Below, in pieces: positions 1 through 64,000 of a DNA stretch of 64,000 nucleotides. A program made the position numbers and the translations under genes. Every line of letters starts with the position of its first letter. Position 1 is the stretch's first letter. The notes beneath the pieces were generated by a model. It worked only from the letters and a program-made list of their open reading frames with translations. It searched no databases and had not been told where the DNA came from. The stretch spans positions 18,461,346 to 18,525,345 of the forward strand of contig CM020618.1 in the NCBI GenBank assembly GCA_009829735.1, read 5' to 3'. Source of the DNA: Pyropia yezoensis. Taxonomy: Eukaryota > Rhodophyta > Bangiophyceae > Bangiales > Bangiaceae.

Positions 1-786
1 GACACGTTTGTATGTACGGGCGGTGGGTCGAAGGTGGCCAGCCAAAGGTTCAACCATGTGATGGGGGTTGAGTGTATGGTGCGGCCAGTGCAGTCAGTGC
101 AGTCAGTGCAGCCCGCGTGGCAGGCAGTTCGCACTGCACAGCGCACAGGTCGGATCTGTGGCGCGGATCCATTGCTGGGGTCGGTCATGGGGTAGTCATG
201 GCGCCGATTGGCCCCCCCCCCTCCGTCCCGCACGAGTGCCGTTGAGCTCATCCAGTAACTATACAAACTGCAATGACCACTTGACCCCGCCTGACAGTAG
301 AAATTGTCAAATTTCAAAGAAATTAGGTTGCTGATTGCAGGGTTGACCATTGGTCGCCAGGCCCAATCGTGTGCAAACACCGAGGTCTGTGCAAAAGCCA
401 GAGGACCCTTCTGGGAGAGGGCTGCGTGCCGCCCCGCCTCGCATTGAACGTGAGGGTACGGGCCCACGATCGATCCACCCCACGGCGTGCCATTGGCAGG
501 GCCAGCCAGCTCCCCCTTGGTGCTGAGTGCCACAGCCAGTGTTCCTCTTGGGTGGTGCGCACGAGTGGGTCGCGTAGGAGGCAGTCTCCGCGCTCCCACG
601 TCTGGCTTGGCCATTGCCGATCTGTCCGCTCAATAACACCACGCGCAGTTCCATCCTCGCCTCCGGTCTCGCTTTACTCCAACGGCTTATGTTCACCATC
701 GACATCGCTGCTGCCACCAGTGACGCCGCCGCTACCCACCTCTAGCTGCTCCCGCTGTTCTGTCCGGCTTCTCCCTTTTCGCCATC
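1..786. other. Upstream region of the epimerase gene, no gene seen
   Basis: No convincing coding region. A short 10-bp-period repeat built on CAGTGCAGT lies at 86-111. The last 80 bases before the start codon are pyrimidine-rich, as expected for a leader. A TGTATGTACGG motif near position 10 resembles the GTAC-rich islands found at other gene boundaries in the window. Confidence 0.6.
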
Positions 787-1821
787 ATGACAGGCAAGAC
801 GGTCCTGGTCACAGGCGGTGCGGGATACATCGGCTCCCACACCGTCTTGGAGATGGTGAAGGAGGGCTACACAGCGGTCGTGGTGGACAACCTGGACAAC
901 TCGTCGGAGGAGTCGCTGAAGCGGGTGGGCGAGCTGACTGGCAAGCCCGAACTTATCGTTTTCCGCAAGGTCGACCTGCTGGACGAAACCGCTCTGGAAG
1001 CGGTCTTTAAGGAGTTCACGTTTACTGCGTGCATCCACTTTGCGGGTCTTAAGGCGGTGGGTGAGTCGGTCAAGCTGCCCCTCAAGTACTACCACAACAA
1101 CCTGACCGGTACGCTTATTCTTCTTAACCTGCTGGACAAGTATGGGTGCAAGCGTTTCGTCTTCTCGTCTTCGGCCACTGTCTACGGTCTGGTCAAGGAG
1201 ATGCCTGTTCTGGAGGATGCGGAGATTGGGGCGACCAACCCTTATGGCCGCACGAAGCTCTTTATTGAGGAGTTCTTGCGGGATCTGTCCCGTGCGCAGG
1301 AAGAATGGAACATTCTCATCCTGCGCTACTTCAATCCGGTGGGCGCTCACGAGTCGGGGCGTATTGGGGAGGACCCGTCGGGCATCCCCAACAACCTGAT
1401 GCCCTACATTGCGCAGGTGGCGGTGGGCCGCCGGGACGAGCTATCTATCTTTGGGGATGACTACCCGACGAAGGACGGAACGGGTGTGCGTGACTACATC
1501 CATGTGGTGGACCTGGCTAAGGGCCACGTTGCTGCGCTGGAGAAGCTGGACGTCGAGAAGGTCGGCTGCAAAAGCGTCAACCTGGGCACTGGTGTCGGCT
1601 ATTCCGTTCTGGACATGCTCAACGGGATGTCTAAGGCGTGCGGCCGGAAGCTGCCTTACAAGATGTGCCCTCGGCGCGACGGAGATGTGAGCGTACTGTA
1701 CGCCGACCCTGCCTATGCTAAGTCCTTCCTCGGCTGGGAAGCCAAGCTTGGTATCGAGGAGATGTGCGAGTCCACCTGGAAGTGGCAGTCGAACAACCCC
1801 AACGGGTACAAGGGCGCTTGA
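787..1821 (+). CDS. UGE: UDP-glucose 4-epimerase
   Basis: This 344-residue protein interconverts UDP-glucose and UDP-galactose in the cytosol with a tightly bound NAD. It belongs to the extended short-chain dehydrogenase family. Visible features are the Rossmann motif GGAGYIG at residues 10-16, the SSSATVYG segment at 127-134 that holds the catalytic serine, and the YxxxK pair Tyr153/Lys157 in NPYGRTK. The length matches the family and there is no targeting extension. The ATG at 787 follows a pyrimidine-rich leader and is the first in frame. The gene is intronless and converges on the signal peptide peptidase gene; a poly-T run lies about 65 bases past the stop. UDP-galactose would feed galactolipids, floridoside and galactan cell-wall polymers if the host is a red alga; that last point is inference. 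Confidence 0.97.
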
Positions 1822-2091
1822 GCGGTATACGCCGGCTACTCTGTACACTCTCGGCAACTTCTCTCCCCCACGTCTTTCTTGTGCTTTTTTTTTTTTTGAT
1901 CCGCGCGCCCTGCCGTTTGCATAGACACCCATGATGGCATTGAGAGCGATGGGTGCGCACATCGAATGCCGAGGCGAGAACCCTCTAGCTCATACCACAG
2001 CTTGTTCCTTTCTCAACGTGTATCTGAGCGGTTGCTACTTAGTGATGGGAACAACGGCGACGGCGGCGCGCCACGCTGCCTCACCCATTAT

Positions 2092-3570
2092 TCAACAGAC
2101 GGCCGCGCCATCATTTCCTGTGGCAGTCGCTGGAGCAGGAAGCCCACCCCTGCCCGCCGGGACAGCCCCATACACGACGGGCCCCCTCCAGAGCTCGCCC
2201 AGGTCCCCTCGGCTGGCAGTAGCCACCACCACTGGCCCGACAGTCGCGGGGACAAGGTAGAGGAGCGCCGGTTGGGCCACCCCAAACACACCGTTGGCAA
2301 CAAAGCTGCATACCAGACCGGCGGCGTAGCCAAGAAGCGCCAACGGGAAAATGCCGTCGGCAGGCCAACAGCCACGCCTGACGGCACTGCCGCTTGCACC
2401 AGCGGTACCCCCCCCCCGCCGGGTGGCCACCGTGGCAGAGGCGGTAGCGGTTGCCGGTGCGCCAGGCACCGTCGCGGCAGCAGCGGCAGCGGTGGTAGTA
2501 TCAAACGCCAGGACCAGCCCCAGTAGCAGGCCCGGCACAAAAATGTCGCCTAGTCCGAGCATCAGACCCCCCCCATCGCCCGTCGGAAAGACCAGCTTGA
2601 CCGGCAGCGCCAAGCGGGCGACTGGCGCGACGGGCAGGTGCAGCGCCGCGGCGGCCGACGCCACCGGGTTTGTGGCGTCCTGCGTCGCCACCGCCACCAT
2701 GACGTTGGTGCCAAACAGGTGGGCCGACGCAAACACCCAAAACACGTCGTAAACAAACAGCCCCGCCAGCAACAGCGTGCACACCTTAAGAGACGTGACC
2801 GCCGCGTGCACCCGCACGAGCGACACAAACAGTACGCACTGGGCAACGCCAAGGAGGTTGTTGAGCGCCCAGTGGCCCGTCATCAGCCAGCCACTCAACG
2901 AAGCCGCCACCAACAGCGCAGTGGCCAACACAGAGGGGGAGGGAAGCGCCGCGCCGCACCGCGCAGACGCGGTCACGACCGCGTCCACAGCGGCGGCAGC
3001 GGGTCCGCTGGCATTGCCGCTGCCGCTACTGCTGCCGCCGCCACCAGCACTACCACCACCACCGCCGCTACCACGTCTTCTGCTGCTGCCAGCGACAAGA
3101 CCAGCGGCCGTCGCACCGCCCGCGCCCAGCAGCGCACTGGACGACGGGGAACCGCCCGGGGACGCTGGCAGGCGGGACCAGCCCCCCCCCCCGCGCCCCA
3201 TGACCCCATCCAGCGCTGGGAAAAAGAGATACGACAGCGCCATCGCCGACGACAGCGTCACCACCACCGCCAGCAGGGCCGAGATGCCCGCGTAGAAAAA
3301 AAACATGAACAGCAACGCCGCGGAGGCGACAAAGGGGAAGGCCAGCGCGGCTGACAAGGACAGCGGGGCGCCAACCCCCGACGCCCGCCCATCCCCACCG
3401 CCGCCGCCACTGCCGCCATCGGCCAAGCCCCCCGCGTCGTCGCCGTCCAAGAGGCCTAGAAGGACGTCGACCGTCTGCGCCCGCCGCGCGGCGTACGCGG
3501 CGGTGGCCACGGCAGTACCAATGCAGGCGCCCATGGGAAAGAGCGAGACGGCCAGCACCATGGCGCCCAT
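2092..3570 (-). CDS. SPP: Signal peptide peptidase family intramembrane aspartyl protease
   Basis: The 492-residue multi-pass membrane protein carries all three hallmarks of the presenilin/SPP fold: the YD motif in FVYDVFWVF (Asp275), the GxGD motif in LGLGDIFVPG (Asp342) and the QPAL motif at 433-436. The segment LNNLLGVAQ before the YD helix also matches SPP. SPP enzymes cut type II transmembrane segments, usually leftover signal peptides, in the ER membrane. The length is slightly above animal and plant SPPs because of Gly/Ser/Ala-rich loops at about 50-68, 125-200 and 360-398. No C-terminal KKxx retrieval signal is visible, so ER localisation is from family knowledge. Single exon. Start ATG at 3570 gives MGAMVLAVS; a second ATG lies three codons on. 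Confidence 0.9.
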   Translation of the reverse strand: MGAMVLAVSLFPMGACIGTAVATAAYAARRAQTVDVLLGLLDGDDAGGLADGGSGGGGGDGRASGVGAPLSLSAALAFPFVASAALLFMFFFYAGISALLAVVVTLSSAMALSYLFFPALDGVMGRGGGGWSRLPASPGGSPSSSALLGAGGATAAGLVAGSSRRRGSGGGGGSAGGGGSSSGSGNASGPAAAAVDAVVTASARCGAALPSPSVLATALLVAASLSGWLMTGHWALNNLLGVAQCVLFVSLVRVHAAVTSLKVCTLLLAGLFVYDVFWVFASAHLFGTNVMVAVATQDATNPVASAAAALHLPVAPVARLALPVKLVFPTGDGGGLMLGLGDIFVPGLLLGLVLAFDTTTAAAAAATVPGAPATATASATVATRRGGGTAGASGSAVRRGCWPADGIFPLALLGYAAGLVCSFVANGVFGVAQPALLYLVPATVGPVVVATASRGDLGELWRGPVVYGAVPAGRGGLPAPATATGNDGAAVC

Positions 3571-5788
3571 CGGACGCGCGCAGAGAACGGATCACGGGCT
3601 TAAAGGACAAAAAGAAGCGGGTCCCACAGAGGCTGGGTGAGGCCGGCGAGAAACCCGAGAGGGAGTGGAAACGGACCAAGGTGGGAAGCGTGGGGGAGGG
3701 CGACGGGGGAGGGGACGCCCGCCGCGCCGGCCGCTGCGACTCCACAAAGCGGAGAGACACGTGGAGGGGGGGGGGGGGGGGCCGGGGGAGGAGGGACAGG
3801 GGAGGCAGACCGTCGGTCGCCCGGCCCCACCACTGGTCTGCCCGCCCCCCGCGCGCCACGCAGGGCAGAACTCCCCACAAGTAGATGGCAACAGCGGGCG
3901 GGCGGGCCGGCAAACGGGCAGACGCCGGGGAGGGCTGCCAGCAGCTCTGCCTACTGACCCCCGCTGCGGAGGGCGGTCGTGTCACGGGCGGCGGCGGCGC
4001 GGGAAGACAAAGGAACAAGAGAGTGGTAGGAAAGGCGCGAGACGAGGGGCAAAAGGGAGGGCGCGGGGGGTGGGATGAGGGGTAGTGGGGAAGGCGGGCC
4101 CCCGCGCCGTCGCGGCGGCACCCGTCCAGCACACCGCCCGCCCGTGCCTAATGCGGCAGCCACCGACGCGAAAGGAGCCGCGCCAGCAACGAAGGCGACC
4201 ACCGCGGCCACCCCTGCCCGCCTACGGACCGTCCCCGGGCCAATGTCGCTGCCGCCGCCGCCGCCGCCGCTGCCGCCACCGCCACCGTGCCGGCCGGGTC
4301 GCGCGTTCCGGCCGCGCTCGCCCCCCTCCACCCCCCCCAACCCCGCCCCCCGGCACCCCCACCCACACGTGGACGACGCAATGGGCAACGCCCTCCCTTG
4401 GCGAGTGGCAGCGCCCGCCTCCGCCGCCGTAGTCGGCAGCGCCCGCCGAGTCGACCCCCACCGCACCGCACCGCACCGCACCGCACGGCTCCCGCGTGGC
4501 CCCCGCACCGCCCTGCCCCCCCCTCGCGAGCCCACCGCGGCGGCGCCGACACGCCCCCACAACCGGACCCACACCCACACCCACACTCACAACGCGACCG
4601 CGTTCCCGGCCACCGCGGGGAAGAAAAAGCGGCGAGGGGGCGGAAGTGCGTGGTCGAAGTGCTTGGGGTGGGGGGGGACGCAGACGGGCGAGCGGACGAT
4701 AGGCGGCGGACGATGCGCGTCACCTCCTTGCAACCAACCACGCGGACTCTCGGCCTTCCAAATTGCAAGGCAGCAGGGTGGGAGCGCGCGAATTCCAGGC
4801 GGCCGAATGCTGGCAGACCGCGCCTTCTGCTCCTACATTTTGGAACGACAAGATGTGGCCGGAGGACGAGCAAGGGGCACCTGTGAAGGACATGCTGAGA
4901 CTGCTGCTTGGGGGCGGAAGGGGCAGGGGGGCGGCGCTCCCCGTCCGCTGGCACTCCGCGGGCATGCGCCTCAATGGTCGCACGGGCGAGTGGCATGGGC
5001 GGCCCCTTGCTACTTGACGAGCAGCGGCAAACGGGCTGCCTCAGCCTGACTGCGCCATCAGCGTCCCCGTCATTGTCGCGGCAGCTGTGACCCTTTTGCA
5101 TCTGATCCAACCACTCTGGCTTTCTCCCACTCCCCTCCTTGCCCCTTCTGCCCCCCGCCCCCGGGTGGTGTTTCGTCGTGCCGTCGGTGAGGCCGGCCAT
5201 TGAGTTGCCTCGGCGGTCCACCGCGGGAATGGTAGCGGCGGCTGCGGCTGCGGCTGCGCTCCACCCCCGTCTTGTGCACCCCCTCTGGCAGCCCCGCTGC
5301 TACCCCCCCTCCGGCAGCGCCGCTGCTACCACAGCGCGAGCGTTTGGTTGAGCCTGTTTGCAGATGCCCCCCCCATCGCCCAATGCGGCGCGCCACTTTT
5401 GGTGGATCCCCCTGTGCTGCCGCTGCCTTGTTTCTGTCTTTCGGAGATGGGTGTGCACAGCTTGTTGCTTCCCAATGTTGCCTTGCGACATGCCCTTAAG
5501 AAGGCCTTTTTGCGGTCACCTGGCTTTGTGCCCCGTGAAGCAGAGTGAAGCACAGACGACAGAGACAAGAAAACTAGTGCATAAAAAAGGCGAGCTCATA
5601 GCGCATCTAAAAGGTGTTTGGCACGGGTGTTTCTTTCAACCCAGCCTGGCCTCAGGTGCCTGTTTGTGTCTCTTTTGCGCGGCCTTCCACGTACTCTTCG
5701 GGTGTTGCCGACGGTTTTCAACCAATTCAATGAGATGCATGCACTTCCACCCAGGAGACCGCTCTTACCTGGGCGTGAGGAGTTGCGT

Positions 5789-5828
5789 CGCATCGGCGCT
5801 TCGCGCACCTGCGCGAAGCGCCGATGCG
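5789..5828. repeat. Perfect 19-bp inverted repeat with 2-nt loop
   Basis: The arms 5789-5807 and 5810-5828 are exact reverse complements separated by CC; each contains GCATCGGCGCTTCGCGC. Only two bases interrupt the palindrome. No transposon or gene boundary is evident. It lies about 770 bp upstream of the kinase start. Confidence 0.9.
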
Positions 5829-5834
5829 GGTCTT

Positions 5835-5869
5835 GGGCTCGGATTCAGTTTCGGCCCCAGTCCGAGCCC
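5835..5869. repeat. Second hairpin: 9-bp arms, 17-nt loop
   Basis: GGGCTCGGA at 5835-5843 pairs with TCCGAGCCC at 5861-5869. It follows the 19-bp palindrome by six bases, so the two form a tandem hairpin pair. Confidence 0.75.
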
Positions 5870-6591
5870 CCTCCCCCTTTCCCGCCTGCACCTTCGCAGG
5901 GCCGGGGGCCGTCTTCGGGAGACCGCACGCCCCCAACTGGGCAGCGCTGCCCGCCGCGGACGACCCGTGACGCGGCGTCGAGGTGTGCCGCGAGGGTAGC
6001 CGTCGCAGCACGTCTTCGGCGGTGTGCACGCCGGGCTGGCAATCATGACATGATGACTGTTCTGGGATTGGTTCACAGTGGTCTGTCGGCCAGATCAGAC
6101 TTGACAGGCGAACGTGCGGGGCTCACCCACCTTGTCATCACGATTCATAGGACCAAGGGGACCTTGTGACCTTACGGACCATTGGGATGACAAGGTTCCC
6201 TTGTGACGTGTCGCGGGAGGACAAACTGCATCCTGGACCATCGCAGATATTTAGATAAAAGCCCCCCGTTCCATCGCCTTTGGTTGGGTGGCCGCATTGG
6301 GAGGCGCGGAACCTTGTTGCCCGGTCGCAAGAAAGTTGCGTGGTGCCAACGCATACATACATGTACATAGACCCCAATCGCGAGAGCGCCGAGCCATCAG
6401 AGGGAAAGCATCCCCCTGGTGGCGCGTCGCACCACTGGTGCAGCGGGGGCAAGCGGCACTTCGACACATTCGGCAAGGCCGGGTAACGCGGATTTTCGCC
6501 ACGCTTTTCCCTCCCCATTATCTCGCACAACTCGCGCGGCCACCATCCCTCCTTTCCATTGTCGCCACCGGCTACATGCGGCCAGGTCAGC

Positions 6592-9120
6592 ATGCCCCCG
6601 CCCCGTGCCAGCTACCTGGACTGCGACGGCGCGCTGAAACACGGCTGCCGCTTTGTGGCCGCTAGCTTTCGTCCGGCACATGGCAGCGCCGGCAGCGCCC
6701 GCAGCGGTGGCGGCATTGACCTCCAGCTCGCCCTCCCTGGCACGCCCCCGCTGGGCGCTGGTACCAGCGCCGTCGTGTATCCTGTTGCCTACTACGGCGT
6801 CCCCGCAGCTGCCAAGGTGGTGCACGCAGGCCCAGCCAGCGCCGATACCGCCTTCGCGCTTGCATGGGCGGACAACGAGCTCCGCGTCCACCCACCACTC
6901 CGACATGGCGGGGTGGTTTCGCTGTGGGACTATACGCACGTGCCCGCTGACGGGCGGCATATGCTGGTGATGGAGCGTGCCGAGGGGGGAAGCGTGGGGG
7001 AGCTCTTGGCCACCGCGGCAGCGGCCGGGCGCCCCGTGGCGGCAGCGGCAGTGCTGGACGTGGCAGTACAAGTATCCGACGCGCTCGCCTACCTCCACGA
7101 CCGGGCGCGGGTAGTCCACGGGGACATCAAGCCGGCTAACATTCTTCTCTTCTCGCCGTCGCGACCGGCTGTGGACGTGACGGCGCGCTCGGTGGGTCTG
7201 CAGCCCGGGACGGTGGTCAAGGTGGGAGACTTTGGACTAGCGACCAGCCGAGACGGCAACGCGGGGCCGACCATTCCCGGCTGCACCCCGCAATTCTTGG
7301 CGCCCGAGGGCGCGGTTGATGCGGTTGGCGGTGACGGCACCGGCGCCGCCCGCTCCCCCGCGCGCGATGTGTACGCCTTTGGGGTCGTCCTCTTCCTACT
7401 GGTCGTCTGTCCTGCGGTTCGGGAAGGGGGTTGGGGGGGAGGGTGTCGCGCCTCTGTCGCTGGCCCCTCCTCCCATCGCAGTGCCGGGGGGGTGACGGCT
7501 GCGCAGCTTGCTGCCCTCGCCCCCGTGTGGCCACCAGTAGCTCGCAGCGTCGCCGGCACTCCCGCAGACCGCACCGCTCTGGAAGCTGTGGAGAGAATCG
7601 CGCGGGCGGCGCTGGCACCCCGCCCCGCTGACCGACCGACGGCGCGGCAGCTGCGGGGGTGGTTCGCTTGCCACCGCGCCCGCCACGCGCTTGCTAGTCG
7701 ACCAACGGGCGTGGGGGGCGCGGCTGTGGGGGCGGCGGCCGGGGGGGGGGTGGCCGACGTGGAGGCCACCGCGGCCGTGCGGGAGAGCGTAGTGCAGGCC
7801 GTGTGGGAGGCGGCAGCGGCAGCCTATGGGAGCTCCAGCGGCCGCCGCGCCGAGGATGTTGCCGTCTGTGTGGATGCGGGCCTTGCCGGCGCCCTGCAGC
7901 TCCGTCCCATCCCCATGGGGGCCACACCCCCACCCGTGGCGGGTGCCGGCCGCCCCGTATGGCTTGGCCGCCGCCCGCCGCATGTGGCGCGTACGCCCCC
8001 AGCGTCGGCCGCGGCCGTGGGTGCGGCAACGCCGTCAGAGGCGCCCTCGCCGCCAGCACCACAGCCGGCCTCGTCGTCATCGATGGGAGGGGTGGCGGGC
8101 GGCGCTGCAGCCCCGAGGGCGGCGGTAGGTTTGCCGACGTCACTGGCGGGACGGGTAACTGCGGTGGCCCCGGCTGCCGAGCTAGAGGATGACGACGGGG
8201 ACGCCGACGATGCACCTGGAGCCGACCAGGAGGAAACCAACCGGGGTGGCCGGGTGGCCGCACGGGCAGTGGCGGGAGCCCGGTCGGCGTTGCGGGCGGT
8301 CCGATCCGCGGCGGCGGCGACGCGCGTCGGCCACGGTGCCGTGCTACTTCGGCTCTCGCAGAGGCGGGCAGACTGCGGCCGCGGCCGTGAACCACCTTCT
8401 GTCCGCACCCCGTGGGGTGCCGCCGAGGCGGCCACCGCGGGCAGCCGCTCCGCCGCCGCAGAGGAGTCCCTCGCGGGCAGCCGCTCTGTGTCTGCCGCCG
8501 ACACACTCCCATCCGCGCCCGCGGCCGTCCCTGCGGCAGCCCCTCCCGCCAATCTCGCAGGGGCTCTGGAGCGGCGGCCGGCACCTGCAGAGTCCTCGAC
8601 GGACGCTGCTGAGCGGCTGGCAGCCGTAGCTGAGCGGATGGCCGCCGCGGCCGAGCGGACGGCTACCGCCACCGAGCGGATGGCGGCTGCCAAGCGGGCG
8701 GCCGCGTCGCCGCCGTTGCCGCCGCAGTGGGGGCGGCTTGGCCCGTACCGGCGGGAGGCCGTCGACGGGCGCGGCGTGCCACAGAGTCCCGTGGCTTCCT
8801 TCCGCGCTGCCGGTGCATCGGCCGTGGACGTGGTGAGCAAGGGTGGCGGCGGTGGCAGCAGCGGCGGCTGCAGCGGGAGGCCACCGACCCCGCTGGGGGC
8901 TCCGCTCTTCTCGGGCCTGGAGGCCACCGCCCTCCCTGCGGCTCTCTCCTTTGTCTCTGACGTTGTGGTGGGGGAAGCGTCTGGAGGGAGCAGCGCTTGG
9001 GGCGGAGCAGGGCCTGCCACCGATGCCGCCGGGACGGATGAGGAAGCGGGGAGCGGCGGCGGGGGACGCGACAGAAGCGATCCCGCGTGGTCCGGGTGGC
9101 CCTCTGGCGAAGATGGGTGA
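6592..9120 (+). CDS. Protein kinase (non-RD type) with long low-complexity tail
   Basis: Starting at the ATG at 6592, the protein has 842 residues. An N-terminal kinase domain (about residues 45-360) shows the glycine-rich loop GAGTSAV, the ATP-anchoring lysine (Lys75, AAAKVV), the catalytic loop HGDIKPAN (Asp178, Asn183), DFG (Asp213), APE (237-239) and DVYAFG. The usual HRD arginine is glycine, so it is a non-RD kinase, probably not controlled by activation-loop phosphorylation. All catalytic residues remain, so it is likely active. The rest is Ala/Pro/Ser-rich, with SAAAEESLAGSRS-like duplications and an AERMAAA heptad-like run near 640-690 that may form a coiled coil. No membrane segment is seen. 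Substrate and pathway are unknown. Family: Ser/Thr or tyrosine-kinase-like; I cannot place it further. Confidence 0.85.
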   Translation: MPPPRASYLDCDGALKHGCRFVAASFRPAHGSAGSARSGGGIDLQLALPGTPPLGAGTSAVVYPVAYYGVPAAAKVVHAGPASADTAFALAWADNELRVHPPLRHGGVVSLWDYTHVPADGRHMLVMERAEGGSVGELLATAAAAGRPVAAAAVLDVAVQVSDALAYLHDRARVVHGDIKPANILLFSPSRPAVDVTARSVGLQPGTVVKVGDFGLATSRDGNAGPTIPGCTPQFLAPEGAVDAVGGDGTGAARSPARDVYAFGVVLFLLVVCPAVREGGWGGGCRASVAGPSSHRSAGGVTAAQLAALAPVWPPVARSVAGTPADRTALEAVERIARAALAPRPADRPTARQLRGWFACHRARHALASRPTGVGGAAVGAAAGGGVADVEATAAVRESVVQAVWEAAAAAYGSSSGRRAEDVAVCVDAGLAGALQLRPIPMGATPPPVAGAGRPVWLGRRPPHVARTPPASAAAVGAATPSEAPSPPAPQPASSSSMGGVAGGAAAPRAAVGLPTSLAGRVTAVAPAAELEDDDGDADDAPGADQEETNRGGRVAARAVAGARSALRAVRSAAAATRVGHGAVLLRLSQRRADCGRGREPPSVRTPWGAAEAATAGSRSAAAEESLAGSRSVSAADTLPSAPAAVPAAAPPANLAGALERRPAPAESSTDAAERLAAVAERMAAAAERTATATERMAAAKRAAASPPLPPQWGRLGPYRREAVDGRGVPQSPVASFRAAGASAVDVVSKGGGGGSSGGCSGRPPTPLGAPLFSGLEATALPAALSFVSDVVVGEASGGSSAWGGAGPATDAAGTDEEAGSGGGGRDRSDPAWSGWPSGEDG

Positions 9121-9694
9121 TACCGGGGGTGCTCAAAAAAAATACGGAGATCAGGCTGTTGTGCCCATTGGGGGCGAAACTGGCCTCGTTTGCAGGCGTT
9201 GCGCGTTATATACATACCTACACGGATGCGGTGGGCGTCGGCGAGCGAAGGGGGTAGGTGGAGGATGATCACGCCTGAGATAGTGCTGCTGCCCGCGGGG
9301 GCAAGTCAAGGCGAGGGCGAAGAGGCAGCCCCTACCAATCGACCATTCACGGTCTTTCAGAGTGAGCGCCTCAACCACAAGCCCTATGTATGTACAGTAC
9401 CTGCCTATGATCCGCCCCGCGCTCAGCAGCTGGACTGCGCTTCCGCTTCTCGCGTCGGACTCGCAATGGCGGCTGCGAGAAGGGATGGAGAGGGACGGGG
9501 ACGGGGGGGGGTTCAGGAAGCGGTGGTCGCCGCTGCTGGTACTACTGACGGCGAAAAAAGGGAAGGCGTCGGCGGCGCGCCTACCGCCCTGTGCCCTGCC
9601 CACGGGGGTGGTGGCCACGGCGGGCGCGGCGGCCGTCGCGGTGGGAAGGGTTCAGCGGCGGCCGGCCGGCTGGCTCGCCACCCCCCCCCCCACT
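9121..9694. other. Convergent intergenic region between kinase and GNAT genes
   Basis: Both neighbours end here. It contains an A-run shortly after the kinase stop and the GTAC-rich island TATGTATGTACAGTACCTG at 9385-9403. No gene is supported. Confidence 0.5.
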
Positions 9695-11318
9695 TCATTC
9701 CGTGTCATAGCCCGCGCACGCATAGTAGCGAGATGTTGGGGCGTAGTCGGCGTCGCACCAGCAGGGGTGCTGGCCCCCCCCTCGGCGCATCAGGGTCAGC
9801 TCCGTCTCGGCCACCCAGCCGGCCGCCTCCCACAGCCCGCCGCCCGGCGCGGCCCCACCCACCGGCACCAGCACCGACACGCGGGGCAGGGCCGACACGG
9901 GCCCACCGCGGCCGACGCCAGCCCCCCCCCCCCCCCCCCCCCCCCGCCGTGTCGGCGGCGGCCACCGCCAGCGCAGCGGCGGCAACGGCGGCGACGGGGG
10001 CGGCCGCCCCCCCAGCGGCGGGCCCGAAGAACCAGCCGCCCCGCCCGGTGGGCCGCAGCCACCCGGCCGCACCCGCGGCGCCGGCCGCCCCCCCCGGGGC
10101 GGTGAGCAGCACCGAGCCCCGCCGCGCCGCCAGGCCCGCCCGCCGGTCGGCCGACGCGGCCGCCGGATGGACGGCCGCCGCGTCGGCGGCGACCGCCGCC
10201 GCCACCACCACCGCCGCCGCCACACACGGGCTGCCGGTCAGGGGGGTGACGGTGACGGCGGGCGCGGGGCCGCACGTCGTCGCGGCCCGTGGCGGGTGGC
10301 CCCGGTGGACGTAGAGGCGAGCAGTGGCGGCGGCGGGGGCGGGCGTAAAGCCAAAGCGCCTGTACAGGGACGCGCCCGCGGGGGACGCGAGGAGCCGCAC
10401 TTCCAGTCTGGGGAAGGCGCTGTGAGGGGTTGGTCGTTGGGGTGGGAGCAGGGAAGGGGAAGAAAAGGAAAGATCAGGAGTAGGGGGAAGGAGAAGGGGG
10501 AAGGAGGAGGGGGAAGGAGGGGGGGGAAGGAGGGGGGGGAAGGAGGGGGGGGAAGGAGGGGGGCGGCGGCCATACCCCATCCAGACATGCACAAAAGAGT
10601 CCCGTCGCAACACTGCCGATGGTCAGCAGCACGCCGATGCGGCAGCCTGCCCAGCCAGAGCGCTCCTCTTGCCCTCTCCGCCCACGCCCACCCCACAACC
10701 CTGGACGTACCACCGAGTCCGTTCAAGCAGCTCTGCTACCAGCCACGAGGCCAGCCCCCGCCGCCGCGCCGCCGTCGCGGTGACAACGCTGCCGAGCCCC
10801 ACAAAGCCCCCCCCGTGGCGTACGGTGGCCATCGCCACCAGCGTGCCGTCGCCAGTGTCCAGCGGGGGTTCCGGGGGGGGGGCGCCACGGGAGGACGGAC
10901 CACCGCCACCGCCGCCGCCGCCGCCCCCGCCGCCGCCGCTGCCGCTGCTGCCGACGGGAGGAGACGGCGGCCCCACCGGGTCAGCGGCCCCGTTGCCGCT
11001 GCCGGCCACCCGAACGATGAGGGTGATGGCCAGGGGCGTCCCCGCCGCGGCGGCGGCGACGGCGGCGGCGGCGGCGGCGGCGGTGGCTGCCGTCGCGGCC
11101 GAGGCGGTCGCCCCCCCACTGTCGGCGGCGGCGGCCAGGCGCGCCGCCTCCCCCGCCGCCAGGTCGGCATAGTCGGTGGGGGAGGCGTCCCAGCCGGCGG
11201 CGGTGGCCGCCAGGCTCGCGTACGCGCCGCCTCGGCCGCCGTCCATCCGCGCCAGGCGGTACAAGGAGGGCGGGGAGGGCGGGGGGGCGGGGGGGGGGTG
11301 GGGGGTGGGGGGCGCCAT
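9695..11318 (-). CDS. GNAT-family N-acetyltransferase, two exons, frame change at a poly-C run
   Basis: Exon 1 runs 11318-10714 and exon 2 runs 10419-9695. Exon 1 carries the acetyl-CoA binding motif in GSVVTATAARRRGLA; exon 2 carries the family signature LLASPAGASLYRRFGF. Joining donor CG|GTGGTA to acceptor CACAG|CGCC keeps phase 2 and gives a continuous LLERTRAFPRLEVRLL core, as in bacterial and plant GNATs. In exon 2 the frame shifts at the 24-C tract at 9922-9945: beyond it the other frame gives a plausible C-terminus (VSALPRVSVLVPVGG and ETELTLMRRGGG) ending at 9695, whereas the uninterrupted frame becomes Arg/Gly noise ending at 9705. I read this as a homopolymer error or unstable tract. 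Total about 442 residues with the shift. The ATG at 11318 gives MAPPTP. The acceptor substrate is unknown. Confidence 0.75.
9922..9945. repeat. 24-nt poly-C tract inside the GNAT coding region
   Basis: An uninterrupted run of 24 C (G in the coding strand, poly-Gly). The reading frame of the acetyltransferase changes across it, consistent with one extra or two missing bases. Confidence 0.9.
10420..10713 (-). other. Intron of the GNAT gene (294 bp)
   Basis: Donor GTGGTACG at 10713 and acceptor CTCACAG ending at 10420, phase 2. The coding strand of the intron holds a long polypyrimidine stretch made of repeated CCTTCCCCCCC units (10495-10562), which doubles as a polypyrimidine tract. The acceptor ten bases further on (CCCCAG) would also keep the frame and remove three residues. 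Confidence 0.7.
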
Positions 11319-11685
11319 GCCCGCGACGAGGGCAGGGGTGCGCGACGACGGGGCCAGGGCAGGGGGGGGGGGGGGGGTGCCACACGCGACAGGAGGCAGC
11401 AAGGAAGCGGGGCAGGCCTATCCAGAGCGAGTGAGGGAGGTGCAGCTGCCGAGCGCTGGCCGTGGCGGTGCGGAGCAATGGAGTGAAGCAGGCGACCGGC
11501 GAGTGCTGTCCCGTACAAGAGGGCTTCGAGCTGTGGACGCGGTCCAAGACCAACCTCCGGCAGGTCATCCACGACGGATGTACTGTATGTACAGTACTGT
11601 ATGTACATACATCCATTTGTAGGGTTGTGCCGCACGCCTCGTGCGTGCACGAACGCACGCCCAGAGAGGGATTAGGTGTATTTTA
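11319..11685. other. GNAT promoter region up to the pogo element
   Basis: A GTAC-rich cluster at 11578-11612, containing two copies of TACTGTATGTAC, lies about 260 bp upstream of the GNAT start. No gene is supported. The pogo element begins after the TA at 11684-11685. Confidence 0.5.
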
Positions 11686-11699
11686 GTGTCTAGTCTACC
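11686..11699 (+). repeat. Left terminal inverted repeat of pogo-like element
   Basis: GTGTCTAGTCTACC directly after TA; matches the right end at 13 of 14 positions. It is followed by the GGCTCATTTGAGCC palindromes. Confidence 0.65.
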
Positions 11700-13163
11700 A
11701 ACAGGCTCATTTGAGCCTTTTCGGCTCATTTGAGCCCCTTTTTTTGGGTCCAGTTTTTTCGTACTTCCCGTGCTCCCCTGCTCTTTTTGACGTCAGAAAC
11801 GGACTCAGCGCAGGCTCTACAGTGCGACCCCTCACTTGCCCCAGGGTAGACCAAAGAGGTGGCCCTCCTGAAAGTGTCCGGGCCCATATTGCCAATCGGA
11901 TATGGACCCACGTAAATGGGTTGAAGCAGACAGGCTGGCCGTGTCCTAGGGGTAGTCTGCCCGGACCACGAGAAAGAACTTGAGAGTAAATATGCAATCG
12001 CCACACAACCTCGGATGTTGCCGCCCCCCCCAACACTCCCCTAACCCCGTCCGACCCCATCCCCCTCCCCCGAGCCACCGCCGCCGCCTTGCCCTACGCC
12101 TCGTCCGACCCCCTCCCCCTCACCCCCCTGCGGCCCCACCGGCACCCCCCCCACCCCAAGCCCCGGGCCACCCATACCCGCTACCGCCCGACGAGCCCCC
12201 CGTCCCGCCGTCCCCGCCAGCACCCCCGACATGCGCTGCACTTGCGCGGGACCCGACCAAATTCGGTCATTCGTCATTGTCATCGCTGGGCGCGATGCGC
12301 TGGACATTGCGGGTCGACCCACCTCCGCTCTCACCGAGCCCTGCCCAGCACTCACGTAGCACGGGCCCCCGATTCCGTCACCGTGAGCCACCCCCCCTGC
12401 CGAGGCGAGGCGTCGCGCCGGATGCTGCCGGGCGGCCTGCCCGCATCCCCCCCGCCCGCCCCTGTGCTCCCCTGCGCCCACTCTCCCCCCTCGTCCCCCG
12501 CCCCCCTCCCCCCCGCATCAACCCCCCCCTCATACCCCCGCCGCAATCTCCACGCTTTGCCCCCCCAACCCAACACACTCAGGTGGGACCCGCGCCCGCC
12601 GGGGCCACCCAATCAGGCACGAAGCTGCGGCCGACGATGCTAGGCGCCTAGCCTCCCACCCGCCCTGCCCACAGAACAACACCTTCAGGTGTGACCCTCG
12701 CCCGGTGGAGTCACCCAGTCAGGCACGGCGCCGACGTAGATAACGCTGGGCGCTGAGCCCCCCCCCGCTGTCCGCCACACCACCCCCGCATCCCCTGCGC
12801 CGCCCCCGGACAGCCATGCGGCGGACCCCGACCCAATTTGGTCACCCATCATTGCCTTGGGGGACGCCCACCCCAACGACGCCCCGCTGGACACAGTAGC
12901 ACTTTGGCGGGACGCCCCCCCGATTGCACCATCAGAATCCACCACCGCAGCGGAGCCCCCGCGAGCCGCCGCAGCGGGTACCGCCGGGCGCACTGCCGCC
13001 CACCCCCTCTCGCCCCAGCCCCCCGCCATGCCAACTTGAGAGATTCATAGCTTGTCGTCTGTGGCCTTCGTGCAGTTTTTTTCCTCCTTGCGAGAAATAT
13101 CGAAACGAAGACATCGGATAGTTGGGCATGGATCCACGGCGGGCTGGCCCGTCTGGCCAGGTG
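11700..13163. other. Left non-coding arm of pogo-like element with diverged repeats
   Basis: Mostly C-rich sequence without a supported gene. TACAGTGCGACCCCTCACTT at 11819-11838 recurs inverted in both 127-bp repeats of the right arm. A diverged block pair is visible: the segment around 12250 (GACCCGACCAAATTCGGTCA) resembles 12827, and the segment around 12580 (CACCCAATCAGGCACG) resembles 12709, so the arm holds old duplicated blocks. Confidence 0.5.
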
Positions 13164-15035
13164 TCAGTTTATTTCCGTGTCCAGAAAAGACATAATGGAT
13201 TCCGCGCTCTCTTCATCCCTAAGCCATACCTCAATAACAGACAGCGCACGAGGATGGCTGCCAGAAACGAACCCCTCATGCGTGCTGATGCCGCCCTCGC
13301 CAGCAAGCCGACGGCCAACTGGGCGCACGCTCCTCGCGCTGCGCAGCAATGCAACAATGGCCTGCGCATCGTCGGTCGGGCGGGGCTCGCGCGTCCACGC
13401 CACCGCCGCGTCGAGCCTCAACTGGATGAGGCGCGACACGTCGGGCGGAGTGCAGGTGGCGCGCAGCCAGCAGCGCATGATGGCAGCAGGAGATAGGCCG
13501 TCGAACGCCTCCTTGACGAGGCGCATGGCGTCCAGCACATGCGGCGCCCGCCCATCCACCATCCCGAGCGACCCGGGCCTTGCCCGAGCGTCCCTCCTCC
13601 GCCGCGCGTCCCGCTCGTGCGGGGTCTCCTCAAATTGCTGGTCAAACGCCACGAGCATATCTCGCATCATGCCGCGCTTATAGGTTGCCTTAACCGCATT
13701 GATGGCGCCTTGGTCCGCCGGTTGAAAACGCGCCGTCGTATTGGGCGGCAGCCACTCGATGTCCATTCGGTCGCTTGTTTTCGACGAGTCGTGCCCAGAC
13801 GCATTGTCCATGACTAAAAAGCCGCGCTGCGCCGTGAAGGCGGCCCAATCAGTGGAGAGGTCGGCCAGCCACTTGGTGTACACAGTGGAGTCCATCCACG
13901 CGTTCTTTTGGTTGTAGTACCGCAAGGGAAGATCCTGCACCCCACGGAAGCAAACCGGTTCGGCTGCCTTCCCAATAATGGAGAGAGACTTGAACGTGCC
14001 CGTTGCGTTGACACAAACAATAAGAGTGATGCGTGCTTTAGCCCTCTGCATAGCCGTGCCACGCGTCTTTCGGGCGTCACAGTCCAGAACGTAGGAGCGG
14101 GTGGGTGCCAGTTGGTAGAACAGTGCCGCCTCCTCTATGTTCAGAATACAGTCTGGGTCGAGGCCAACCATTTTTGCCCTTAGTTCCGCCATTCTTGCTT
14201 CCCCTTCCACAACATCCACGCCGCCACCGGAGCCGTGGAGGTGGACGCTCCGAACTCTGTGGCGCCTTGCCCAGCGGTCGACGAACCCATTCGACGCCGA
14301 GAAGTCCTGCCCTGGATAATGGCGTTGCGCCAGCTCGCGGGCCTTAACAGACAAGGCCAGCCGAGAGAGGGGCATCGTCTTGCGCCCCATGTTGCGAATG
14401 CGCATAAACCATTCGAAAAGGAGAGAGTCTACCAGCGGAAAACGACATGGTTGGACGCACCGCGCAAAGGAGGGGGCGCCCGCTGCAGCAGCGGCCCACA
14501 CCTCTCGCCGCCGCGCAGAAACGCTGTGGATGGTCCGCTTGGAGATTCCATACATCTGCGCCAACGCGGCGCGAGGGATCTTGTCGTCAACTTGCGTTAT
14601 GAGCAGCTGCTTCTGCTGGATGGTGAGGCTTGCCCTCCTCGGTCGATCTCCGCGTGGGGCGCCGTGAGCAGCAGCCCCAGGCACCTCGGGAGCTGGGGGT
14701 GCGGGTAGAGCTGGTGAGGGAGGCGGGTCTTGTATTGCTTGTCCGACGGCGTGGAGGGCGGCGCTGGTTGGTCGCTCGCCGCGTGGGGCGCCTGAAGCAA
14801 CGACTCCAGACGTCCCGGGAGCTGGGGGTGCGGGTAGAGCGGGGGGGATGGGGTTGTCTTGCAGTGCTTGGCGAACGGCATCGAGAGCAGCGCTTGCCGC
14901 ATTGTTGACCGCTTCGGCCGCCTCTGGTCGGGCCGAGAGTGCCGCTGACGCCTGTGGGATCAGGGCGGCGGCTGTCAAAAGAGCTGCAAGGAGGGTTGGT
15001 GGGGGGGAAGGACGTTCTTGAGTATCGTCCGCCAT
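13164..15035 (-). CDS. pogo/Tigger-type transposase (CENP-B-like), intact ORF with altered catalytic triad
   Basis: This 623-residue protein would cut and paste the element. From the ATG at 15035 it has an Ala/Pro-rich N-terminus with a roughly 50-residue tandem duplication (about 45-135), a psq/CENP-B-type helix-turn-helix (138-177, LTIQQKQLLITQVDD), a CENP-B second DNA-binding domain (about 197-262) and a DDE_1 catalytic domain (about 295-500). The second and third acids are present (Asp410 in VMDNASGH; Asp441 in QPADQG after LPPNTTARF) with pogo-like spacing of 30 residues. The first position, normally Asp in NxDE, is Glu301 in NIEEAALFY. The frame is otherwise open to the stop, so the gene is either recently inactivated or tolerates Glu. 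The upstream TTG in the same frame is not used as the start here. Confidence 0.88.
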   Translation of the reverse strand: MADDTQERPSPPPTLLAALLTAAALIPQASAALSARPEAAEAVNNAASAALDAVRQALQDNPIPPALPAPPAPGTSGVVASGAPRGERPTSAALHAVGQAIQDPPPSPALPAPPAPEVPGAAAHGAPRGDRPRRASLTIQQKQLLITQVDDKIPRAALAQMYGISKRTIHSVSARRREVWAAAAAGAPSFARCVQPCRFPLVDSLLFEWFMRIRNMGRKTMPLSRLALSVKARELAQRHYPGQDFSASNGFVDRWARRHRVRSVHLHGSGGGVDVVEGEARMAELRAKMVGLDPDCILNIEEAALFYQLAPTRSYVLDCDARKTRGTAMQRAKARITLIVCVNATGTFKSLSIIGKAAEPVCFRGVQDLPLRYYNQKNAWMDSTVYTKWLADLSTDWAAFTAQRGFLVMDNASGHDSSKTSDRMDIEWLPPNTTARFQPADQGAINAVKATYKRGMMRDMLVAFDQQFEETPHERDARRRRDARARPGSLGMVDGRAPHVLDAMRLVKEAFDGLSPAAIMRCWLRATCTPPDVSRLIQLRLDAAVAWTREPRPTDDAQAIVALLRSARSVRPVGRRLAGEGGISTHEGFVSGSHPRALSVIEVWLRDEESAESIMSFLDTEIN

Positions 15036-15253
15036 AGCAATCAAAGACGGTTGGAGAGCGGCAGGGGTGCGGGGAGGGATGAGGTGCGTTCATAGGCGTG
15101 AGGATGGGCGATCAGTGGACAGTAGCGTGCTCCGTCGGGGGTGGGCGAGTGACGGCGAGCGACGGCGACTGGTGGTCATTCACAAAATACCACAAAATAA
15201 TGTCGCCATGAACCATTACTCCCAGAACAAGTGATACGACAAGTTTTCCAATA

Positions 15254-15507
15254 TCGCTTCTGAGGAGAGGAAGTACATGTCGCATTCTCTGCTCCATGGA
15301 GGGCCACTTAATGCGTACCCCCCCCTCAGTTGTGCCGATCGGCAGAACTGCGGGGCGGCCAAGTGAGGGGTCGCACTGTATCGCTTCTGAGGAGAGGAAG
15401 TATATGTCGCATTCTCTGCTCCATGGAGGGCCACTTAATGCGTACCCCCCCCTCAGTTGTGCCGATCGGCAGAACTGCGGGGCGGCCAAGTGAGGGGTCG
15501 CACTGTA
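15254..15507. repeat. Two tandem copies of a 127-bp repeat in the pogo right arm
   Basis: Copies 15254-15380 and 15381-15507 differ at one base seen by eye (TACATGT versus TATATGT). Each ends in AAGTGAGGGGTCGCACTGTA, whose reverse complement occurs in the left arm at 11819-11838. The near-identity implies recent duplication. Confidence 0.9.
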
Positions 15508-16368
15508 TACCCTTGGGGCAACTTGAGTGCATCATAGCTTCACAACAACCCGGGCAAAAGGCGGGATCTTCCCTCTCTCGACCAACCTCCCCCGCCGCCG
15601 CCCGCTCACCCCTCTCCCCCTGCCTCCCAAAAGAGCAGGAAAGCCAGGCGGCGGCCGCGGCGACCGCCGCGGCGGTGGCCGCGCCGGCGCGCCGCGCCGC
15701 CGCCGCCGCCGCCGCGTCGGCGCGGCCGCCCGCGGAGGCCGCGACAGTAGCTACGACGGCGGCGGCCTCGGCGGCGGCGGTCGCCGCCGCCGCCGCCGCG
15801 TCTGCCCCCCGCGCGCGATCCGCCGCGGCCGACGAGGCCGCGTCTGCCGCCGCCGACCGCGCGTCCGCTGCCGTCGACAGCGCGTCAGCGGCCGCCGCGT
15901 GCGTGTCAGCGGAAGCGGCCGCGTTGGCGGCGGCGGCCGCCACAGCCGCCGCCGTGTCGTCGGCCGCCACCTGCGCGGCGGGGTCGCGGAAAAACCCGTC
16001 CGCGGCGGCCACGGCGCGCGCTTCCGCGGCCGCCGCGGCGGCGGCGCCCGCGGCGTCGGCGTGCACCGCTTCGAGCGTGGCTGCCGCGGCGGCGTCGGCG
16101 CGCGCCACGTTCAGCGCCGCGGCGGCGTCGGCGCACGCCGCGTCCAGCGCCGCGGCCGAGTCGGCGTGCGGCGCATCAAGAGCGGCGGCCGCGTCGACAC
16201 GGGCGAATCGGCACCAGCGGCTGAGGGGGAAGGGCGGTCACAGGAGGCGACAGGCGGCAGCGGGTGGGAGGGATGTGCCGTCGGTGAGGTCAAGCCGAGT
16301 CCGCTCGAACAGTGCCTCCAGGGGTCAGAATCGACGATTTCGAGGAGGCTCATTTGAGCCGCATTTGA
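15508..16368. other. Right non-coding arm of pogo-like element, Ala-codon-rich
   Basis: GCN-repeat sequence at about 15640-16200 is open on both strands and translates mainly to alanine either way, which is a composition effect. I see no domain and do not call a gene. The palindrome GGCTCATTTGAGCC lies at 16347-16360. Confidence 0.5.
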
Positions 16369-16382
16369 GGTAGACTAGACAT
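16369..16382 (-). repeat. Right terminal inverted repeat of pogo-like element
   Basis: GGTAGACTAGACAT, followed by TA at 16383-16384; the inverted partner of 11686-11699. Confidence 0.65.
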
Positions 16383-16954
16383 TAGGGCATTGTAATAACA
16401 TGTTATTGCACTTCTCACTATTTAGATTTCTACATATACAAGTGGAACGATGGGTGCTGTCTCAAAACTTCAAATTTTCGTCGAACGGACCAATACGGAC
16501 GATTGTACTGTACCGCACGGCGGGACATTGACCGATCGGTCCATTCGAGATGACTGACTTGGGAACGGTCTCGCTAAAGCGCTTTTTGAACTTTTGAATT
16601 TCAAGCATCGCGTCCGCTGCGGGTGCACACTGTACCCGCTCCCTCGCACCGCGACTGGGAGCGTCCACACGCCAGAGGTGTCGGCCGCGCTGTGCCCGAA
16701 GTGGCGCAGCTGGACGACGGCTCTCGCGCCGCTCTTATCCCCGTCGTGCCGTCAACGTCCCTGCATCAACGCTGCGCCTCGCCTCCCGACCCCCTCTGCT
16801 GCTTTCCCCCCATCCCAACTGTCCTCCTCTCGCACAGCTCCGGGCAGTCCCCCTCTGAGCTCCCCTTCAGCGCCCCCTCACCCACCTCTTTTTCCACCCC
16901 TACCGTGGTACGCCCCCCCCCCCCCCTTCACTGGCCACCCCGCGACCCGTCACC
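16383..16954. other. Kinesin promoter and leader
   Basis: AT-richer than its surroundings near 16385-16450. A GTAC-containing motif TTGTACTGTACC lies at 16503-16514. The 150 bases before the ATG are C/T-rich. No gene is supported. Confidence 0.5.
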
Positions 16955-17239
16955 ATGGCTACCACCGCCGCCGCAACCGCGGCGACGGCAGCGGCGACGT
17001 TAGTGCCCCCCCCTGACGAGGCCCCCCCCCCCCAAGAGCAGGCCGTCCAGGTGGCGGTGCGGGTGCGCCCGCTCAATGCGCGGGAGCGAGACGCGGCAGC
17101 CGCCGCGGGCGGCTGGACGCCTTGGACCTATGACGGCACCACCATCCGCCAGATGCCGCCACCGGGGGCAAGCGGTGGGGGCGGGGGGGGAAGTGGGGGG
17201 GGCGTCGGCTCGCGGGACAGCGGCATCGGCATTGGTGGT

Positions 17240-17270
<31 letters not shown>

Positions 17271-18586
17271 GCGGCGGCGGCGGCCTTGCCATGTCGGTTG
17301 CTGACGGCGGGGGTGCCCCCCCGCCGTCGGCAACCTACACCTATGACCACCTCTTCCTTCCCGGGAGCACCAATGAGCAGGTGTACGACGCGGTGGCGGC
17401 GCCCATTGTGCGGTCGGCAGTGAGTGGCATCAATGGGGTGGTGTTTGCGTATGGACAGACCGCATCTGGAAAGACCCACACCATGCTCGGCACCGCCGCG
17501 GACCCGGGGGTGACGGCCCGCTCCATTGCTGGCGTCTTTGACGCGGTCCGCGCGTCGCCCGGCCGCGAGTTCCTCCTCCGCGCCTCGTACATTGAAATCT
17601 ACAACGAGGTCATCAACGACCTCCTCGACGGCGGGCGGGAGCACCTCAAGGTGCACGAGGACTGGACGGGCCGCATCTACGTGGACGCCCGCCAAGAGAC
17701 CGTTGCCCGCCCGGCTGACGTGTTGGCCCTCTTGGCCGCGGGGGAGAAGCTGCGGGCGGTTGGGGATACGGCCATGAACGAGCGCAGCAGCCGGTCGCAC
17801 ACGGTGTTTACGCTGCGGATCGAGTCGCGGGAGCGGCGGGCGCCGCCGCCGACAGAGGCGGTGCCGCCCCCCGCGGCGGGACCACCCAAGCTCACCGCCG
17901 CAGACCCCGACGCGGGCGCCGCCGCCGCCGCCGCCACGGCCGCCGCCGCGGGCGATGGGGTGGCCGTCCGTGCGTCGACCCTGTCGCTGGTCGACCTCGC
18001 CGGCAGCGAGCGCGCGTCCGCCACGGGCGCGGAGGGGCGGCGGCTCAAGGAGGGCGGCCACATTAACAAGTCCCTCCTCACGCTCGGCACGGTCATTGCC
18101 AAGCTGGCCGCCGCGGGTGGCGGCGGCGGCGATCCTGCCGACGTTGTCGCCCACATCCCGTACCGGGACTCCAAACTCACCCGCATCCTACAGCCCGCCC
18201 TCGGCGGCAATGCGCGGACTGGGGTGGTGGCGGCCGTGTCGCCGGGGCGGGCGGCGCTGGACGAGACGGTGGGGACGCTCAAGTTTGCGGCGCGCGCCGC
18301 GCGGGTGACCAACGTGTCCACCGTCAATGAGTGGCTGGACGACCGTGCCAAGCTCCGCCGCGCCACCGCAACGATTGAGGCGCTGCGGGCGGCGCTGGCG
18401 GCCGCCACAGCGGGAGCGGCGACGACGCGGGTGCCCGCCAAGACCATTGGCGCACCGGCAGAAGCGGGGGCAGGAATAGCGGGGCTGGCGGCGTCGACGA
18501 CTGGCAGTGGCGGGCAGGACGGCGGCGGCGGGGGTAACGAGGGGGACGACGGCGTCGCCGCCGCCACCGACGCCACCGCCACCGCT

Positions 18587-18621
<35 letters not shown>

Positions 18622-21265
18622 GGAGCGGCGGGTCGCGGTCTTTACAGCCAAGTTTGATGCCCTCGCGGCGCGCCTCGGCGACACGCCCCGAGCCGGCAGT
18701 CGCCGCTTGCGCGCCTGTGACGACGCCGCGGGCGGCGACAGCGGTGGTGGTGGTGGCGGCGACGGCGGTGATGAAGGCACTCCCGTCGCGGCACCACGCA
18801 AGCGCCGACGGCGGTCGGCCGAAGGCCGCCTGGGCCTAGTATCCCCCCTCGGTGGCGATGTGGCGTGGGCGACAGCACCGCGATGGGCAGCCCCCGCCGC
18901 TGCAGTGGCGAGCGGCAACGACGCCACCGACGCCCCCCGCCCAGCGTCGGCCGCCGCCACAGCAGCAGCCAGTTCTGTCGTAAACGTCGCCCTGGGCGGG
19001 GTGGCGCCCACCGCCGCCGCCCGCGCGGCCGCCCGTGAGGCGGCGTCGGACATGGCCGCCGCGACGGCGGCGGCGTCCTCCATGCGGCGGCAGCGAGACG
19101 CGGCGCTGGCGGCGGCCGCGACCGCCGCCGCTGCCGACGCGGCCGCCCTCACCGCCGCGATTGTCGAGGCGGGCGTGGCGACCGCGGCGGCCGCCGACGC
19201 GGCCGCCACCGTCGCCGCCGACGCGGACCGCGCGGCGGCGGCGGAGGTGGGCCTCGCCGCCGCCCGGGCGGCGACGCTTGAAGCGGGCGGCCGGCTCGAC
19301 GCTGTCGTCGCCGTCGTACGCGGGGTGCGCGGGGAGCACGCCGCCGCGCTCGCGTCGCGGGCGGCGTGGAAGGAGCGGGCCACCGCCGCCGAGGCGGCGG
19401 TCGCCCGCCTGGCGGCTGCCGCCGCCGCCGACGCGGCGGCGCCGTGTGCGGCGTGCACCGCTGCCGCAGAGGCGGTAGTGGGGGTGGCCGCCACCGCGGC
19501 GGCCGACGTGGCCGCCGCCACCGCCCGCGCCGACGCGGCCGAGTCGCGGGTCACCGCCGCCGACGCGGCGGCCGTTGCGGCGGTCGCCGATGCGGGCGTC
19601 GCCGCCGCCTCCGCCGCTGACCGTGACGTGGCGGCCGCCGTGGCCCGCGACGCGGCGGCCGCCGCCGCCGCCGACGCTGTCGCCCGTATGGAGGCGGCCG
19701 ACGGGCGGGCGGCGGCCGCTGACGAGGCCGCCGCCGCGGCCGTGGCTGAGGCGGGGGTGGCCGCCGCCCGGGCGATGGCGGCGGTGCTCGACGGCGCCGA
19801 CGCGGACGACGCGGCGACCGCCGCCGCCGTCCGTGTCGACACGGCCGACGGGCGGGCCGATGCCGCCGACGCGGTCGCCGCCGCGGCCGTGGCTGAGGCG
19901 GGGGTGGCTGCCGCACGGGCGGCGGTGGCGGCGCTCGACGGTGCCGAAGCGGTCGACGCGGCGGCCTCCGCCGCCGCCACCGCTTCTGCCGCCACCGCTG
20001 CTGCCACCGCCGCCGCGGCGGCCACCCCTCCCCCATGTGACGGCCGGTGCGCGGCGGCAGCGGCGGCGTTGGCGGCCGCCACCGCCGACGCGGCGGCCGC
20101 GCGGGACGCGGCAACCGCCGCCGCCGCCGCCGCCGCCACCGCCACTGCCGACCGGGACGCAACGGCGGCGGCAGCCGCGACGGCAGCGGCCGCCGCCCGG
20201 GACGCGGCCGCCCGCGACGTGGCGCGGGCGGCCGCGTCGGATGCGCGCCTGCGCGCCAAGGTGGGGCGGTACAAGGCGGCGGCGCGGCTCGTCCGCACCG
20301 TCACCGCCGAGCTGGACCGCGTGGAGGGCCGCCTCGCCGCCGTATTCCGGGACTCGACGGCGTGGCTCCGCGAAAAGGCGGCGGTCCTTGCCGACGCGAC
20401 CGCCGACGCGGAGCGGAATGCGTACCTGGAATCGCGCCTCGCCGAGGTGTCGGCCGGCACCGGCGTCCTGGGCGCCATGCGCGACAAGCTCCTCCGCCGG
20501 GAGCGCGACGCGGCCCGCCTCGCCACCCGCGTGCGGCGGCTGGAGGGAGCGCTCGCCGCCGCGTCGGGGGGCGAAGGGGGGGCGGCCGCCGCCGCCGGCA
20601 CTGGCGCCGCCAACGGCGATGCCGACACGGCTACCGCCGCCACCCCCGCGCGGGTGGTGGAGCTCGAGACGGGCCTACAGGCCGCCACCGCCGAGGCGGC
20701 TGCCGCGACGGCGGCGGCGGCCAAGGCCACCGACGGCCTTACCGCCGCCGCCGCCGAGGCCGCCGACCTCCGCCGCCGCCTTCGTGCCCGCGACTGCGCG
20801 GCGGCCAAGCTGCAACTCCAGCTGCGGGTGCTCGAGGCGGAGTTTGTCGAGGTGACGGCCGCCGCCGCCGCCGCGGGGCGGCGGCGGTCCGTCTTGCCGG
20901 CAGCGTCGGGGGGTGGGGGGGGGGGCAAGGGGGCCACGTCCGCCGCCGCGACGGCGGCCGCGGCGGTGGCGGCGGCGGCGGCCGGGGCGGCGGCGGCAAA
21001 GGAGGCCGCCGCGGTGGAGGGAGGGGAGGGGGGCACCCCCGCCGACGCCCTAGCCGGGGGCGGCCACCTGAACAGAGGGGCGGACAAGGAAAACGCGCCG
21101 GCAAGCGGCGGCGGCGGAAATGAGGGCCCGCATCCCGCGGGGGCGGGGACACTGGCGAGCAAGGCGGCAGCCGACCTTCTGCCGGCCGTACCAGAGGTTG
21201 GGAGGGCGAGCGCGGACGATGACAAGGAGAACTTTCCCGCCGTCGGCGCGGGGGACGACGCGTGA
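16955..21265 (+). CDS. Kinesin motor protein, CENP-E/kinesin-7-like, with long Ala-rich tail and two KEN boxes
   Basis: This 1436-residue plus-strand gene has an N-terminal kinesin motor (about residues 30-452). The P-loop GQTASGKT spans 166-173, switch I NERSSRSH 274-281 and switch II DLAGSE 346-351. The neck VNEWLDDRAKLRR after the head resembles the kinesin-7 neck and the motor is N-terminal, so plus-end-directed movement is expected. Gly-rich insertions interrupt the head at about 72-112 and 295-337. Residues 470-1340 are dominated by Ala with scattered Arg, Asp and Glu, so coiled-coil prediction will be ambiguous. The C-terminus has two KEN motifs, 1378-1380 and 1424-1426, each preceded by Asp; KEN boxes mark proteins for APC/C-Cdh1 destruction. 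Start CACCATGG is in good context. Single exon. The subfamily call is moderate. Confidence 0.93.
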
Positions 21266-21945
21266 GCGCCGGCGGGGGCGCTCCCCCCGGGTGGGAAAAT
21301 TACATGGAACGGCAGTGATGCCTGTACAGCCACCACCCCACGCGTCAACGGATCCCCTCTCCCTGCTAGCCCAGCTCTCCCACTTGTCCCCTCCGCCTCC
21401 CCCCTGGATCTACCATTGGGGTCACTATCGGGTCTTCCGCGTGGCAACGGCCATCGCCAGGAGTACTCTCTTCGGCACCTACAGCGCCATGACCGCCGCT
21501 GCCCCCCCCCCCACCAGGCACCTTCACCGACCACGTCGAAGCAAAAGCTGGTCGCTACAGACCGCACGTTGGGGAGGTCAGACCTCAGAGGGCGACGGCG
21601 CCAGACCTCAGAGGGCGACGGCGCCAGCGACGGGGGTCACGACGGCCCGTATAGACGCCTCCTGCCAGCACGGAAGTAGCCAGCAACTGGGTGAGCGAGC
21701 GGCGAGGGCACTGCCGCCAAGAGCAGCGGGACGCGGGTCCGCTGGGGGGCGCACTCGTGCGAGCGCGGAGTCCCCCCCAGCGCAGTGGTGTCAAACCCCA
21801 AGACGTCGGGGACCGAATTTTGGCCCACACAGCGCGTGCGAACCCGTGCAGACCTCGAAAAATCCGGCTCAGAGGGTGCGTAAAGGGCGTTTTTTTTGCA
21901 CTGGAGCGCACAGCCCGTGCAAGCACACTTTGCCTGGTCTCCGTA
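21266..21945. other. Region downstream of kinesin, no gene
   Basis: A 22-bp unit (core CCAGACCTCAGAGGGCGACG) is tandemly duplicated near 21578-21625. An inverted repeat with 10-bp arms CGCTGGGGGG at 21740-21749 and CCCCCCAGCG at 21773-21782 is present. No coding region is supported. Confidence 0.5.
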
Positions 21946-22064
21946 TTGTGCGTCCCGTAAAAAGTGGACGTACACAGGTCGTGCAGTCTGGGTTTGATTG
22001 GTCCAGTGGCCGATATTTGACATGATCACGACACGTGCACGTCTACTTTTTACGAGACTCACTA
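21946..22064. mobile_element. 119-bp MITE, copy 1
   Basis: Flanked by TA at 21944-21945 and 22065-22066. Terminal inverted repeats of about 26 bp contain GTGCGTCCCGTAAAAAGTGG. The internal part matches the copy at 47433-47551 in reverse orientation, and both are exactly 119 bp. Short size, terminal repeats, TA duplication and lack of coding capacity make it a Tc1/mariner-type (Stowaway-like) MITE. The partner end here is diverged (GTGAGTCTCGTAAAAAGTAG). Confidence 0.88.
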
Positions 22065-22066
22065 TA

Positions 22067-25000
22067 GCTCCCTCTCTGGTGAGGACATCGACGCCTTAGA
22101 CAATGAAGGTGCAAGACCACTTACTGTGATGCTTGTGGAATTGTCAATGTTCGACAAAGTATATTTCGATTTGATCCCGATCCGACGTGGACGGGCCCCT
22201 TCGACGTTCAAGAGCGTGTCGTGTCCCTCAAGAGCATCTGCTTGTTCCCATCACGAGACGCACCCTCTATGAATTTTGTCGACATGGGCGGTACGGCGTT
22301 CATGTGGCGTCATTCTGTTTGAGCCAAGGCCGTAGCCGTCCCTGTGCATGACTCGCCTCTCTGATGGCCGTTGTGTATGATCACGAAGCGGCTGCTGTGG
22401 GAGTGTGGTCGTGGACGCGGTGGCGCCCCCGATCGTCACCCTTCGCCGCTGTCCAGGTTATTCCGTAAACCGCTGGGCCCTGTCTCTTCGTTCCTTCGGT
22501 GTCACCTTGCTGGTGTACGAGTAGCACTAGCAAGGTGCACGCTGCTTGTACCCTCCCTGTGTTATCTCTTTGAATGATCTGTCCCCTGTCCCACATGCTC
22601 CTTCTAACGTTCTCCCCCACCCCGCACGCACCGGTCTTCTCCGTTCCATGCCGGCGTTCTATGTCGGTCGTGGACCCAGATGACACCAACTTACAACCCT
22701 GGTGCAACAACAACCATCTCCCTCTATAATTGCCCCGTGGGATTCTCCTGTTTCTGCCGGGCGCCGCAATGAGTGTACATTTTCATGTCGTGCATTGTGT
22801 TTTCTTGTCGGCCTACGCTCGAACTGGGCGGTGTGGTCATCGATAGTGGGACCTGCTGAGTGTGGGCAAGAGGTTTGGTGCGCAGCCGGGCCATGTCGCG
22901 TCGCTGGTCTCCACTTCCAGACACAGCTCGTGTGTGACACGAGGTAGTATGTATACATAGTAACAAGCAACCTGACCCTCGTTTGCATCCTTCCGAGTAG
23001 CACGGCAGGACTACCGTGCCCCCTGTTGGAAATAACACACGAGAAGGATAAGTGTACGTTTGTGACTCTCAGGCATATCTGCATGCGCGCTAGCGACATG
23101 ATAAAACGTTGGGCAATGTGCACGCTGGTAGCAAAAACTACGGAGCGAGAACGTCGCCTCATACAGAACTGACATCTGCTTACCACAAGGGGCGAAAAGG
23201 GTTTAGGATCTTCATACAGAACTGACATCTGCTTACCACAAGGGGCGAAAAGGGTTTAGGATCTTCAAGGTAAGGAAGAGAGGGTTCCGTCACAGCTCAC
23301 CATTCCCCCCACTCTGGCACTACAATGTCTCCACCTGCCCCACTGCAACAGTCGCATAAGAGAAGGCGAAGGGCGCGGTCCGAGAGGCGATGGTGCGGGA
23401 TCGGCGCAGCAAAGCTGCCCCGACCCGCGTCATTGTGCCCCGGGCGTATACCTACGGCGCGTGAAGAGCGCGCCGGGGGATTGTTACCGGGGTTGGCGCG
23501 GACACCGCATACAAAACAAGCAAGAACAGAAGAGACAAAAGACCAGAAGGGAGCGACCAGAGCAAGCAGACTCCCGAATAACCAAAGGACCGGATGACTG
23601 TGGTGGGAGACCAGGAGCAAAGGGCTGAACAGAAAGGAGAAAAAGAAAAATACAGGCTGCGACCTCGGCAGGAAACATCCCGCACCAACACACCAAGCTA
23701 CACACAGTGAAAAAGATACCCACACCAATGAGACCATCAAACGCAACGACCCCGCAGCAGACCGGGGCGGAAATGTGGACGCCCGCGTAACGCCGCGTGC
23801 GAGTGGGTGAGAGAGCGCAGCCCCTGACGGGGCGGCTACGCAGCCCACACGCAGCTGACTCGCGCTTCCCCGTGACTGACGCCACGGTCCTTCTCGCGAA
23901 CAGACCACAAATCAACGTACACGCTGCCCCGCAGGCAACCCCGATGGGGCGGGCTTACAAGCTCCCCCCGGTCGGGAGGCACCGCCACCGATGGGGCTGC
24001 GCGCAGACACAGAAAGCATCCGCGCGGGGGCAGGTGTGGGTGTCGCTTGAGTAAGGGGACGGGGAGGGAAGGAACAAGAGGAGGGGGGGGGGGAACGAGA
24101 GGAGGGGGGGGGGGCAAGGCCGAGGTGCGTACGAACGAAGAAGAAAACAATCACAATGCGAACGAGGCGAGGAAGGGGGGGGCAAGGGGTGGGGCGACTG
24201 GAAGCGGGGGGAGACGACAGCCTCAGAAGGCCCCAGGGACGCGGGCCACCGCGGTGAGGGGACACAAAAACTCAAGGCGCGAGCGGGGCCGTCCGAACAC
24301 GGAACGTTTACAAAACAGGTGTGGGGTCCACGCCGCCAGCTCACGACAGTGATGCCGACGCAGCACAATGCCGCAAAGCCACCACGATGCCGCATCAGGC
24401 GCAGCCGTCCCGGTGATGGCAGACGCGACGACGTCAGACGGCGGAGGGTGGCGACAGGGGAGCGACGTGGGCGCGGCCATCCGACGTGGCCGTGGACGTC
24501 GCGGTCGTCACCGATCGGCCTCACCTCTCTCCCCCCACACCTCCACGATCGGATTTGCAGCCTTCGCGGCTGTAATTCGGATCACGCACGACAGAGCGGT
24601 GGCCACGCCGCGGCACTGGCACCGCCGCTCTGCCCGAGCCGTTGCCCGCGAGCCCGACGGCTCCCACGACCAAGCGGGGGCGGCGACGCCTACGACCAAG
24701 GAGCAGCGGCCGACTGACACGACCAAGGGGGGAGGCGACGGCCATGCCCTTCATCAGGCGCTCTGTCCAAAGCTCCTCGGTGGGGGTCACAGAGGCGCCC
24801 GTGCCGCGCCGCCCGCGACTGTGCCCCCTTTTGAGGCCACCCCGATTCCTCCCCGACCCTTGCCCCTCCAGGCTCGTCGCCACCACCCCACCCGCAGCTG
24901 GGTGGTGGTGGCTACAGACCACCCGGGTGGTTGGCGGTCGCAGCGCTGAGCTCCCCCGCGACGCTGCCCCCCCTCGCTCCCCTCGCCCGCCCCACCTTGC

Positions 25001-26899
25001 CGCCACGCGTGGCAGCGGCTCCTGCCCCCCCCCCCCCCCGCTGGTTTTTTTTTTTTTTTGTGGGCGCGATGGTTGTTCTGTCTGTCGTGGCCATTGCCGT
25101 TCGGCCGCGCCTCACGGTCGTGCGGTGGTTGGCGCCCCTACATAGACATGTGCGCCTGTGCGGCGACGGGAGCACCCACTGGTGGTCTGGCCTCCGGCTG
25201 GGGACTGCCATGGGCGGGCGTGGCGGGGGAGGGGGGGGGAACAAAGGGGGGGGGGTGGGGGGGAGGGCATGGCGGCGCCTCTTCTTTCCTCCCTCCCCCT
25301 CGTCGCTCGCCGGAAGATCCGCACGGCGCAGCGGGGTGGGTGGAGCGCCCGTCGACGTCGCCTTCTGCGCTCCGCCTGGAGCTGCGGCCGCCTGGAGCGC
25401 CCGTCGACGTCGCCCCCTGCGCTCCGTCCCGGAGCTGCGGCGGCCGCCACCACCCAGGGCACCGGCGCGCCGTCGTGGCGGGGGGGGGGTTGGGCTCCAG
25501 GCGTCTCCGTGCTGAGAAAGGCCCCCCGCCCCCTCCCCCTGACACTGTCGCAACTGCCGCGCTCGCCACCCACGACCGTGCCCGCCCGCCGACGACGCTG
25601 GCGCTGGTGCGGGCGACGGCCGTGTCTTGGTCCGCCGCGTCCGGGCATCCCCCCCCCACGCGAGGCGGACGAGGGGCGGGGGGGACGGGAGGGGGACGAG
25701 CCGCGCCTGGGCACACGAGGGACGAGCCCCGCGCGCCCGTGACGCAGAAGGGGACCGGCCGGGCCCCCCCCCAGCGGACCGCCGCCAGACGCACCGGCGC
25801 GCGGGAGGCGCCCGCTCCACCCCAGACCCCCCCCCGTGGGTTGTCGGCGGGCCGCCGCCGCCTCGACGGGCCGCCGCCACCTCGGCGGCCGCCACCGCCG
25901 CCTCGGCGGCCGCCACTGCCTCGGCGGCCGCCGCCGCCTCCCCTCTTGCCCGCCGTGCCAGACGACGCGGTCGTTGGTCGTGCCATCGCAGGGTCGGGCG
26001 CGCGCCCCCCCTCGGCTGTATTTCATTTTGGTACTTTTGAGACATGCATGGCGCACAAAGTTGGAAAGATCCAAAAAAGAATCGCATGTCGCCCTGGACG
26101 TGACTCGAGCACCCGACGTGACGTCGTAGTCCCCCGCGCGGACCAACGTGCCGTTGGATCAGAGCGGAGGCCCCAGCAACAGCGCGTAGCGCCTGCCGCT
26201 TGCGGCGCAAGCGGTGCGGCTCCCCTGCCTCTAGACTCCCCCATTCCCCCCTCTTCCGCTACAGGTCGCCGCCAGTCAACGCACAACAAACCGGGAAGAG
26301 GCGTATCCGTCCATGCAGGCTGTGGCGTGCACTGCGTGGCCGTAGCGCCAAGCCAGAGGGCGGCTTGGTGAGAGCCCGCAGCGCAGGTGGCGCGACGGCG
26401 GCAGATCCCTGGGAGGAAGCCCCTGCGCACGCCCGTCCTCCCACGTCCACACACCATCCCCCCAGACCACGACAAAAAGCCGCGCCCCCAGCGGTGGCGT
26501 ACCACCGCCTCCCCCGCCCTTGCCGCCCCTGCCGTCGTATTTTCAGACGCGTCTGGGCGCCGACCCTCCCCCTCCCCACCCGCTGCCGCACCTCCCGCCG
26601 CCGCGCCCTTCCCCCCCGCGCCGGTCGCAGCCCGCCTCCTGCAAAAAAAAGGAGACGGCCCCGCCGGGTGCGAGGAGCCCAGCCGTCCAATGGGGAAGGG
26701 CGCCGGCAGCCCCTGCCCCGCCTGTGCCCGAGCCCGTCTGTACAAAAAAAAAAAAAAAAAAAAACTCGCGCGCGCGCGCGCAAGTCAAAGGCGTCACACA
26801 CCCCGTTGTCGTGCCTCCCAAGCCGCTGCCGTCCAAAAATAGATTTTTTTTTTTAACCGTGCCATCTTTGTCAAAAGGTGCCCTAAAACACGTGGCATA
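22067..26899. other. Long region without a supported gene
   Basis: 22067-23900 is relatively AT-rich and holds no long conserved frame. From 23900 the sequence becomes GC-rich and low-complexity. Items seen are a 53-bp tandem duplication (23161-23266), a diverged 52-bp tandem repeat with core TGGAGCGCCCGTCGACGTCG at 25341 and 25393, repeated GGCGGCCGCC blocks near 25885-25940, a poly-T run at 25046-25060 and a 21-A run at 26744-26764 followed by alternating CG. Open frames here are compositional. Confidence 0.45.
23161..23266. repeat. 53-bp perfect tandem duplication
   Basis: The unit starting ATACAGAACTGACATCTGCT at 23161 is repeated exactly from 23214. No function is evident. Confidence 0.9.
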
Positions 26900-27347
26900 A
26901 ATTCAGCAGCCTGTGCTGTGCCGGTTGGGGCTGACGCGGGACGCCAACCCCACACACCCCCACCCCCCCCCCCCCCCCCCCCACCCCACCCCACCCCGCC
27001 ACCCGCGAAAACGGGGCCTCGCCGGCCAGCCGGCCAGCCGGCCGGCCGGCCGGCCGACCAGCCAAGGGAAAAGGCCAGGCGTGGGGCGGCGGCGGCTCGC
27101 TCTCGGCGCAGCCGCGTCTGCCTCGTCTGCGCCCCGCCCCCCGCGCCGCGACGCGTCGCGCGGCCGAGCCGCCACGTCGCCCCGCCGCCGCCGCCCGCCG
27201 CCGCCGCCGCCCCGTCCCCTGCCGATTCCCCGTCGCCCCCGGCGGCGGCGGCGCGCAGCGGCGGCGGCGGCGGCACTGAAAATCCGAGGGGGGGGGCGGG
27301 AGGGTGGGGCAGGCAGGCAGGCAGGCAGGTAGGCAGGCAGGCAGGTT

Positions 27348-27381
<34 letters not shown>

Positions 27382-29202
27382 GGCAGGGCGTCTAGAGCAG
27401 GGGCGCACCCGATTCCGCCACTCTGCCTGTTGCCCGCGGCGCTGCGACCGGCGCCCCCCCCTCTCTCCCTTTGCTTCCACAGACGGGTGGAGGGGCGGAG
27501 GGTGGCGCAGACGCCCCCCCACACCCCCCCCCCGCCACCCCCACCACCCCCCCACCCTCCCCCCCCCCCCTCCGCCGCCGCCCCCCAACACCTCCATCTG
27601 TTTTCAACCCCGCCCCCAATCTGTGTGGTCTCCCACCCCACTCCCGCCCCACCCCCCCCCAGCGTGGTTGGATTACAGCGCGTGTGGGCCAGGCAGCCGC
27701 CACCGCCACCCACGGTTCACGCAGTGTCCCACGCTGGCAGACGACGTTGCTCAGGAGGGGGGGGACGTTGCTCAGAAGGGGCACTGGGCACACCCCCACC
27801 TCCCCCCCCTCCCCCCCCCCCTCCCTCCCCCTCCCGTTGGTGACGGCGTGACGCTTGGGCCGCACCACCCCCCCCCCCCCCCCCCCCCCCCCACCAACCC
27901 CTCGTCCCGAAACGGGGGCAGGGTGCCCTTGCATGCCGCCCTCGCCCCCTTCCCCCCCCCCCCCCCCCCCACCCCCCCACCTCGACGTTGAGGCGCAGGG
28001 GTGGTGGCACAGGCGTGGGCAGCCACTCGCTTCAAGGGGGGGAAGCGGGCAGAGCCCCCACCCCCCCCCCTCCCCTCCCCGCGCCCCCCCTCCCCACCAC
28101 CACCCCCTCCTCTTCCTCGTCGACCGGGTGGCACGGGGCGGTGGCCAATTGGGTTGTTGCCCTATTCCCCGACCCCCGCCCTGCCCCCCTCCCCCCACCC
28201 CCCTTCCAAAAGAGGGAGGGGGGGGAGGGGGGGGGACGGGGGGGGGCGGGGCGTCGACCGCCACCCCCCCCCCCCCCCCAACAGCCTGGCACCCACCCTG
28301 CGGCACACAGTGGGGCAGGGGGGGGTAGCAGCTGGGCTGGGGGGGGGCTTGGGGGGGGGGGGGAGTGGAGGGGAGGCTGACGCGGCTGAGGATGGCCGCC
28401 CGCGGTCGGCCGCGCGCCCCCCCGACCGTCGTCTGGTACGGGGAGGCACACAGGCAGGCAAGCAGGCAGGCAGCCCCTCCCCCTGCCCGCCCAACCCCCC
28501 CCCCCCCTTCCGCCCCCCCCCCCCCCCCCCCCCCGCCCCCCCCACGCAACACCCCCCCCCGGGTGCGTTTGGGGGGGCCCCGCCCCCGCCGCCCCCGCCC
28601 CCCCCGCCGCGGGGTGCGGTGGGGGTGGGGGTGAGGAGGGCGGGGGGGGGGGGGGGGGGGGGGGGTGTGTGGGGGGGAGGGGCGGGCTGGTGGTAGTGGT
28701 TCCGACGTCCCCAACGGCTGCGGCTGGCACGCTGGGGGTGGGGCGGCTGGCGGGCGGGTCGTGCAAAAGGCGCGGCCCAACCGGGCCCGCCTCCCCCCCC
28801 CCCCCCCCCCCCCGGTGCCAGCCAGGCCGTGGGGGCGTGCCGCTTCACCCCGCCCCCCCCGCCCCGCCCACCCGCACCAGCGGTGGCACCCCCGCGTGTG
28901 TCGCGCATTGGGTCCACCGCCGTCCCCCCCCACCGCGCTCCCCCCTCGCGCGCTGCCCCGTCCTCCCGACGCCCATCGGCACGCCGCTGGTTATACACAA
29001 GGCGTATCTACGCGGCCACCGGGCGGACCACCGCGCGTCGGGGCCCCCAACCTCCAGCATCAGCGTCCCCCCCCCTCACACGCTCTCTCCCTTTCCCCCG
29101 CCCCCCCCCCCCCCACCTTATTGACCCCACCACACCTGTAACGGCCCCAGACGCCGCCCGCGCCCGCCCCTCCCCCCCCCACCCTTTTCCGTTGCCGCCG
29201 CC
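26900..29202. other. Homopolymer island of C- and G-runs upstream of the C2 gene
   Basis: About 2.3 kb dominated by C-runs, with G-runs near 27291-27299, 28205-28240 and 28636-28668. C dominates the plus strand, and the pattern continues to the C2 gene start. Every apparent ORF is Pro/Gly/Arg noise and shifts frame at each run. It probably forms G-quadruplex or i-motif structures and is error-prone to sequence. No gene is supported. Confidence 0.6.
27309..27377. repeat. AGGC tetranucleotide microsatellite
   Basis: About 17 units of AGGC/GCAG with a few substitutions (GGTAGG, GGTTGG), passing into GGGCA units. Confidence 0.9.
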
Positions 29203-30813
29203 ATGGAGGCCGTACCGGCACGACGGGCGCCGGCATTCGCCCCCCCTCCCGCCGCTGCTGCTGCTGCTGCTGCCGCTGCTGCTGCGGGGGGGGTGGCCAA
29301 GGCGGTGCTCCCCCCCCCCCCCACCGGCGGGCGGCACCCGCTGGCCAACCTGGACCGCGCCGGCAGCCGCGTGTCGTCGGATGGGGGCGGCAGCAGCGGC
29401 CGCGGGCGGCCACGCTCCCCGTCGGCGGTCGCTGCCGCCGCGTCTGCCGCCGCCGCCGCGCCCGCCACGCCCCCCGCGTCGCGGCGGCTACTAGGGGGCG
29501 CCGCCGCCGCCGCCGGCGGTGGCGGCGGCACGGTGCCGCCAACGACGTCGACCGTGTCCATGCCGTCGGTGGCGTCGACGGTGCGGGTGGGCAACCTGCC
29601 AGACGACGGCGCCGCCGCTGCCGCCGACGATGATGAGAGCGACGGCGTGTATACGGATGATGAGGAGGGGAATTTGGGGCGCACGTCGAGGGCGGCGGCG
29701 CAGGTCATCCGACGGACGGTGACGCGGGTGGAGGAGCTGCCGCCTGGGGAGCAGGCGGTCGGCACCGTCCTGGTGGAGGAGACCGTCAAGCCCGTGGCGC
29801 TGATGATTGAGTTTCTCGGCGGCGCCGGCGCGGAGCGCGCCCGTAACGGCTACGTCCAGGAGCTGTACGACGCGGCCATGGAGGTGTCCATTGAGTGCCA
29901 GTACCTGCCCAAGGCGGACACCTTTTCCAACAGCGACACCTACGCGGTTGTGTCGACGCGCCCCGCGGGGGGGGGCGCCTGGCGGGAGGTTGCCCGCACC
30001 GAGGTGCTCGTCGACACCCACAACCCGCGGTGGGTGACCAAGGCGGTGTTGGACGTGACCCCCGAGCGGGGGATGGATGATGAGCTGCTGGTGCAGGTGT
30101 GGGCGGCACGCCCCCGCGGCCGCCGCGCCGACGCGCTCATCTGCCAGGGCGTCGCGACGGTGTGGGACGTGTGCGTGGCGGTGGGGCGGTGCAAGGTGGT
30201 GGCGCTCGAGTCGGTGAACAAGTCCAAGGAGAGCTGGCTCATCCTGTCGGGCGACCTGCAACGCAACCGGTCGCCCGCCGAGGCCGCTCCCGTCACCGTC
30301 CACGTGGCGTACGCGTCGCGGGACGGGGACGTGCCCACCGCGCAGAGCCGCCGCGCACGGGTGGCGGGGCGGCTGGCGCTGGGGGCGGCGGACCGGGAAA
30401 AGACGTTTTTCGTGCTCAACCGGGGGCTCCCCAAGGCGCGCTGGACGCCCGTCTACCGCTCCGAGGCCCTCCGGGGGGGGCGCGGCGCGTACGCGCCGGC
30501 GGTGACGACCGCGGGGGAGCTGTGGAAGGGGCAGGCGGCCGCCCCCGCGCGGGTCGAGTGGTGGGTGGAGCGGCGGGGGATTGACCCCAAGCTCCTCGGC
30601 TTTGTCCACCTCACCGCCGCGCGCGTGGCGGCGGCGGTGGCGGCCGCGGCGGAGGCGGCGGGGGAGGGGAGGGACCCGCCGCCGGCCGCCGCGTCGCCGG
30701 TCCTCCAGTGGTTTAGCGGCAATGACGGGCGCGCGCCGGGGGTGGTGCGGCTAGCCAAGGCGGAAGTCACCGACGCGGGCACGACGCTGTGGCTGCTCGT
30801 TTCGGCCGAATGA
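29203..30813 (+). CDS. Double C2-domain protein, copine-like without a vWA domain
   Basis: This 536-residue protein starts at GCCATGG in good context. The first 220 residues are Ala/Gly/Pro-rich, with an acidic patch DDDESDGVYTDDEE at 142-155. A C2 domain starts near 224 with MEVSIECQYLPKADTF and SNSDTYAVVS; Asp239 and Asp245 sit where C2 domains bind calcium, and RTEVLVDTHNPRW follows, a signature of copine and related C2A domains. A second, weaker C2 domain runs from about 362 to 535 (VTVHVAYASRD; KTFFVLNRGLP). Copines bind membranes in a calcium-dependent way, but their C-terminal vWA domain is absent here. I infer a membrane-targeted adaptor or signalling protein. Single exon. It converges on the aminopeptidase gene. 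Confidence 0.8.
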   Translation: MEAVPARRAPAFAPPPAAAAAAAAAAAAGGVAKAVLPPPPTGGRHPLANLDRAGSRVSSDGGGSSGRGRPRSPSAVAAAASAAAAAPATPPASRRLLGGAAAAAGGGGGTVPPTTSTVSMPSVASTVRVGNLPDDGAAAAADDDESDGVYTDDEEGNLGRTSRAAAQVIRRTVTRVEELPPGEQAVGTVLVEETVKPVALMIEFLGGAGAERARNGYVQELYDAAMEVSIECQYLPKADTFSNSDTYAVVSTRPAGGGAWREVARTEVLVDTHNPRWVTKAVLDVTPERGMDDELLVQVWAARPRGRRADALICQGVATVWDVCVAVGRCKVVALESVNKSKESWLILSGDLQRNRSPAEAAPVTVHVAYASRDGDVPTAQSRRARVAGRLALGAADREKTFFVLNRGLPKARWTPVYRSEALRGGRGAYAPAVTTAGELWKGQAAAPARVEWWVERRGIDPKLLGFVHLTAARVAAAVAAAAEAAGEGRDPPPAAASPVLQWFSGNDGRAPGVVRLAKAEVTDAGTTLWLLVSAE

Positions 30814-31391
30814 GGAGCTTCCCGGAAGCGGGGCTTGTCGGGGAGCTGTTTTATTTTTGATGTAGGGGGGCGTGCTTCCCTTTCTCTTTGTCTGTCGCGG
30901 GGGTTGGGATGCGTCTCTTTTTCTCTTTTCGTTGTTTTCGGGTAGACAGGACCGTAGACACAGATCGTCCTTGTATGTACAGGACTGTACTGTACGTAGA
31001 CTGGCAGGCGGCGCCGTGTGTTGGCTGCTCGACGGCGGAATGTGCGGACGCGCAAAGCACGAACCGTCTGACATAACGGAGCAGTGTCAGTGCCGCCCAA
31101 GTGCCGAGTGAAGAGGAGGTCAACCGATGGGCAATGGTGGGTGCGTAGGGCAATCCAACGCACGACGGCGGGCGAGCCCCACCGCCACTCCCTGCTGACA
31201 CCGACGAGCTGAGGAGGAGGGGCGCGACCAAAACTCGGACACAGTCCGCCATCGACAGCATTCTCGCCCTGCAGGGCCGTCCTGCAGCTGCAGGACCATG
31301 GTCCACGCCCACCACAGTGCCCAGAAAAATAAGACCCCTGGACTTCGAGTCACTGCGACCGCTCCCTCCCAAAGGCCATGAAAGAAGTCCC
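30814..31391. other. Convergent intergenic region between C2 and aminopeptidase genes
   Basis: Contains the GTAC-rich island at 30973-30998 (GTATGTACAGG, then CTGTACTGTACG). No gene is supported. Confidence 0.5.
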
Positions 31392-33531
31392 TCACTGGCG
31401 GCCAAACCGCTCGTGGATCAGGCCGTAGAGCGCGCGGAGTCCCATGGCCTCCCCACCCTCGGGCCGACCCGGCGACGAGGACGCGTTGAACCCCATAAAG
31501 TCAACGTGCACCCACGGCACGCCTCTAGTAACAAACTGGTCCAGGTAGAGAGCGGCGGTGATGGCGCCCGCATACCCCCCGGACGAGCAGTTGACGCAGT
31601 CCGCCACGCTCGATGACAGCATCTTGCGGTAGGGCTCGTGGAGGGGCAACCGCCAGACGAGGTCATCCGCCGCGGCGGCGGCAGCGTCGAGGCGCGCGGC
31701 GACCGCGTCGTGGTGGGTCCAAAAGCTGGGGATGTCGGGGCCCATTGCGACGCGCTGCGCGCCCGTCAGCGTCGCGCAGTCCACCACCAGGGCGGGGGTG
31801 CCGGCGGGGGCGGGCGGCGGCGAGCCACTAATGGGGGTGTCGGCCGCCGCCGACGCGTCGTCGGCCGACTCGTCCGAGGCAGCCGGGTGAGGGTGGGCAA
31901 TTGGGGAGCCCGTCGGCTCACACGCCGCGACCAACGCGTCGGCGAGGATGAGGCGGCCCTCCGCGTCGGTCGACACAATTTCGGATGTCAGGCCGTTGCG
32001 GGCGGCGAGGACGTCAGAGGTACGAAACGCGTTGCCAGCGATGGAGTTTTCCACGGCAGGGATGAGCAGCCGCAGCCGGATGGGCAGGGCGGTGTCCATG
32101 ATCATCTGAGCAAGGCCAAGCGTCTGCGCGGCACCGGCCATGTCTACACAATGGGGATGACATGGGAAACAGGACGCCAGGCAACGTGTCGCGCGAGCGA
32201 AGAATGCCATGCAAGAGAGACGGGAAAAGAACGCAATGGTTAGCGATACAACACACAAGGGAGACATGGACGTGAGCGCATACCGCAGCCCATTCGCTGC
32301 GCACTTGCACAGCCACACCCTTCCCTGCGCAGATGGAGGAACAGAAAAGCAAGACCACAATGCCAGACAACCACCTTCCCTCCCCCAGCCTCCCCCAGTT
32401 CCACGTACCCTTCTTCATCGTCCGCATGCCAGCGGTCGTCTTGACATTAACCCCCCCCGTGTCAAACACGACTCCCTTGCCCACAAGAACGACCTCGGGC
32501 CGGTCCTCCCCATCCGGCCCCGTCCACCGCAGCTCTATCAGCCGCGGCTCCCGCCCCACCGCCGCAGCACGGCCGACTGCATGCACCATGGGCCACCCCG
32601 CCGCCAGCAGGTCGTCGCCCACCACGGTGTCGACGGTCGCGCCATCGATGCCGGCAGCCACACCACGGACGGCGGCCTCGAGTTCGGCGGGGCCCAGCGC
32701 CGAGGCGGGCTCGTTGACCAGGTCCCTCGCCAGGTACGTGGCGGCCGCGGCGGCGCCAACCATGACGCGGTCCGCGCCGGCGGGCCACACGAGCGTCGGC
32801 TTGGCCGCGTCCGCCGCCGTGCCACCCTTCTTCTTGTAACCGTCCCACGCGTAGGCGCCGAGCGCCCAGCCGAGGGCGGGCCCGTCCCCAACAGGCGCCC
32901 CGCCGTCAGCGGGCACCAGCTCAAACACCCCCCCAGGGAGCGCCGCTGGCAGCCCCGCATAAGCCCACACCCCCGCCTCCCCCCCGGGGGCGACCACCAG
33001 CAGCGCCCGCGCGACCGCCCGAGGAGCCCCCTCTTCACCCAGCGATGGCACCACCACAATAGTCCCGGGCGACGGGCCCGCGGGACGGCTCAGCGCGGGG
33101 CGGGTGGCGGTAAGCCACGCCGCCACCGCCGGTGGCAGGCCATCGAGCCACCCGCGCACGCTCCCAGGAGGAAGGACGTCAATGGGGATGGGCTGGCCGT
33201 CGGGGGCGGCGTCTGCAAACGCCCCGGCCCAGCGGCCCGAACAGGCCGCCGCACGAGTGCCCGCGTCGCCATGGGCGCCCGCGTCGGCTGGTGCTGGGGG
33301 GGCGGGCGGCGCCCCGCCAGCGACCATCCGCGGCCATGACGCGGATGAGCGGCAAGGGGGGGCTGCAGGGCGGAGCGCCCGCTGGGGGCAAAGCGTCCCC
33401 GGCAGGCCGTGGGCGCGCCTCGTTGCGGCCTCCCCTCGACGGACGGCGGGGACTGCCAGCCGGGTTGCTGGGGCGGCCGCAAAACCAAGCAGGCACCGGA
33501 CCTGCCGAGGAGAATGAGGGAGCCGCATCAT
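31392..33531 (-). CDS. LAP: Leucyl aminopeptidase (M17 family), two exons, with N-terminal extension
   Basis: Exon 1 is 33531-32409 and exon 2 is 32143-31392, giving 624 residues. M17 enzymes are hexameric two-metal aminopeptidases removing N-terminal residues. In the spliced protein the ligands are Lys352 (VGKGVVFD), Asp357, Asp375 (DMAGAA), Asp434 and Glu436 (STDAEGRL); catalytic Lys364 and Arg438 are present. Their spacings (5, 7, 11, 59 and 2) are identical to those of bovine LAP from Lys250 to Glu334, which confirms the splice junction. The first 70 residues are rich in Arg, Ala and Pro and nearly lack acids (MMRLPHSPRQVRC), suggesting an organelle transit peptide. An acidic Ser/Pro loop at about 452-485 is an insertion relative to the family. 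Role: protein turnover or glutathione recycling. Confidence 0.95.
32144..32408 (-). other. Intron of the aminopeptidase gene (265 bp)
   Basis: Donor G|GTACGT at 32408 and acceptor TGTGTAG ending at 32144, phase 1, joining TMKK to DMAGAAQ. The conserved spacing of metal ligands across the junction supports it strongly. Confidence 0.93.
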
Positions 33532-34404
33532 GAAGCTGAAGATGGGGGAAATGGGGGAAGATGGCAGGGGACAGGCAAGGCCGGCAAGAAAGGCTTTGTC
33601 TTGGTCAGAGTCGCGAAGCGCGGCTTGTGTTGAGGAAGGGTCCGCTGGGCTGCTGGGAAGGAGAGGGGGGGCGGGGGGGGTGCTGGGAGGGGGCAGCCAA
33701 TGGCGGGGGCGATGGGTGGAGGGCGCTTGGCAGACTCATCGCCTCCTTCGCCTAAGCCGAGATCGCAGTGCCAGGCGCTGGATCCGGGAATGTACTTCTC
33801 ACAAGCTGTGAGCTTAAATTCCTTTGTACGGCACTAAACGACGGTGACCGCAATGTAAGCAGCGCCAGGCTTGCGCGCATCGCACCGGCGCTGTTGGTCC
33901 CTCTCTCCCACAGCCACACTGCGAAAGCGCTGAATTGAGCCCACTCGCCGGGACTGTGTGGCTCGTGCCGCTGGTCCGCTTGCGTCGCGCTACGCGTCGC
34001 CCCGCGCCGCTGCAGCGGCGCTGGCGCCCGTGCTCCCCGCGTGCAGGTGGCACGCTCGCCTGTCCCGCTACCCGTACGGATCGGGCCGGCGGCGGGCCCG
34101 CCTGCTGCTACCGCCAGGAGCGGTGGGGGTGAGTTGTGTGTGTGTACAGCGGGAAGCCGCCGTCTGGAGGACTCGTATTGCCGCTGTGGCTGGAGACCGC
34201 CACCCGCTGGGCGTGGCATTCCCCATACGCGCTAGGAGCAGTCCGGTGCACTTCCCGGCCTTTTTTTCTCTCTTTGTGACGCCGGCTCTTGCGCTCTACG
34301 GCGTTGACCAGGTGACCGTTCGCGTTTGACGTGGGGGCTGGGGCTGCCGGCTGCTGGTTGGCTCGCCACCACTGGGGCGGGGGCTGGGCGCTGGCCGCCG
34401 CACC
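33532..34404. other. Divergent promoter region of aminopeptidase and glycosyltransferase genes
   Basis: No coding region is supported. A short TGTGTGTGTACAG motif lies at 34136-34148, about 260 bp before the glycosyltransferase start. Confidence 0.5.
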
Positions 34405-36987
34405 ATGAAGCCGCCGCGCTATGGCCACATGCTGGCGGATGGTCTACCGGGCACGGATGCGGAAGGCCGGCGCTTTGGGGTGTATGATGGGCCCCTGCGC
34501 GGGGTCCCCGGTGTCGGTGACGCGTCGGGCGGCGGCGGCGGTGGCGGTGGGAATGGGGGCAGCTCTGGAGGCGGCGCAGGCAGCAGCGGCGGCGTGGCCG
34601 GCGCCTTCTCGTATGGCGGCGGCGGCCTGCTGTCGCCCGTGGGGGATGACGAGGACCAGTCGCTGGCGTCCCTCTCGTACCGCTACACCACCCGCAAGTC
34701 CGCGTCCAACCGGTACCCGGCTAATACGGCGGTGGCCCGCTTCTCCCGCCGCGCGTGGATAGACGCGTCCCTCCGTCGGGCGCGCGCGCGAATGGCGGCC
34801 AGCGTAAAGTCGCTCGTGTCGGCCGCCCGCTCCGCCCAAATTGTCGCTTCGCGCTACTCGTACCTGGCGGTGTTGGCGGTGCTGGCCATCCCGTTTTGTG
34901 GCGGGCTCTTCCTAGTGCTGGCCGCCACCTCTGGGCGCCGCTCGGCTGCCGCCATTGCGCGGGAGGGGGTGGACCCACTCAGCGACATCCCCGGGCTGCC
35001 GCCCGAGCTCCGGCAGATCCATGAGCTCGCCACGGGCGGCGCATCGGGCACCAACGGGTCGGCGCCGGGCGGGGTACGCGGCCTCGTCGCCGCCCATGCC
35101 ACGTCGTCCGTGCCGCTGACACCTGTCATGGGTGACGCCCTGCGGGTGCAGCGGACCAAGGTTGTGTTCAAGACGCGGTCGCCCAAGGTGTCGCTCCTCC
35201 TCGCGTGTAAGAACCGGGAGGCTGCAGTGGAGATGGAGGCGACCGCCTGGTCGACCTTGGAGGGCGTGGGTGAGATTATCCTCGTTGACTGGGGCGACTC
35301 CATGCCTGCGTTGGCCACCTTCCCCGTGCTCGCCGAGATGGCCAGTTCCGGCAAGCTCCTCCGCGTGACGGCAGGCAACTCGACGACGCCGTGGTCCCTG
35401 CCGCGGGCTTACAACTTGGCCGCCTCTCTTGCGTCGGGGCTGTACCTTCTCAAGTTGGACTGTGACACGAACGTACTTCCAGGCTTCCTCAAGCAACACC
35501 CTGTGAATCTCCACTCACCCGCCTTTTACACGACTGCCAATGATGTGCTGTCGGGAGTGTTGCTTGTGTCGCGTTCCCGCTTTCTTCATGTGGGAGGCTA
35601 TGACGAGCGGCTGGTCGGCTTTGGAGGCGAGGCTGTAGATTTGCGCGCCCGCCTGACCAAGGAGGGTGGGGAGCAGATGCAGCTGGTCGAGGACCTGGTC
35701 GTTCACAGCCGCTCAGAGGAGCTGTTGTACATGGACGATGCGGTGGTGGTGCCTGGCCTCGCTCGCCGCCGCCACGCACTCGGCCTCAAGTATGCATCGC
35801 AGCCTTGGTCGAGCTCCCTCGCCCACCGCATGGGCAACAAGTATGAGTTGGGCTATTCGGCAGCGCACTCACTGGTGCGAGCGACCATCAAAACTGAGGC
35901 GCCAGAGCTCTTCTCTGTCCTCGGTGCGGAGAAGACAGCGGAGGTCACGGCCACCGTCACGTCCGAGACGCTGCACGACGACTTTAGGGTACCCTGGGAT
36001 GTGATCCCCCAGTTGAGTGTTGCTGACCAAGCCTACTTGGTATCTCGCTTCCACGCGACCAAGCAGGACGCTCGGGCTCTTTTCGCGTTGCTTGGTGGCC
36101 TCGCCGCGGGCGAGCGGCTCCACTGCTTGGTGTCAGCTCTGCAGCTGGGCCTCGAGCGCAAGCTTCCAGTGGTAGTGGTGTGGGCTGGCCAGGAGCCTTC
36201 TGATGAAGGCGCCCGCGGGGACAATCTGATAACCCTTGAGGACATCCTGGACATGAAGGCGACCAACGAGAAGCTGGCTGAGATGGGCGGACGTCTAGGT
36301 GGTGACGGCGGCGACGGCGTGCCGGCGGTACAGCTGATTTCGATGCGTGAGTGGAAGTGCCGGCAACGCGACGTGCACGCCTGCGCATCGCTGGACGAAG
36401 GGAGCGACCCCGCCTATGGCGAGGTCGCTCAGCTGCCCGTCCCGCTTGTCCGCACGGTGTGGGATGAGACTGCTCCGGTGCCGCTGAGGCCAGGCGCTCA
36501 CACGCTCCTGCGGCTTGGCGGCCACGTCCGCATTGGCAACGAGGTGTCCCGAGCGGCTGTATATGGGGCGCTGGTACCTAATTCGGCGGTGGCTGCCGCG
36601 CTGGCCGACCGCGGGGGCGGGGAGGACAAGGTGGCTGTCTACGCGACAACCAACAAGGTAGCGGCGGAGCGGTTTGGAGGCCCCCAGTTTGCACCCGAAG
36701 GCGCGGGCCCCGCCCTCAACGACAAGGAAGAGGTGCGGCTCGTGGTGACTGGCCCCGGGTGGGTGCCCATGAAGGAGTACCTTTACGGCGCAGGGGCGAT
36801 CAAGGATATGGGCTTGAAAGTGGGGGCCCGCCGGAGCGTCCTGAAAGCCGTGGCCGAGGTAGCCGACGCCCTCGCCGCCGCCAAGTGCAAGACCGTGTGG
36901 CCCGAGCTGTCGCTACTGGCTGATACGTATGGTGACACGGGCGCGATGGCGCTGTTGGATACACAGCCGCTCGCCCAGAATTATTGA
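34405..36987 (+). CDS. Type II membrane glycosyltransferase, GT-A domain plus a putative second GT-like half
   Basis: This 860-residue protein starts at CACCATG. Residues 1-150 are Gly-rich and cytosolic; a single hydrophobic segment (about 152-174) makes it a type II membrane protein, as is usual in the Golgi. Residues 260-430 resemble a GT-A fold: VSLLLACKNRE opens the nucleotide-binding strand, LDCDTN (Asp352, Asp354) is the metal-binding DxD-type motif, and GGYDERLVGFGGEAVDL (397-413) is like the C-terminal galactosyltransferase motif of beta-4-GalT and chondroitin synthases. Residues 560-860 form a second half; LLGGLAAGERLHCLVSALQ through VVVVW (563-593) resembles the nucleotide-sugar site of fucosyltransferase-like GT-B enzymes, where GLGNRLRxxxSA is usual. 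That assignment is tentative. Codon use is less extreme than in the Ala-rich neighbours. Intronless. Acceptor and sugar are unknown. Confidence 0.8.
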   Translation: MKPPRYGHMLADGLPGTDAEGRRFGVYDGPLRGVPGVGDASGGGGGGGGNGGSSGGGAGSSGGVAGAFSYGGGGLLSPVGDDEDQSLASLSYRYTTRKSASNRYPANTAVARFSRRAWIDASLRRARARMAASVKSLVSAARSAQIVASRYSYLAVLAVLAIPFCGGLFLVLAATSGRRSAAAIAREGVDPLSDIPGLPPELRQIHELATGGASGTNGSAPGGVRGLVAAHATSSVPLTPVMGDALRVQRTKVVFKTRSPKVSLLLACKNREAAVEMEATAWSTLEGVGEIILVDWGDSMPALATFPVLAEMASSGKLLRVTAGNSTTPWSLPRAYNLAASLASGLYLLKLDCDTNVLPGFLKQHPVNLHSPAFYTTANDVLSGVLLVSRSRFLHVGGYDERLVGFGGEAVDLRARLTKEGGEQMQLVEDLVVHSRSEELLYMDDAVVVPGLARRRHALGLKYASQPWSSSLAHRMGNKYELGYSAAHSLVRATIKTEAPELFSVLGAEKTAEVTATVTSETLHDDFRVPWDVIPQLSVADQAYLVSRFHATKQDARALFALLGGLAAGERLHCLVSALQLGLERKLPVVVVWAGQEPSDEGARGDNLITLEDILDMKATNEKLAEMGGRLGGDGGDGVPAVQLISMREWKCRQRDVHACASLDEGSDPAYGEVAQLPVPLVRTVWDETAPVPLRPGAHTLLRLGGHVRIGNEVSRAAVYGALVPNSAVAAALADRGGGEDKVAVYATTNKVAAERFGGPQFAPEGAGPALNDKEEVRLVVTGPGWVPMKEYLYGAGAIKDMGLKVGARRSVLKAVAEVADALAAAKCKTVWPELSLLADTYGDTGAMALLDTQPLAQNY

Positions 36988-37222
36988 TAACTTGGAGGGG
37001 GGGAGGGGGTAAGAGGGTGAGGAGTGGAGGTGGGTTGCGGCGGCTCGGACTGGGGGCGGCGGTGTGGCGAATACCGGCTTGCCGCGATTGTGCTGGGTCA
37101 GTGTCATGTGGTTGGTCTGCGTTGCTCCGTGTGGGGCTGGCTTGGACGGATGGGGGTGATGGCTTTCGTATCTCTTTTTGTAGGTGCCTCATGTCCAAGG
37201 GGGTTGTGCTGTGGCCCGCGAT

Positions 37223-39091
37223 TTATTCAAGGCTTTCATCCACTCCCTGGTCACTCGGTATGCGGTCATTCGGCATGTCGTACCGGACGAGCACCTCGAC
37301 GGTCTCGACACTGTCCTCTGCCTGCACGTCGTACTGTGCGAGCACCGCTTTGAGCGCGAGGTACGTTTCAATCTTGGCCACCAGCGCCGGCGGCAGGCCG
37401 AGCGCGTCCACCTGCGACGCCCGCGGCAGCCGCCCCGTGCGGGCCACGTGGTTGGCCGACCACAGCCGCAGGTCCGCGTGGAGCGCCCGCACCTGCCGGA
37501 GGGCGCGGCGGTACTCGGCGGTCTTGCCCACCTTGGCCGCCGACAGCCGCAGCGGCCACAGGTCCGTCTCGGGGCGGTGCAACTTGGCCGCCGACATGCG
37601 CGCCCGGGTGGCCAGGGACCGCTTCTTGCCCGTCGCCGCCGTCGCCATCCGCGCCCGCGTCAGCGCCGACAGCGTCCACGTGGCCGCCCGGCGGCGCGGG
37701 GGGGGGAGGCCCGCGGCGGCGGCGGTGGCGGCCGCCGCCGCCGCCACCGCCGCCCGCCGCGCGTGGGCGGTGGCCATCCGCGCGCGGTAGGCGGGGGTGG
37801 CCCAGGTGGATGCCAGCGCCGCCGCCTGCTGCGCCGACGCCGCGCGGCGGGCGGCGGTGACGCGGTCGCGAAAGGCGGCCGTCGCCCACAGGCGCTTCAT
37901 CTTGGCGCCGTGCGCAGAGCGCCGCTCCTCAGCGGTTGCGGGGGGGGGGGGGGGTGTCCCAACAACCCCGCCTGCGGCGGCGCCACCCTCTGGGCCGCCG
38001 CCCTCCTCCCCCGCTGCTGTCATGGTTGCAGTGGAAGCCGTCTCACCCCCCGAGGACGTCCCGCCCGCCGCCGCCGCCGCCGCGGCCTTGGCCGTCCGCG
38101 GCCGCCCGACTGGCCGTCGCGGCGCGTTTGGGTCCCGACGCCGCCGCGACGGCGACCGCCCCGGCCCGCGGCCGCGGCGGGACGCCATCCGCTGTCGGAC
38201 GGCGGGGTCCGCCCAGCGGGCGCGCATCGTTGCTGCGCGTGCCGCGTTGGCGGCCGCCGCCGCGTCTACCGCCGCCGTCTCGGCCGCCGCCGCCGCCCGG
38301 CCGGGGGAGGAGGGCGCGCCGTGTTGGTCCCCATCTGGAGGGAGCGGCACCGGCGGCTGCCGCCGCCGTCGTCGCCGCGGCGGGTCGTCCCCCCTCCGTG
38401 CCCCCGCTCGCCCCATTGGCGGCGGCGTCGCCGGCGTTGCCTCGGGCTCTCCTGTCGAAGCCGCCACCACGGGCGCCGCCGCCGCCGCCACCACCGCCAC
38501 GGGCGCCGCCGCCGCCGCCACCACCGCCGGCTGGCCAGTAGGGGCAGAGGCGCCGCGCCCGCCCTCGCCGGGCGAGGGGGCGGGCGCGGGCGCCTGCCGC
38601 CGCCGTCGTCGCCGCGGCGGGTCGCCCCCCCCCCCCCCCCCCCCCCTCACCGGTCCCGCCGCTGCCGCCGCCGCCGCCGCGCCTGTCATAGCCGCCGCCA
38701 GGGCGCCCCCACCAGGCCGGCCGCCGCGGCGTGCGGTGCCGATGGCGGTCGCGGCAGCGACGGTGCGGCGACCACCCCCCGCACACCTACCACTACGGGG
38801 CGCCGCCGACGCCACAGGGGTGGCCACAACGACACGTGCCGGCAGCCGCGGCGGCGCCGCCGGGAGACCAACGGGGCGGGCCGCCCCCGCGCCGCCGCCG
38901 CCACGGCCACGGTGGGCCACCATGACCGGCCTGGCCGCCGCGGCTGCCGCGACGGCGACGGCAGCCGCCATCACCGGCAGGGGGGCCGGCGCAAAGGCCA
39001 GCCGCGGTGGCCGCCGCTGGGGGGACACCCGCCCGCTGGCAGCGGCGACGGCCGTGGCGGTAGCGGCGGCCACCGCGGCCGAGTGACCCAT
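37223..39091 (-). CDS. Ala/Arg-rich protein with NUMOD3-like modular repeats and an AT-hook-like motif
   Basis: This 622-residue protein has a start at 39091 (MGHSAAVAA). The first 270 residues are low-complexity Ala/Gly/Arg/Pro with runs of arginine. From about 285 onward, units of the form MRARWADPAVRQRM, MKRLWATAAFRDRV and STWATPAYRARM recur, ending in ATRARMSAAKLHR (494-506). This resembles NUMOD3 modules, first defined in homing endonucleases and also found in plant organelle and nuclear proteins, which contact DNA. RRPVGRPRTAK near 330 is an AT-hook-like core. The C-terminal 110 residues are a normal-complexity helical domain (TAEYRRALRQVRALHADLRL, then ALVAKIETYLALK). No nuclease motif is visible. 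A DNA- or RNA-binding role is inferred; the family call is modest. Confidence 0.6.
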   Translation of the reverse strand: MGHSAAVAAATATAVAAASGRVSPQRRPPRLAFAPAPLPVMAAAVAVAAAAAARPVMVAHRGRGGGGAGAARPVGLPAAPPRLPARVVVATPVASAAPRSGRCAGGGRRTVAAATAIGTARRGGRPGGGALAAAMTGAAAAAAAAGPVRGGGGGGGDPPRRRRRRQAPAPAPSPGEGGRGASAPTGQPAVVAAAAAPVAVVAAAAAPVVAASTGEPEATPATPPPMGRAGARRGDDPPRRRRRRQPPVPLPPDGDQHGAPSSPGRAAAAAETAAVDAAAAANAARAATMRARWADPAVRQRMASRRGRGPGRSPSRRRRDPNAPRRPVGRPRTAKAAAAAAAGGTSSGGETASTATMTAAGEEGGGPEGGAAAGGVVGTPPPPPATAEERRSAHGAKMKRLWATAAFRDRVTAARRAASAQQAAALASTWATPAYRARMATAHARRAAVAAAAAATAAAAGLPPPRRRAATWTLSALTRARMATAATGKKRSLATRARMSAAKLHRPETDLWPLRLSAAKVGKTAEYRRALRQVRALHADLRLWSANHVARTGRLPRASQVDALGLPPALVAKIETYLALKAVLAQYDVQAEDSVETVEVLVRYDMPNDRIPSDQGVDESLE

Positions 39092-39602
39092 GGGTGCAAC
39101 CGCCGCTTGAGGGGGAGAGGAGATAAACCGCTGCTACTGGGAGGGGGGGGGGGTGGAGATTGAGGGGGATGACTGCCACCGCCGGTGGCGCGCGGCGGGA
39201 GGTGCCGCCGACGAGAAGCCGCCGAGGGCGGGGATGCCCGGGCGTCCGTGGGCAAGGGGGTGGTGGGGTCCGGCGTGGGAGAGCCCGCTATAACGTCGGG
39301 CAGCTCAACTGGCGAAGGCGAGCGGCCCGAAATCTGGCCTTGCCGATTGGGCCTCGAGCGGGACTGCTGTAACCCGAGATGGGGTGTCGGCTCAGGCTGC
39401 ATCGCTTACAAAGCGCTGCGGCTCGACGGCGTTGACCGTCCCAAGCTCCCTCGCATCGGTCCTGCCACTTGAACGCACCTCTCGCCAGTACTGTACATAT
39501 GCATCTGTGCGGGCTTCTTTCCCCGTCTCGCCACAGCTGCTCTCTCCCCACTCCCCATCCTCCCCCCCTCCCTCTTGCCGGTTTTTAAGCTGATTTTGCA
39601 CC
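39092..39602. other. Divergent promoter region of NUMOD3-like and dehydrogenase genes
   Basis: No coding region is supported. The GTAC-rich motif CAGTACTGTACATATG lies at 39486-39501, about 100 bp before the dehydrogenase start. Confidence 0.5.
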
Positions 39603-40706
39603 ATGCACGACCTAATCGACTACCTGCTTCTCGTCAGCACCCTCGTCGTCCGCTTGGTCGTCACGGCGGTGACGCTCGCCGCCTCGCCGGCCCTCTTCCT
39701 CGTCAGCCGCGCGCTGTCATCCCGCCACACCCCCCCCGCCCCCCCCCGGTCGGCGGTGGACCCAGCCACGGGGCCGGCCATCCTGATTACCGGCGCGTCG
39801 GCGGGCATTGGCGCCGCCCTCGCGGTCGAGTATGCGCGCCGGTCGGCCGCCGCCGACGGCGCCGTGGCGCTCCACCTCCTCGGTCGCAACGCAGACCGCC
39901 TGGCCGCCGTTGCTGCCACCGCGTCTGCTGCTGCGACCGCCGCCCGCGCGGCGGCGGCGGCGGCGGCTGCTGGCACGGGTGCCGGTGGCGGAAAGCTGCC
40001 GCCGGCCGCCCCCGCCCTGCGCGTCCACACGGCGGTCTGTGACGTGGGCGCCGGCCCCGAGCCCGTTGATGCGGCGGTGGACGCGGCCGAGGCGGCCGAG
40101 GCGGCCGCCGGCAACACCGCCGGCCTCACCACCCTCATCATCAACGCCGGGGTGGCGGTGTCGACGCTCCCCCCGGGCTCCCGCGGGATGGGCGGCGCGC
40201 AGCCCATCCTGCGGGTCAACCTGCTGGGCGCCGTCGCGACCGCCGCGGCGGGGGTGCGGGTCATGCTCCCGCGCCGGCGGGGGCACCTGGTCTTTGTCGG
40301 CTCCGCGACGGCCGACTTTGTGGGCGTCCCCGCGGGCTTTGCGTCGTACGGCGCGTCCAAGGCGGGCCTCCGCTACTACGCCGCCGCCGCCGCGGCGGGC
40401 CTCTCTGCCGACGGCATTACGGTCACGGGGGTGGACCCCTGGTTTGTGGGCACCGCCATGACCACCGCCCCCGCGCTGGCCCGGTGGAACTGGGATGTCG
40501 CCGTCGCCGCCGCGGGCATGGCCGACGGCATTGCGCGGGACGCGGCGTCGGGGGGGGGGCTGTGGACGTGGCCGCGGGGGGTTGCCCTCCTGGGGGGGGG
40601 GGTGTGGGCGGCCCTGCCGGTGCAAGCGCAGCTGCTCATTGGCCGCGCGCTCGTTGCGGCGCGCGCGCCGGGCTTGCGTTTGCGCTTCGCCAAGGTGAGT
40701 GGCTAA
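39603..40706 (+). CDS. Short-chain dehydrogenase/reductase with N-terminal membrane anchor
   Basis: This 367-residue protein starts at CACCATGC. A hydrophobic segment at about 7-37 anchors it to a membrane. A classical SDR domain follows: TGASAGIG (63-70) binds NAD(P), NAG is at 181-183, the active-site serine is Ser234 in FVGSAT, and Tyr249/Lys253 are in YGASK. The layout (N-terminal anchor, SDR, extended C-terminus) resembles 3-ketodihydrosphingosine reductase and 17-beta-hydroxysteroid or 3-ketoacyl-CoA reductases at the ER. An Ala-rich insertion at about 102-130 lengthens the beta4 region. The usual PG after the catalytic site is PW here (VDPWFVGT). Substrate unassigned; lipid or sphingoid reduction is the best guess. 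Confidence 0.88.
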   Translation: MHDLIDYLLLVSTLVVRLVVTAVTLAASPALFLVSRALSSRHTPPAPPRSAVDPATGPAILITGASAGIGAALAVEYARRSAAADGAVALHLLGRNADRLAAVAATASAAATAARAAAAAAAAGTGAGGGKLPPAAPALRVHTAVCDVGAGPEPVDAAVDAAEAAEAAAGNTAGLTTLIINAGVAVSTLPPGSRGMGGAQPILRVNLLGAVATAAAGVRVMLPRRRGHLVFVGSATADFVGVPAGFASYGASKAGLRYYAAAAAAGLSADGITVTGVDPWFVGTAMTTAPALARWNWDVAVAAAGMADGIARDAASGGGLWTWPRGVALLGGGVWAALPVQAQLLIGRALVAARAPGLRLRFAKVSG

Positions 40707-41325
40707 GGGGGGGTAGGGTGGCTGCCGCGACTGAGGCTCCGACGTGGGCTGGCTGGCCGCTGCCGCGTTGGTGCCCGAGTGCGGCCGCGAGGCGTGCCTG
40801 TGCAGAGGGGCACGGTGTCTGTGCATAGGGGCAGGGTGTCTGTGCAGAGGGCCTGTGCAGAGGGGCACGGTGTCTGTGCAGAGGGCCTGTGCAGAGTGGC
40901 ACGGTGTCTGTGCAGAGGGGTAGGGCGTCTGTGCAGAGGGGTAGGGCGTCCATGCAGAGGGGTAGGGCGTCCATGCAGAGGGGTAGGGCGTCTGTGCAGA
41001 GGGGCAGCGGCGGGGCGGTCTAGTACGTACACATACAGTCTCTGCCTCTTTTGTTCTTCTCGCGAGCCCTCCACCGCGGCGGCGCCGCGGCGCGGGCGCG
41101 GGCGCCACCGTAGGGTGGGCGCGGCGGCCGCCAGCTACCAAAAAAAAGAAACGGTCCCGCCGGGTGGTCGCGCGGCCGCGTGCGCCGTGTACGCCACCCA
41201 GCTACCTACCCCACACCGCCGCGGCCATCCCCCCAACACCCTGGCACCTCCCTCCCGCCCCCCTCCGCACACGCCCATCGCCCTCACGCCAGGTGCCCCC
41301 CCGCCACACCCCCCAAATAGATTAG
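40707..41325. other. Convergent intergenic region with minisatellite
   Basis: Between the 3' ends of the dehydrogenase and DnaJ genes. It contains the minisatellite at 40798-41009 and a GTAC motif (TAGTACGTACACATACAG) at 41021-41038. No gene is supported; repeated LCTDALP-type peptides come from the minisatellite. Confidence 0.6.
40798..41009. repeat. 21-bp minisatellite, about 10 units with shorter variants
   Basis: Unit TGTGCAGAGGGGTAGGGCGTC and variants (CACGGTGTC, CATGCAG). Since 21 is a multiple of three, the array is open in several frames, which explains the repetitive ORFs around it. Confidence 0.9.
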
Positions 41326-42039
41326 TTAGCCCCGAAAGATCTGGCGAAAGGACTTGAGCGTGGGCATGCCCATGCCGCGCTTCCCCCCCCCAAAGCGCAT
41401 GCTCAGGTTGCGCCGCAGGTCCGCCTTGCCGTCGGCGGCCGCGGGGGAGGACCCCGGTGTCCCCCCCCCAGCCGTGCCGTCGACCCCGTCGCCGGCACCG
41501 CCGCCAACGCCAACGCCCACGCCGCCAATGCCGACGCCGCCAACGCCGCCGCTGACGCCAAGGACCGAGTCGAGGGAGCGGGCCGCGTGGTGCAGAGGCG
41601 GCCGGTTCTCCTCCTCCCCACCCGTGCCGCTGCGGCCGCTGCTGCCGCTGAGACGGCTGCCGCCGCCGCCGCCGCTGCCGCCGTCGCCGCGGACACTACC
41701 ACCACTGCGACGGCCACGGACGCCGCCGCCGCCGCCGCCGCCAACACCGGCGGAGCCACCCATGCCGGCGGCCGACCCCAGCACGCTCCCCACCGACCGG
41801 CTGGTACGGAGGCCCGCCGCGGAAGACACCCCGCGACGGTGGTGTGACGACCGTGGTGCGGCGGTGAGCGGGGGCGAGGGGGAGGGGGAGGGGGTGCCGG
41901 CGACAATGGCAGGCGAGGACGCCCTCGATGTGCCCTTTGCCGTGGCGGGCGTGGCGCCTCGGCCCATCGCCGATGACCGCGACCGCTGCGGGCTGTCGGC
42001 GCCGGCAGGCGCCTGCACACCCCCCTCCTCCCCAACACG

Positions 42040-42073
<34 letters not shown>

Positions 42074-44566
42074 GCGGCGGCGGCGACGGCGGTCGCAGCA
42101 GCGGCAGCAGCGGCCACCGCCGCGGCAGCGTTCAACGACGACGCCGTCCGGCGGGCGTGGGTGGAGCGGCTCCGCCGGTGGCGGCCGCCCCCGGACCGCC
42201 GCACCGGTCCGCCCCCCGGCGCCGCCGCTGCGGCGACCGCCGACGGCGCTGCCGCCGGGGCGCCAGGGGGGGTCTCCAGGTCGACGGCAGCCGGCGGCGG
42301 CGCCGACGCCGGGGGGGTGGGCGCCGCGGGGCGGCCGGCCCTGCCTACGTCCACCGCCGAACGGGAGCGCCAAAAGGAGCGCTCCACGCTCTCCCTCCGC
42401 CGTGACCGGGGCGGCGGGGTGACCCCGTCGGGTGGGGTGGACCGGAACGAGACACCCGCCGCCCCCGAGCTTCCCGAGCTGCCTCCAGACGCCTTCTTCA
42501 ACATACTCCGCCCACGGTCACCCGGGGCGAGGGGAGGGGGAGCGGGGGACCCACCGACACCGCCGCCGCCGCCACCGCCGCCGCCCTTGCCCGGCGCTGC
42601 GGGGGTGGCGATGCCCGAGCGTGGCAGCGGCCCCGACGCGGCCGCCGCGTTCGTCGGAGCGGCCGCCGTGGCCGCCGCTGGCGCCGACGACGCTGCGGCC
42701 GTCGCCGCTGGTGCCGCCGCCGCCGTCGCCGACGCGACGCGGGCGGCGGCGGCGGCCACGCCCGCGGGGGCCACCGACGCTGCTCGTGTGGCGGCGGCCT
42801 GCACCTCTGCCGCGCGCGCGGCGGCGGGGGTGGTGCCGACGGGGGCCACCACCGGGGGGGCGGGGCGCTGCGCCGCGGCCACCCCCGTCGGCGACGACCG
42901 TGCCGAGGCGGGCCGCGTCCGGGATCTCCCCGATGCCGCCGACGGCGGCGGCGGCGTTGGGGCATGGGTGGGGTGGGTGGTGGAGGTGGTGGCGGCTGCC
43001 GCAGTGGCAGGGGCGGCCGCCGGGGCGGCGGTGGGGGCGGCGGCGGCGGCAGGGGCGGCGGCGGCAGCAGGGGCGGCGGCGGCAGTAGCCGGGGGTACAC
43101 CCACTGCAGGGCCGCCCGTAGCGGTGCTCGCCGCGGCGGCAGGCCCGTCGGCGTCCACCGCGGTGCCGCCGTCAAACGCGGCCGCCGGCGAGCCGAGGAT
43201 GGCGGCGGCGGGCGCCCCCCCCCCGCCCCCCCGCCCTCCCACCGCGAGGGCGTCGCGGATGAGCCGCGCGGCGGCCGGCGTCACAGCCGCCGGGAACAGC
43301 ACGTCATAGACGAGGATGAGGTCGCCCGCCCCGCCGCCCCCCCGGGTGGGGAGCCCCCCCCCGCGCACCCGCGCCGTGGCGCCCGGCACAACCACCTCCG
43401 TCGACGTGACCGTCCGCACCACCCCCGACGGCAGCCGGATGCGGCGGGTAAAGCCGCCGAGCGCGTCGGCGAGCGGCAGGCCCAGGGACATGCGAAGGTC
43501 ATCCCCGCCGGGGCAGACGGCAAAGACCGGGTGCTCCCGCCGGGACAGCACAAACACTACGTCCGCGGGGAGGACGGCCGCCGCGGCAGCCGCGGCGGCG
43601 GCCGCTGCGTCGGGGTGGGGTGGGGGGTGGTGCGGCACGCGCCCGCCGCCGCCGCCGCCGCCGCCACCGCCACCGCCGCTGCCGGGGGCACCGGGTGGGG
43701 AGGGCGGCGGCGGCGCCGCGTCGCCCGCCGCCGCAAAGCGCACGCGGTCGCCCGGCTTGTAGCCCGGCCGCACCGTCACCGACAGGGTGGTGTGGGTGGT
43801 GATGAGCGCGCCGCCCGACGGATGGGGCGCCCGCTTGGCCAGCCGCCGCGTCACCGTCGTGCCCGTGCAGTACTGCTCGAGCGACAGGGGCAGGTCCACA
43901 ACCGTGTCGGGCATCTTGGCGGGGAGGGGCGCGTCGCCGGCACCGGCACCGCCCCCCCCCCCCCCCCGCCCCTGCCGACGCCGCGGGAGCGGGAGCGGGG
44001 ACCTCCACCCAACGACGGGGGCGCCCACGAGGAGCCCCTCCCGTCGTCCTCACTGTCGTCGTCATCGTCATCGTCGTCATCCGGGTCTGCCCCAGCCCCC
44101 CCGGGGTAGCCCGCCCACTTGTAGTCAAACCCCCCGCCGGCGGCACCCGGAAACGCCGACCGGTACGCCGCGTCCGCGGCGGGGTCGTAGGGCGAGCCCG
44201 GGGGGGACGCCCACGGGGCGCCCGCCCCCCAGGGGGCGGCCCCCCCCGGCCCCCCCCGGTGCGGCGGCGGCACCCCCACCCCCCCCCCACCGCCGCCGCC
44301 GCCGCCGCCGCCGCTGCCGCTGCGGCAAGGTCCGCGTCGTACGCGGCGCGCCGGTGGGGCGACGACAGCGTCTCATAGGCGGTGGCGATGGCGACAAAGC
44401 GGGACTCGGCGGCGGCGCGGCGGGCGGCGGGCTGCTTGTCCGGGTGGTGGGCCAGCGACAGCCGGTGGTAGGCTTTGCGGAGGGCGCCGGCGGATACCCC
44501 CCGGGGCACCCCCAGCGTCGCGTAGTGGTCGGCCATGCCGCGGCCGGCGGTGGCGGCCGCTGTCAT
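41326..44566 (-). CDS. Hsp40/DnaJ co-chaperone with long C-terminal tail; frame changes at two poly-C runs
   Basis: A J domain follows the ATG at 44566, with HPD at residues 41-43. The coding frame then shifts at the C-run 44279-44288 into a Gly/Pro linker with an acidic patch (FDYKWAGYPGG, then nine Asp), and again at the 16-C run 43952-43967 into the substrate-binding region. There, VDLPLSLEQYCTGTTVTRRL opens CTD I, VLSRREHPVFAVCPGGDDL is the CTD II start, and LILVYDVLFPAA its end. There is no Cys-rich zinc domain, so it is type II (DnaJB/Sis1-like). Both shifts fit one missing base in a C-run. After CTD II about 650 residues of Ala/Ser/Pro/Gly sequence follow, ending in LKSFRQIFRG, far beyond usual DnaJ length. 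Partner would be Hsp70. The alternative, short introns over the C-runs, lacks good splice sites. Confidence 0.8.
43952..43967. repeat. 16-nt poly-C at a frame change in the DnaJ gene
   Basis: The reading frame of CTD I starts beyond this run relative to the acidic linker. A single missing base would restore continuity. Confidence 0.85.
44279..44288. repeat. 10-nt poly-C at a frame change in the DnaJ gene
   Basis: Located between the Ala-rich end of the J-domain segment and the Gly/Pro linker frame; again a single missing base restores continuity. Confidence 0.8.
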
Positions 44567-47430
44567 GGCGGCGGGGGGGGGGAGGGGGGGGGGGGAGGGG
44601 GCGGGGTGGCTAGGGGGCGGGGAAGAGAGAGAGGGGGGTGGGCAGAAGGGGGAGGCGAACGGCGGTGGCGGTGGGGGGCGGGAGATGGGGTACCCTGTGG
44701 GGGGACGAAATGGGGGGGGGGGGGGGGGAGGGACACGGGGGGAGGGGGCGGGGGCGGTCAGGGGGGAGCGGGAACCGCCTGCGCCCGCCGCGCCCGCGCC
44801 CGTGTCACCCCGCCACCAACGCGGCGCTGCAGGTAGGGGCGGCACGACGGCAAGGCGCCGCTGACAGGCGCGGGCCCTCCCCAGGGCGGGGGCGGCGGCG
44901 GGGGGGCGGGCGGGCGGGCGGGCGGGCGGGGCGGCGAGCGGCGGCGGCGGCAACCCCCCCACCGTAAAAAAAATCAAACCGCGGGTGGGGGAGAGCCGCG
45001 GTCAGTCCCCCTTCACCCCCCCCCCACCCCCCCCCCCCCCCCCCCGCCCACTCCCCCCCCCCCCCCACCGCGGCACGCGCCCGCCTCCCCCCCACCCCAC
45101 CCCCGCCCCACCCCCCCCCCGCCCGCCCGCAGGCCGGGGCGCAGCCGCAGTCGCGTCGCCAGTGGTGACGACGTGGTCGCGCCGACGGGAGTGACCAGGG
45201 CGGTGGGGGGGTGGACACAAAAGAGGCGAACGGGGGAAGGAGTGCTGGGGGCGGGGGTGGGGAGGGGGGGGGGCGGGGCGGTGGGAGGGGCAGGTGGAGG
45301 TTGGAGGAGAGAGGGTTGGGGGGGGCAGGGGGGGAAGGGAGGGGCGGAGGAGGGGAGGAGTAGGAGGCGGAGGAGGACGCGGAGCAGGAGGAGGACCGGC
45401 GTGGCGGGCCCAGACAGGGCGCCGCTGCCGTCGAGTCCAGCCGCGACGGCGGCGGGGTGGCCACGGCGGCAACAGCTCGGCAGCGGCCGCGACACCGCGC
45501 AGCGCCGTCGGGCGACCAAGACGGTGAGGGTGGCCACCGCCTCCCCCCCAAGCCGACGCGCGCCGCCGGCCGCAGCCGCCACCCCCCCACCCCACCCACC
45601 CCACCCGACGCGCGCCGCCGGCTTTGTCTGTCCGGCCGCGCCGCCGCCGCCGCCTCGACCCCGCGCGCGCGCGCGCGCGCGCGCGCGCGCGCCGCCGCCG
45701 CCGCCGCCGCCGCCACCCCCGCCCGCCCCGCCCCCGGGCGGGCGGCCGCTAGCCACCGACGGCCCCTCCTCCTCCCGCCCTCGCCCGCCCCCCCCCCCCC
45801 CCCCCACTCCCCAGCAAGCGAAACGCCGCGTATACAGGTGTATACACACACGCTCCCGCCGACGGTCGTCGGGAGTCGAGGCACAAAAAACCCAGCCGCT
45901 CGCCGGTGCGCCCCCGCCTTGCCGCCCGCCGCCACCCGCGCGGGCGGCCCCGCCCCTCCCGCGCCCCCCCCCCCCCCCCCCCCCCCCCCCAGGGGCGGTC
46001 GGGACGGGCGGGCAGCGGCCCAAACGACAGGGGGGGGGGGGAAGGGGGAAAAAGAGGGGGGGGGGGGGGCCGGGGGGGGGGGGGGGCAAAAGGAGAGAGG
46101 GAGCGAGCGCCCGGCGGGGGGGAAGAGCCGCCGTCCCCCCGCCGCCGGGCCTGGTGGCGACCGGCACGGCAGAGGGGTCTAGGAGGGTTGGAAAGGGAGG
46201 GGTGGTGGGGGTGGGAGGGTAGGGTGTTTGCCAATGGCCTCGGCGGCACGCACGGGTGTGCCCAGAGGTTGAGCCGGCGGCACCGGTGCCGATGCACCGC
46301 GCCGGCTGCCGCCGCCACCGCCGCAGACCCCCCCCCCGCACGACGCGACGGCACAGCCGCCGCCGGCGCCGCCCAAGGCGGGAGACGGCGCCACCAAAAC
46401 GGTCGCGGCAGCCCTAGCTAGCTAGCTAGGTCAATGTATGCCCTCGCGCGTCCCGTACCGCTTGGCCCCCCCCCCCCCCCCGCCCTTGTCCGCGGCCTCG
46501 AGCGGGACGCGACCAGGAAGGCGCGCCGGCGGGCGGTAGCTATCTACCGCTCTCCCACCGCTCCTCCTCTCCTCTTGCCCAACGGGCTCGTCAGGCAAAA
46601 AGCGGGGCGTGTAGGGGAGGAGACGGGTTGGGGTCCCCCCACCGGGTGGGGTGGGGGTGTGTACAGCACAGTATGTAGTGGCAGAGGGGGGGTGACACGG
46701 CCTCTGCAGACGGCAGGGTGGCGGGAAACGCTCTCCGAGGGGGGAAGGGGGGGGTGGGTGGAGCGGGGGCCTATCTACCGCGCGCGCGCGCGGAACGGGC
46801 CGGCCGGCCGGCCGGCCGGCTGGGGTTGCTGGTGCCGCGCAGCGGCGGCGGGCCACTCGGACGGGGGCGGACCGGCGGGGTCACCACGAGCAGTTCTCCC
46901 ACGAGTTGTTGAGGGGAGGAGCGGCCGGCTTTCTTGGGGGGGGGGGGGCACGTCGAGAGGAGCGAGGTGGGTGAGTGGGGGTGGGGGGGGGGTGTCCCAC
47001 TCGCCCGCACTCACCGCGTCTCTCCCAGTCGGTCTCGCCAAAGCCGGGGTTGCCTGCCGGGTGTCGGCCGGGCCGCGCAGCGAGCACGCGCGGGTGGCGC
47101 CAATATATAGCTGGCTAGGCGCGCAAGACAAGAAGACCGTTCAGCGGGCGTGCGTGTGCTCAAGGTCCGTCTCGAGGGACCCTCGGCGGCCCATTGTCAG
47201 CGGCGCCGGCGCCGGCGCCCCCGTCTTGTCGTGGTGGTCCCCGTGAGGGGCTGCCCCTGCCGCACGCGCTGGCAGGGAGCAAGCACCTCCCTCGCAAGGT
47301 GAACTGTAACCGCCACCGCCATGACGCTGGCCGCGACTGGGCGTTCAGGAATCGTCAAAACAGTCGGAATTGAGTCATCTGTAAGAGTTACAATCGACTA
47401 TCGGCTGGCAAGGTCCCGAGAGAGGCTTCT
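44567..47430. other. GC-rich intergenic region without a supported gene
   Basis: Mostly G- and C-runs. It includes an alternating CG tract of about 30 bp at 45662-45691 (Z-DNA-prone), CCGG repeats at 46799-46820, a self-complementary CTAG repeat at 46413-46430 and poly-C runs of 20-30 bases near 45965-45990. Open frames are Pro/Arg/Gly noise on both strands. Confidence 0.5.
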
Positions 47431-47432
47431 TA

Positions 47433-47551
47433 TAGTGCGTCCCGTAAAAAGTGGACGTGCAGGTGTCGTGATCATGTCAAATATCGGCCACTGGACCAAT
47501 CAAACCCACACTGCACGACCTGTGCACGTCCACTTTTTACGGGACGCACAA
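47433..47551. mobile_element. 119-bp MITE, copy 2, inserted in the Harbinger target-site duplication
   Basis: Flanked by TA at 47431-47432 and 47552-47553. Terminal inverted repeats of about 28 bp carry GTGCGTCCCGTAAAAAGTGG at each end and are nearly perfect. Same family and same length as 21946-22064, in opposite orientation. The right-hand TA abuts the first base of the Harbinger element at 47554. Confidence 0.93.
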
Positions 47552-47553
47552 TA

Positions 47554-47581
47554 GAGCATGTCTATCGGTGAGCCAAAAAGC
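47554..47581 (+). repeat. Left terminal inverted repeat of Harbinger element
   Basis: 28 bases starting GAGCATGTCTATCGG and ending CCAAAAAGC. A diverged second copy, GAGCGCATGTCTGTCGGTG, follows at 47615-47633. Confidence 0.92.
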
Positions 47582-47878
47582 TATATCCAAAAAGCTATTT
47601 TTTTTGCTCCAGCAGAGCGCATGTCTGTCGGTGTGGAGCTATTTTTAACTTTTCCGCCACAAGTTCTTCTGAAGTCCAAAGTGTGGAAACAGGACGAGCA
47701 CCGCTGCACGCCAGTGGCCGCTCGCATCCCGGACCGGGCTGCGCCACACCGTGCAGGTCTTCTGCACCATCATCCCCGCTACCCCCCTCCCCTACTCCGA
47801 TCCCCATCCGCCGTCTACGTGGTCACCGTGGAGCATCCCTTCCCAAGTACCCCAGCTTGTCTTGCGGCAGGTGCGGCT

Positions 47879-49220
47879 ATGGATGAGCTCGTTGCGGACC
47901 TGCTGAGCGACAGCGAGGAGCAGGCCGTTGGTTGCGTCTGCCTGGCCGCGGCGCAAGCCGTGAGCTACGTCTCTGCCCAGCCGCCCGTGAGCTGGCGCGG
48001 GCGTTCTGTGAGGTCGGCTCCCAACGTCAACCGGGGGACGTGCTCGTGGCTTAAGGACTACCTCTCACCGAGCCCCACGTACAACGCCGCGCGATTTCGA
48101 GCGCGCTTCCGCGTGCCTATGCGGTTGTACCGCGCCCTGGAGCGTGAGTTGCCCCTGTCCGAGCCCTCGCTACTGCAAGGGATCGATTGCACTCGCCGGA
48201 GAGGCCATCCTCTGTATGCTAAGCTGCTCAATAGTCTGCGTCGCTTGGGCTCGGAGGCATCGTTCCACGAATTGGAGGACCAGTCCCATATGTCTGTCGA
48301 GTCGCAGAGGGTCTCTTTCTTGATTATCCTGCGTGCTGTGCGCGCGCGGTTGGGCCCTCGGTTTCTTAACAGGGAGCCGACGGTTGCGGAGCTGCAGATG
48401 CTCTCTGACTGCTTTGCCGCCCGGGGTTTTCCTGGTTGTGTTGGCTCAGTCGATTGCATGAAAATCCTGTGGAAGAACTGCCCTCGGGCTCTGAAAGGAC
48501 AATACCACAACCCAAAGGATGGCAAGCTGGCTGTTATCAGCTGCGAGGCCGTGGCGGACGGGGACCTATACTGCTGGCACTGGTTCGCTGGTAGACCCGG
48601 GACCAACAATGACCTGACCGTGGCGAGCTTTAGTCCCCTTTCTTCGGACATACTGTCGGGGCGCCGGCGCGTACACCTACCTGGAGGCTACCAGCTAGGC
48701 GGGAGCTAGCGGTTCTGGCCGTTGTACTTCCTATCTGACAGCATCTACCCGAGGTGGGCGATCATTTTCTCGCGCTATCTTGAGCCCCGCGACGGAGAAG
48801 GAGAAGTACGCTGGGAAGCGCCAGGCCGCCGTGCGCAAGGACATTGAGCGTTTCTTTGGATGTCTCCAGGGACGTTTTCGGATCCTGCGGCACGAGCGTG
48901 ACGAGTGGAGTGATGAGGTGGTCCTGCTCATTGCGGAGGTGTGCGTGATTTTGCACAATCTGCTGGTGTCTATGGCCAAGAGTGGAGAGTTGGACGAGGA
49001 AGCGAGCGGGGAGGGCGGCGAGCCGCCTGCCGATCTGGTGGAGGAGTTTTCTGCGGCGCTGCCCCACGGTGTTGACGAGGGTGTGCCCCACGCTCCGGTC
49101 CCATGCGTTGGGTTGGCAGCACTGCTGGATCGTTCCGATGAGGTAAGGAGTGAGGGTGGGCATGTGGCGTTGCGCATGGCGGTGATCGATCATTTGTGGA
49201 GCGCGCGTGGGGAGGAATAG
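47879..49220 (+). pseudogene. PIF/Harbinger transposase (Plant_tran/DDE_4 type), one stop and one frameshift
   Basis: The first part (47879-48709, 276 codons from MDELVADLL) holds the catalytic core: GSVDCMKILWKNCP gives the first Asp (192) and GTNNDLTV the second (Asp245). An in-frame TAG at 48707-48709 interrupts it; the same frame then continues with YFLSDSIYPRW, matching the family's LADGIYPxW block. Near 48783-48795 the frame shifts, and EKEKYAGKRQ with AVRKDIERFFGCLQGRF carries the third catalytic residue (Glu in DIERFFG) to the stop at 49220. So all three acids survive across a nonsense mutation and a one-base shift. An ATG inside the terminal repeat (47558) is in frame but unlikely to be the start. 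Confidence 0.9.
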
Positions 49221-51806
49221 GTTGGACAGTGCATCCTCGCTTTCTCACGTGCTCGTTGCGGCGGCGGTGGTGCTTTTCGCGCGCCGGCACTTGCGCCGGG
49301 CGGGGGTCAGGGGCGCCGCTCGGGGATTCCGGGCGAGGGAGGGGGCTATGGCTAAGGTGGGGGGACTGCTTGGGGCATCGGCAGTGTTGGCAGCGGGGGC
49401 CCCCCGGCGGGGCTGCTGGGTGCGGGGGAGGGGGGGGGGCTGCATGGGCGGCGGCAGGTGGCTCCCGCCGCCAGCACCGCCCTGCCGCCGCCGCCGCCGC
49501 CACCCGCCGACGGCGCGGGCGCCCCGGGCGCCGCCTCACCGCGGCGCGCCGCCCCCCCCCCACCATCTGTCAGGGCGGTCGACGCCGCCGAACCCGGCGC
49601 CAACCCCCACCCCCCCCCTCCACCCAGGCCCGTGCACGGCGCTCGCCGCCGCCGTCGCCGCCACCGCCGCCCGCTTCCGCGGCGAACCCGCGGCGGCGGC
49701 GCTGCTGCGCGACGCGGTGGTGGCCATCTCGTCGGGCGCCGCCCCTTTCGTCGCGCGTTACGTGCTCGGCAGCCAGCTGCGGCCGTGACGAGGGCGGGCG
49801 GGAGGGGGGCGCGCCGGCGGCGGGGGAGGGGGGCGGGCGTGCGGTGCGGCGGGGATCGGGGGGGGGAGGGGCGGGGCGGTGCTGCCGGGGGGTGGGCGTG
49901 CGGTGGGGCGTGCGGGGCGCGGGGGGGGCGCGGGGCGGGCGCGGGCGTGACGAGGCGGGGCGTGGCGGGGCGAGGCGGGCGCCGTGGTGGGGGTGCTGCC
50001 GAGTGGCCATCGGACGTGGCCCACCTAAAAGTGGTCCCAATGCGAACGGCCCGCCGCCCAGGCATGGCGCCACCGCCGACGCCCCCCCCCCCCCCGACGT
50101 CCAGGCCGCCGCCGCCACGGCCGGCGCCTGGCCTCCTCCCCCCCCCCCCCGCGCCGCCACCCGCCGCCACCGCCGCTGCCGACGCTGCCGCCACCGCCCA
50201 CGTCGCGCCGTCCGACTCCCCCGTCCATCAACGCCGCGGGGGCCCGCCGGCCTCCCACCCAACCCCACCCAGCCACCCCCCCCCCCCCGCTCCGCCCGAT
50301 TGCTGTCGCCCGAAGCCGCAGTCACGCGGGCGGCGGCGCCATGGCCGGCCGCCGCCGCGGCGCGCGGCGCGCGACGGCGGCGGCCACCCCGCCGGCGGCG
50401 ACGGTGCGCGCCCCGCCCGCCGCCGCCCCCTCCGTGCCGACCGACGTCGAGCCGGCGTCGGAGGCGGCGGCGGACGCGGCGGCGCGGGCGCCCGCGGCGG
50501 ACGCGGCAGCGGCCGACGCGCGCGGAGGCGCGCTCGGCGCAGAGGCGGCCTCCCTTGACGCGGAGGCGGCCGCCCTCGACACGGAGGCGGCGGTGTCAGA
50601 CGCGGCCGATGGGGCGTCCGAGTCTGACGCGGCGGCGGAGGCGTCCGACGCACACGCGTCAGACCTTCTGTGGGAGGAGGACGTGCTCGGCTCCCTCGAC
50701 GTGCTCGCGGTGAACCTGAAGCCCTCCACCGCCGCCGGCGTGCCACCCCACGGCGGGGGTGGGGAGATTGTGGTGGACGGCCCCGCCCCCCCCCCCCCCC
50801 TACCCCCCACGCGGCTGGCGGCGCTGCTGGCGGCGCTCGCGGCGGCCCCCCCCCCGCGCGTCGCCCGCCTCGGCGACACCCTCGTGCTGTGCGCGGCGGC
50901 GCTGCGCGCGGCGGGCCACCGCGTGCTGCTGGTGCGAACGCTGGTGCCCGTCAGGCGGTCGCCGCTGCGGGTGTGGCGGGCGGCTGCGAGGAGGTGGGGG
51001 AGGGGGGGGGGCCGCCGCAGCCGCCGCCGGCACTGGAAGCGGCGTGTCTGAGGTGGTCGGCACCAACGGGGTGGGGGTGGACGCGGACGTGGCACCAGCG
51101 GGGGGGGTGGCGGCGGCCGCCGCCGCCAACGCGCCCGGAGTCGCGCCCGCCGCCGCGCCAGTGGACGCGGGCGCCGCCGGCGGGGGCGCCGCCGCTGCAG
51201 GGGGCGGCGGGCGGCCGCGCCGGTGCCGCGCAGCTGCGAACGGCCCCGCCGGCGCCGCGCAGCGGCGGCGGCGGCGCCCCTGGCGGTGGCGGCAGCGGCG
51301 GCGGCGGCGGCGTCGGGGCGGTTGACACGACGGGGCATGCGCCCCCCCCGTCCCCCCCCCCGGCGCGCGCTCCCCCCCCCGACGACGCGGCGCGGCGTAA
51401 GGCCACCGCCGCCGCTCTCGCGCACGTCACCGCCGCCGAAGGCGACCGCCTCCGCGACATGAAGCGGCGGTACGCGCACGACTGGGTGGCGGCGGTCCCG
51501 TCGCGGTCGCCCGACGGTGTTTTTGGGACCGGTCGGACGGGAAGCCCCGCATGTAGCTGTTAAAAGTGGCCATTCTTCCCACCGCTTTTCTGGCCGCTAT
51601 CCCCGCGAGTCGTGGCGTTTAAGCTCTCCTTCGGCGGCCGGTTTAGGGGATGCCCGCCGACCGCGGCGGTTGCGGCGCCGGCCGTTGCGCGCCGCCGCCG
51701 CCGCCGCCGGCGGATGAGGATCCGGGGGATGGGGACAGCAGTATATACGTCGCACAAGAACACATTGGTTGGAGATACGCGTAACAGAGCCAAAGCAAAA
51801 AGAACG
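49221..51806. other. GC-rich interior of the Harbinger element, possible captured host sequence
   Basis: This block has poly-C runs and Ala-rich frames like host DNA, unlike the transposon genes on either side. Two frames look coding-like: the end of the frame at 49207-49788 (ALAAAVAATAARFRGEP, ending GSQLRP), and a frame at 50341-51051 starting MAGRRRGARR in good ATG context with WEEDVLGSLDVLAVNLKPS and PTRLAALLAAL segments, perhaps continued by DDAARRKATAAALAHV to 51563 across a frame change. I recognise no domain. It may be captured gene fragments or an insertion; I do not call a gene. Confidence 0.4.
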
Positions 51807-52914
51807 TTACCCACCTTCCTCATCGTCGTCAGACCCGCCGGTGGGGGGAGTAGGATGCGCCTGACCAGCGCACCCAGCACCGCCAGACGAGGACTGAAGC
51901 TCCTGCGTCCGCCGCAAGAGGTCGCGGACGCGACGTTGCTTGTCCGCCCCTGGCTCCAGCAGTTCGACCAGTTTGGTCTCGAGGGCCAAGCCTGCCAGAG
52001 CGGTCTTGCGCTCAGCTGCAACGGACAGCGCCGTCCGGACACCCTGGACAGAGTCGGCGAGGTTCTGGACCGCACGGTGTGACCCGCGGTCAGTGGCTGC
52101 GGAGGCCCTAAAGCGCTTGGCCCCGGTCGGACGACGGGAACTGGGCGAGGAGGCCGGAACAGCAGCAGCATTGGCAGGCCCCGCCTCACTCCCGCTGTCC
52201 TCCTCAACGTCCCCAGGTGCCGCGGCCTTCTTGCCTCCCCCATCAGCGCCACCCGTGCCCGACCCACCCGACTCGCGGCTCGCTGACGCTGGAAGCCCAG
52301 TGGAAGGCGTGCAGTGCTCACCAATGTTGGATGAAAACTTGGGGCACCGGGCCAGTAAGTGGGCAGCGCCAGTACTCAGGAAAACAGGGGCCAGACGCTG
52401 GCCCTTCTTGGTCATTACCATATTGGTCCTCCGATACAGCAGTTGGATGTTGCTCACCGTGTCCTCTTCCGTCTCCCCGGACGGGATGTTCTACAGCTTC
52501 TCGGCGGCGTTGTACTTCTGGGCTTGCCTCTGCAGCGTAAAAAAAGCGAGACCGCAGACTGGCGGTCGTCCGAGCCGCCATCGCTTCAGGCTGCCGGACG
52601 AACACGGCTCTCACCCGGGTCCAAAACAAGTCCCGATCCATGTCCGCGGTTGACTCCGACACGCTGAGCCAAGAGCGCGCCAACGCCAGGTCTTCGGCCG
52701 GGGTGATGTTTAGGTCGCGATGGGTCGTCCTGGTTGAGCAGGACAGGCCGCTTGAGCCGGCCGGCTGGCTCGAGCCGCCTTGCGGGGTGGAGTCGCTTCG
52801 CGGGGTGGGGCCGCCAGGAGGGGTGGGGCCGTCAGGAGGGGTGGAGCTGCCCAGTGGAGTGGAACAGATCAGTTGGGAGGAGCCCGGTGGCTGTCTGCGA
52901 CTCTCTGATGCCAT
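51807..52914 (-). pseudogene. Harbinger SANT/Myb-like accessory protein, one frameshift and one stop
   Basis: PIF/Harbinger elements encode a second protein with a SANT/Myb-like domain that brings the transposase to the nucleus and ends. From the ATG at 52914 (MASESRRQPPG), a Pro/Ser/Gly N-terminus leads to LNITPAEDLALARSWLSVS and FWTRVRAVFVRQP, the trihelix-like domain. At the seven-A run 52539-52545 the frame shifts; the other frame gives TLQRQAQKYNAAEKL, then a TAG at 52491-52493, then GETEEDTVSNIQLLYRR and the NAM-associated-type C-terminal region, ending in DDDEEGG at 51807. The order of motifs matches the family, so this is a disabled copy. The unshifted frame runs on as noise to 52318. 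Confidence 0.82.
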
Positions 52915-53170
52915 GGCGGTGGAAAAAAGTGAGGAGGGTAGGGGATAGAGGGTGGATGGGCTGGAATGACAAGCAAGGGGGTACGCAGCTCTTCTGGGGG
53001 GATAAAAAAGAGTGGGTGCCGCAAGGGCGGGCAGCCAGGCGCTGGCCGCGCTGCTGTTCCGTCGAAGAAGTCGCGACAACAACTCCAACGGCCGACCCAA
53101 CACCAGGTGGAATGAATGGGCTCGCGGCGGGGTGCGTCCCCGATCCGCGCATCTGATTGGCTTAGCCATA

Positions 53171-53218
53171 AAGCTATCCTCTGAGCCATCCTGCAGAATA
53201 CAGCTCAGAGGATAGCTT
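53171..53218. repeat. Subterminal hairpin of Harbinger element, 16-bp perfect arms
   Basis: AAGCTATCCTCTGAGC (53171-53186) pairs with its reverse complement at 53203-53218 over a 16-nt loop. The tail of the arm resembles the AAAAAGCTA start of the terminal repeat. Confidence 0.85.
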
Positions 53219-53277
53219 TTTGGCTCAGGGAAACAGCTTTTTGGCGCACCGATAGACATGCTCTGAGCTAAAAAATG

Positions 53278-53305
53278 GCTTTTTGGCTCACCGATAGACA
53301 TGCTC
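53278..53305 (-). repeat. Right terminal inverted repeat of Harbinger element
   Basis: Reverse complement of 47554-47581, followed by TTA at 53306-53308. A second near copy of the end (CACCGATAGACATGCTC) lies just inside at 53239-53255. Confidence 0.92.
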
Positions 53306-53964
53306 TTACAGTAGTCGTACTGAGTACTGTACTCGATAAATCCGCCGGTCACGTCATGAGCCACAACGCGAGTCCATTGGCTACAGTGCTCGCACGGTGG
53401 TGCTCACGCGGTCACAGCCACAGCGGAGCATGCTTGTCATCGCCCCCCAGGGCGTGGACCCGCCTCTGCTGCGCATACGTACCCACCGAGGGGGCGAGTA
53501 CGCCGCCCCCCCCCCCCTCCCGGCATCTTCCTCCCCCACCGGGGCTGGTGGCAACTCCCCGCGGGCGGCGTGCTCCCAACGGTGTGTAGTCACCCCAAGC
53601 GCGGGCGGGGATTGGCGGGGCGCTGGGCGCGACGGCTGCTCTTTGTACCCCGCCATGTGGGGCCCTCCCAGGGCGTACATACATGTACACCAAGGTAGAC
53701 TGGACCCAATACGTCGACAGGGCTGCTAGTTTTCCGAATGTACACGAGGGGGGAAATGGACGTCTCGCCCGCCCGCGGCATCCTCCCCCGCCTGGGCGGC
53801 AGGCCAATGTGACGACAGCCAAGACGCATAGACCGTTTCTACTCACCCTGGAAGCGGAGTGGGTCGGGGGCGCCCCCCCCCGGTTTAGGTCCCAAGGCGG
53901 TGCGAAGGGAGGCAGCAGCAGGAAAACCATTGACGAAGCGACAGCAAGATGTTGAAGACCGTCC
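53306..53964. other. Spacer between Harbinger element and LTR retrotransposon
   Basis: No gene is supported. GTAC-rich motifs occur at 53317-53332 (GTACTGAGTACTGTAC) and 53674-53688 (CGTACATACATGTAC). It ends in the CGTCC target duplication at 53960-53964. Confidence 0.5.
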
Positions 53965-54536
53965 TGTGGTATAAAACTCGATCCTCTCAGACACGTGTCA
54001 ATATCCCTCGGGGGAAAGGGACAGGTAACGCAGAAAGGGGAACTACGAGAATGGTATGCCTGTTGCCTCACGTGCCTGCTCGCAGAGCAAACAGATACGC
54101 ACGGTAGTGCACACGGGGAAGAGGAAAGCAAACGCGCAGTTGTCTTTTTCCCTGAGGGCGCGGGCCGAGGGCGCCTCGCTGTCCCTCTTAACGTGCATCT
54201 GGGGGAACCCCGGCACGTTGGCCCGGTAGCCCCCCCATAACCCCGAGTGGCCCCGACCCGAGTCTAACCTCGTCAGGTCGGGGGCCACTATCACTACTAA
54301 TTCTATTCCCACTCACTAATCTCACACTCAAATTCTCTCAAATCAAGGCCCTCACAAATATGCAAAAACACATCAGAAATCCCTCTCTCGCGTGTGGATA
54401 GCGTAGTCCACCGCATCCCAGTGCCGGGCACGGGCCACGGCCGCCAACCATCGCCACACGGCGGGCGTGTTCTGGCACCTGGTGCCCTCTGGTTGCAGTC
54501 CCGGGTCGGCGCCAAGTCGGGGCCAGGGATGCTACA
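53965..54536 (-). repeat. 3' LTR (left on the plus strand), 572 bp
   Basis: Starts TGTGGTATAAAACTCG and ends GGGATGCTACA on the plus strand. It contains an imperfect hairpin at 54247-54288, with arms near GTGGCCCCGACCC and GGTCGGGGGCCAC. Identical to 63053-63624 except at 54348. Confidence 0.97.
53970..53976 (+). promoter_or_regulatory. TATA box in the 3' LTR pointing toward the antisense ORF
   Basis: TATAAAA on the plus strand, six bases into the LTR and about 750 bases upstream of the antisense ORF start. No equally good TATAAA is seen in the sense direction of the LTR. The same motif in the 5' LTR (63058-63064) points out of the element. Confidence 0.4.
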
Positions 54537-54540
54537 TAGC

Positions 54541-54550
54541 TCCCTCCCTA
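54541..54550 (-). promoter_or_regulatory. Polypurine tract for plus-strand DNA synthesis
   Basis: In the sense (minus) direction TAGGGAGGGA leads into GCTA and the 3' LTR. A purine run directly upstream of the 3' LTR is where reverse transcriptase primes the second strand. A tract this short is usual for chromoviruses. Confidence 0.65.
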
Positions 54551-54722
54551 GTCCGGCACGTCCTCGGGCCGAACCAGGTGCCACCGTGCACAGCCTCGAG
54601 CACGTCCACACCGGTGCCGAGGTCGAGCGTCTTCACCCCGGTCACAATCACCTGCCCCGATTCTGCCCCCCCCCCCTCCGCTCCTTCACCTTGGCCCTCT
54701 CGTTCCCCGGAGTCTGGACGGT

Positions 54723-56849
54723 ATGTCCAGTTCCGAGATCCAAGCTGGGCCCGTGGTTCCGGCGGCGAGTGTTGCGGAGGAGAACTCGGGTCGTCGTGCC
54801 CCTCTCCTGCCTCCGGTTCCTCGGATGTCGGTGCCGGCGCCGGTCGCCACGGCGGGGACGGATCGAGTTCCCCCGGCTTCCGCGATGCACCCGGTCGAGG
54901 CCCCCCCGGAGGGTCTCCCGGAGATGCTTCTTGGGCAGGACCCTCTGGCGGCCCGGCGTTACTCCACGGTGGTCGGCAACGCCGGCGCGGCCCAGTGCCA
55001 GCAGGATTGCATGGACCTCTGGCGCAAGGAACTCCAGCGCGGGGTCTTGACCGAGATGGACAAGGCACGTCTTCATACGGCGGACCAGATGCGCCTGGCA
55101 CAAGACCGCTCCCAGAGCTTCTCGGGTTCCTCTTGGGTTGCTCGTCTGGAGGATCTCCCCTTCGCACTGGTACTGGATCTACCCTTGACCGAGCGTCGCG
55201 TGTCCGCGTCCGTTCTCCGGTGGCCGGAGGAGGAAGGGTACGTCTACCGGGCGCTCAAGGTCTGGGACGAGGCGCTCAAGGGGTCGGGAAGCTTGAACTG
55301 CGACCCCCGTCCGAGCATGGTCGCTCTGGAGCCGCCTTTCTTGACCCGGAAATACTCCAAGTTGTCGCCGGCACGGGAGCAGGGTGAGCGACGCGGGCGT
55401 CAGCGTGACTTCCTTGTGAGCTGCAACCACCAGGAGTTCTGGAAGCTGGACAAGGCTAACCGGGCGGCATACTACCCCAAGGTCATCCCGCAGCAGCAGG
55501 AAGTCGAGATCCCGGTCGGGTTTGCTCCTTCCAGCATCCCTTGCACCTGGTACTTCTTGGACGCCTTGACTCAGGCGTCGATCAAGGGCTTCTTCCACTC
55601 AATCCCGTACATGATGTACACGTCCGAGATGACAGTCCTGGCGGCCAACCACTGGCTTCATGAGGTCTTGGTGTCCAACCGGCTTTGGTTTCTCCCTGAC
55701 CTCCTGATGGTCTGGATTGTCGACAAGTTGACCGTCGACTTCCTGTGCAGCCAGGACGAGGAGTACAAGGAGCTCTTCCAGGCGATGATCGACTTCCGGC
55801 GTCTGGTGCCGGTGCATGACCGGAACTTCTTGAACGCGATTGCCGACCAGAACCGCCCGCGTCGGGATGGCTTCGGTTGGGCGCAGGTGGTCTACCAGTC
55901 TTCTCCGGCCAAGGTGCAGCTGGCGACGCCGCTTCCGGCGTGGCCGCAGCTAGGTAGCTTTCCTGCTCCGGCCGCCCTTGATCTTCTGCCAGTTGGGCCG
56001 CCGGTGCAGGAGTCGGGATGGGCCGCGGCGGTCGGTCGGGCGTCTGCGGCGGCTCCGCTTCCTCTTGTTGCCCCTGTCGCCCCGGTCGCCTCGGTCGCCT
56101 CGCCTGAACCGTCACCGGCGCGTCCGCGCCCTGTTCCGGCTGTGCCGGTACTTCAAGCTCCTCCGGCACCGCGCTTGTCTGCGGCGAGTCTGGGAGTGGC
56201 CGTGCGGTCGCCGACTACTCCGGCCGCTCTACCCCGGACGCCTTCTTCCAACGCCGGCGGCGCTGTGCCTCCGCTGGAGTTGGGCACTCCGGTCTCGGGG
56301 GCCGTTGTGGACCGTCCGGTAGTGTCATCCTCAGGCCGGTTCGAGATTCCGGCGCCGACTCTGCGCCTTACCCGCTTCCGGGTGCCTGACTGGTACCTGA
56401 ACCAAGGTGGTCCAACATGCGACCAGTACGACGTCGGTATGATTGAAGACCAGCTGGGTCGTCTTCCGGTGCAGGTTGAAGGCGTCGGGTCTTCTCTGGT
56501 GCTGGGCACTTACGCCATTGTCTTGAACGACGTGGTCGACCGGGTGTTTGCTTGCGCGGACAGTGGTCAGATGTCGAACAACCCGGTGGTTGGCGAACTT
56601 CTGGCGACTTTGACGCGGCATGGCTTGGCCCAGCAGTGGTCAGAGACCTTCACGGGCTTCCAGCGGCGCCGACGGACATATCTGGATGAGCGGGAGCCAC
56701 CGGCAACTACTGGTACTACTCCGATGACGTCATACCGGGATGCGCCGCGTCCACCGCACTACGTCATCCCGTCTTCCTCCGGTTCCCGTCGTACCGCGGA
56801 GGCAACGCCGGAGGACACTCCCGCGGCTCAGCGTCCGCGCCGGGAGTAG
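54723..56849 (+). CDS. Antisense ORF of the retrotransposon, 708 residues, unknown protein
   Basis: An uninterrupted ORF from ATG at 54723, on the strand opposite gag and pol, between pol's 3' end (146 bp away, tail to tail) and the 3' LTR (187 bp upstream of its start). It does not overlap the known genes, so it is not a shadow frame. Residues 1-75 are Pro/Ala-rich; 90-390 form a normal-complexity domain rich in aromatic residues (SIPCTWYFLDALTQ, NHWLHEVLVSNRLWFLPDL); 400-520 is a Pro/Ala/Val linker; 535-650 is a second domain (LRLTRFRVPDWYLNQGG, QLGRLPVQVEGVGSSL); the end is basic (FQRRRRTY; RPRRE). I recognise no family, zinc knuckle or enzyme motif. Antisense ORFs at this position are known in some plant Ty3/gypsy elements; function unproven. 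Intactness in a young copy suggests selection. Confidence 0.85.
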   Translation: MSSSEIQAGPVVPAASVAEENSGRRAPLLPPVPRMSVPAPVATAGTDRVPPASAMHPVEAPPEGLPEMLLGQDPLAARRYSTVVGNAGAAQCQQDCMDLWRKELQRGVLTEMDKARLHTADQMRLAQDRSQSFSGSSWVARLEDLPFALVLDLPLTERRVSASVLRWPEEEGYVYRALKVWDEALKGSGSLNCDPRPSMVALEPPFLTRKYSKLSPAREQGERRGRQRDFLVSCNHQEFWKLDKANRAAYYPKVIPQQQEVEIPVGFAPSSIPCTWYFLDALTQASIKGFFHSIPYMMYTSEMTVLAANHWLHEVLVSNRLWFLPDLLMVWIVDKLTVDFLCSQDEEYKELFQAMIDFRRLVPVHDRNFLNAIADQNRPRRDGFGWAQVVYQSSPAKVQLATPLPAWPQLGSFPAPAALDLLPVGPPVQESGWAAAVGRASAAAPLPLVAPVAPVASVASPEPSPARPRPVPAVPVLQAPPAPRLSAASLGVAVRSPTTPAALPRTPSSNAGGAVPPLELGTPVSGAVVDRPVVSSSGRFEIPAPTLRLTRFRVPDWYLNQGGPTCDQYDVGMIEDQLGRLPVQVEGVGSSLVLGTYAIVLNDVVDRVFACADSGQMSNNPVVGELLATLTRHGLAQQWSETFTGFQRRRRTYLDEREPPATTGTTPMTSYRDAPRPPHYVIPSSSGSRRTAEATPEDTPAAQRPRRE

Positions 56850-56994
56850 TAGTTGGATGCAAGGAGGGTGAGGGTCTCGGGAGAAGCGAGGAGGGAAGAG
56901 GCGGAGAGAAGGGTTGCTCGAGCGGGTGCTTGTTTTCCTTGATTGCTCCATGTTTGCATTGCGTGTTCTCCTTGATATACCCGTTCCCTTCTTC

Positions 56995-59900
56995 TCAATC
57001 CTCTTGTTCCGCATCCGTTGCGGGTGAGCTCGTCTCGTCCCGAGGGTCTTGGTTGGCCCCGTCCTCTTGGTCCTCCTCCGTGTCCGACTCCAGAATCTTG
57101 CCGGCTCTGGCCATTGGAGTGCCCTCAATCCCGTTCCGTCGCGTGTAGGCACAGACGTCCGCGATGGGTAGCCGGTTTGAGGGTTCCCATGTATCATCTG
57201 CCGGGTTAAAACCGAACCAGCGTACTCGCAGATACAGGCGTCCATCTCTCCAGGCATGGTCGACAAACTTGACGTAGGCATACTCCCGGCCTTCTTCTGG
57301 GGATAGCCAGGGTATCGCAGTCCGCTTGCGCCGGGTCAAGTCCCGCTGGCTTGGCGGTGGAGCTCGGGTGACATGGTCGCTGCTCACCCGGTACGGAGAG
57401 CCATCCACGTCTAGAAGGAAGGTCCAGCCATCCGTATTGAGAATCTCATAAGGTCCATCCGTCTTAGAGTCCAGCTTCCCCCGGGTCTTGCTATGGTTGT
57501 CCACAAAAACCCAGTCGCCACCACCCAGTTCCTTGTTCTTTTCCCGGACACCCTTGTCATAGTCCCGCTTGTATCGCTCCTGGGTCTTTGAGATTGACTC
57601 CTTGACTCTTGGGAGCAGGAGCTTTAGTTGTTCCAGGAACTCATCCTTTGCCTTGGGACCTGACTTCAGTGCAGGCTGGAGACCGTCTGGTATTCTTTCC
57701 AGGGAGAAGTTGGTCAACCGCCTTGGGGTGACAAAGTCGAGTGGAGCGACTCCCGTTGTCCGGTGAACTCGGGAGTTGTAGGCTAGAGTGAGGACAGCCA
57801 GGAGCTCGTCCCAGTCTTCTTGGTGCTCCTCCACGTAGTGCCGTAGCATGTCCACTAGGGTCCGGTTGAATCGTTCCACCTGGCCGTTCGTTTGAGGGTG
57901 GTACGTCGTGGTGTACAAGTTCTTGATGCCCATCAGGTCACAGACTCCTTGGAAGAACAGGGATGCAAACTGGGGACCGTTGTCGGTTAAGACGGAGTCT
58001 GGAGGGCCATAGGCAGCTATCCAGTACTCGCAGAAGGCTGACGTGACATCCAGAGCCGTGATGGTCCTCAGCGGGATTGCTCGAGTAAACTTGGAGAACC
58101 GGTCACAAATGATGAGCAGGTATATGTTGCCACTGGATGTTTCAGGTAGGGGCCCCAGGATGTCCATGCTTAAGCTTGCAAAGGGCTCCGCCGCAGGGAA
58201 TAGGCGTAGCTTAGAAGTCTTCTTCCTCTGGGACAACCGGTTCCTTGCACAAGAAATACAAGCCTCCAGGCACTTATGGACGTCACTGGCCATGGTTTCC
58301 CAGTAATAATGTCGTCTCATGGAAGCATACATCCGATTGATACCAGGATGTCCGGCCTGGGGAGACGAGTGCTCCAGGCGTAGGATGTCAGCTCGTAGAC
58401 TTCGGGGTACGTAAACTTGAGTTGCCCCATCGAAGGGTGACACCCGTACCAGGAGTCCGTCTGTAGACTCGGAGAAGCGACTGTTCCGGTTCAGGTCCAT
58501 TTGGTGGCGAAGCTCCAAGCATTGAGGGTCCGTCAATTGTGCCTCCAGCATCCGGTGAATGGTTACCGGTTGATGAGCGTCAGGTGTCTCGTACAGGGGA
58601 GCGTGCCAGCCACGTCCGACATTCGGGAGGATAAAGCAAGGTATTTCCTCCGGGATAGGACCGGTATCGGCTGCGGGGGTCTCCAGCCTGGACATGGTGT
58701 CGGCGCAGTGGTGCTCCCTCCCTGCTCTGGTGCACACCTTGTACTTGAACTCCGAAAGGCGTAGGCGCCACCGGGCGACCCTTCCTTGACTGCTGTCCAT
58801 GCATAGCAGCCACCTTAGACTGGCGTGGTCCGTCCGGATGAGGAACTCTTGTCCTTCAAGATATGGACGTAACAGGAAGCAAGCCCAGACGACCGCCAAG
58901 CACTCGCGCTCGGTCGTGGAATAGTTCTTCTCGGCTGGAGTCAAGACGCGACTGTAGTAGCCTACCGGGAGGAAGTGCCCATCAGGTTGCTGCTGGAGTA
59001 GTGAGCACCCCACCTGGACGCCACAGGCATCAGTCTCCAGAACAAACTGGCCCTCCCGCTTGGGTAACGCCAGTACTGGAGTGGTGGTCAGGCGCTTCTT
59101 GAGCTCTTCGAAGGCTGCTGTCTGCTTCTCGTCGAACACCGGGAGTTGTGCTGGAAGCTTCTTGCTAGTAAGCTTGGTTAAGGGCCGGGCAATCCGAGCG
59201 TAGTCCCGTACGAACCGGCGGTAGACGTTGCACATACCCAGGAAGCTCTTGAGTTCCGTCTGGGTTTTAGGTTGCCGTGCATGCCGGAGGGCCTTGATGT
59301 TCTTCTCATTGACTCGGAGCTCCCCCGGACTCAGCACGTGCCCCAGGTACTCCACCTCAGTCTCAAACAGGTGGCACTTCTCGGCCTTGAGGGTAACTCC
59401 AGCCTTGGACAGGAGGGCCAGGACTTCTCGAAGGTGCTCCAGGTGTTCCGCTGGGGTCTTGGAGAAAACGATGATGTCGTCCAGGTAGACCAAACATGTT
59501 CTCCACCTTAGCCCCGACAGGATGATGTCGATGGCTCTCTGGAAGGTTGCCGGAGCATTAGTGAGACCAAAAGGGAGACGCTTGCACCGGAATAGTCCCA
59601 GGTGGCACGTGAAGGTAGTCTTGTCCTTGTCCTCATCAGCCAGAGGGATCTGCCAGTAACCGGCATTACAATCCAGCGTCGAGAAGAGGGTGGCATCACC
59701 AAGAAAGTCGAGGCAATCATCCATCCGGGGTATCGGGTATACATCCTTGACTGTCATCTCGTTCAGGCGTCTGTAGTCAACGCAGAAACGGAAGTGACCG
59801 CCAGGTTTCGGGACGACTACCACCGGGAAAGCCCACTCGCCATCAGACGGCTCGATAACATCCATCTTGAGCATCTTGTTAACCTGCTTCTCAATCTCAT

Positions 59901-61089
59901 CCCGGCGATGAGATCCAGCCCGGTATGGTTGCATGTGCACTGGTTTGGCATCTGGCTTGAGTTGAATCCGGTGTAGGGTGGCGTCCATCTTGCCCAGCTC
60001 TCCGGACCACAGGTGCCGATATTCCTGGAGAAGCTTCTCCAGTGCCTCCTTCAAGTCGGGAGGGACGTTTTCTTGGTTGACCTTCGGCATCCCGGGCGGT
60101 GCTTGTTCGGGCTTCGGATTAGTACGGCCAGCCTGCTCTTGTTCCGGAGATACGTCTAAGGCCGTCAAGTTGGATGCCAGCTCTTGTTGCAGGTTGAAGA
60201 GGTCTTCCTTGCTCATGGCGCGGGCGGACCCCCGGTAAGGCTCTGCTGTACCAACTCGAGTGCCCTTGGCGAGGGTTATTGGCTTCCGGCTCACGTTGAC
60301 GATCAGCACCGAGAACGGGGTGTGCCTCTCCACCTTCTTGTGATGTCCGTGGGCTAGGTATAATCGGTGTTTCGCCAGAAATTCCTTGCGTCCGTAGATC
60401 AGGCATTGACCTGCAGTCCGGGTCGTGACTTGAACCTTGGTCTCCGAGCGAGGAGGTAGGAGCACCGGTTTGATGAGGGTCAAGGTAGAGGGTGGGATGC
60501 GTTCCTTCTGGTTCTTGGCCACACGAACCTTGGTGTCTAGGTGCTCCAGCACTGGTGACACAAACCCATGGTTGAACTGCACCTTTCCTTCTCCGGGTAG
60601 GATGCTCTTGACATGCTGCTTCTGGAAGTCCCAGCCTAGGATGAGGGGGACTGATAAGGTCTTGACTACTAGAAAGGGAAAAAGCATTGGTTCATTGTTG
60701 ACATAGATGGCGACGGGAAGACGGCCAAGCGGTCGTAGGGTTTGACCTGATGCGTCTACAATATGGGTTCTGGTAGGCGCTCTCCAGGCATGTCGACGCC
60801 AGCCCGGAGGTAACAGGTTCTCAGTGATGACGCTTGGTCCGGCTCCCGTGTCGACCACCGGCGTAACAGCTTGGGGGAGGCTATCCCCCACACGCATACG
60901 AGCATTAATCTTGAGGTTTTCCTTACGCAGGACGAGCAAGGTCCCCTTGAACAAACAGGGTGTCCAGGCGGCTACCGGTTGAGCAGGTAACTGCCGTCCT
61001 TTCTCCCGGCACGCAAGGGGAGAACAGGTAGAAGTACCCTGCCATTGGAGATTCGGGAAGACACTTGGGGAGAGCGCCTGCCCTACTCG
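56995..61089 (-). CDS. pol: Pol polyprotein: protease, reverse transcriptase, RNase H, integrase, chromodomain
   Basis: Numbered from the codon at 60954, motifs run in order: aspartic protease DTG at 35-37 (VVDTGAGPS); reverse transcriptase with YLDD at 490-493; RNase H acids Asp642, Glu682 or Glu684, and Asp709; integrase zinc residues His862, His869, Cys899 and Cys902; integrase triad Asp931, Asp991 and Glu1027 (DD35E); and a C-terminal chromodomain at about 1226-1272 (LYLRVRWFGFNPADDTWEP). This order defines Ty3/gypsy, and the chromodomain the chromovirus branch, which targets chromatin marks. No ATG opens the frame; it is open back to 61110, overlapping gag by 28 bases, so Pol is probably made by -1 frameshifting at 61089-61095. 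No stops inside. Confidence 0.97.
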   Translation of the reverse strand, partial: RVGQALSPSVFPNLQWQGTSTCSPLACREKGRQLPAQPVAAWTPCLFKGTLLVLRKENLKINARMRVGDSLPQAVTPVVDTGAGPSVITENLLPPGWRRHAWRAPTRTHIVDASGQTLRPLGRLPVAIYVNNEPMLFPFLVVKTLSVPLILGWDFQKQHVKSILPGEGKVQFNHGFVSPVLEHLDTKVRVAKNQKERIPPSTLTLIKPVLLPPRSETKVQVTTRTAGQCLIYGRKEFLAKHRLYLAHGHHKKVERHTPFSVLIVNVSRKPITLAKGTRVGTAEPYRGSARAMSKEDLFNLQQELASNLTALDVSPEQEQAGRTNPKPEQAPPGMPKVNQENVPPDLKEALEKLLQEYRHLWSGELGKMDATLHRIQLKPDAKPVHMQPYRAGSHRRDEIEKQVNKMLKMDVIEPSDGEWAFPVVVVPKPGGHFRFCVDYRRLNEMTVKDVYPIPRMDDCLDFLGDATLFSTLDCNAGYWQIPLADEDKDKTTFTCHLGLFRCKRLPFGLTNAPATFQRAIDIILSGLRWRTCLVYLDDIIVFSKTPAEHLEHLREVLALLSKAGVTLKAEKCHLFETEVEYLGHVLSPGELRVNEKNIKALRHARQPKTQTELKSFLGMCNVYRRFVRDYARIARPLTKLTSKKLPAQLPVFDEKQTAAFEELKKRLTTTPVLALPKREGQFVLETDACGVQVGCSLLQQQPDGHFLPVGYYSRVLTPAEKNYSTTERECLAVVWACFLLRPYLEGQEFLIRTDHASLRWLLCMDSSQGRVARWRLRLSEFKYKVCTRAGREHHCADTMSRLETPAADTGPIPEEIPCFILPNVGRGWHAPLYETPDAHQPVTIHRMLEAQLTDPQCLELRHQMDLNRNSRFSESTDGLLVRVSPFDGATQVYVPRSLRADILRLEHSSPQAGHPGINRMYASMRRHYYWETMASDVHKCLEACISCARNRLSQRKKTSKLRLFPAAEPFASLSMDILGPLPETSSGNIYLLIICDRFSKFTRAIPLRTITALDVTSAFCEYWIAAYGPPDSVLTDNGPQFASLFFQGVCDLMGIKNLYTTTYHPQTNGQVERFNRTLVDMLRHYVEEHQEDWDELLAVLTLAYNSRVHRTTGVAPLDFVTPRRLTNFSLERIPDGLQPALKSGPKAKDEFLEQLKLLLPRVKESISKTQERYKRDYDKGVREKNKELGGGDWVFVDNHSKTRGKLDSKTDGPYEILNTDGWTFLLDVDGSPYRVSSDHVTRAPPPSQRDLTRRKRTAIPWLSPEEGREYAYVKFVDHAWRDGRLYLRVRWFGFNPADDTWEPSNRLPIADVCAYTRRNGIEGTPMARAGKILESDTEEDQEDGANQDPRDETSSPATDAEQED

Positions 61090-62843
61090 TTTCCCGGGTC
61101 CGAGGAGTCCTTAGAGGTTTCGGTCTCCAGGTCAAAGTCCGTAGGAGCTTCCCTTGCCAGAGCCTCCGTGATGCTCTGTAAGGTTGCCACTCGGATGGCA
61201 TGTACCTGTGCCTTGTCCATCTTGGAGGGTGCCCGCCGGTCAGCCCAGTTGACCGCCTTTGCAAACACCAGTCCTTGACGCTTGAGTTTCTCCTGGAGAT
61301 CCTTGGGAATGGTCGGGCACTGGTAGGACATATGATCCTCCTTCTGGCAGAGCCAGCAAGACCGGAATCGCTGGTTCCTGATCTGCTTGGGGGCGACCAG
61401 GGAAGGTTGCTCCTTAGAAACGAAGCCGCCCCACTTGTCCCTTGACTCCATGGGTGAGGCCTCGCCAACTGCGAGTACCGGTACAGGGTTATCACCTCCC
61501 TTATACTTGTCGGGTCCGGGACGAACTCGCGACAACGGCTTGGGAGTTGATACCATAGGAGCCTGGAGGGCCTTGGCTTGCCGGTGCTTGCCCTGGGTGT
61601 AGGCCATCAACTGCTGGAAGGTATGTTCTTGATGTTCCTGGTTGTAGTTCTCCGCATCCACTTGAAGATATTCAGGAAGCCCCTCCGAGAAGATCATCTT
61701 GAGCCTGTCCTCAGGGTAAACGTTGCCACAAGCATCGCTCATCTCCCGGACACGACGGGCGAACGCCTCTGGAGTCTCTTGTCTCTCCATGGTTGCCCGG
61801 TTCAGCCTACCGACTGCCTTACGCAGGGAGTCCGCGTCTGCGTAGTTGGACAGGAGCCAGTTGACCGCCTCCGGATAACTCGCGACGGTACGTCCAACAA
61901 TGTGCCCGGCAGAGTCTGGTAGAACCTGTGCAAACCGCTGTTCCGCTTCTCCGGTCATGAAGTTAATCAGGAGATAGAGAGCCTTGCCCTCGGACACATC
62001 GTTGTCATTGCATGCCTTGACAAACCGGCGCAGGAAGGCAAAGATAAGCGCCGGTTTCTTCCCGGAAAACTTAGGATGTCCCCCAAAACTCGGCTGCATT
62101 CGCCGGCTCAGGGATGCCATCTTCTTGGCCATCTTCCGGGTGTAACCTTGGTCTTGGTTCTCCAGCCGGTAGTTACCCCAATACGTGACCTTGTTCAGGG
62201 TGGCATCTCCCACTTGGTGGGCAGGGAAGTCGAACTCGACTAGCCTGCGCCGGGTAGGACCGGGAGATGCATCCCAGTCATATCCCTCCTCAGAGCTGGA
62301 GGAACTGGTCTCGCTGGTGCTAGAGCGACGGCGACGACGCCGACGCCTACGGCTGCTCCGGTTACCGGTCTTGGAGCTCCCCGCCCCATAGGACGCAAGG
62401 GGAGGAAAAGCTTGGCCGGTCCCAGGAGTCGAAGTCTCAGGAAGACCCGTAGAACCAGTCATAGCGGTGCCTCTGGCACTGCCAGTGCCCACAGGAAGAG
62501 GTGTATACACCCAGCTGCCATGTGTGGGTCCAGGAGTAAACACACCAGGGGCTATCCCTGGAGGTTGAAGAGTAGAACCGACAGGAGGGAGACATCTGCT
62601 GCGAGCGGACTCGAACGCCGTTGACCCCGGGGTGGCTCCCACAGGAGGAACAGCCGGAGGAACGGGAGCAGGCGGTACTTGGCCGCCTGTAGACTCCAGT
62701 CCCCTACCGGATGTCACGCCCAGGTCTGCTTCACCCGTAGGGAGAACGCCGGGTTGGGCACCGTCCCCCGCGGTGACCAGGGATGCGTCAAGGGACGCGG
62801 GGTCTACCCCTTCGGGCACCGTCGTGCCAGGGAGGGTAGCCAT
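61083..62843 (-). CDS. gag: Gag polyprotein with CCHC zinc knuckle
   Basis: From the ATG at 62843 (MATLPGTTVPEG, context CCAACATGG) the protein has 586 residues. Residues 1-150 are Pro/Gly/Thr-rich; a run of nine arginines lies at 165-173, followed by Ser-rich acid; 205-425 is the capsid-like retrotransposon Gag domain (YLLINFMTGEAEQRFAQVL; PEAFARRVREMSD); the nucleocapsid zinc knuckle CWLCQKEDHMSYQC (Cys496, Cys499, His504, Cys509) has exact C-x2-C-x4-H-x4-C spacing. Gag forms the virus-like particle and packages RNA. The frame is also open upstream to a GTG at 62966, but no ATG is there. The stop at 61083-61085 is preceded by the slippery site. Confidence 0.95.
   Translation of the reverse strand: MATLPGTTVPEGVDPASLDASLVTAGDGAQPGVLPTGEADLGVTSGRGLESTGGQVPPAPVPPAVPPVGATPGSTAFESARSRCLPPVGSTLQPPGIAPGVFTPGPTHGSWVYTPLPVGTGSARGTAMTGSTGLPETSTPGTGQAFPPLASYGAGSSKTGNRSSRRRRRRRRRSSTSETSSSSSEEGYDWDASPGPTRRRLVEFDFPAHQVGDATLNKVTYWGNYRLENQDQGYTRKMAKKMASLSRRMQPSFGGHPKFSGKKPALIFAFLRRFVKACNDNDVSEGKALYLLINFMTGEAEQRFAQVLPDSAGHIVGRTVASYPEAVNWLLSNYADADSLRKAVGRLNRATMERQETPEAFARRVREMSDACGNVYPEDRLKMIFSEGLPEYLQVDAENYNQEHQEHTFQQLMAYTQGKHRQAKALQAPMVSTPKPLSRVRPGPDKYKGGDNPVPVLAVGEASPMESRDKWGGFVSKEQPSLVAPKQIRNQRFRSCWLCQKEDHMSYQCPTIPKDLQEKLKRQGLVFAKAVNWADRRAPSKMDKAQVHAIRVATLQSITEALAREAPTDFDLETETSKDSSDPGNE
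61089..61095 (-). promoter_or_regulatory. Putative -1 ribosomal frameshift site GGGAAAC
   Basis: In the gag frame the sequence reads CCG GGA AAC GAG TAG, so G GGA AAC matches the X XXY YYZ rule. A -1 slip re-reads the C at 61089 and enters the pol frame, which is open from 61110 to the end of pol. The site lies one codon before the gag stop. Confidence 0.7.
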
Positions 62844-63030
62844 GTTGGTCTCTTGACAGCCACAGTCCAGTTGCCTGCGTGTCCAAAGATCGCAAGACCA
62901 CAAGAGAGGGGTTGGAGAGCCAGGAATGGGGTTCCCGTGAACGGGTGCAAATAATTCCCAAACCACAGAAAAAGACAGAACAGGAACAACGCAACCGCTG
63001 CTCCCAAATGTCTCTTCTCAAACACTCCAA

Positions 63031-63048
63031 TCCCCTGCTGCTCCACCA
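63031..63048 (-). promoter_or_regulatory. Candidate primer binding site
   Basis: In the sense direction TGGTGGAGCAGCAGGGGA begins five bases after the 5' LTR. TGG is the complement of tRNA CCA ends. I cannot name the tRNA. Confidence 0.4.
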
Positions 63049-63052
63049 AATA

Positions 63053-63624
63053 TGTGGTATAAAACTCGATCCTCTCAGACACGTGTCAATATCCCTCGGG
63101 GGAAAGGGACAGGTAACGCAGAAAGGGGAACTACGAGAATGGTATGCCTGTTGCCTCACGTGCCTGCTCGCAGAGCAAACAGATACGCACGGTAGTGCAC
63201 ACGGGGAAGAGGAAAGCAAACGCGCAGTTGTCTTTTTCCCTGAGGGCGCGGGCCGAGGGCGCCTCGCTGTCCCTCTTAACGTGCATCTGGGGGAACCCCG
63301 GCACGTTGGCCCGGTAGCCCCCCCATAACCCCGAGTGGCCCCGACCCGAGTCTAACCTCGTCAGGTCGGGGGCCACTATCACTACTAATTCTATTCCCAC
63401 TCACTAATCTCACACTCAAATTCTCTCAAATCAAGTCCCTCACAAATATGCAAAAACACATCAGAAATCCCTCTCTCGCGTGTGGATAGCGTAGTCCACC
63501 GCATCCCAGTGCCGGGCACGGGCCACGGCCGCCAACCATCGCCACACGGCGGGCGTGTTCTGGCACCTGGTGCCCTCTGGTTGCAGTCCCGGGTCGGCGC
63601 CAAGTCGGGGCCAGGGATGCTACA
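63053..63624 (-). repeat. 5' LTR (right on the plus strand), 572 bp
   Basis: Same as 53965-54536 with T at 63436 instead of G at 54348. Followed by the target duplication CGTCC at 63625-63629. Confidence 0.97.
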
Positions 63625-63706
63625 CGTCCCCCGCCCACCACTTTCTCGTTCCGTTCTTCTGCGCCGCGGCCGCTCTCCCTGACCCTACACCCTGTCCCCT
63701 GCCTCA

Positions 63707-64000
63707 TTAGTGCCCGCATTGGGTCACCTCGACTTCCACATGAAAGGACACGCCCACCGCGAAGCAAACAATACCCCCCATCGTTGGCGAGGCGGCGGGT
63801 GGCAGCATCTTTGGCGGGACCCCCCCCACGCTGACCCGGCGCCCCCCTCTTGTTGCAGCCACCTCCGCCGTTCCGGCTGCTTCCCAAGCCCCTTCCACGG
63901 CCGCCCTCTGGATGGCGGCCAACCGGGCGCTGCTACGGCGGTCAAGCCGCCGAACCCTCTCTGCCACGATGGTACTCTTGGCAGCGGTGGTGGTGGTCAC
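63707..64000 (-). CDS. Possible 3' end of a gene running off the window
   Basis: An open frame enters from the window edge (first codon GTG, continuing TTTTAAKSTIVAERVRRLDR) and stops at 63707. Residues 8-60 look like a helical Ala/Arg-rich segment (SARLAAIQRAAVEGAWEAAG). A G-run at about 63822-63829 could hide a frame change. No domain is recognised. It lies close to the retrotransposon insertion; whether the insertion affects it is unknown. Confidence 0.25.
   Translation of the reverse strand: MTTTTAAKSTIVAERVRRLDRRSSARLAAIQRAAVEGAWEAAGTAEVAATRGGRRVSVGGVPPKMLPPAASPTMGGIVCFAVGVSFHVEVEVTQCGH

Follow-up and report, generated by a model that had tools for sequence, protein, structure and literature searches.

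The window analysed here, a 64,000-nucleotide stretch of the Pyropia yezoensis genome, carries a single Ty3/gypsy LTR insertion on its minus strand between 53965 and 63624, with a chromodomain in pol (Table 1). The two LTRs agree at 571 of 572 positions and both have TG...CA ends, so that the initial annotation's statement that they differ at one base is borne out. The pol frame is open from 61110 and overlaps the end of gag by 27 nt in a different frame. Pfam places protease, RT, RNase H, integrase and chromodomain in pol, in the order PR-RT-RH-INT with the chromodomain C-terminal; the chromodomain (20.5 bits, cut-off 25.1, E 4.5e-4) and the protease (19.5 bits, cut-off 20.7) both score below the Pfam gathering scores, and the zinc-knuckle match in gag is weak (15.5 bits against a cut-off of 20.8). 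Among proteins of solved structure, the best match to pol is Ty3 Gag-Pol (E 2.4e-109). The element had been called a chromovirus: the chromodomain on which that name leans was found, while the name itself is unconfirmed, since chromodomain Gypsy lineages unrelated to chromoviruses are described from Ectocarpus (PMC12477816, excerpt), and we use "chromovirus" only as a label suggested by domain order.

Table 1. Features of the insertion and of its antisense ORF (window coordinates; residue numbers for the ORF segments).
Feature	Position	Strand	Description and source
Target-site duplication, low-coordinate copy	53960..53964		5 bp, GGACG on the element's strand; from flanks
3' LTR	53965..54536	-	572 bp; self-BLAST and comparison
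Spacer between 3' LTR and antisense ORF	54537..54722		186 nt, 68% G+C
Antisense ORF	54723..56849	+	708 codons, ATG to TAG; ORF list
Antisense ORF, N-terminal part	residues 1-122
Antisense ORF, region 1	residues 123-405
Antisense ORF, Pro/Ala linker	residues 406-535
Antisense ORF, region 2	residues 536-660
Antisense ORF, tail	residues 661-708
Gap between stop codons of antisense ORF and pol	56850..56994		145 nt
pol ORF	56995..60954	-	1319 aa counted from first listed start codon; open
gag ORF	61083..62966	-	627 aa, open; ORF list and Pfam
5' LTR	63053..63624	-	572 bp; self-BLAST and comparison
Target-site duplication, high-coordinate copy	63625..63629		5 bp; from flanks

The feature of interest is an ORF on the strand opposite gag-pol, in a frame that is open from 54552. 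It lies between pol and the 3' LTR and overlaps neither, as first described. Seen on the plus strand, the 3' LTR is upstream of this ORF and contains TATAAAA at 53970; on the element's own strand, the LTR-side end of the intervening spacer is purine-rich, a putative polypurine tract. The segments in Table 1 were drawn by eye, and their composition matches the description of two regions joined by a Pro/Ala linker: Pro+Ala content is 42% in the linker, compared with 15% in region 1 and 11% in region 2. The encoded protein has only one basic run, RRRR at residue 648 in region 2, and no CxxC-type motif. We considered and rejected an envelope-like gene, given the antisense orientation and a top 19-residue mean hydropathy of 1.54, under the usual cut-off of 1.6. 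Tandem Repeats Finder returned three rows of 27-30 nt across 54537-56994, and the ORF falls among the extra ORFs as delimited in an excerpt of PMC6317226 (at least 250 codons, not in tandem repeats of more than 150 bp).

An ORF of this kind could have no function, being a stop-poor, GC-rich stretch that is open merely through the youth of the insertion. The near-identity of the LTRs (one difference in 572 bases) agrees with youth, stop triplets make up only 1.6% of the ORF region, and long spurious-looking ORFs occur elsewhere in the window. One of these, a 1296-aa ORF at 17677-21567 (minus strand) opposite a kinesin gene (16955-21265), cautions against taking ORF length as evidence. The GC-rich host DNA of the window has many such ORFs, unlike this element, where the longest non-gene open runs in the gag-pol part are 227 codons on the minus strand and 126 on the plus strand. 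Simulations rarely reproduce the antisense frame: among second-order Markov sequences, an open run of at least 765 codons in whatever frame was reached by 2 of the 8000 whose training set was this stop-poor region and by none of the 4000 for which it was the entire internal element, and the longest run in a separate set of 3000 region-trained sequences was 661. The expectation that a random, non-overlapping 2.1-kb sequence would seldom be free of stops therefore stands. Nor is the ORF the shadow of a sense gene, which is ruled out by stops in every sense frame across it (9, 13 and 11).

Codon periodicity also argues against a functionless frame. We measured it as GC3 minus GC2 and compared it with 5000 phase-shuffled controls: the value for the whole ORF, 0.225, and that for region 1, 0.406, were reached by none of the controls, the N-terminal part (0.230) by three, and region 2 (0.240) by two. 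The linker is without such periodicity (-0.062, reached by 4121 of the 5000).

We searched the host genome (107,475,971 bases, 11 contigs) and found at least 63 copies, this being the number scored among 20321 first-look candidates. An Rfam search, directed at the host, gave no match. All 63 are near-identical (98-100%) and span the ORF, one of them from residue 2; 61 are stop-free, and the other two carry one TAG each. Fifty of them (L001-L050), 44 distinct, were analysed in detail. No stop or frameshift is present in 48 of the 50, and in all 50 the ORF is flanked by the end of pol and by an LTR, with only a partial pol in L019 and a partial LTR in L049. The copies fall into two subfamilies, of 705 aa (41/50) and 708 aa (9/50), which differ by a 9-nt gap in the linker.

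To evaluate selection on the encoded protein, we classed two-allele sites among the copies as nonsynonymous (N) or synonymous (S), derived the expectation from these variants themselves by way of a mutation spectrum that allows for CpG, and expressed the outcome as a ratio to neutral. For the ORF in the 44 distinct copies, N = 55 and S = 103, giving a ratio of 0.26 (p = 8e-17; here and below, p values treat linked sites as independent), and two stop variants were seen where 5.7 would be expected under neutrality. The ratio is 0.19 when only shared variants are counted (N = 18, S = 46), and it is similar in the two subfamilies (0.27 in the nine 708-aa copies, 0.22 in the 35 distinct 705-aa copies). 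The element's own pol is constrained to a similar degree: its last 449 codons give N = 34, S = 65 and a ratio of 0.23, or 0.16 for shared variants, in 41 distinct sequences from 48 copies (L002 and L019, with incomplete pol matches, were dropped). Within the ORF, the ratio is 0.33 in the N-terminal part, 0.24 in region 1, 0.20 in the linker and 0.21 in region 2, while the tail gives 0.51 (p = 0.16). Four of the five wrong frames, evaluated with simpler expectations, give ratios of 1.5-2.4. The exception, -frame1 (0.44 for single variants, 0.23 for shared ones), has wobble positions in common with the ORF and holds 13 stops.

The 63 copies had been chosen by their similarity to the antisense protein, a bias toward intact and unchanged sequences that lowers N and hides broken copies; the count was therefore repeated on copies picked by pol. 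Thirty-five of these were scored among 6633 first-look candidates, 34 of them with a stop-free pol, as may be expected of a sample picked for pol. In all 35, at least the 3' end of the ORF lies beside pol at the expected place. Eighteen have there an ORF from the ORF-picked list; in each of the other 17, the adjoining 420 bases contain 270-273 nt from the 3' end of the ORF, at 97.4-99.6% identity. The ORF is unbroken in 21 of the 35 copies (16 of the 18 listed and 5 of the 17 others), the remaining 12 unlisted ORFs being truncated, frameshifted or interrupted by a stop. By these counts the ORF belongs to most copies of the family. In one region of the genome (G000:C1:42056005-42066530; L053, L055, L070), about 2.6 kb separates a pair of pol copies that point towards each other; the antisense ORF following each of them is truncated, so that two element ends stand in an inverted arrangement, and both are among the 12 broken copies.

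In the pol-picked sample, codons 1-615 give N = 62, S = 97 and a ratio of 0.31 (p = 1.7e-13), with N = 16 and S = 50 among shared variants, in 32 rows (16 of the 18 listed copies and 16 stretches for the 17 unlisted ones). Constraint on this part of the protein thus holds without any ORF-based choice of copies. For codons 621-708 the ratio is 0.54 and is not significant (N = 11, S = 12, p = 0.1; 33 rows), so that constraint on the C-terminal end is not established in this sample. Variants private to the five unbroken unlisted copies (N = 13, S = 5) give a ratio of 1.18, as relaxed change after insertion would give. Variants private to the broken copies, contrary to expectation, give 0.26 (N = 16, S = 27).

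Such a comparison of copies with pol had been proposed together with the initial annotation, and what would have spoken against a gene, copies without any of the ORF or an overall ratio near neutral, was not seen among the copies scored. More than youth keeps the frame open, as had been suspected, since constraint among copies is close to that on pol. Unless the sampling of copies misleads, the view that the ORF is functionless and open through youth is refuted on present evidence, and we leave it almost no probability. Its position, its orientation, its periodicity, its amino-acid constraint and the fact that every pol copy checked has at least the 3' end of the ORF beside it lead us to read the antisense ORF as very probably a genuine protein-coding gene belonging to the retrotransposon: an accessory gene, situated between pol and 3' LTR, of the kind termed aORF-3R or eORF-3'R.

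Where might such a gene have come from? The initial annotation had offered a captured gene as one possibility, and in its strict form this would be a recently captured host or viral gene, a passenger of no service to the element. LTR elements do bear acquired ORFs (PMC5408684, excerpt), and the GC3 of region 1 (0.82) exceeds that of pol (0.66) and gag (0.63) and falls among the values for six segments of host genes in the window (0.76-0.93); the values for the N-terminal part, region 2 and the linker are 0.77, 0.70 and 0.63. Yet the codon likelihood ratio of host versus element is near zero for the ORF, a passenger would hardly be expected to show constraint close to that of pol or to leave its 3' end at every scored pol copy, and only one outside relative, described below, is among the matches listed. 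For one type of ORF, the same excerpted source considers transfer among retroelements more likely than capture from a host. A recent passenger is accordingly disfavoured and, in our estimate, highly improbable; capture may still be the gene's distant origin.

A further possibility is that the ORF belongs to a different mobile element inserted within this one, and the window does hold others: a Plant_tran transposase at 47558-49220 and a DDE_1 transposase at 13164-15044. We find this extremely improbable, however: the ORF contains no transposase or other known domain, its end adjoins pol in all 35 pol-picked copies scored, and the region between pol and the LTR has no match elsewhere in the window.

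These neighbouring elements have features of their own. The Plant_tran transposase (PF04827) is split over two ORFs, 47558-48709 and 48780-49220, beside a 76% palindrome at 47431-47553. Inverted matches link 47553-47598 with 53212-53264 (81%) and 47553-47584 with 53275-53306 (97%), and 53153-53236 is itself a 79% palindrome; we take 47431-53306 to be possibly one PIF/Harbinger-like element. A 348-aa ORF at 52318-53364 (minus strand), with no Pfam match, has the string MSIGEPKS in common with the transposase ORF at 47558, and may be the second gene of that element or may just cover its terminal repeat. The DDE_1 transposase is a 626-aa ORF on the minus strand that also encodes two DNA-binding domains, Tc5-type and CENP-B N-terminal. 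Long poly-C and poly-G runs are numerous at 44559-46121, where a CG dinucleotide run also occurs.

The identity of the antisense protein was sought by profile and by structure. Searches of Pfam, NCBIfam and PHROGs gave no known domain, in agreement with the first impression from the sequence; in Pfam there was no match up to E 1 for the whole protein or up to E 10 for its two parts, and Transposase_28 (PF04195) was accordingly not detected. Matches to Rieske proteins in the PDB (residues 477-558 at best; E 0.015, or E 0.0022 with a two-sequence profile) lie mainly within the Pro/Ala linker, and we therefore dismissed them as matches of composition. AlphaFold2 models built from two sequences each had a mean pLDDT of 32.0 for residues 90-410 and 44.8 for residues 532-708, too poor for a fold search.

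The sole outside protein relative among the matches listed is P0001, from ENA (7993, 4203 and 2790 candidates scored), a 583-aa protein encoded on a contig of 2319 nt. Its alignment (97% identity) spans residues 123-708, residues 1-122 being missing, and shows 12 substitutions besides a gap of three residues; from the 705-aa copies analysed it differs by at least 10 residues. Its substitutions hinted at a less constrained linker (6/127 there and 6/456 elsewhere, p = 0.028), a hint that we rejected because the genome copies show the linker to be equally constrained. One viral contig stretch in IMG/VR encodes a relative of the antisense ORF. Viral contigs searched with pol, and a database of genome contigs searched with both the ORF and pol, gave no relative. 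With P0001 alone among the listed matches and a codon ratio that favours neither host nor element, the earlier suggestion of a captured gene gained no support.

It is instructive to compare this gene with known systems. Extra ORFs that run antisense in the interval from pol to the 3' LTR have been described as a class (PMC7264820, PMC11963269, PMC6317226; all cited from excerpts, as are the sources below), with named accessory genes in Grande, Retand, RIRE2 and Boty (PMC7264820). The plant Ty3/gypsy examples (Grande gene23, RIRE2, and Retand ORF4 with Transposase_28) have the same position and the opposite strand, are present in most copies of their families and encode mostly orphan proteins (PMC7264820, PMC11963269, PMC6317226). 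Plant Ty3/gypsy elements with extra ORFs of at least 250 codons number 3372, in 314 groups; 21.4% of the proteins resemble a known domain, most OTA (non-chromovirus) elements bear such ORFs, and whether the divergent ones have any function is a question posed in that source (PMC6317226). Retand belongs to a non-chromovirus lineage (PMC11963269), whereas here pol ends in a chromodomain, and neither Transposase_28 nor any other Pfam family was matched by the present ORF. Beyond plants, the Boty-like LTR elements found in Botrytis cinerea have an extra antisense gene, brtn (PMC7264820, PMC8365987), a likeness of description, made without sequence comparison. The ORF3s of bdelloid rotifer LTR retrotransposons are likewise extra ORFs of diverse and often unassignable function, but their known domains were not found here and no chromodomain is reported in them in the excerpt of PMC5408684. 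Among the titles and abstract openings listed in the literature searches, none describes an extra ORF of antisense orientation in the LTR elements of algae. What is new here is an orphan antisense protein in a chromodomain element; the kind itself is already known from plants and fungi.

These systems suggest how the gene might work. On our reading the gene multiplies together with its element, and its protein is maintained by selection acting on those copies that are active. A plus-strand transcript, we infer, would start from a promoter in the 3' LTR or in the 186-nt spacer and would then be translated; a start at the TATA box of the LTR would place four ATGs before the ORF. In maize, the antisense gene of Grande is served by a separate promoter upstream of it and its product is nuclear (PMC7264820), and a regulatory role is proposed in Retand, whose antisense ORFs occur in all clusters (PMC11963269). 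HBZ and APH-2 of HTLV are likewise antisense to gag-pol with nuclear products (PMC11963269), and HTLV, with an antisense promoter in its 3' LTR (PMC7264820), serves as a working analogy; no relation to it was found or is claimed, and, unlike there, the present ORF overlaps neither gag nor pol.

Alternatively, the antisense RNA rather than the protein might be what matters, pairing with the element's RNA and so feeding silencing or limiting copy number. A role of this sort has been raised for retrotransposon antisense transcripts (PMC7264820), and the plus-strand TATAAAA within the LTR is compatible with it, but pairing RNA would give no reason for a shortage of amino-acid-changing variants, relative to silent ones, within the frame of the ORF. 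As a replacement for a protein function we consider it very unlikely; the two roles can coexist.

For the protein gene that we favour, the product would then serve the element, and a regulator role is possible. By analogy with the proposals made for the Grande GENE23 and Retand TRP28 proteins, it may be a nuclear factor that influences how the element itself is expressed or integrated, a reading that we hold at somewhat less than even odds. A shade more tentative is the wider proposal of convergence with HBZ of HTLV and GENE23 of maize Grande: a nuclear regulator, transcribed in antisense from its own promoter within or beside the 3' LTR, would have arisen independently in a chromodomain element that is not from a flowering plant, would represent a protein family met only here, and would be under selection about as strong as that on pol.

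Antisense extra genes thus recur in LTR retrotransposons of plants and fungi, with no function established for them in the excerpts cited here. In Pyropia yezoensis, a multi-copy family in which selection on the protein is comparable to that on pol indicates that the element seems to need this protein, and the question of function is thereby made concrete in a new host and a new protein family.
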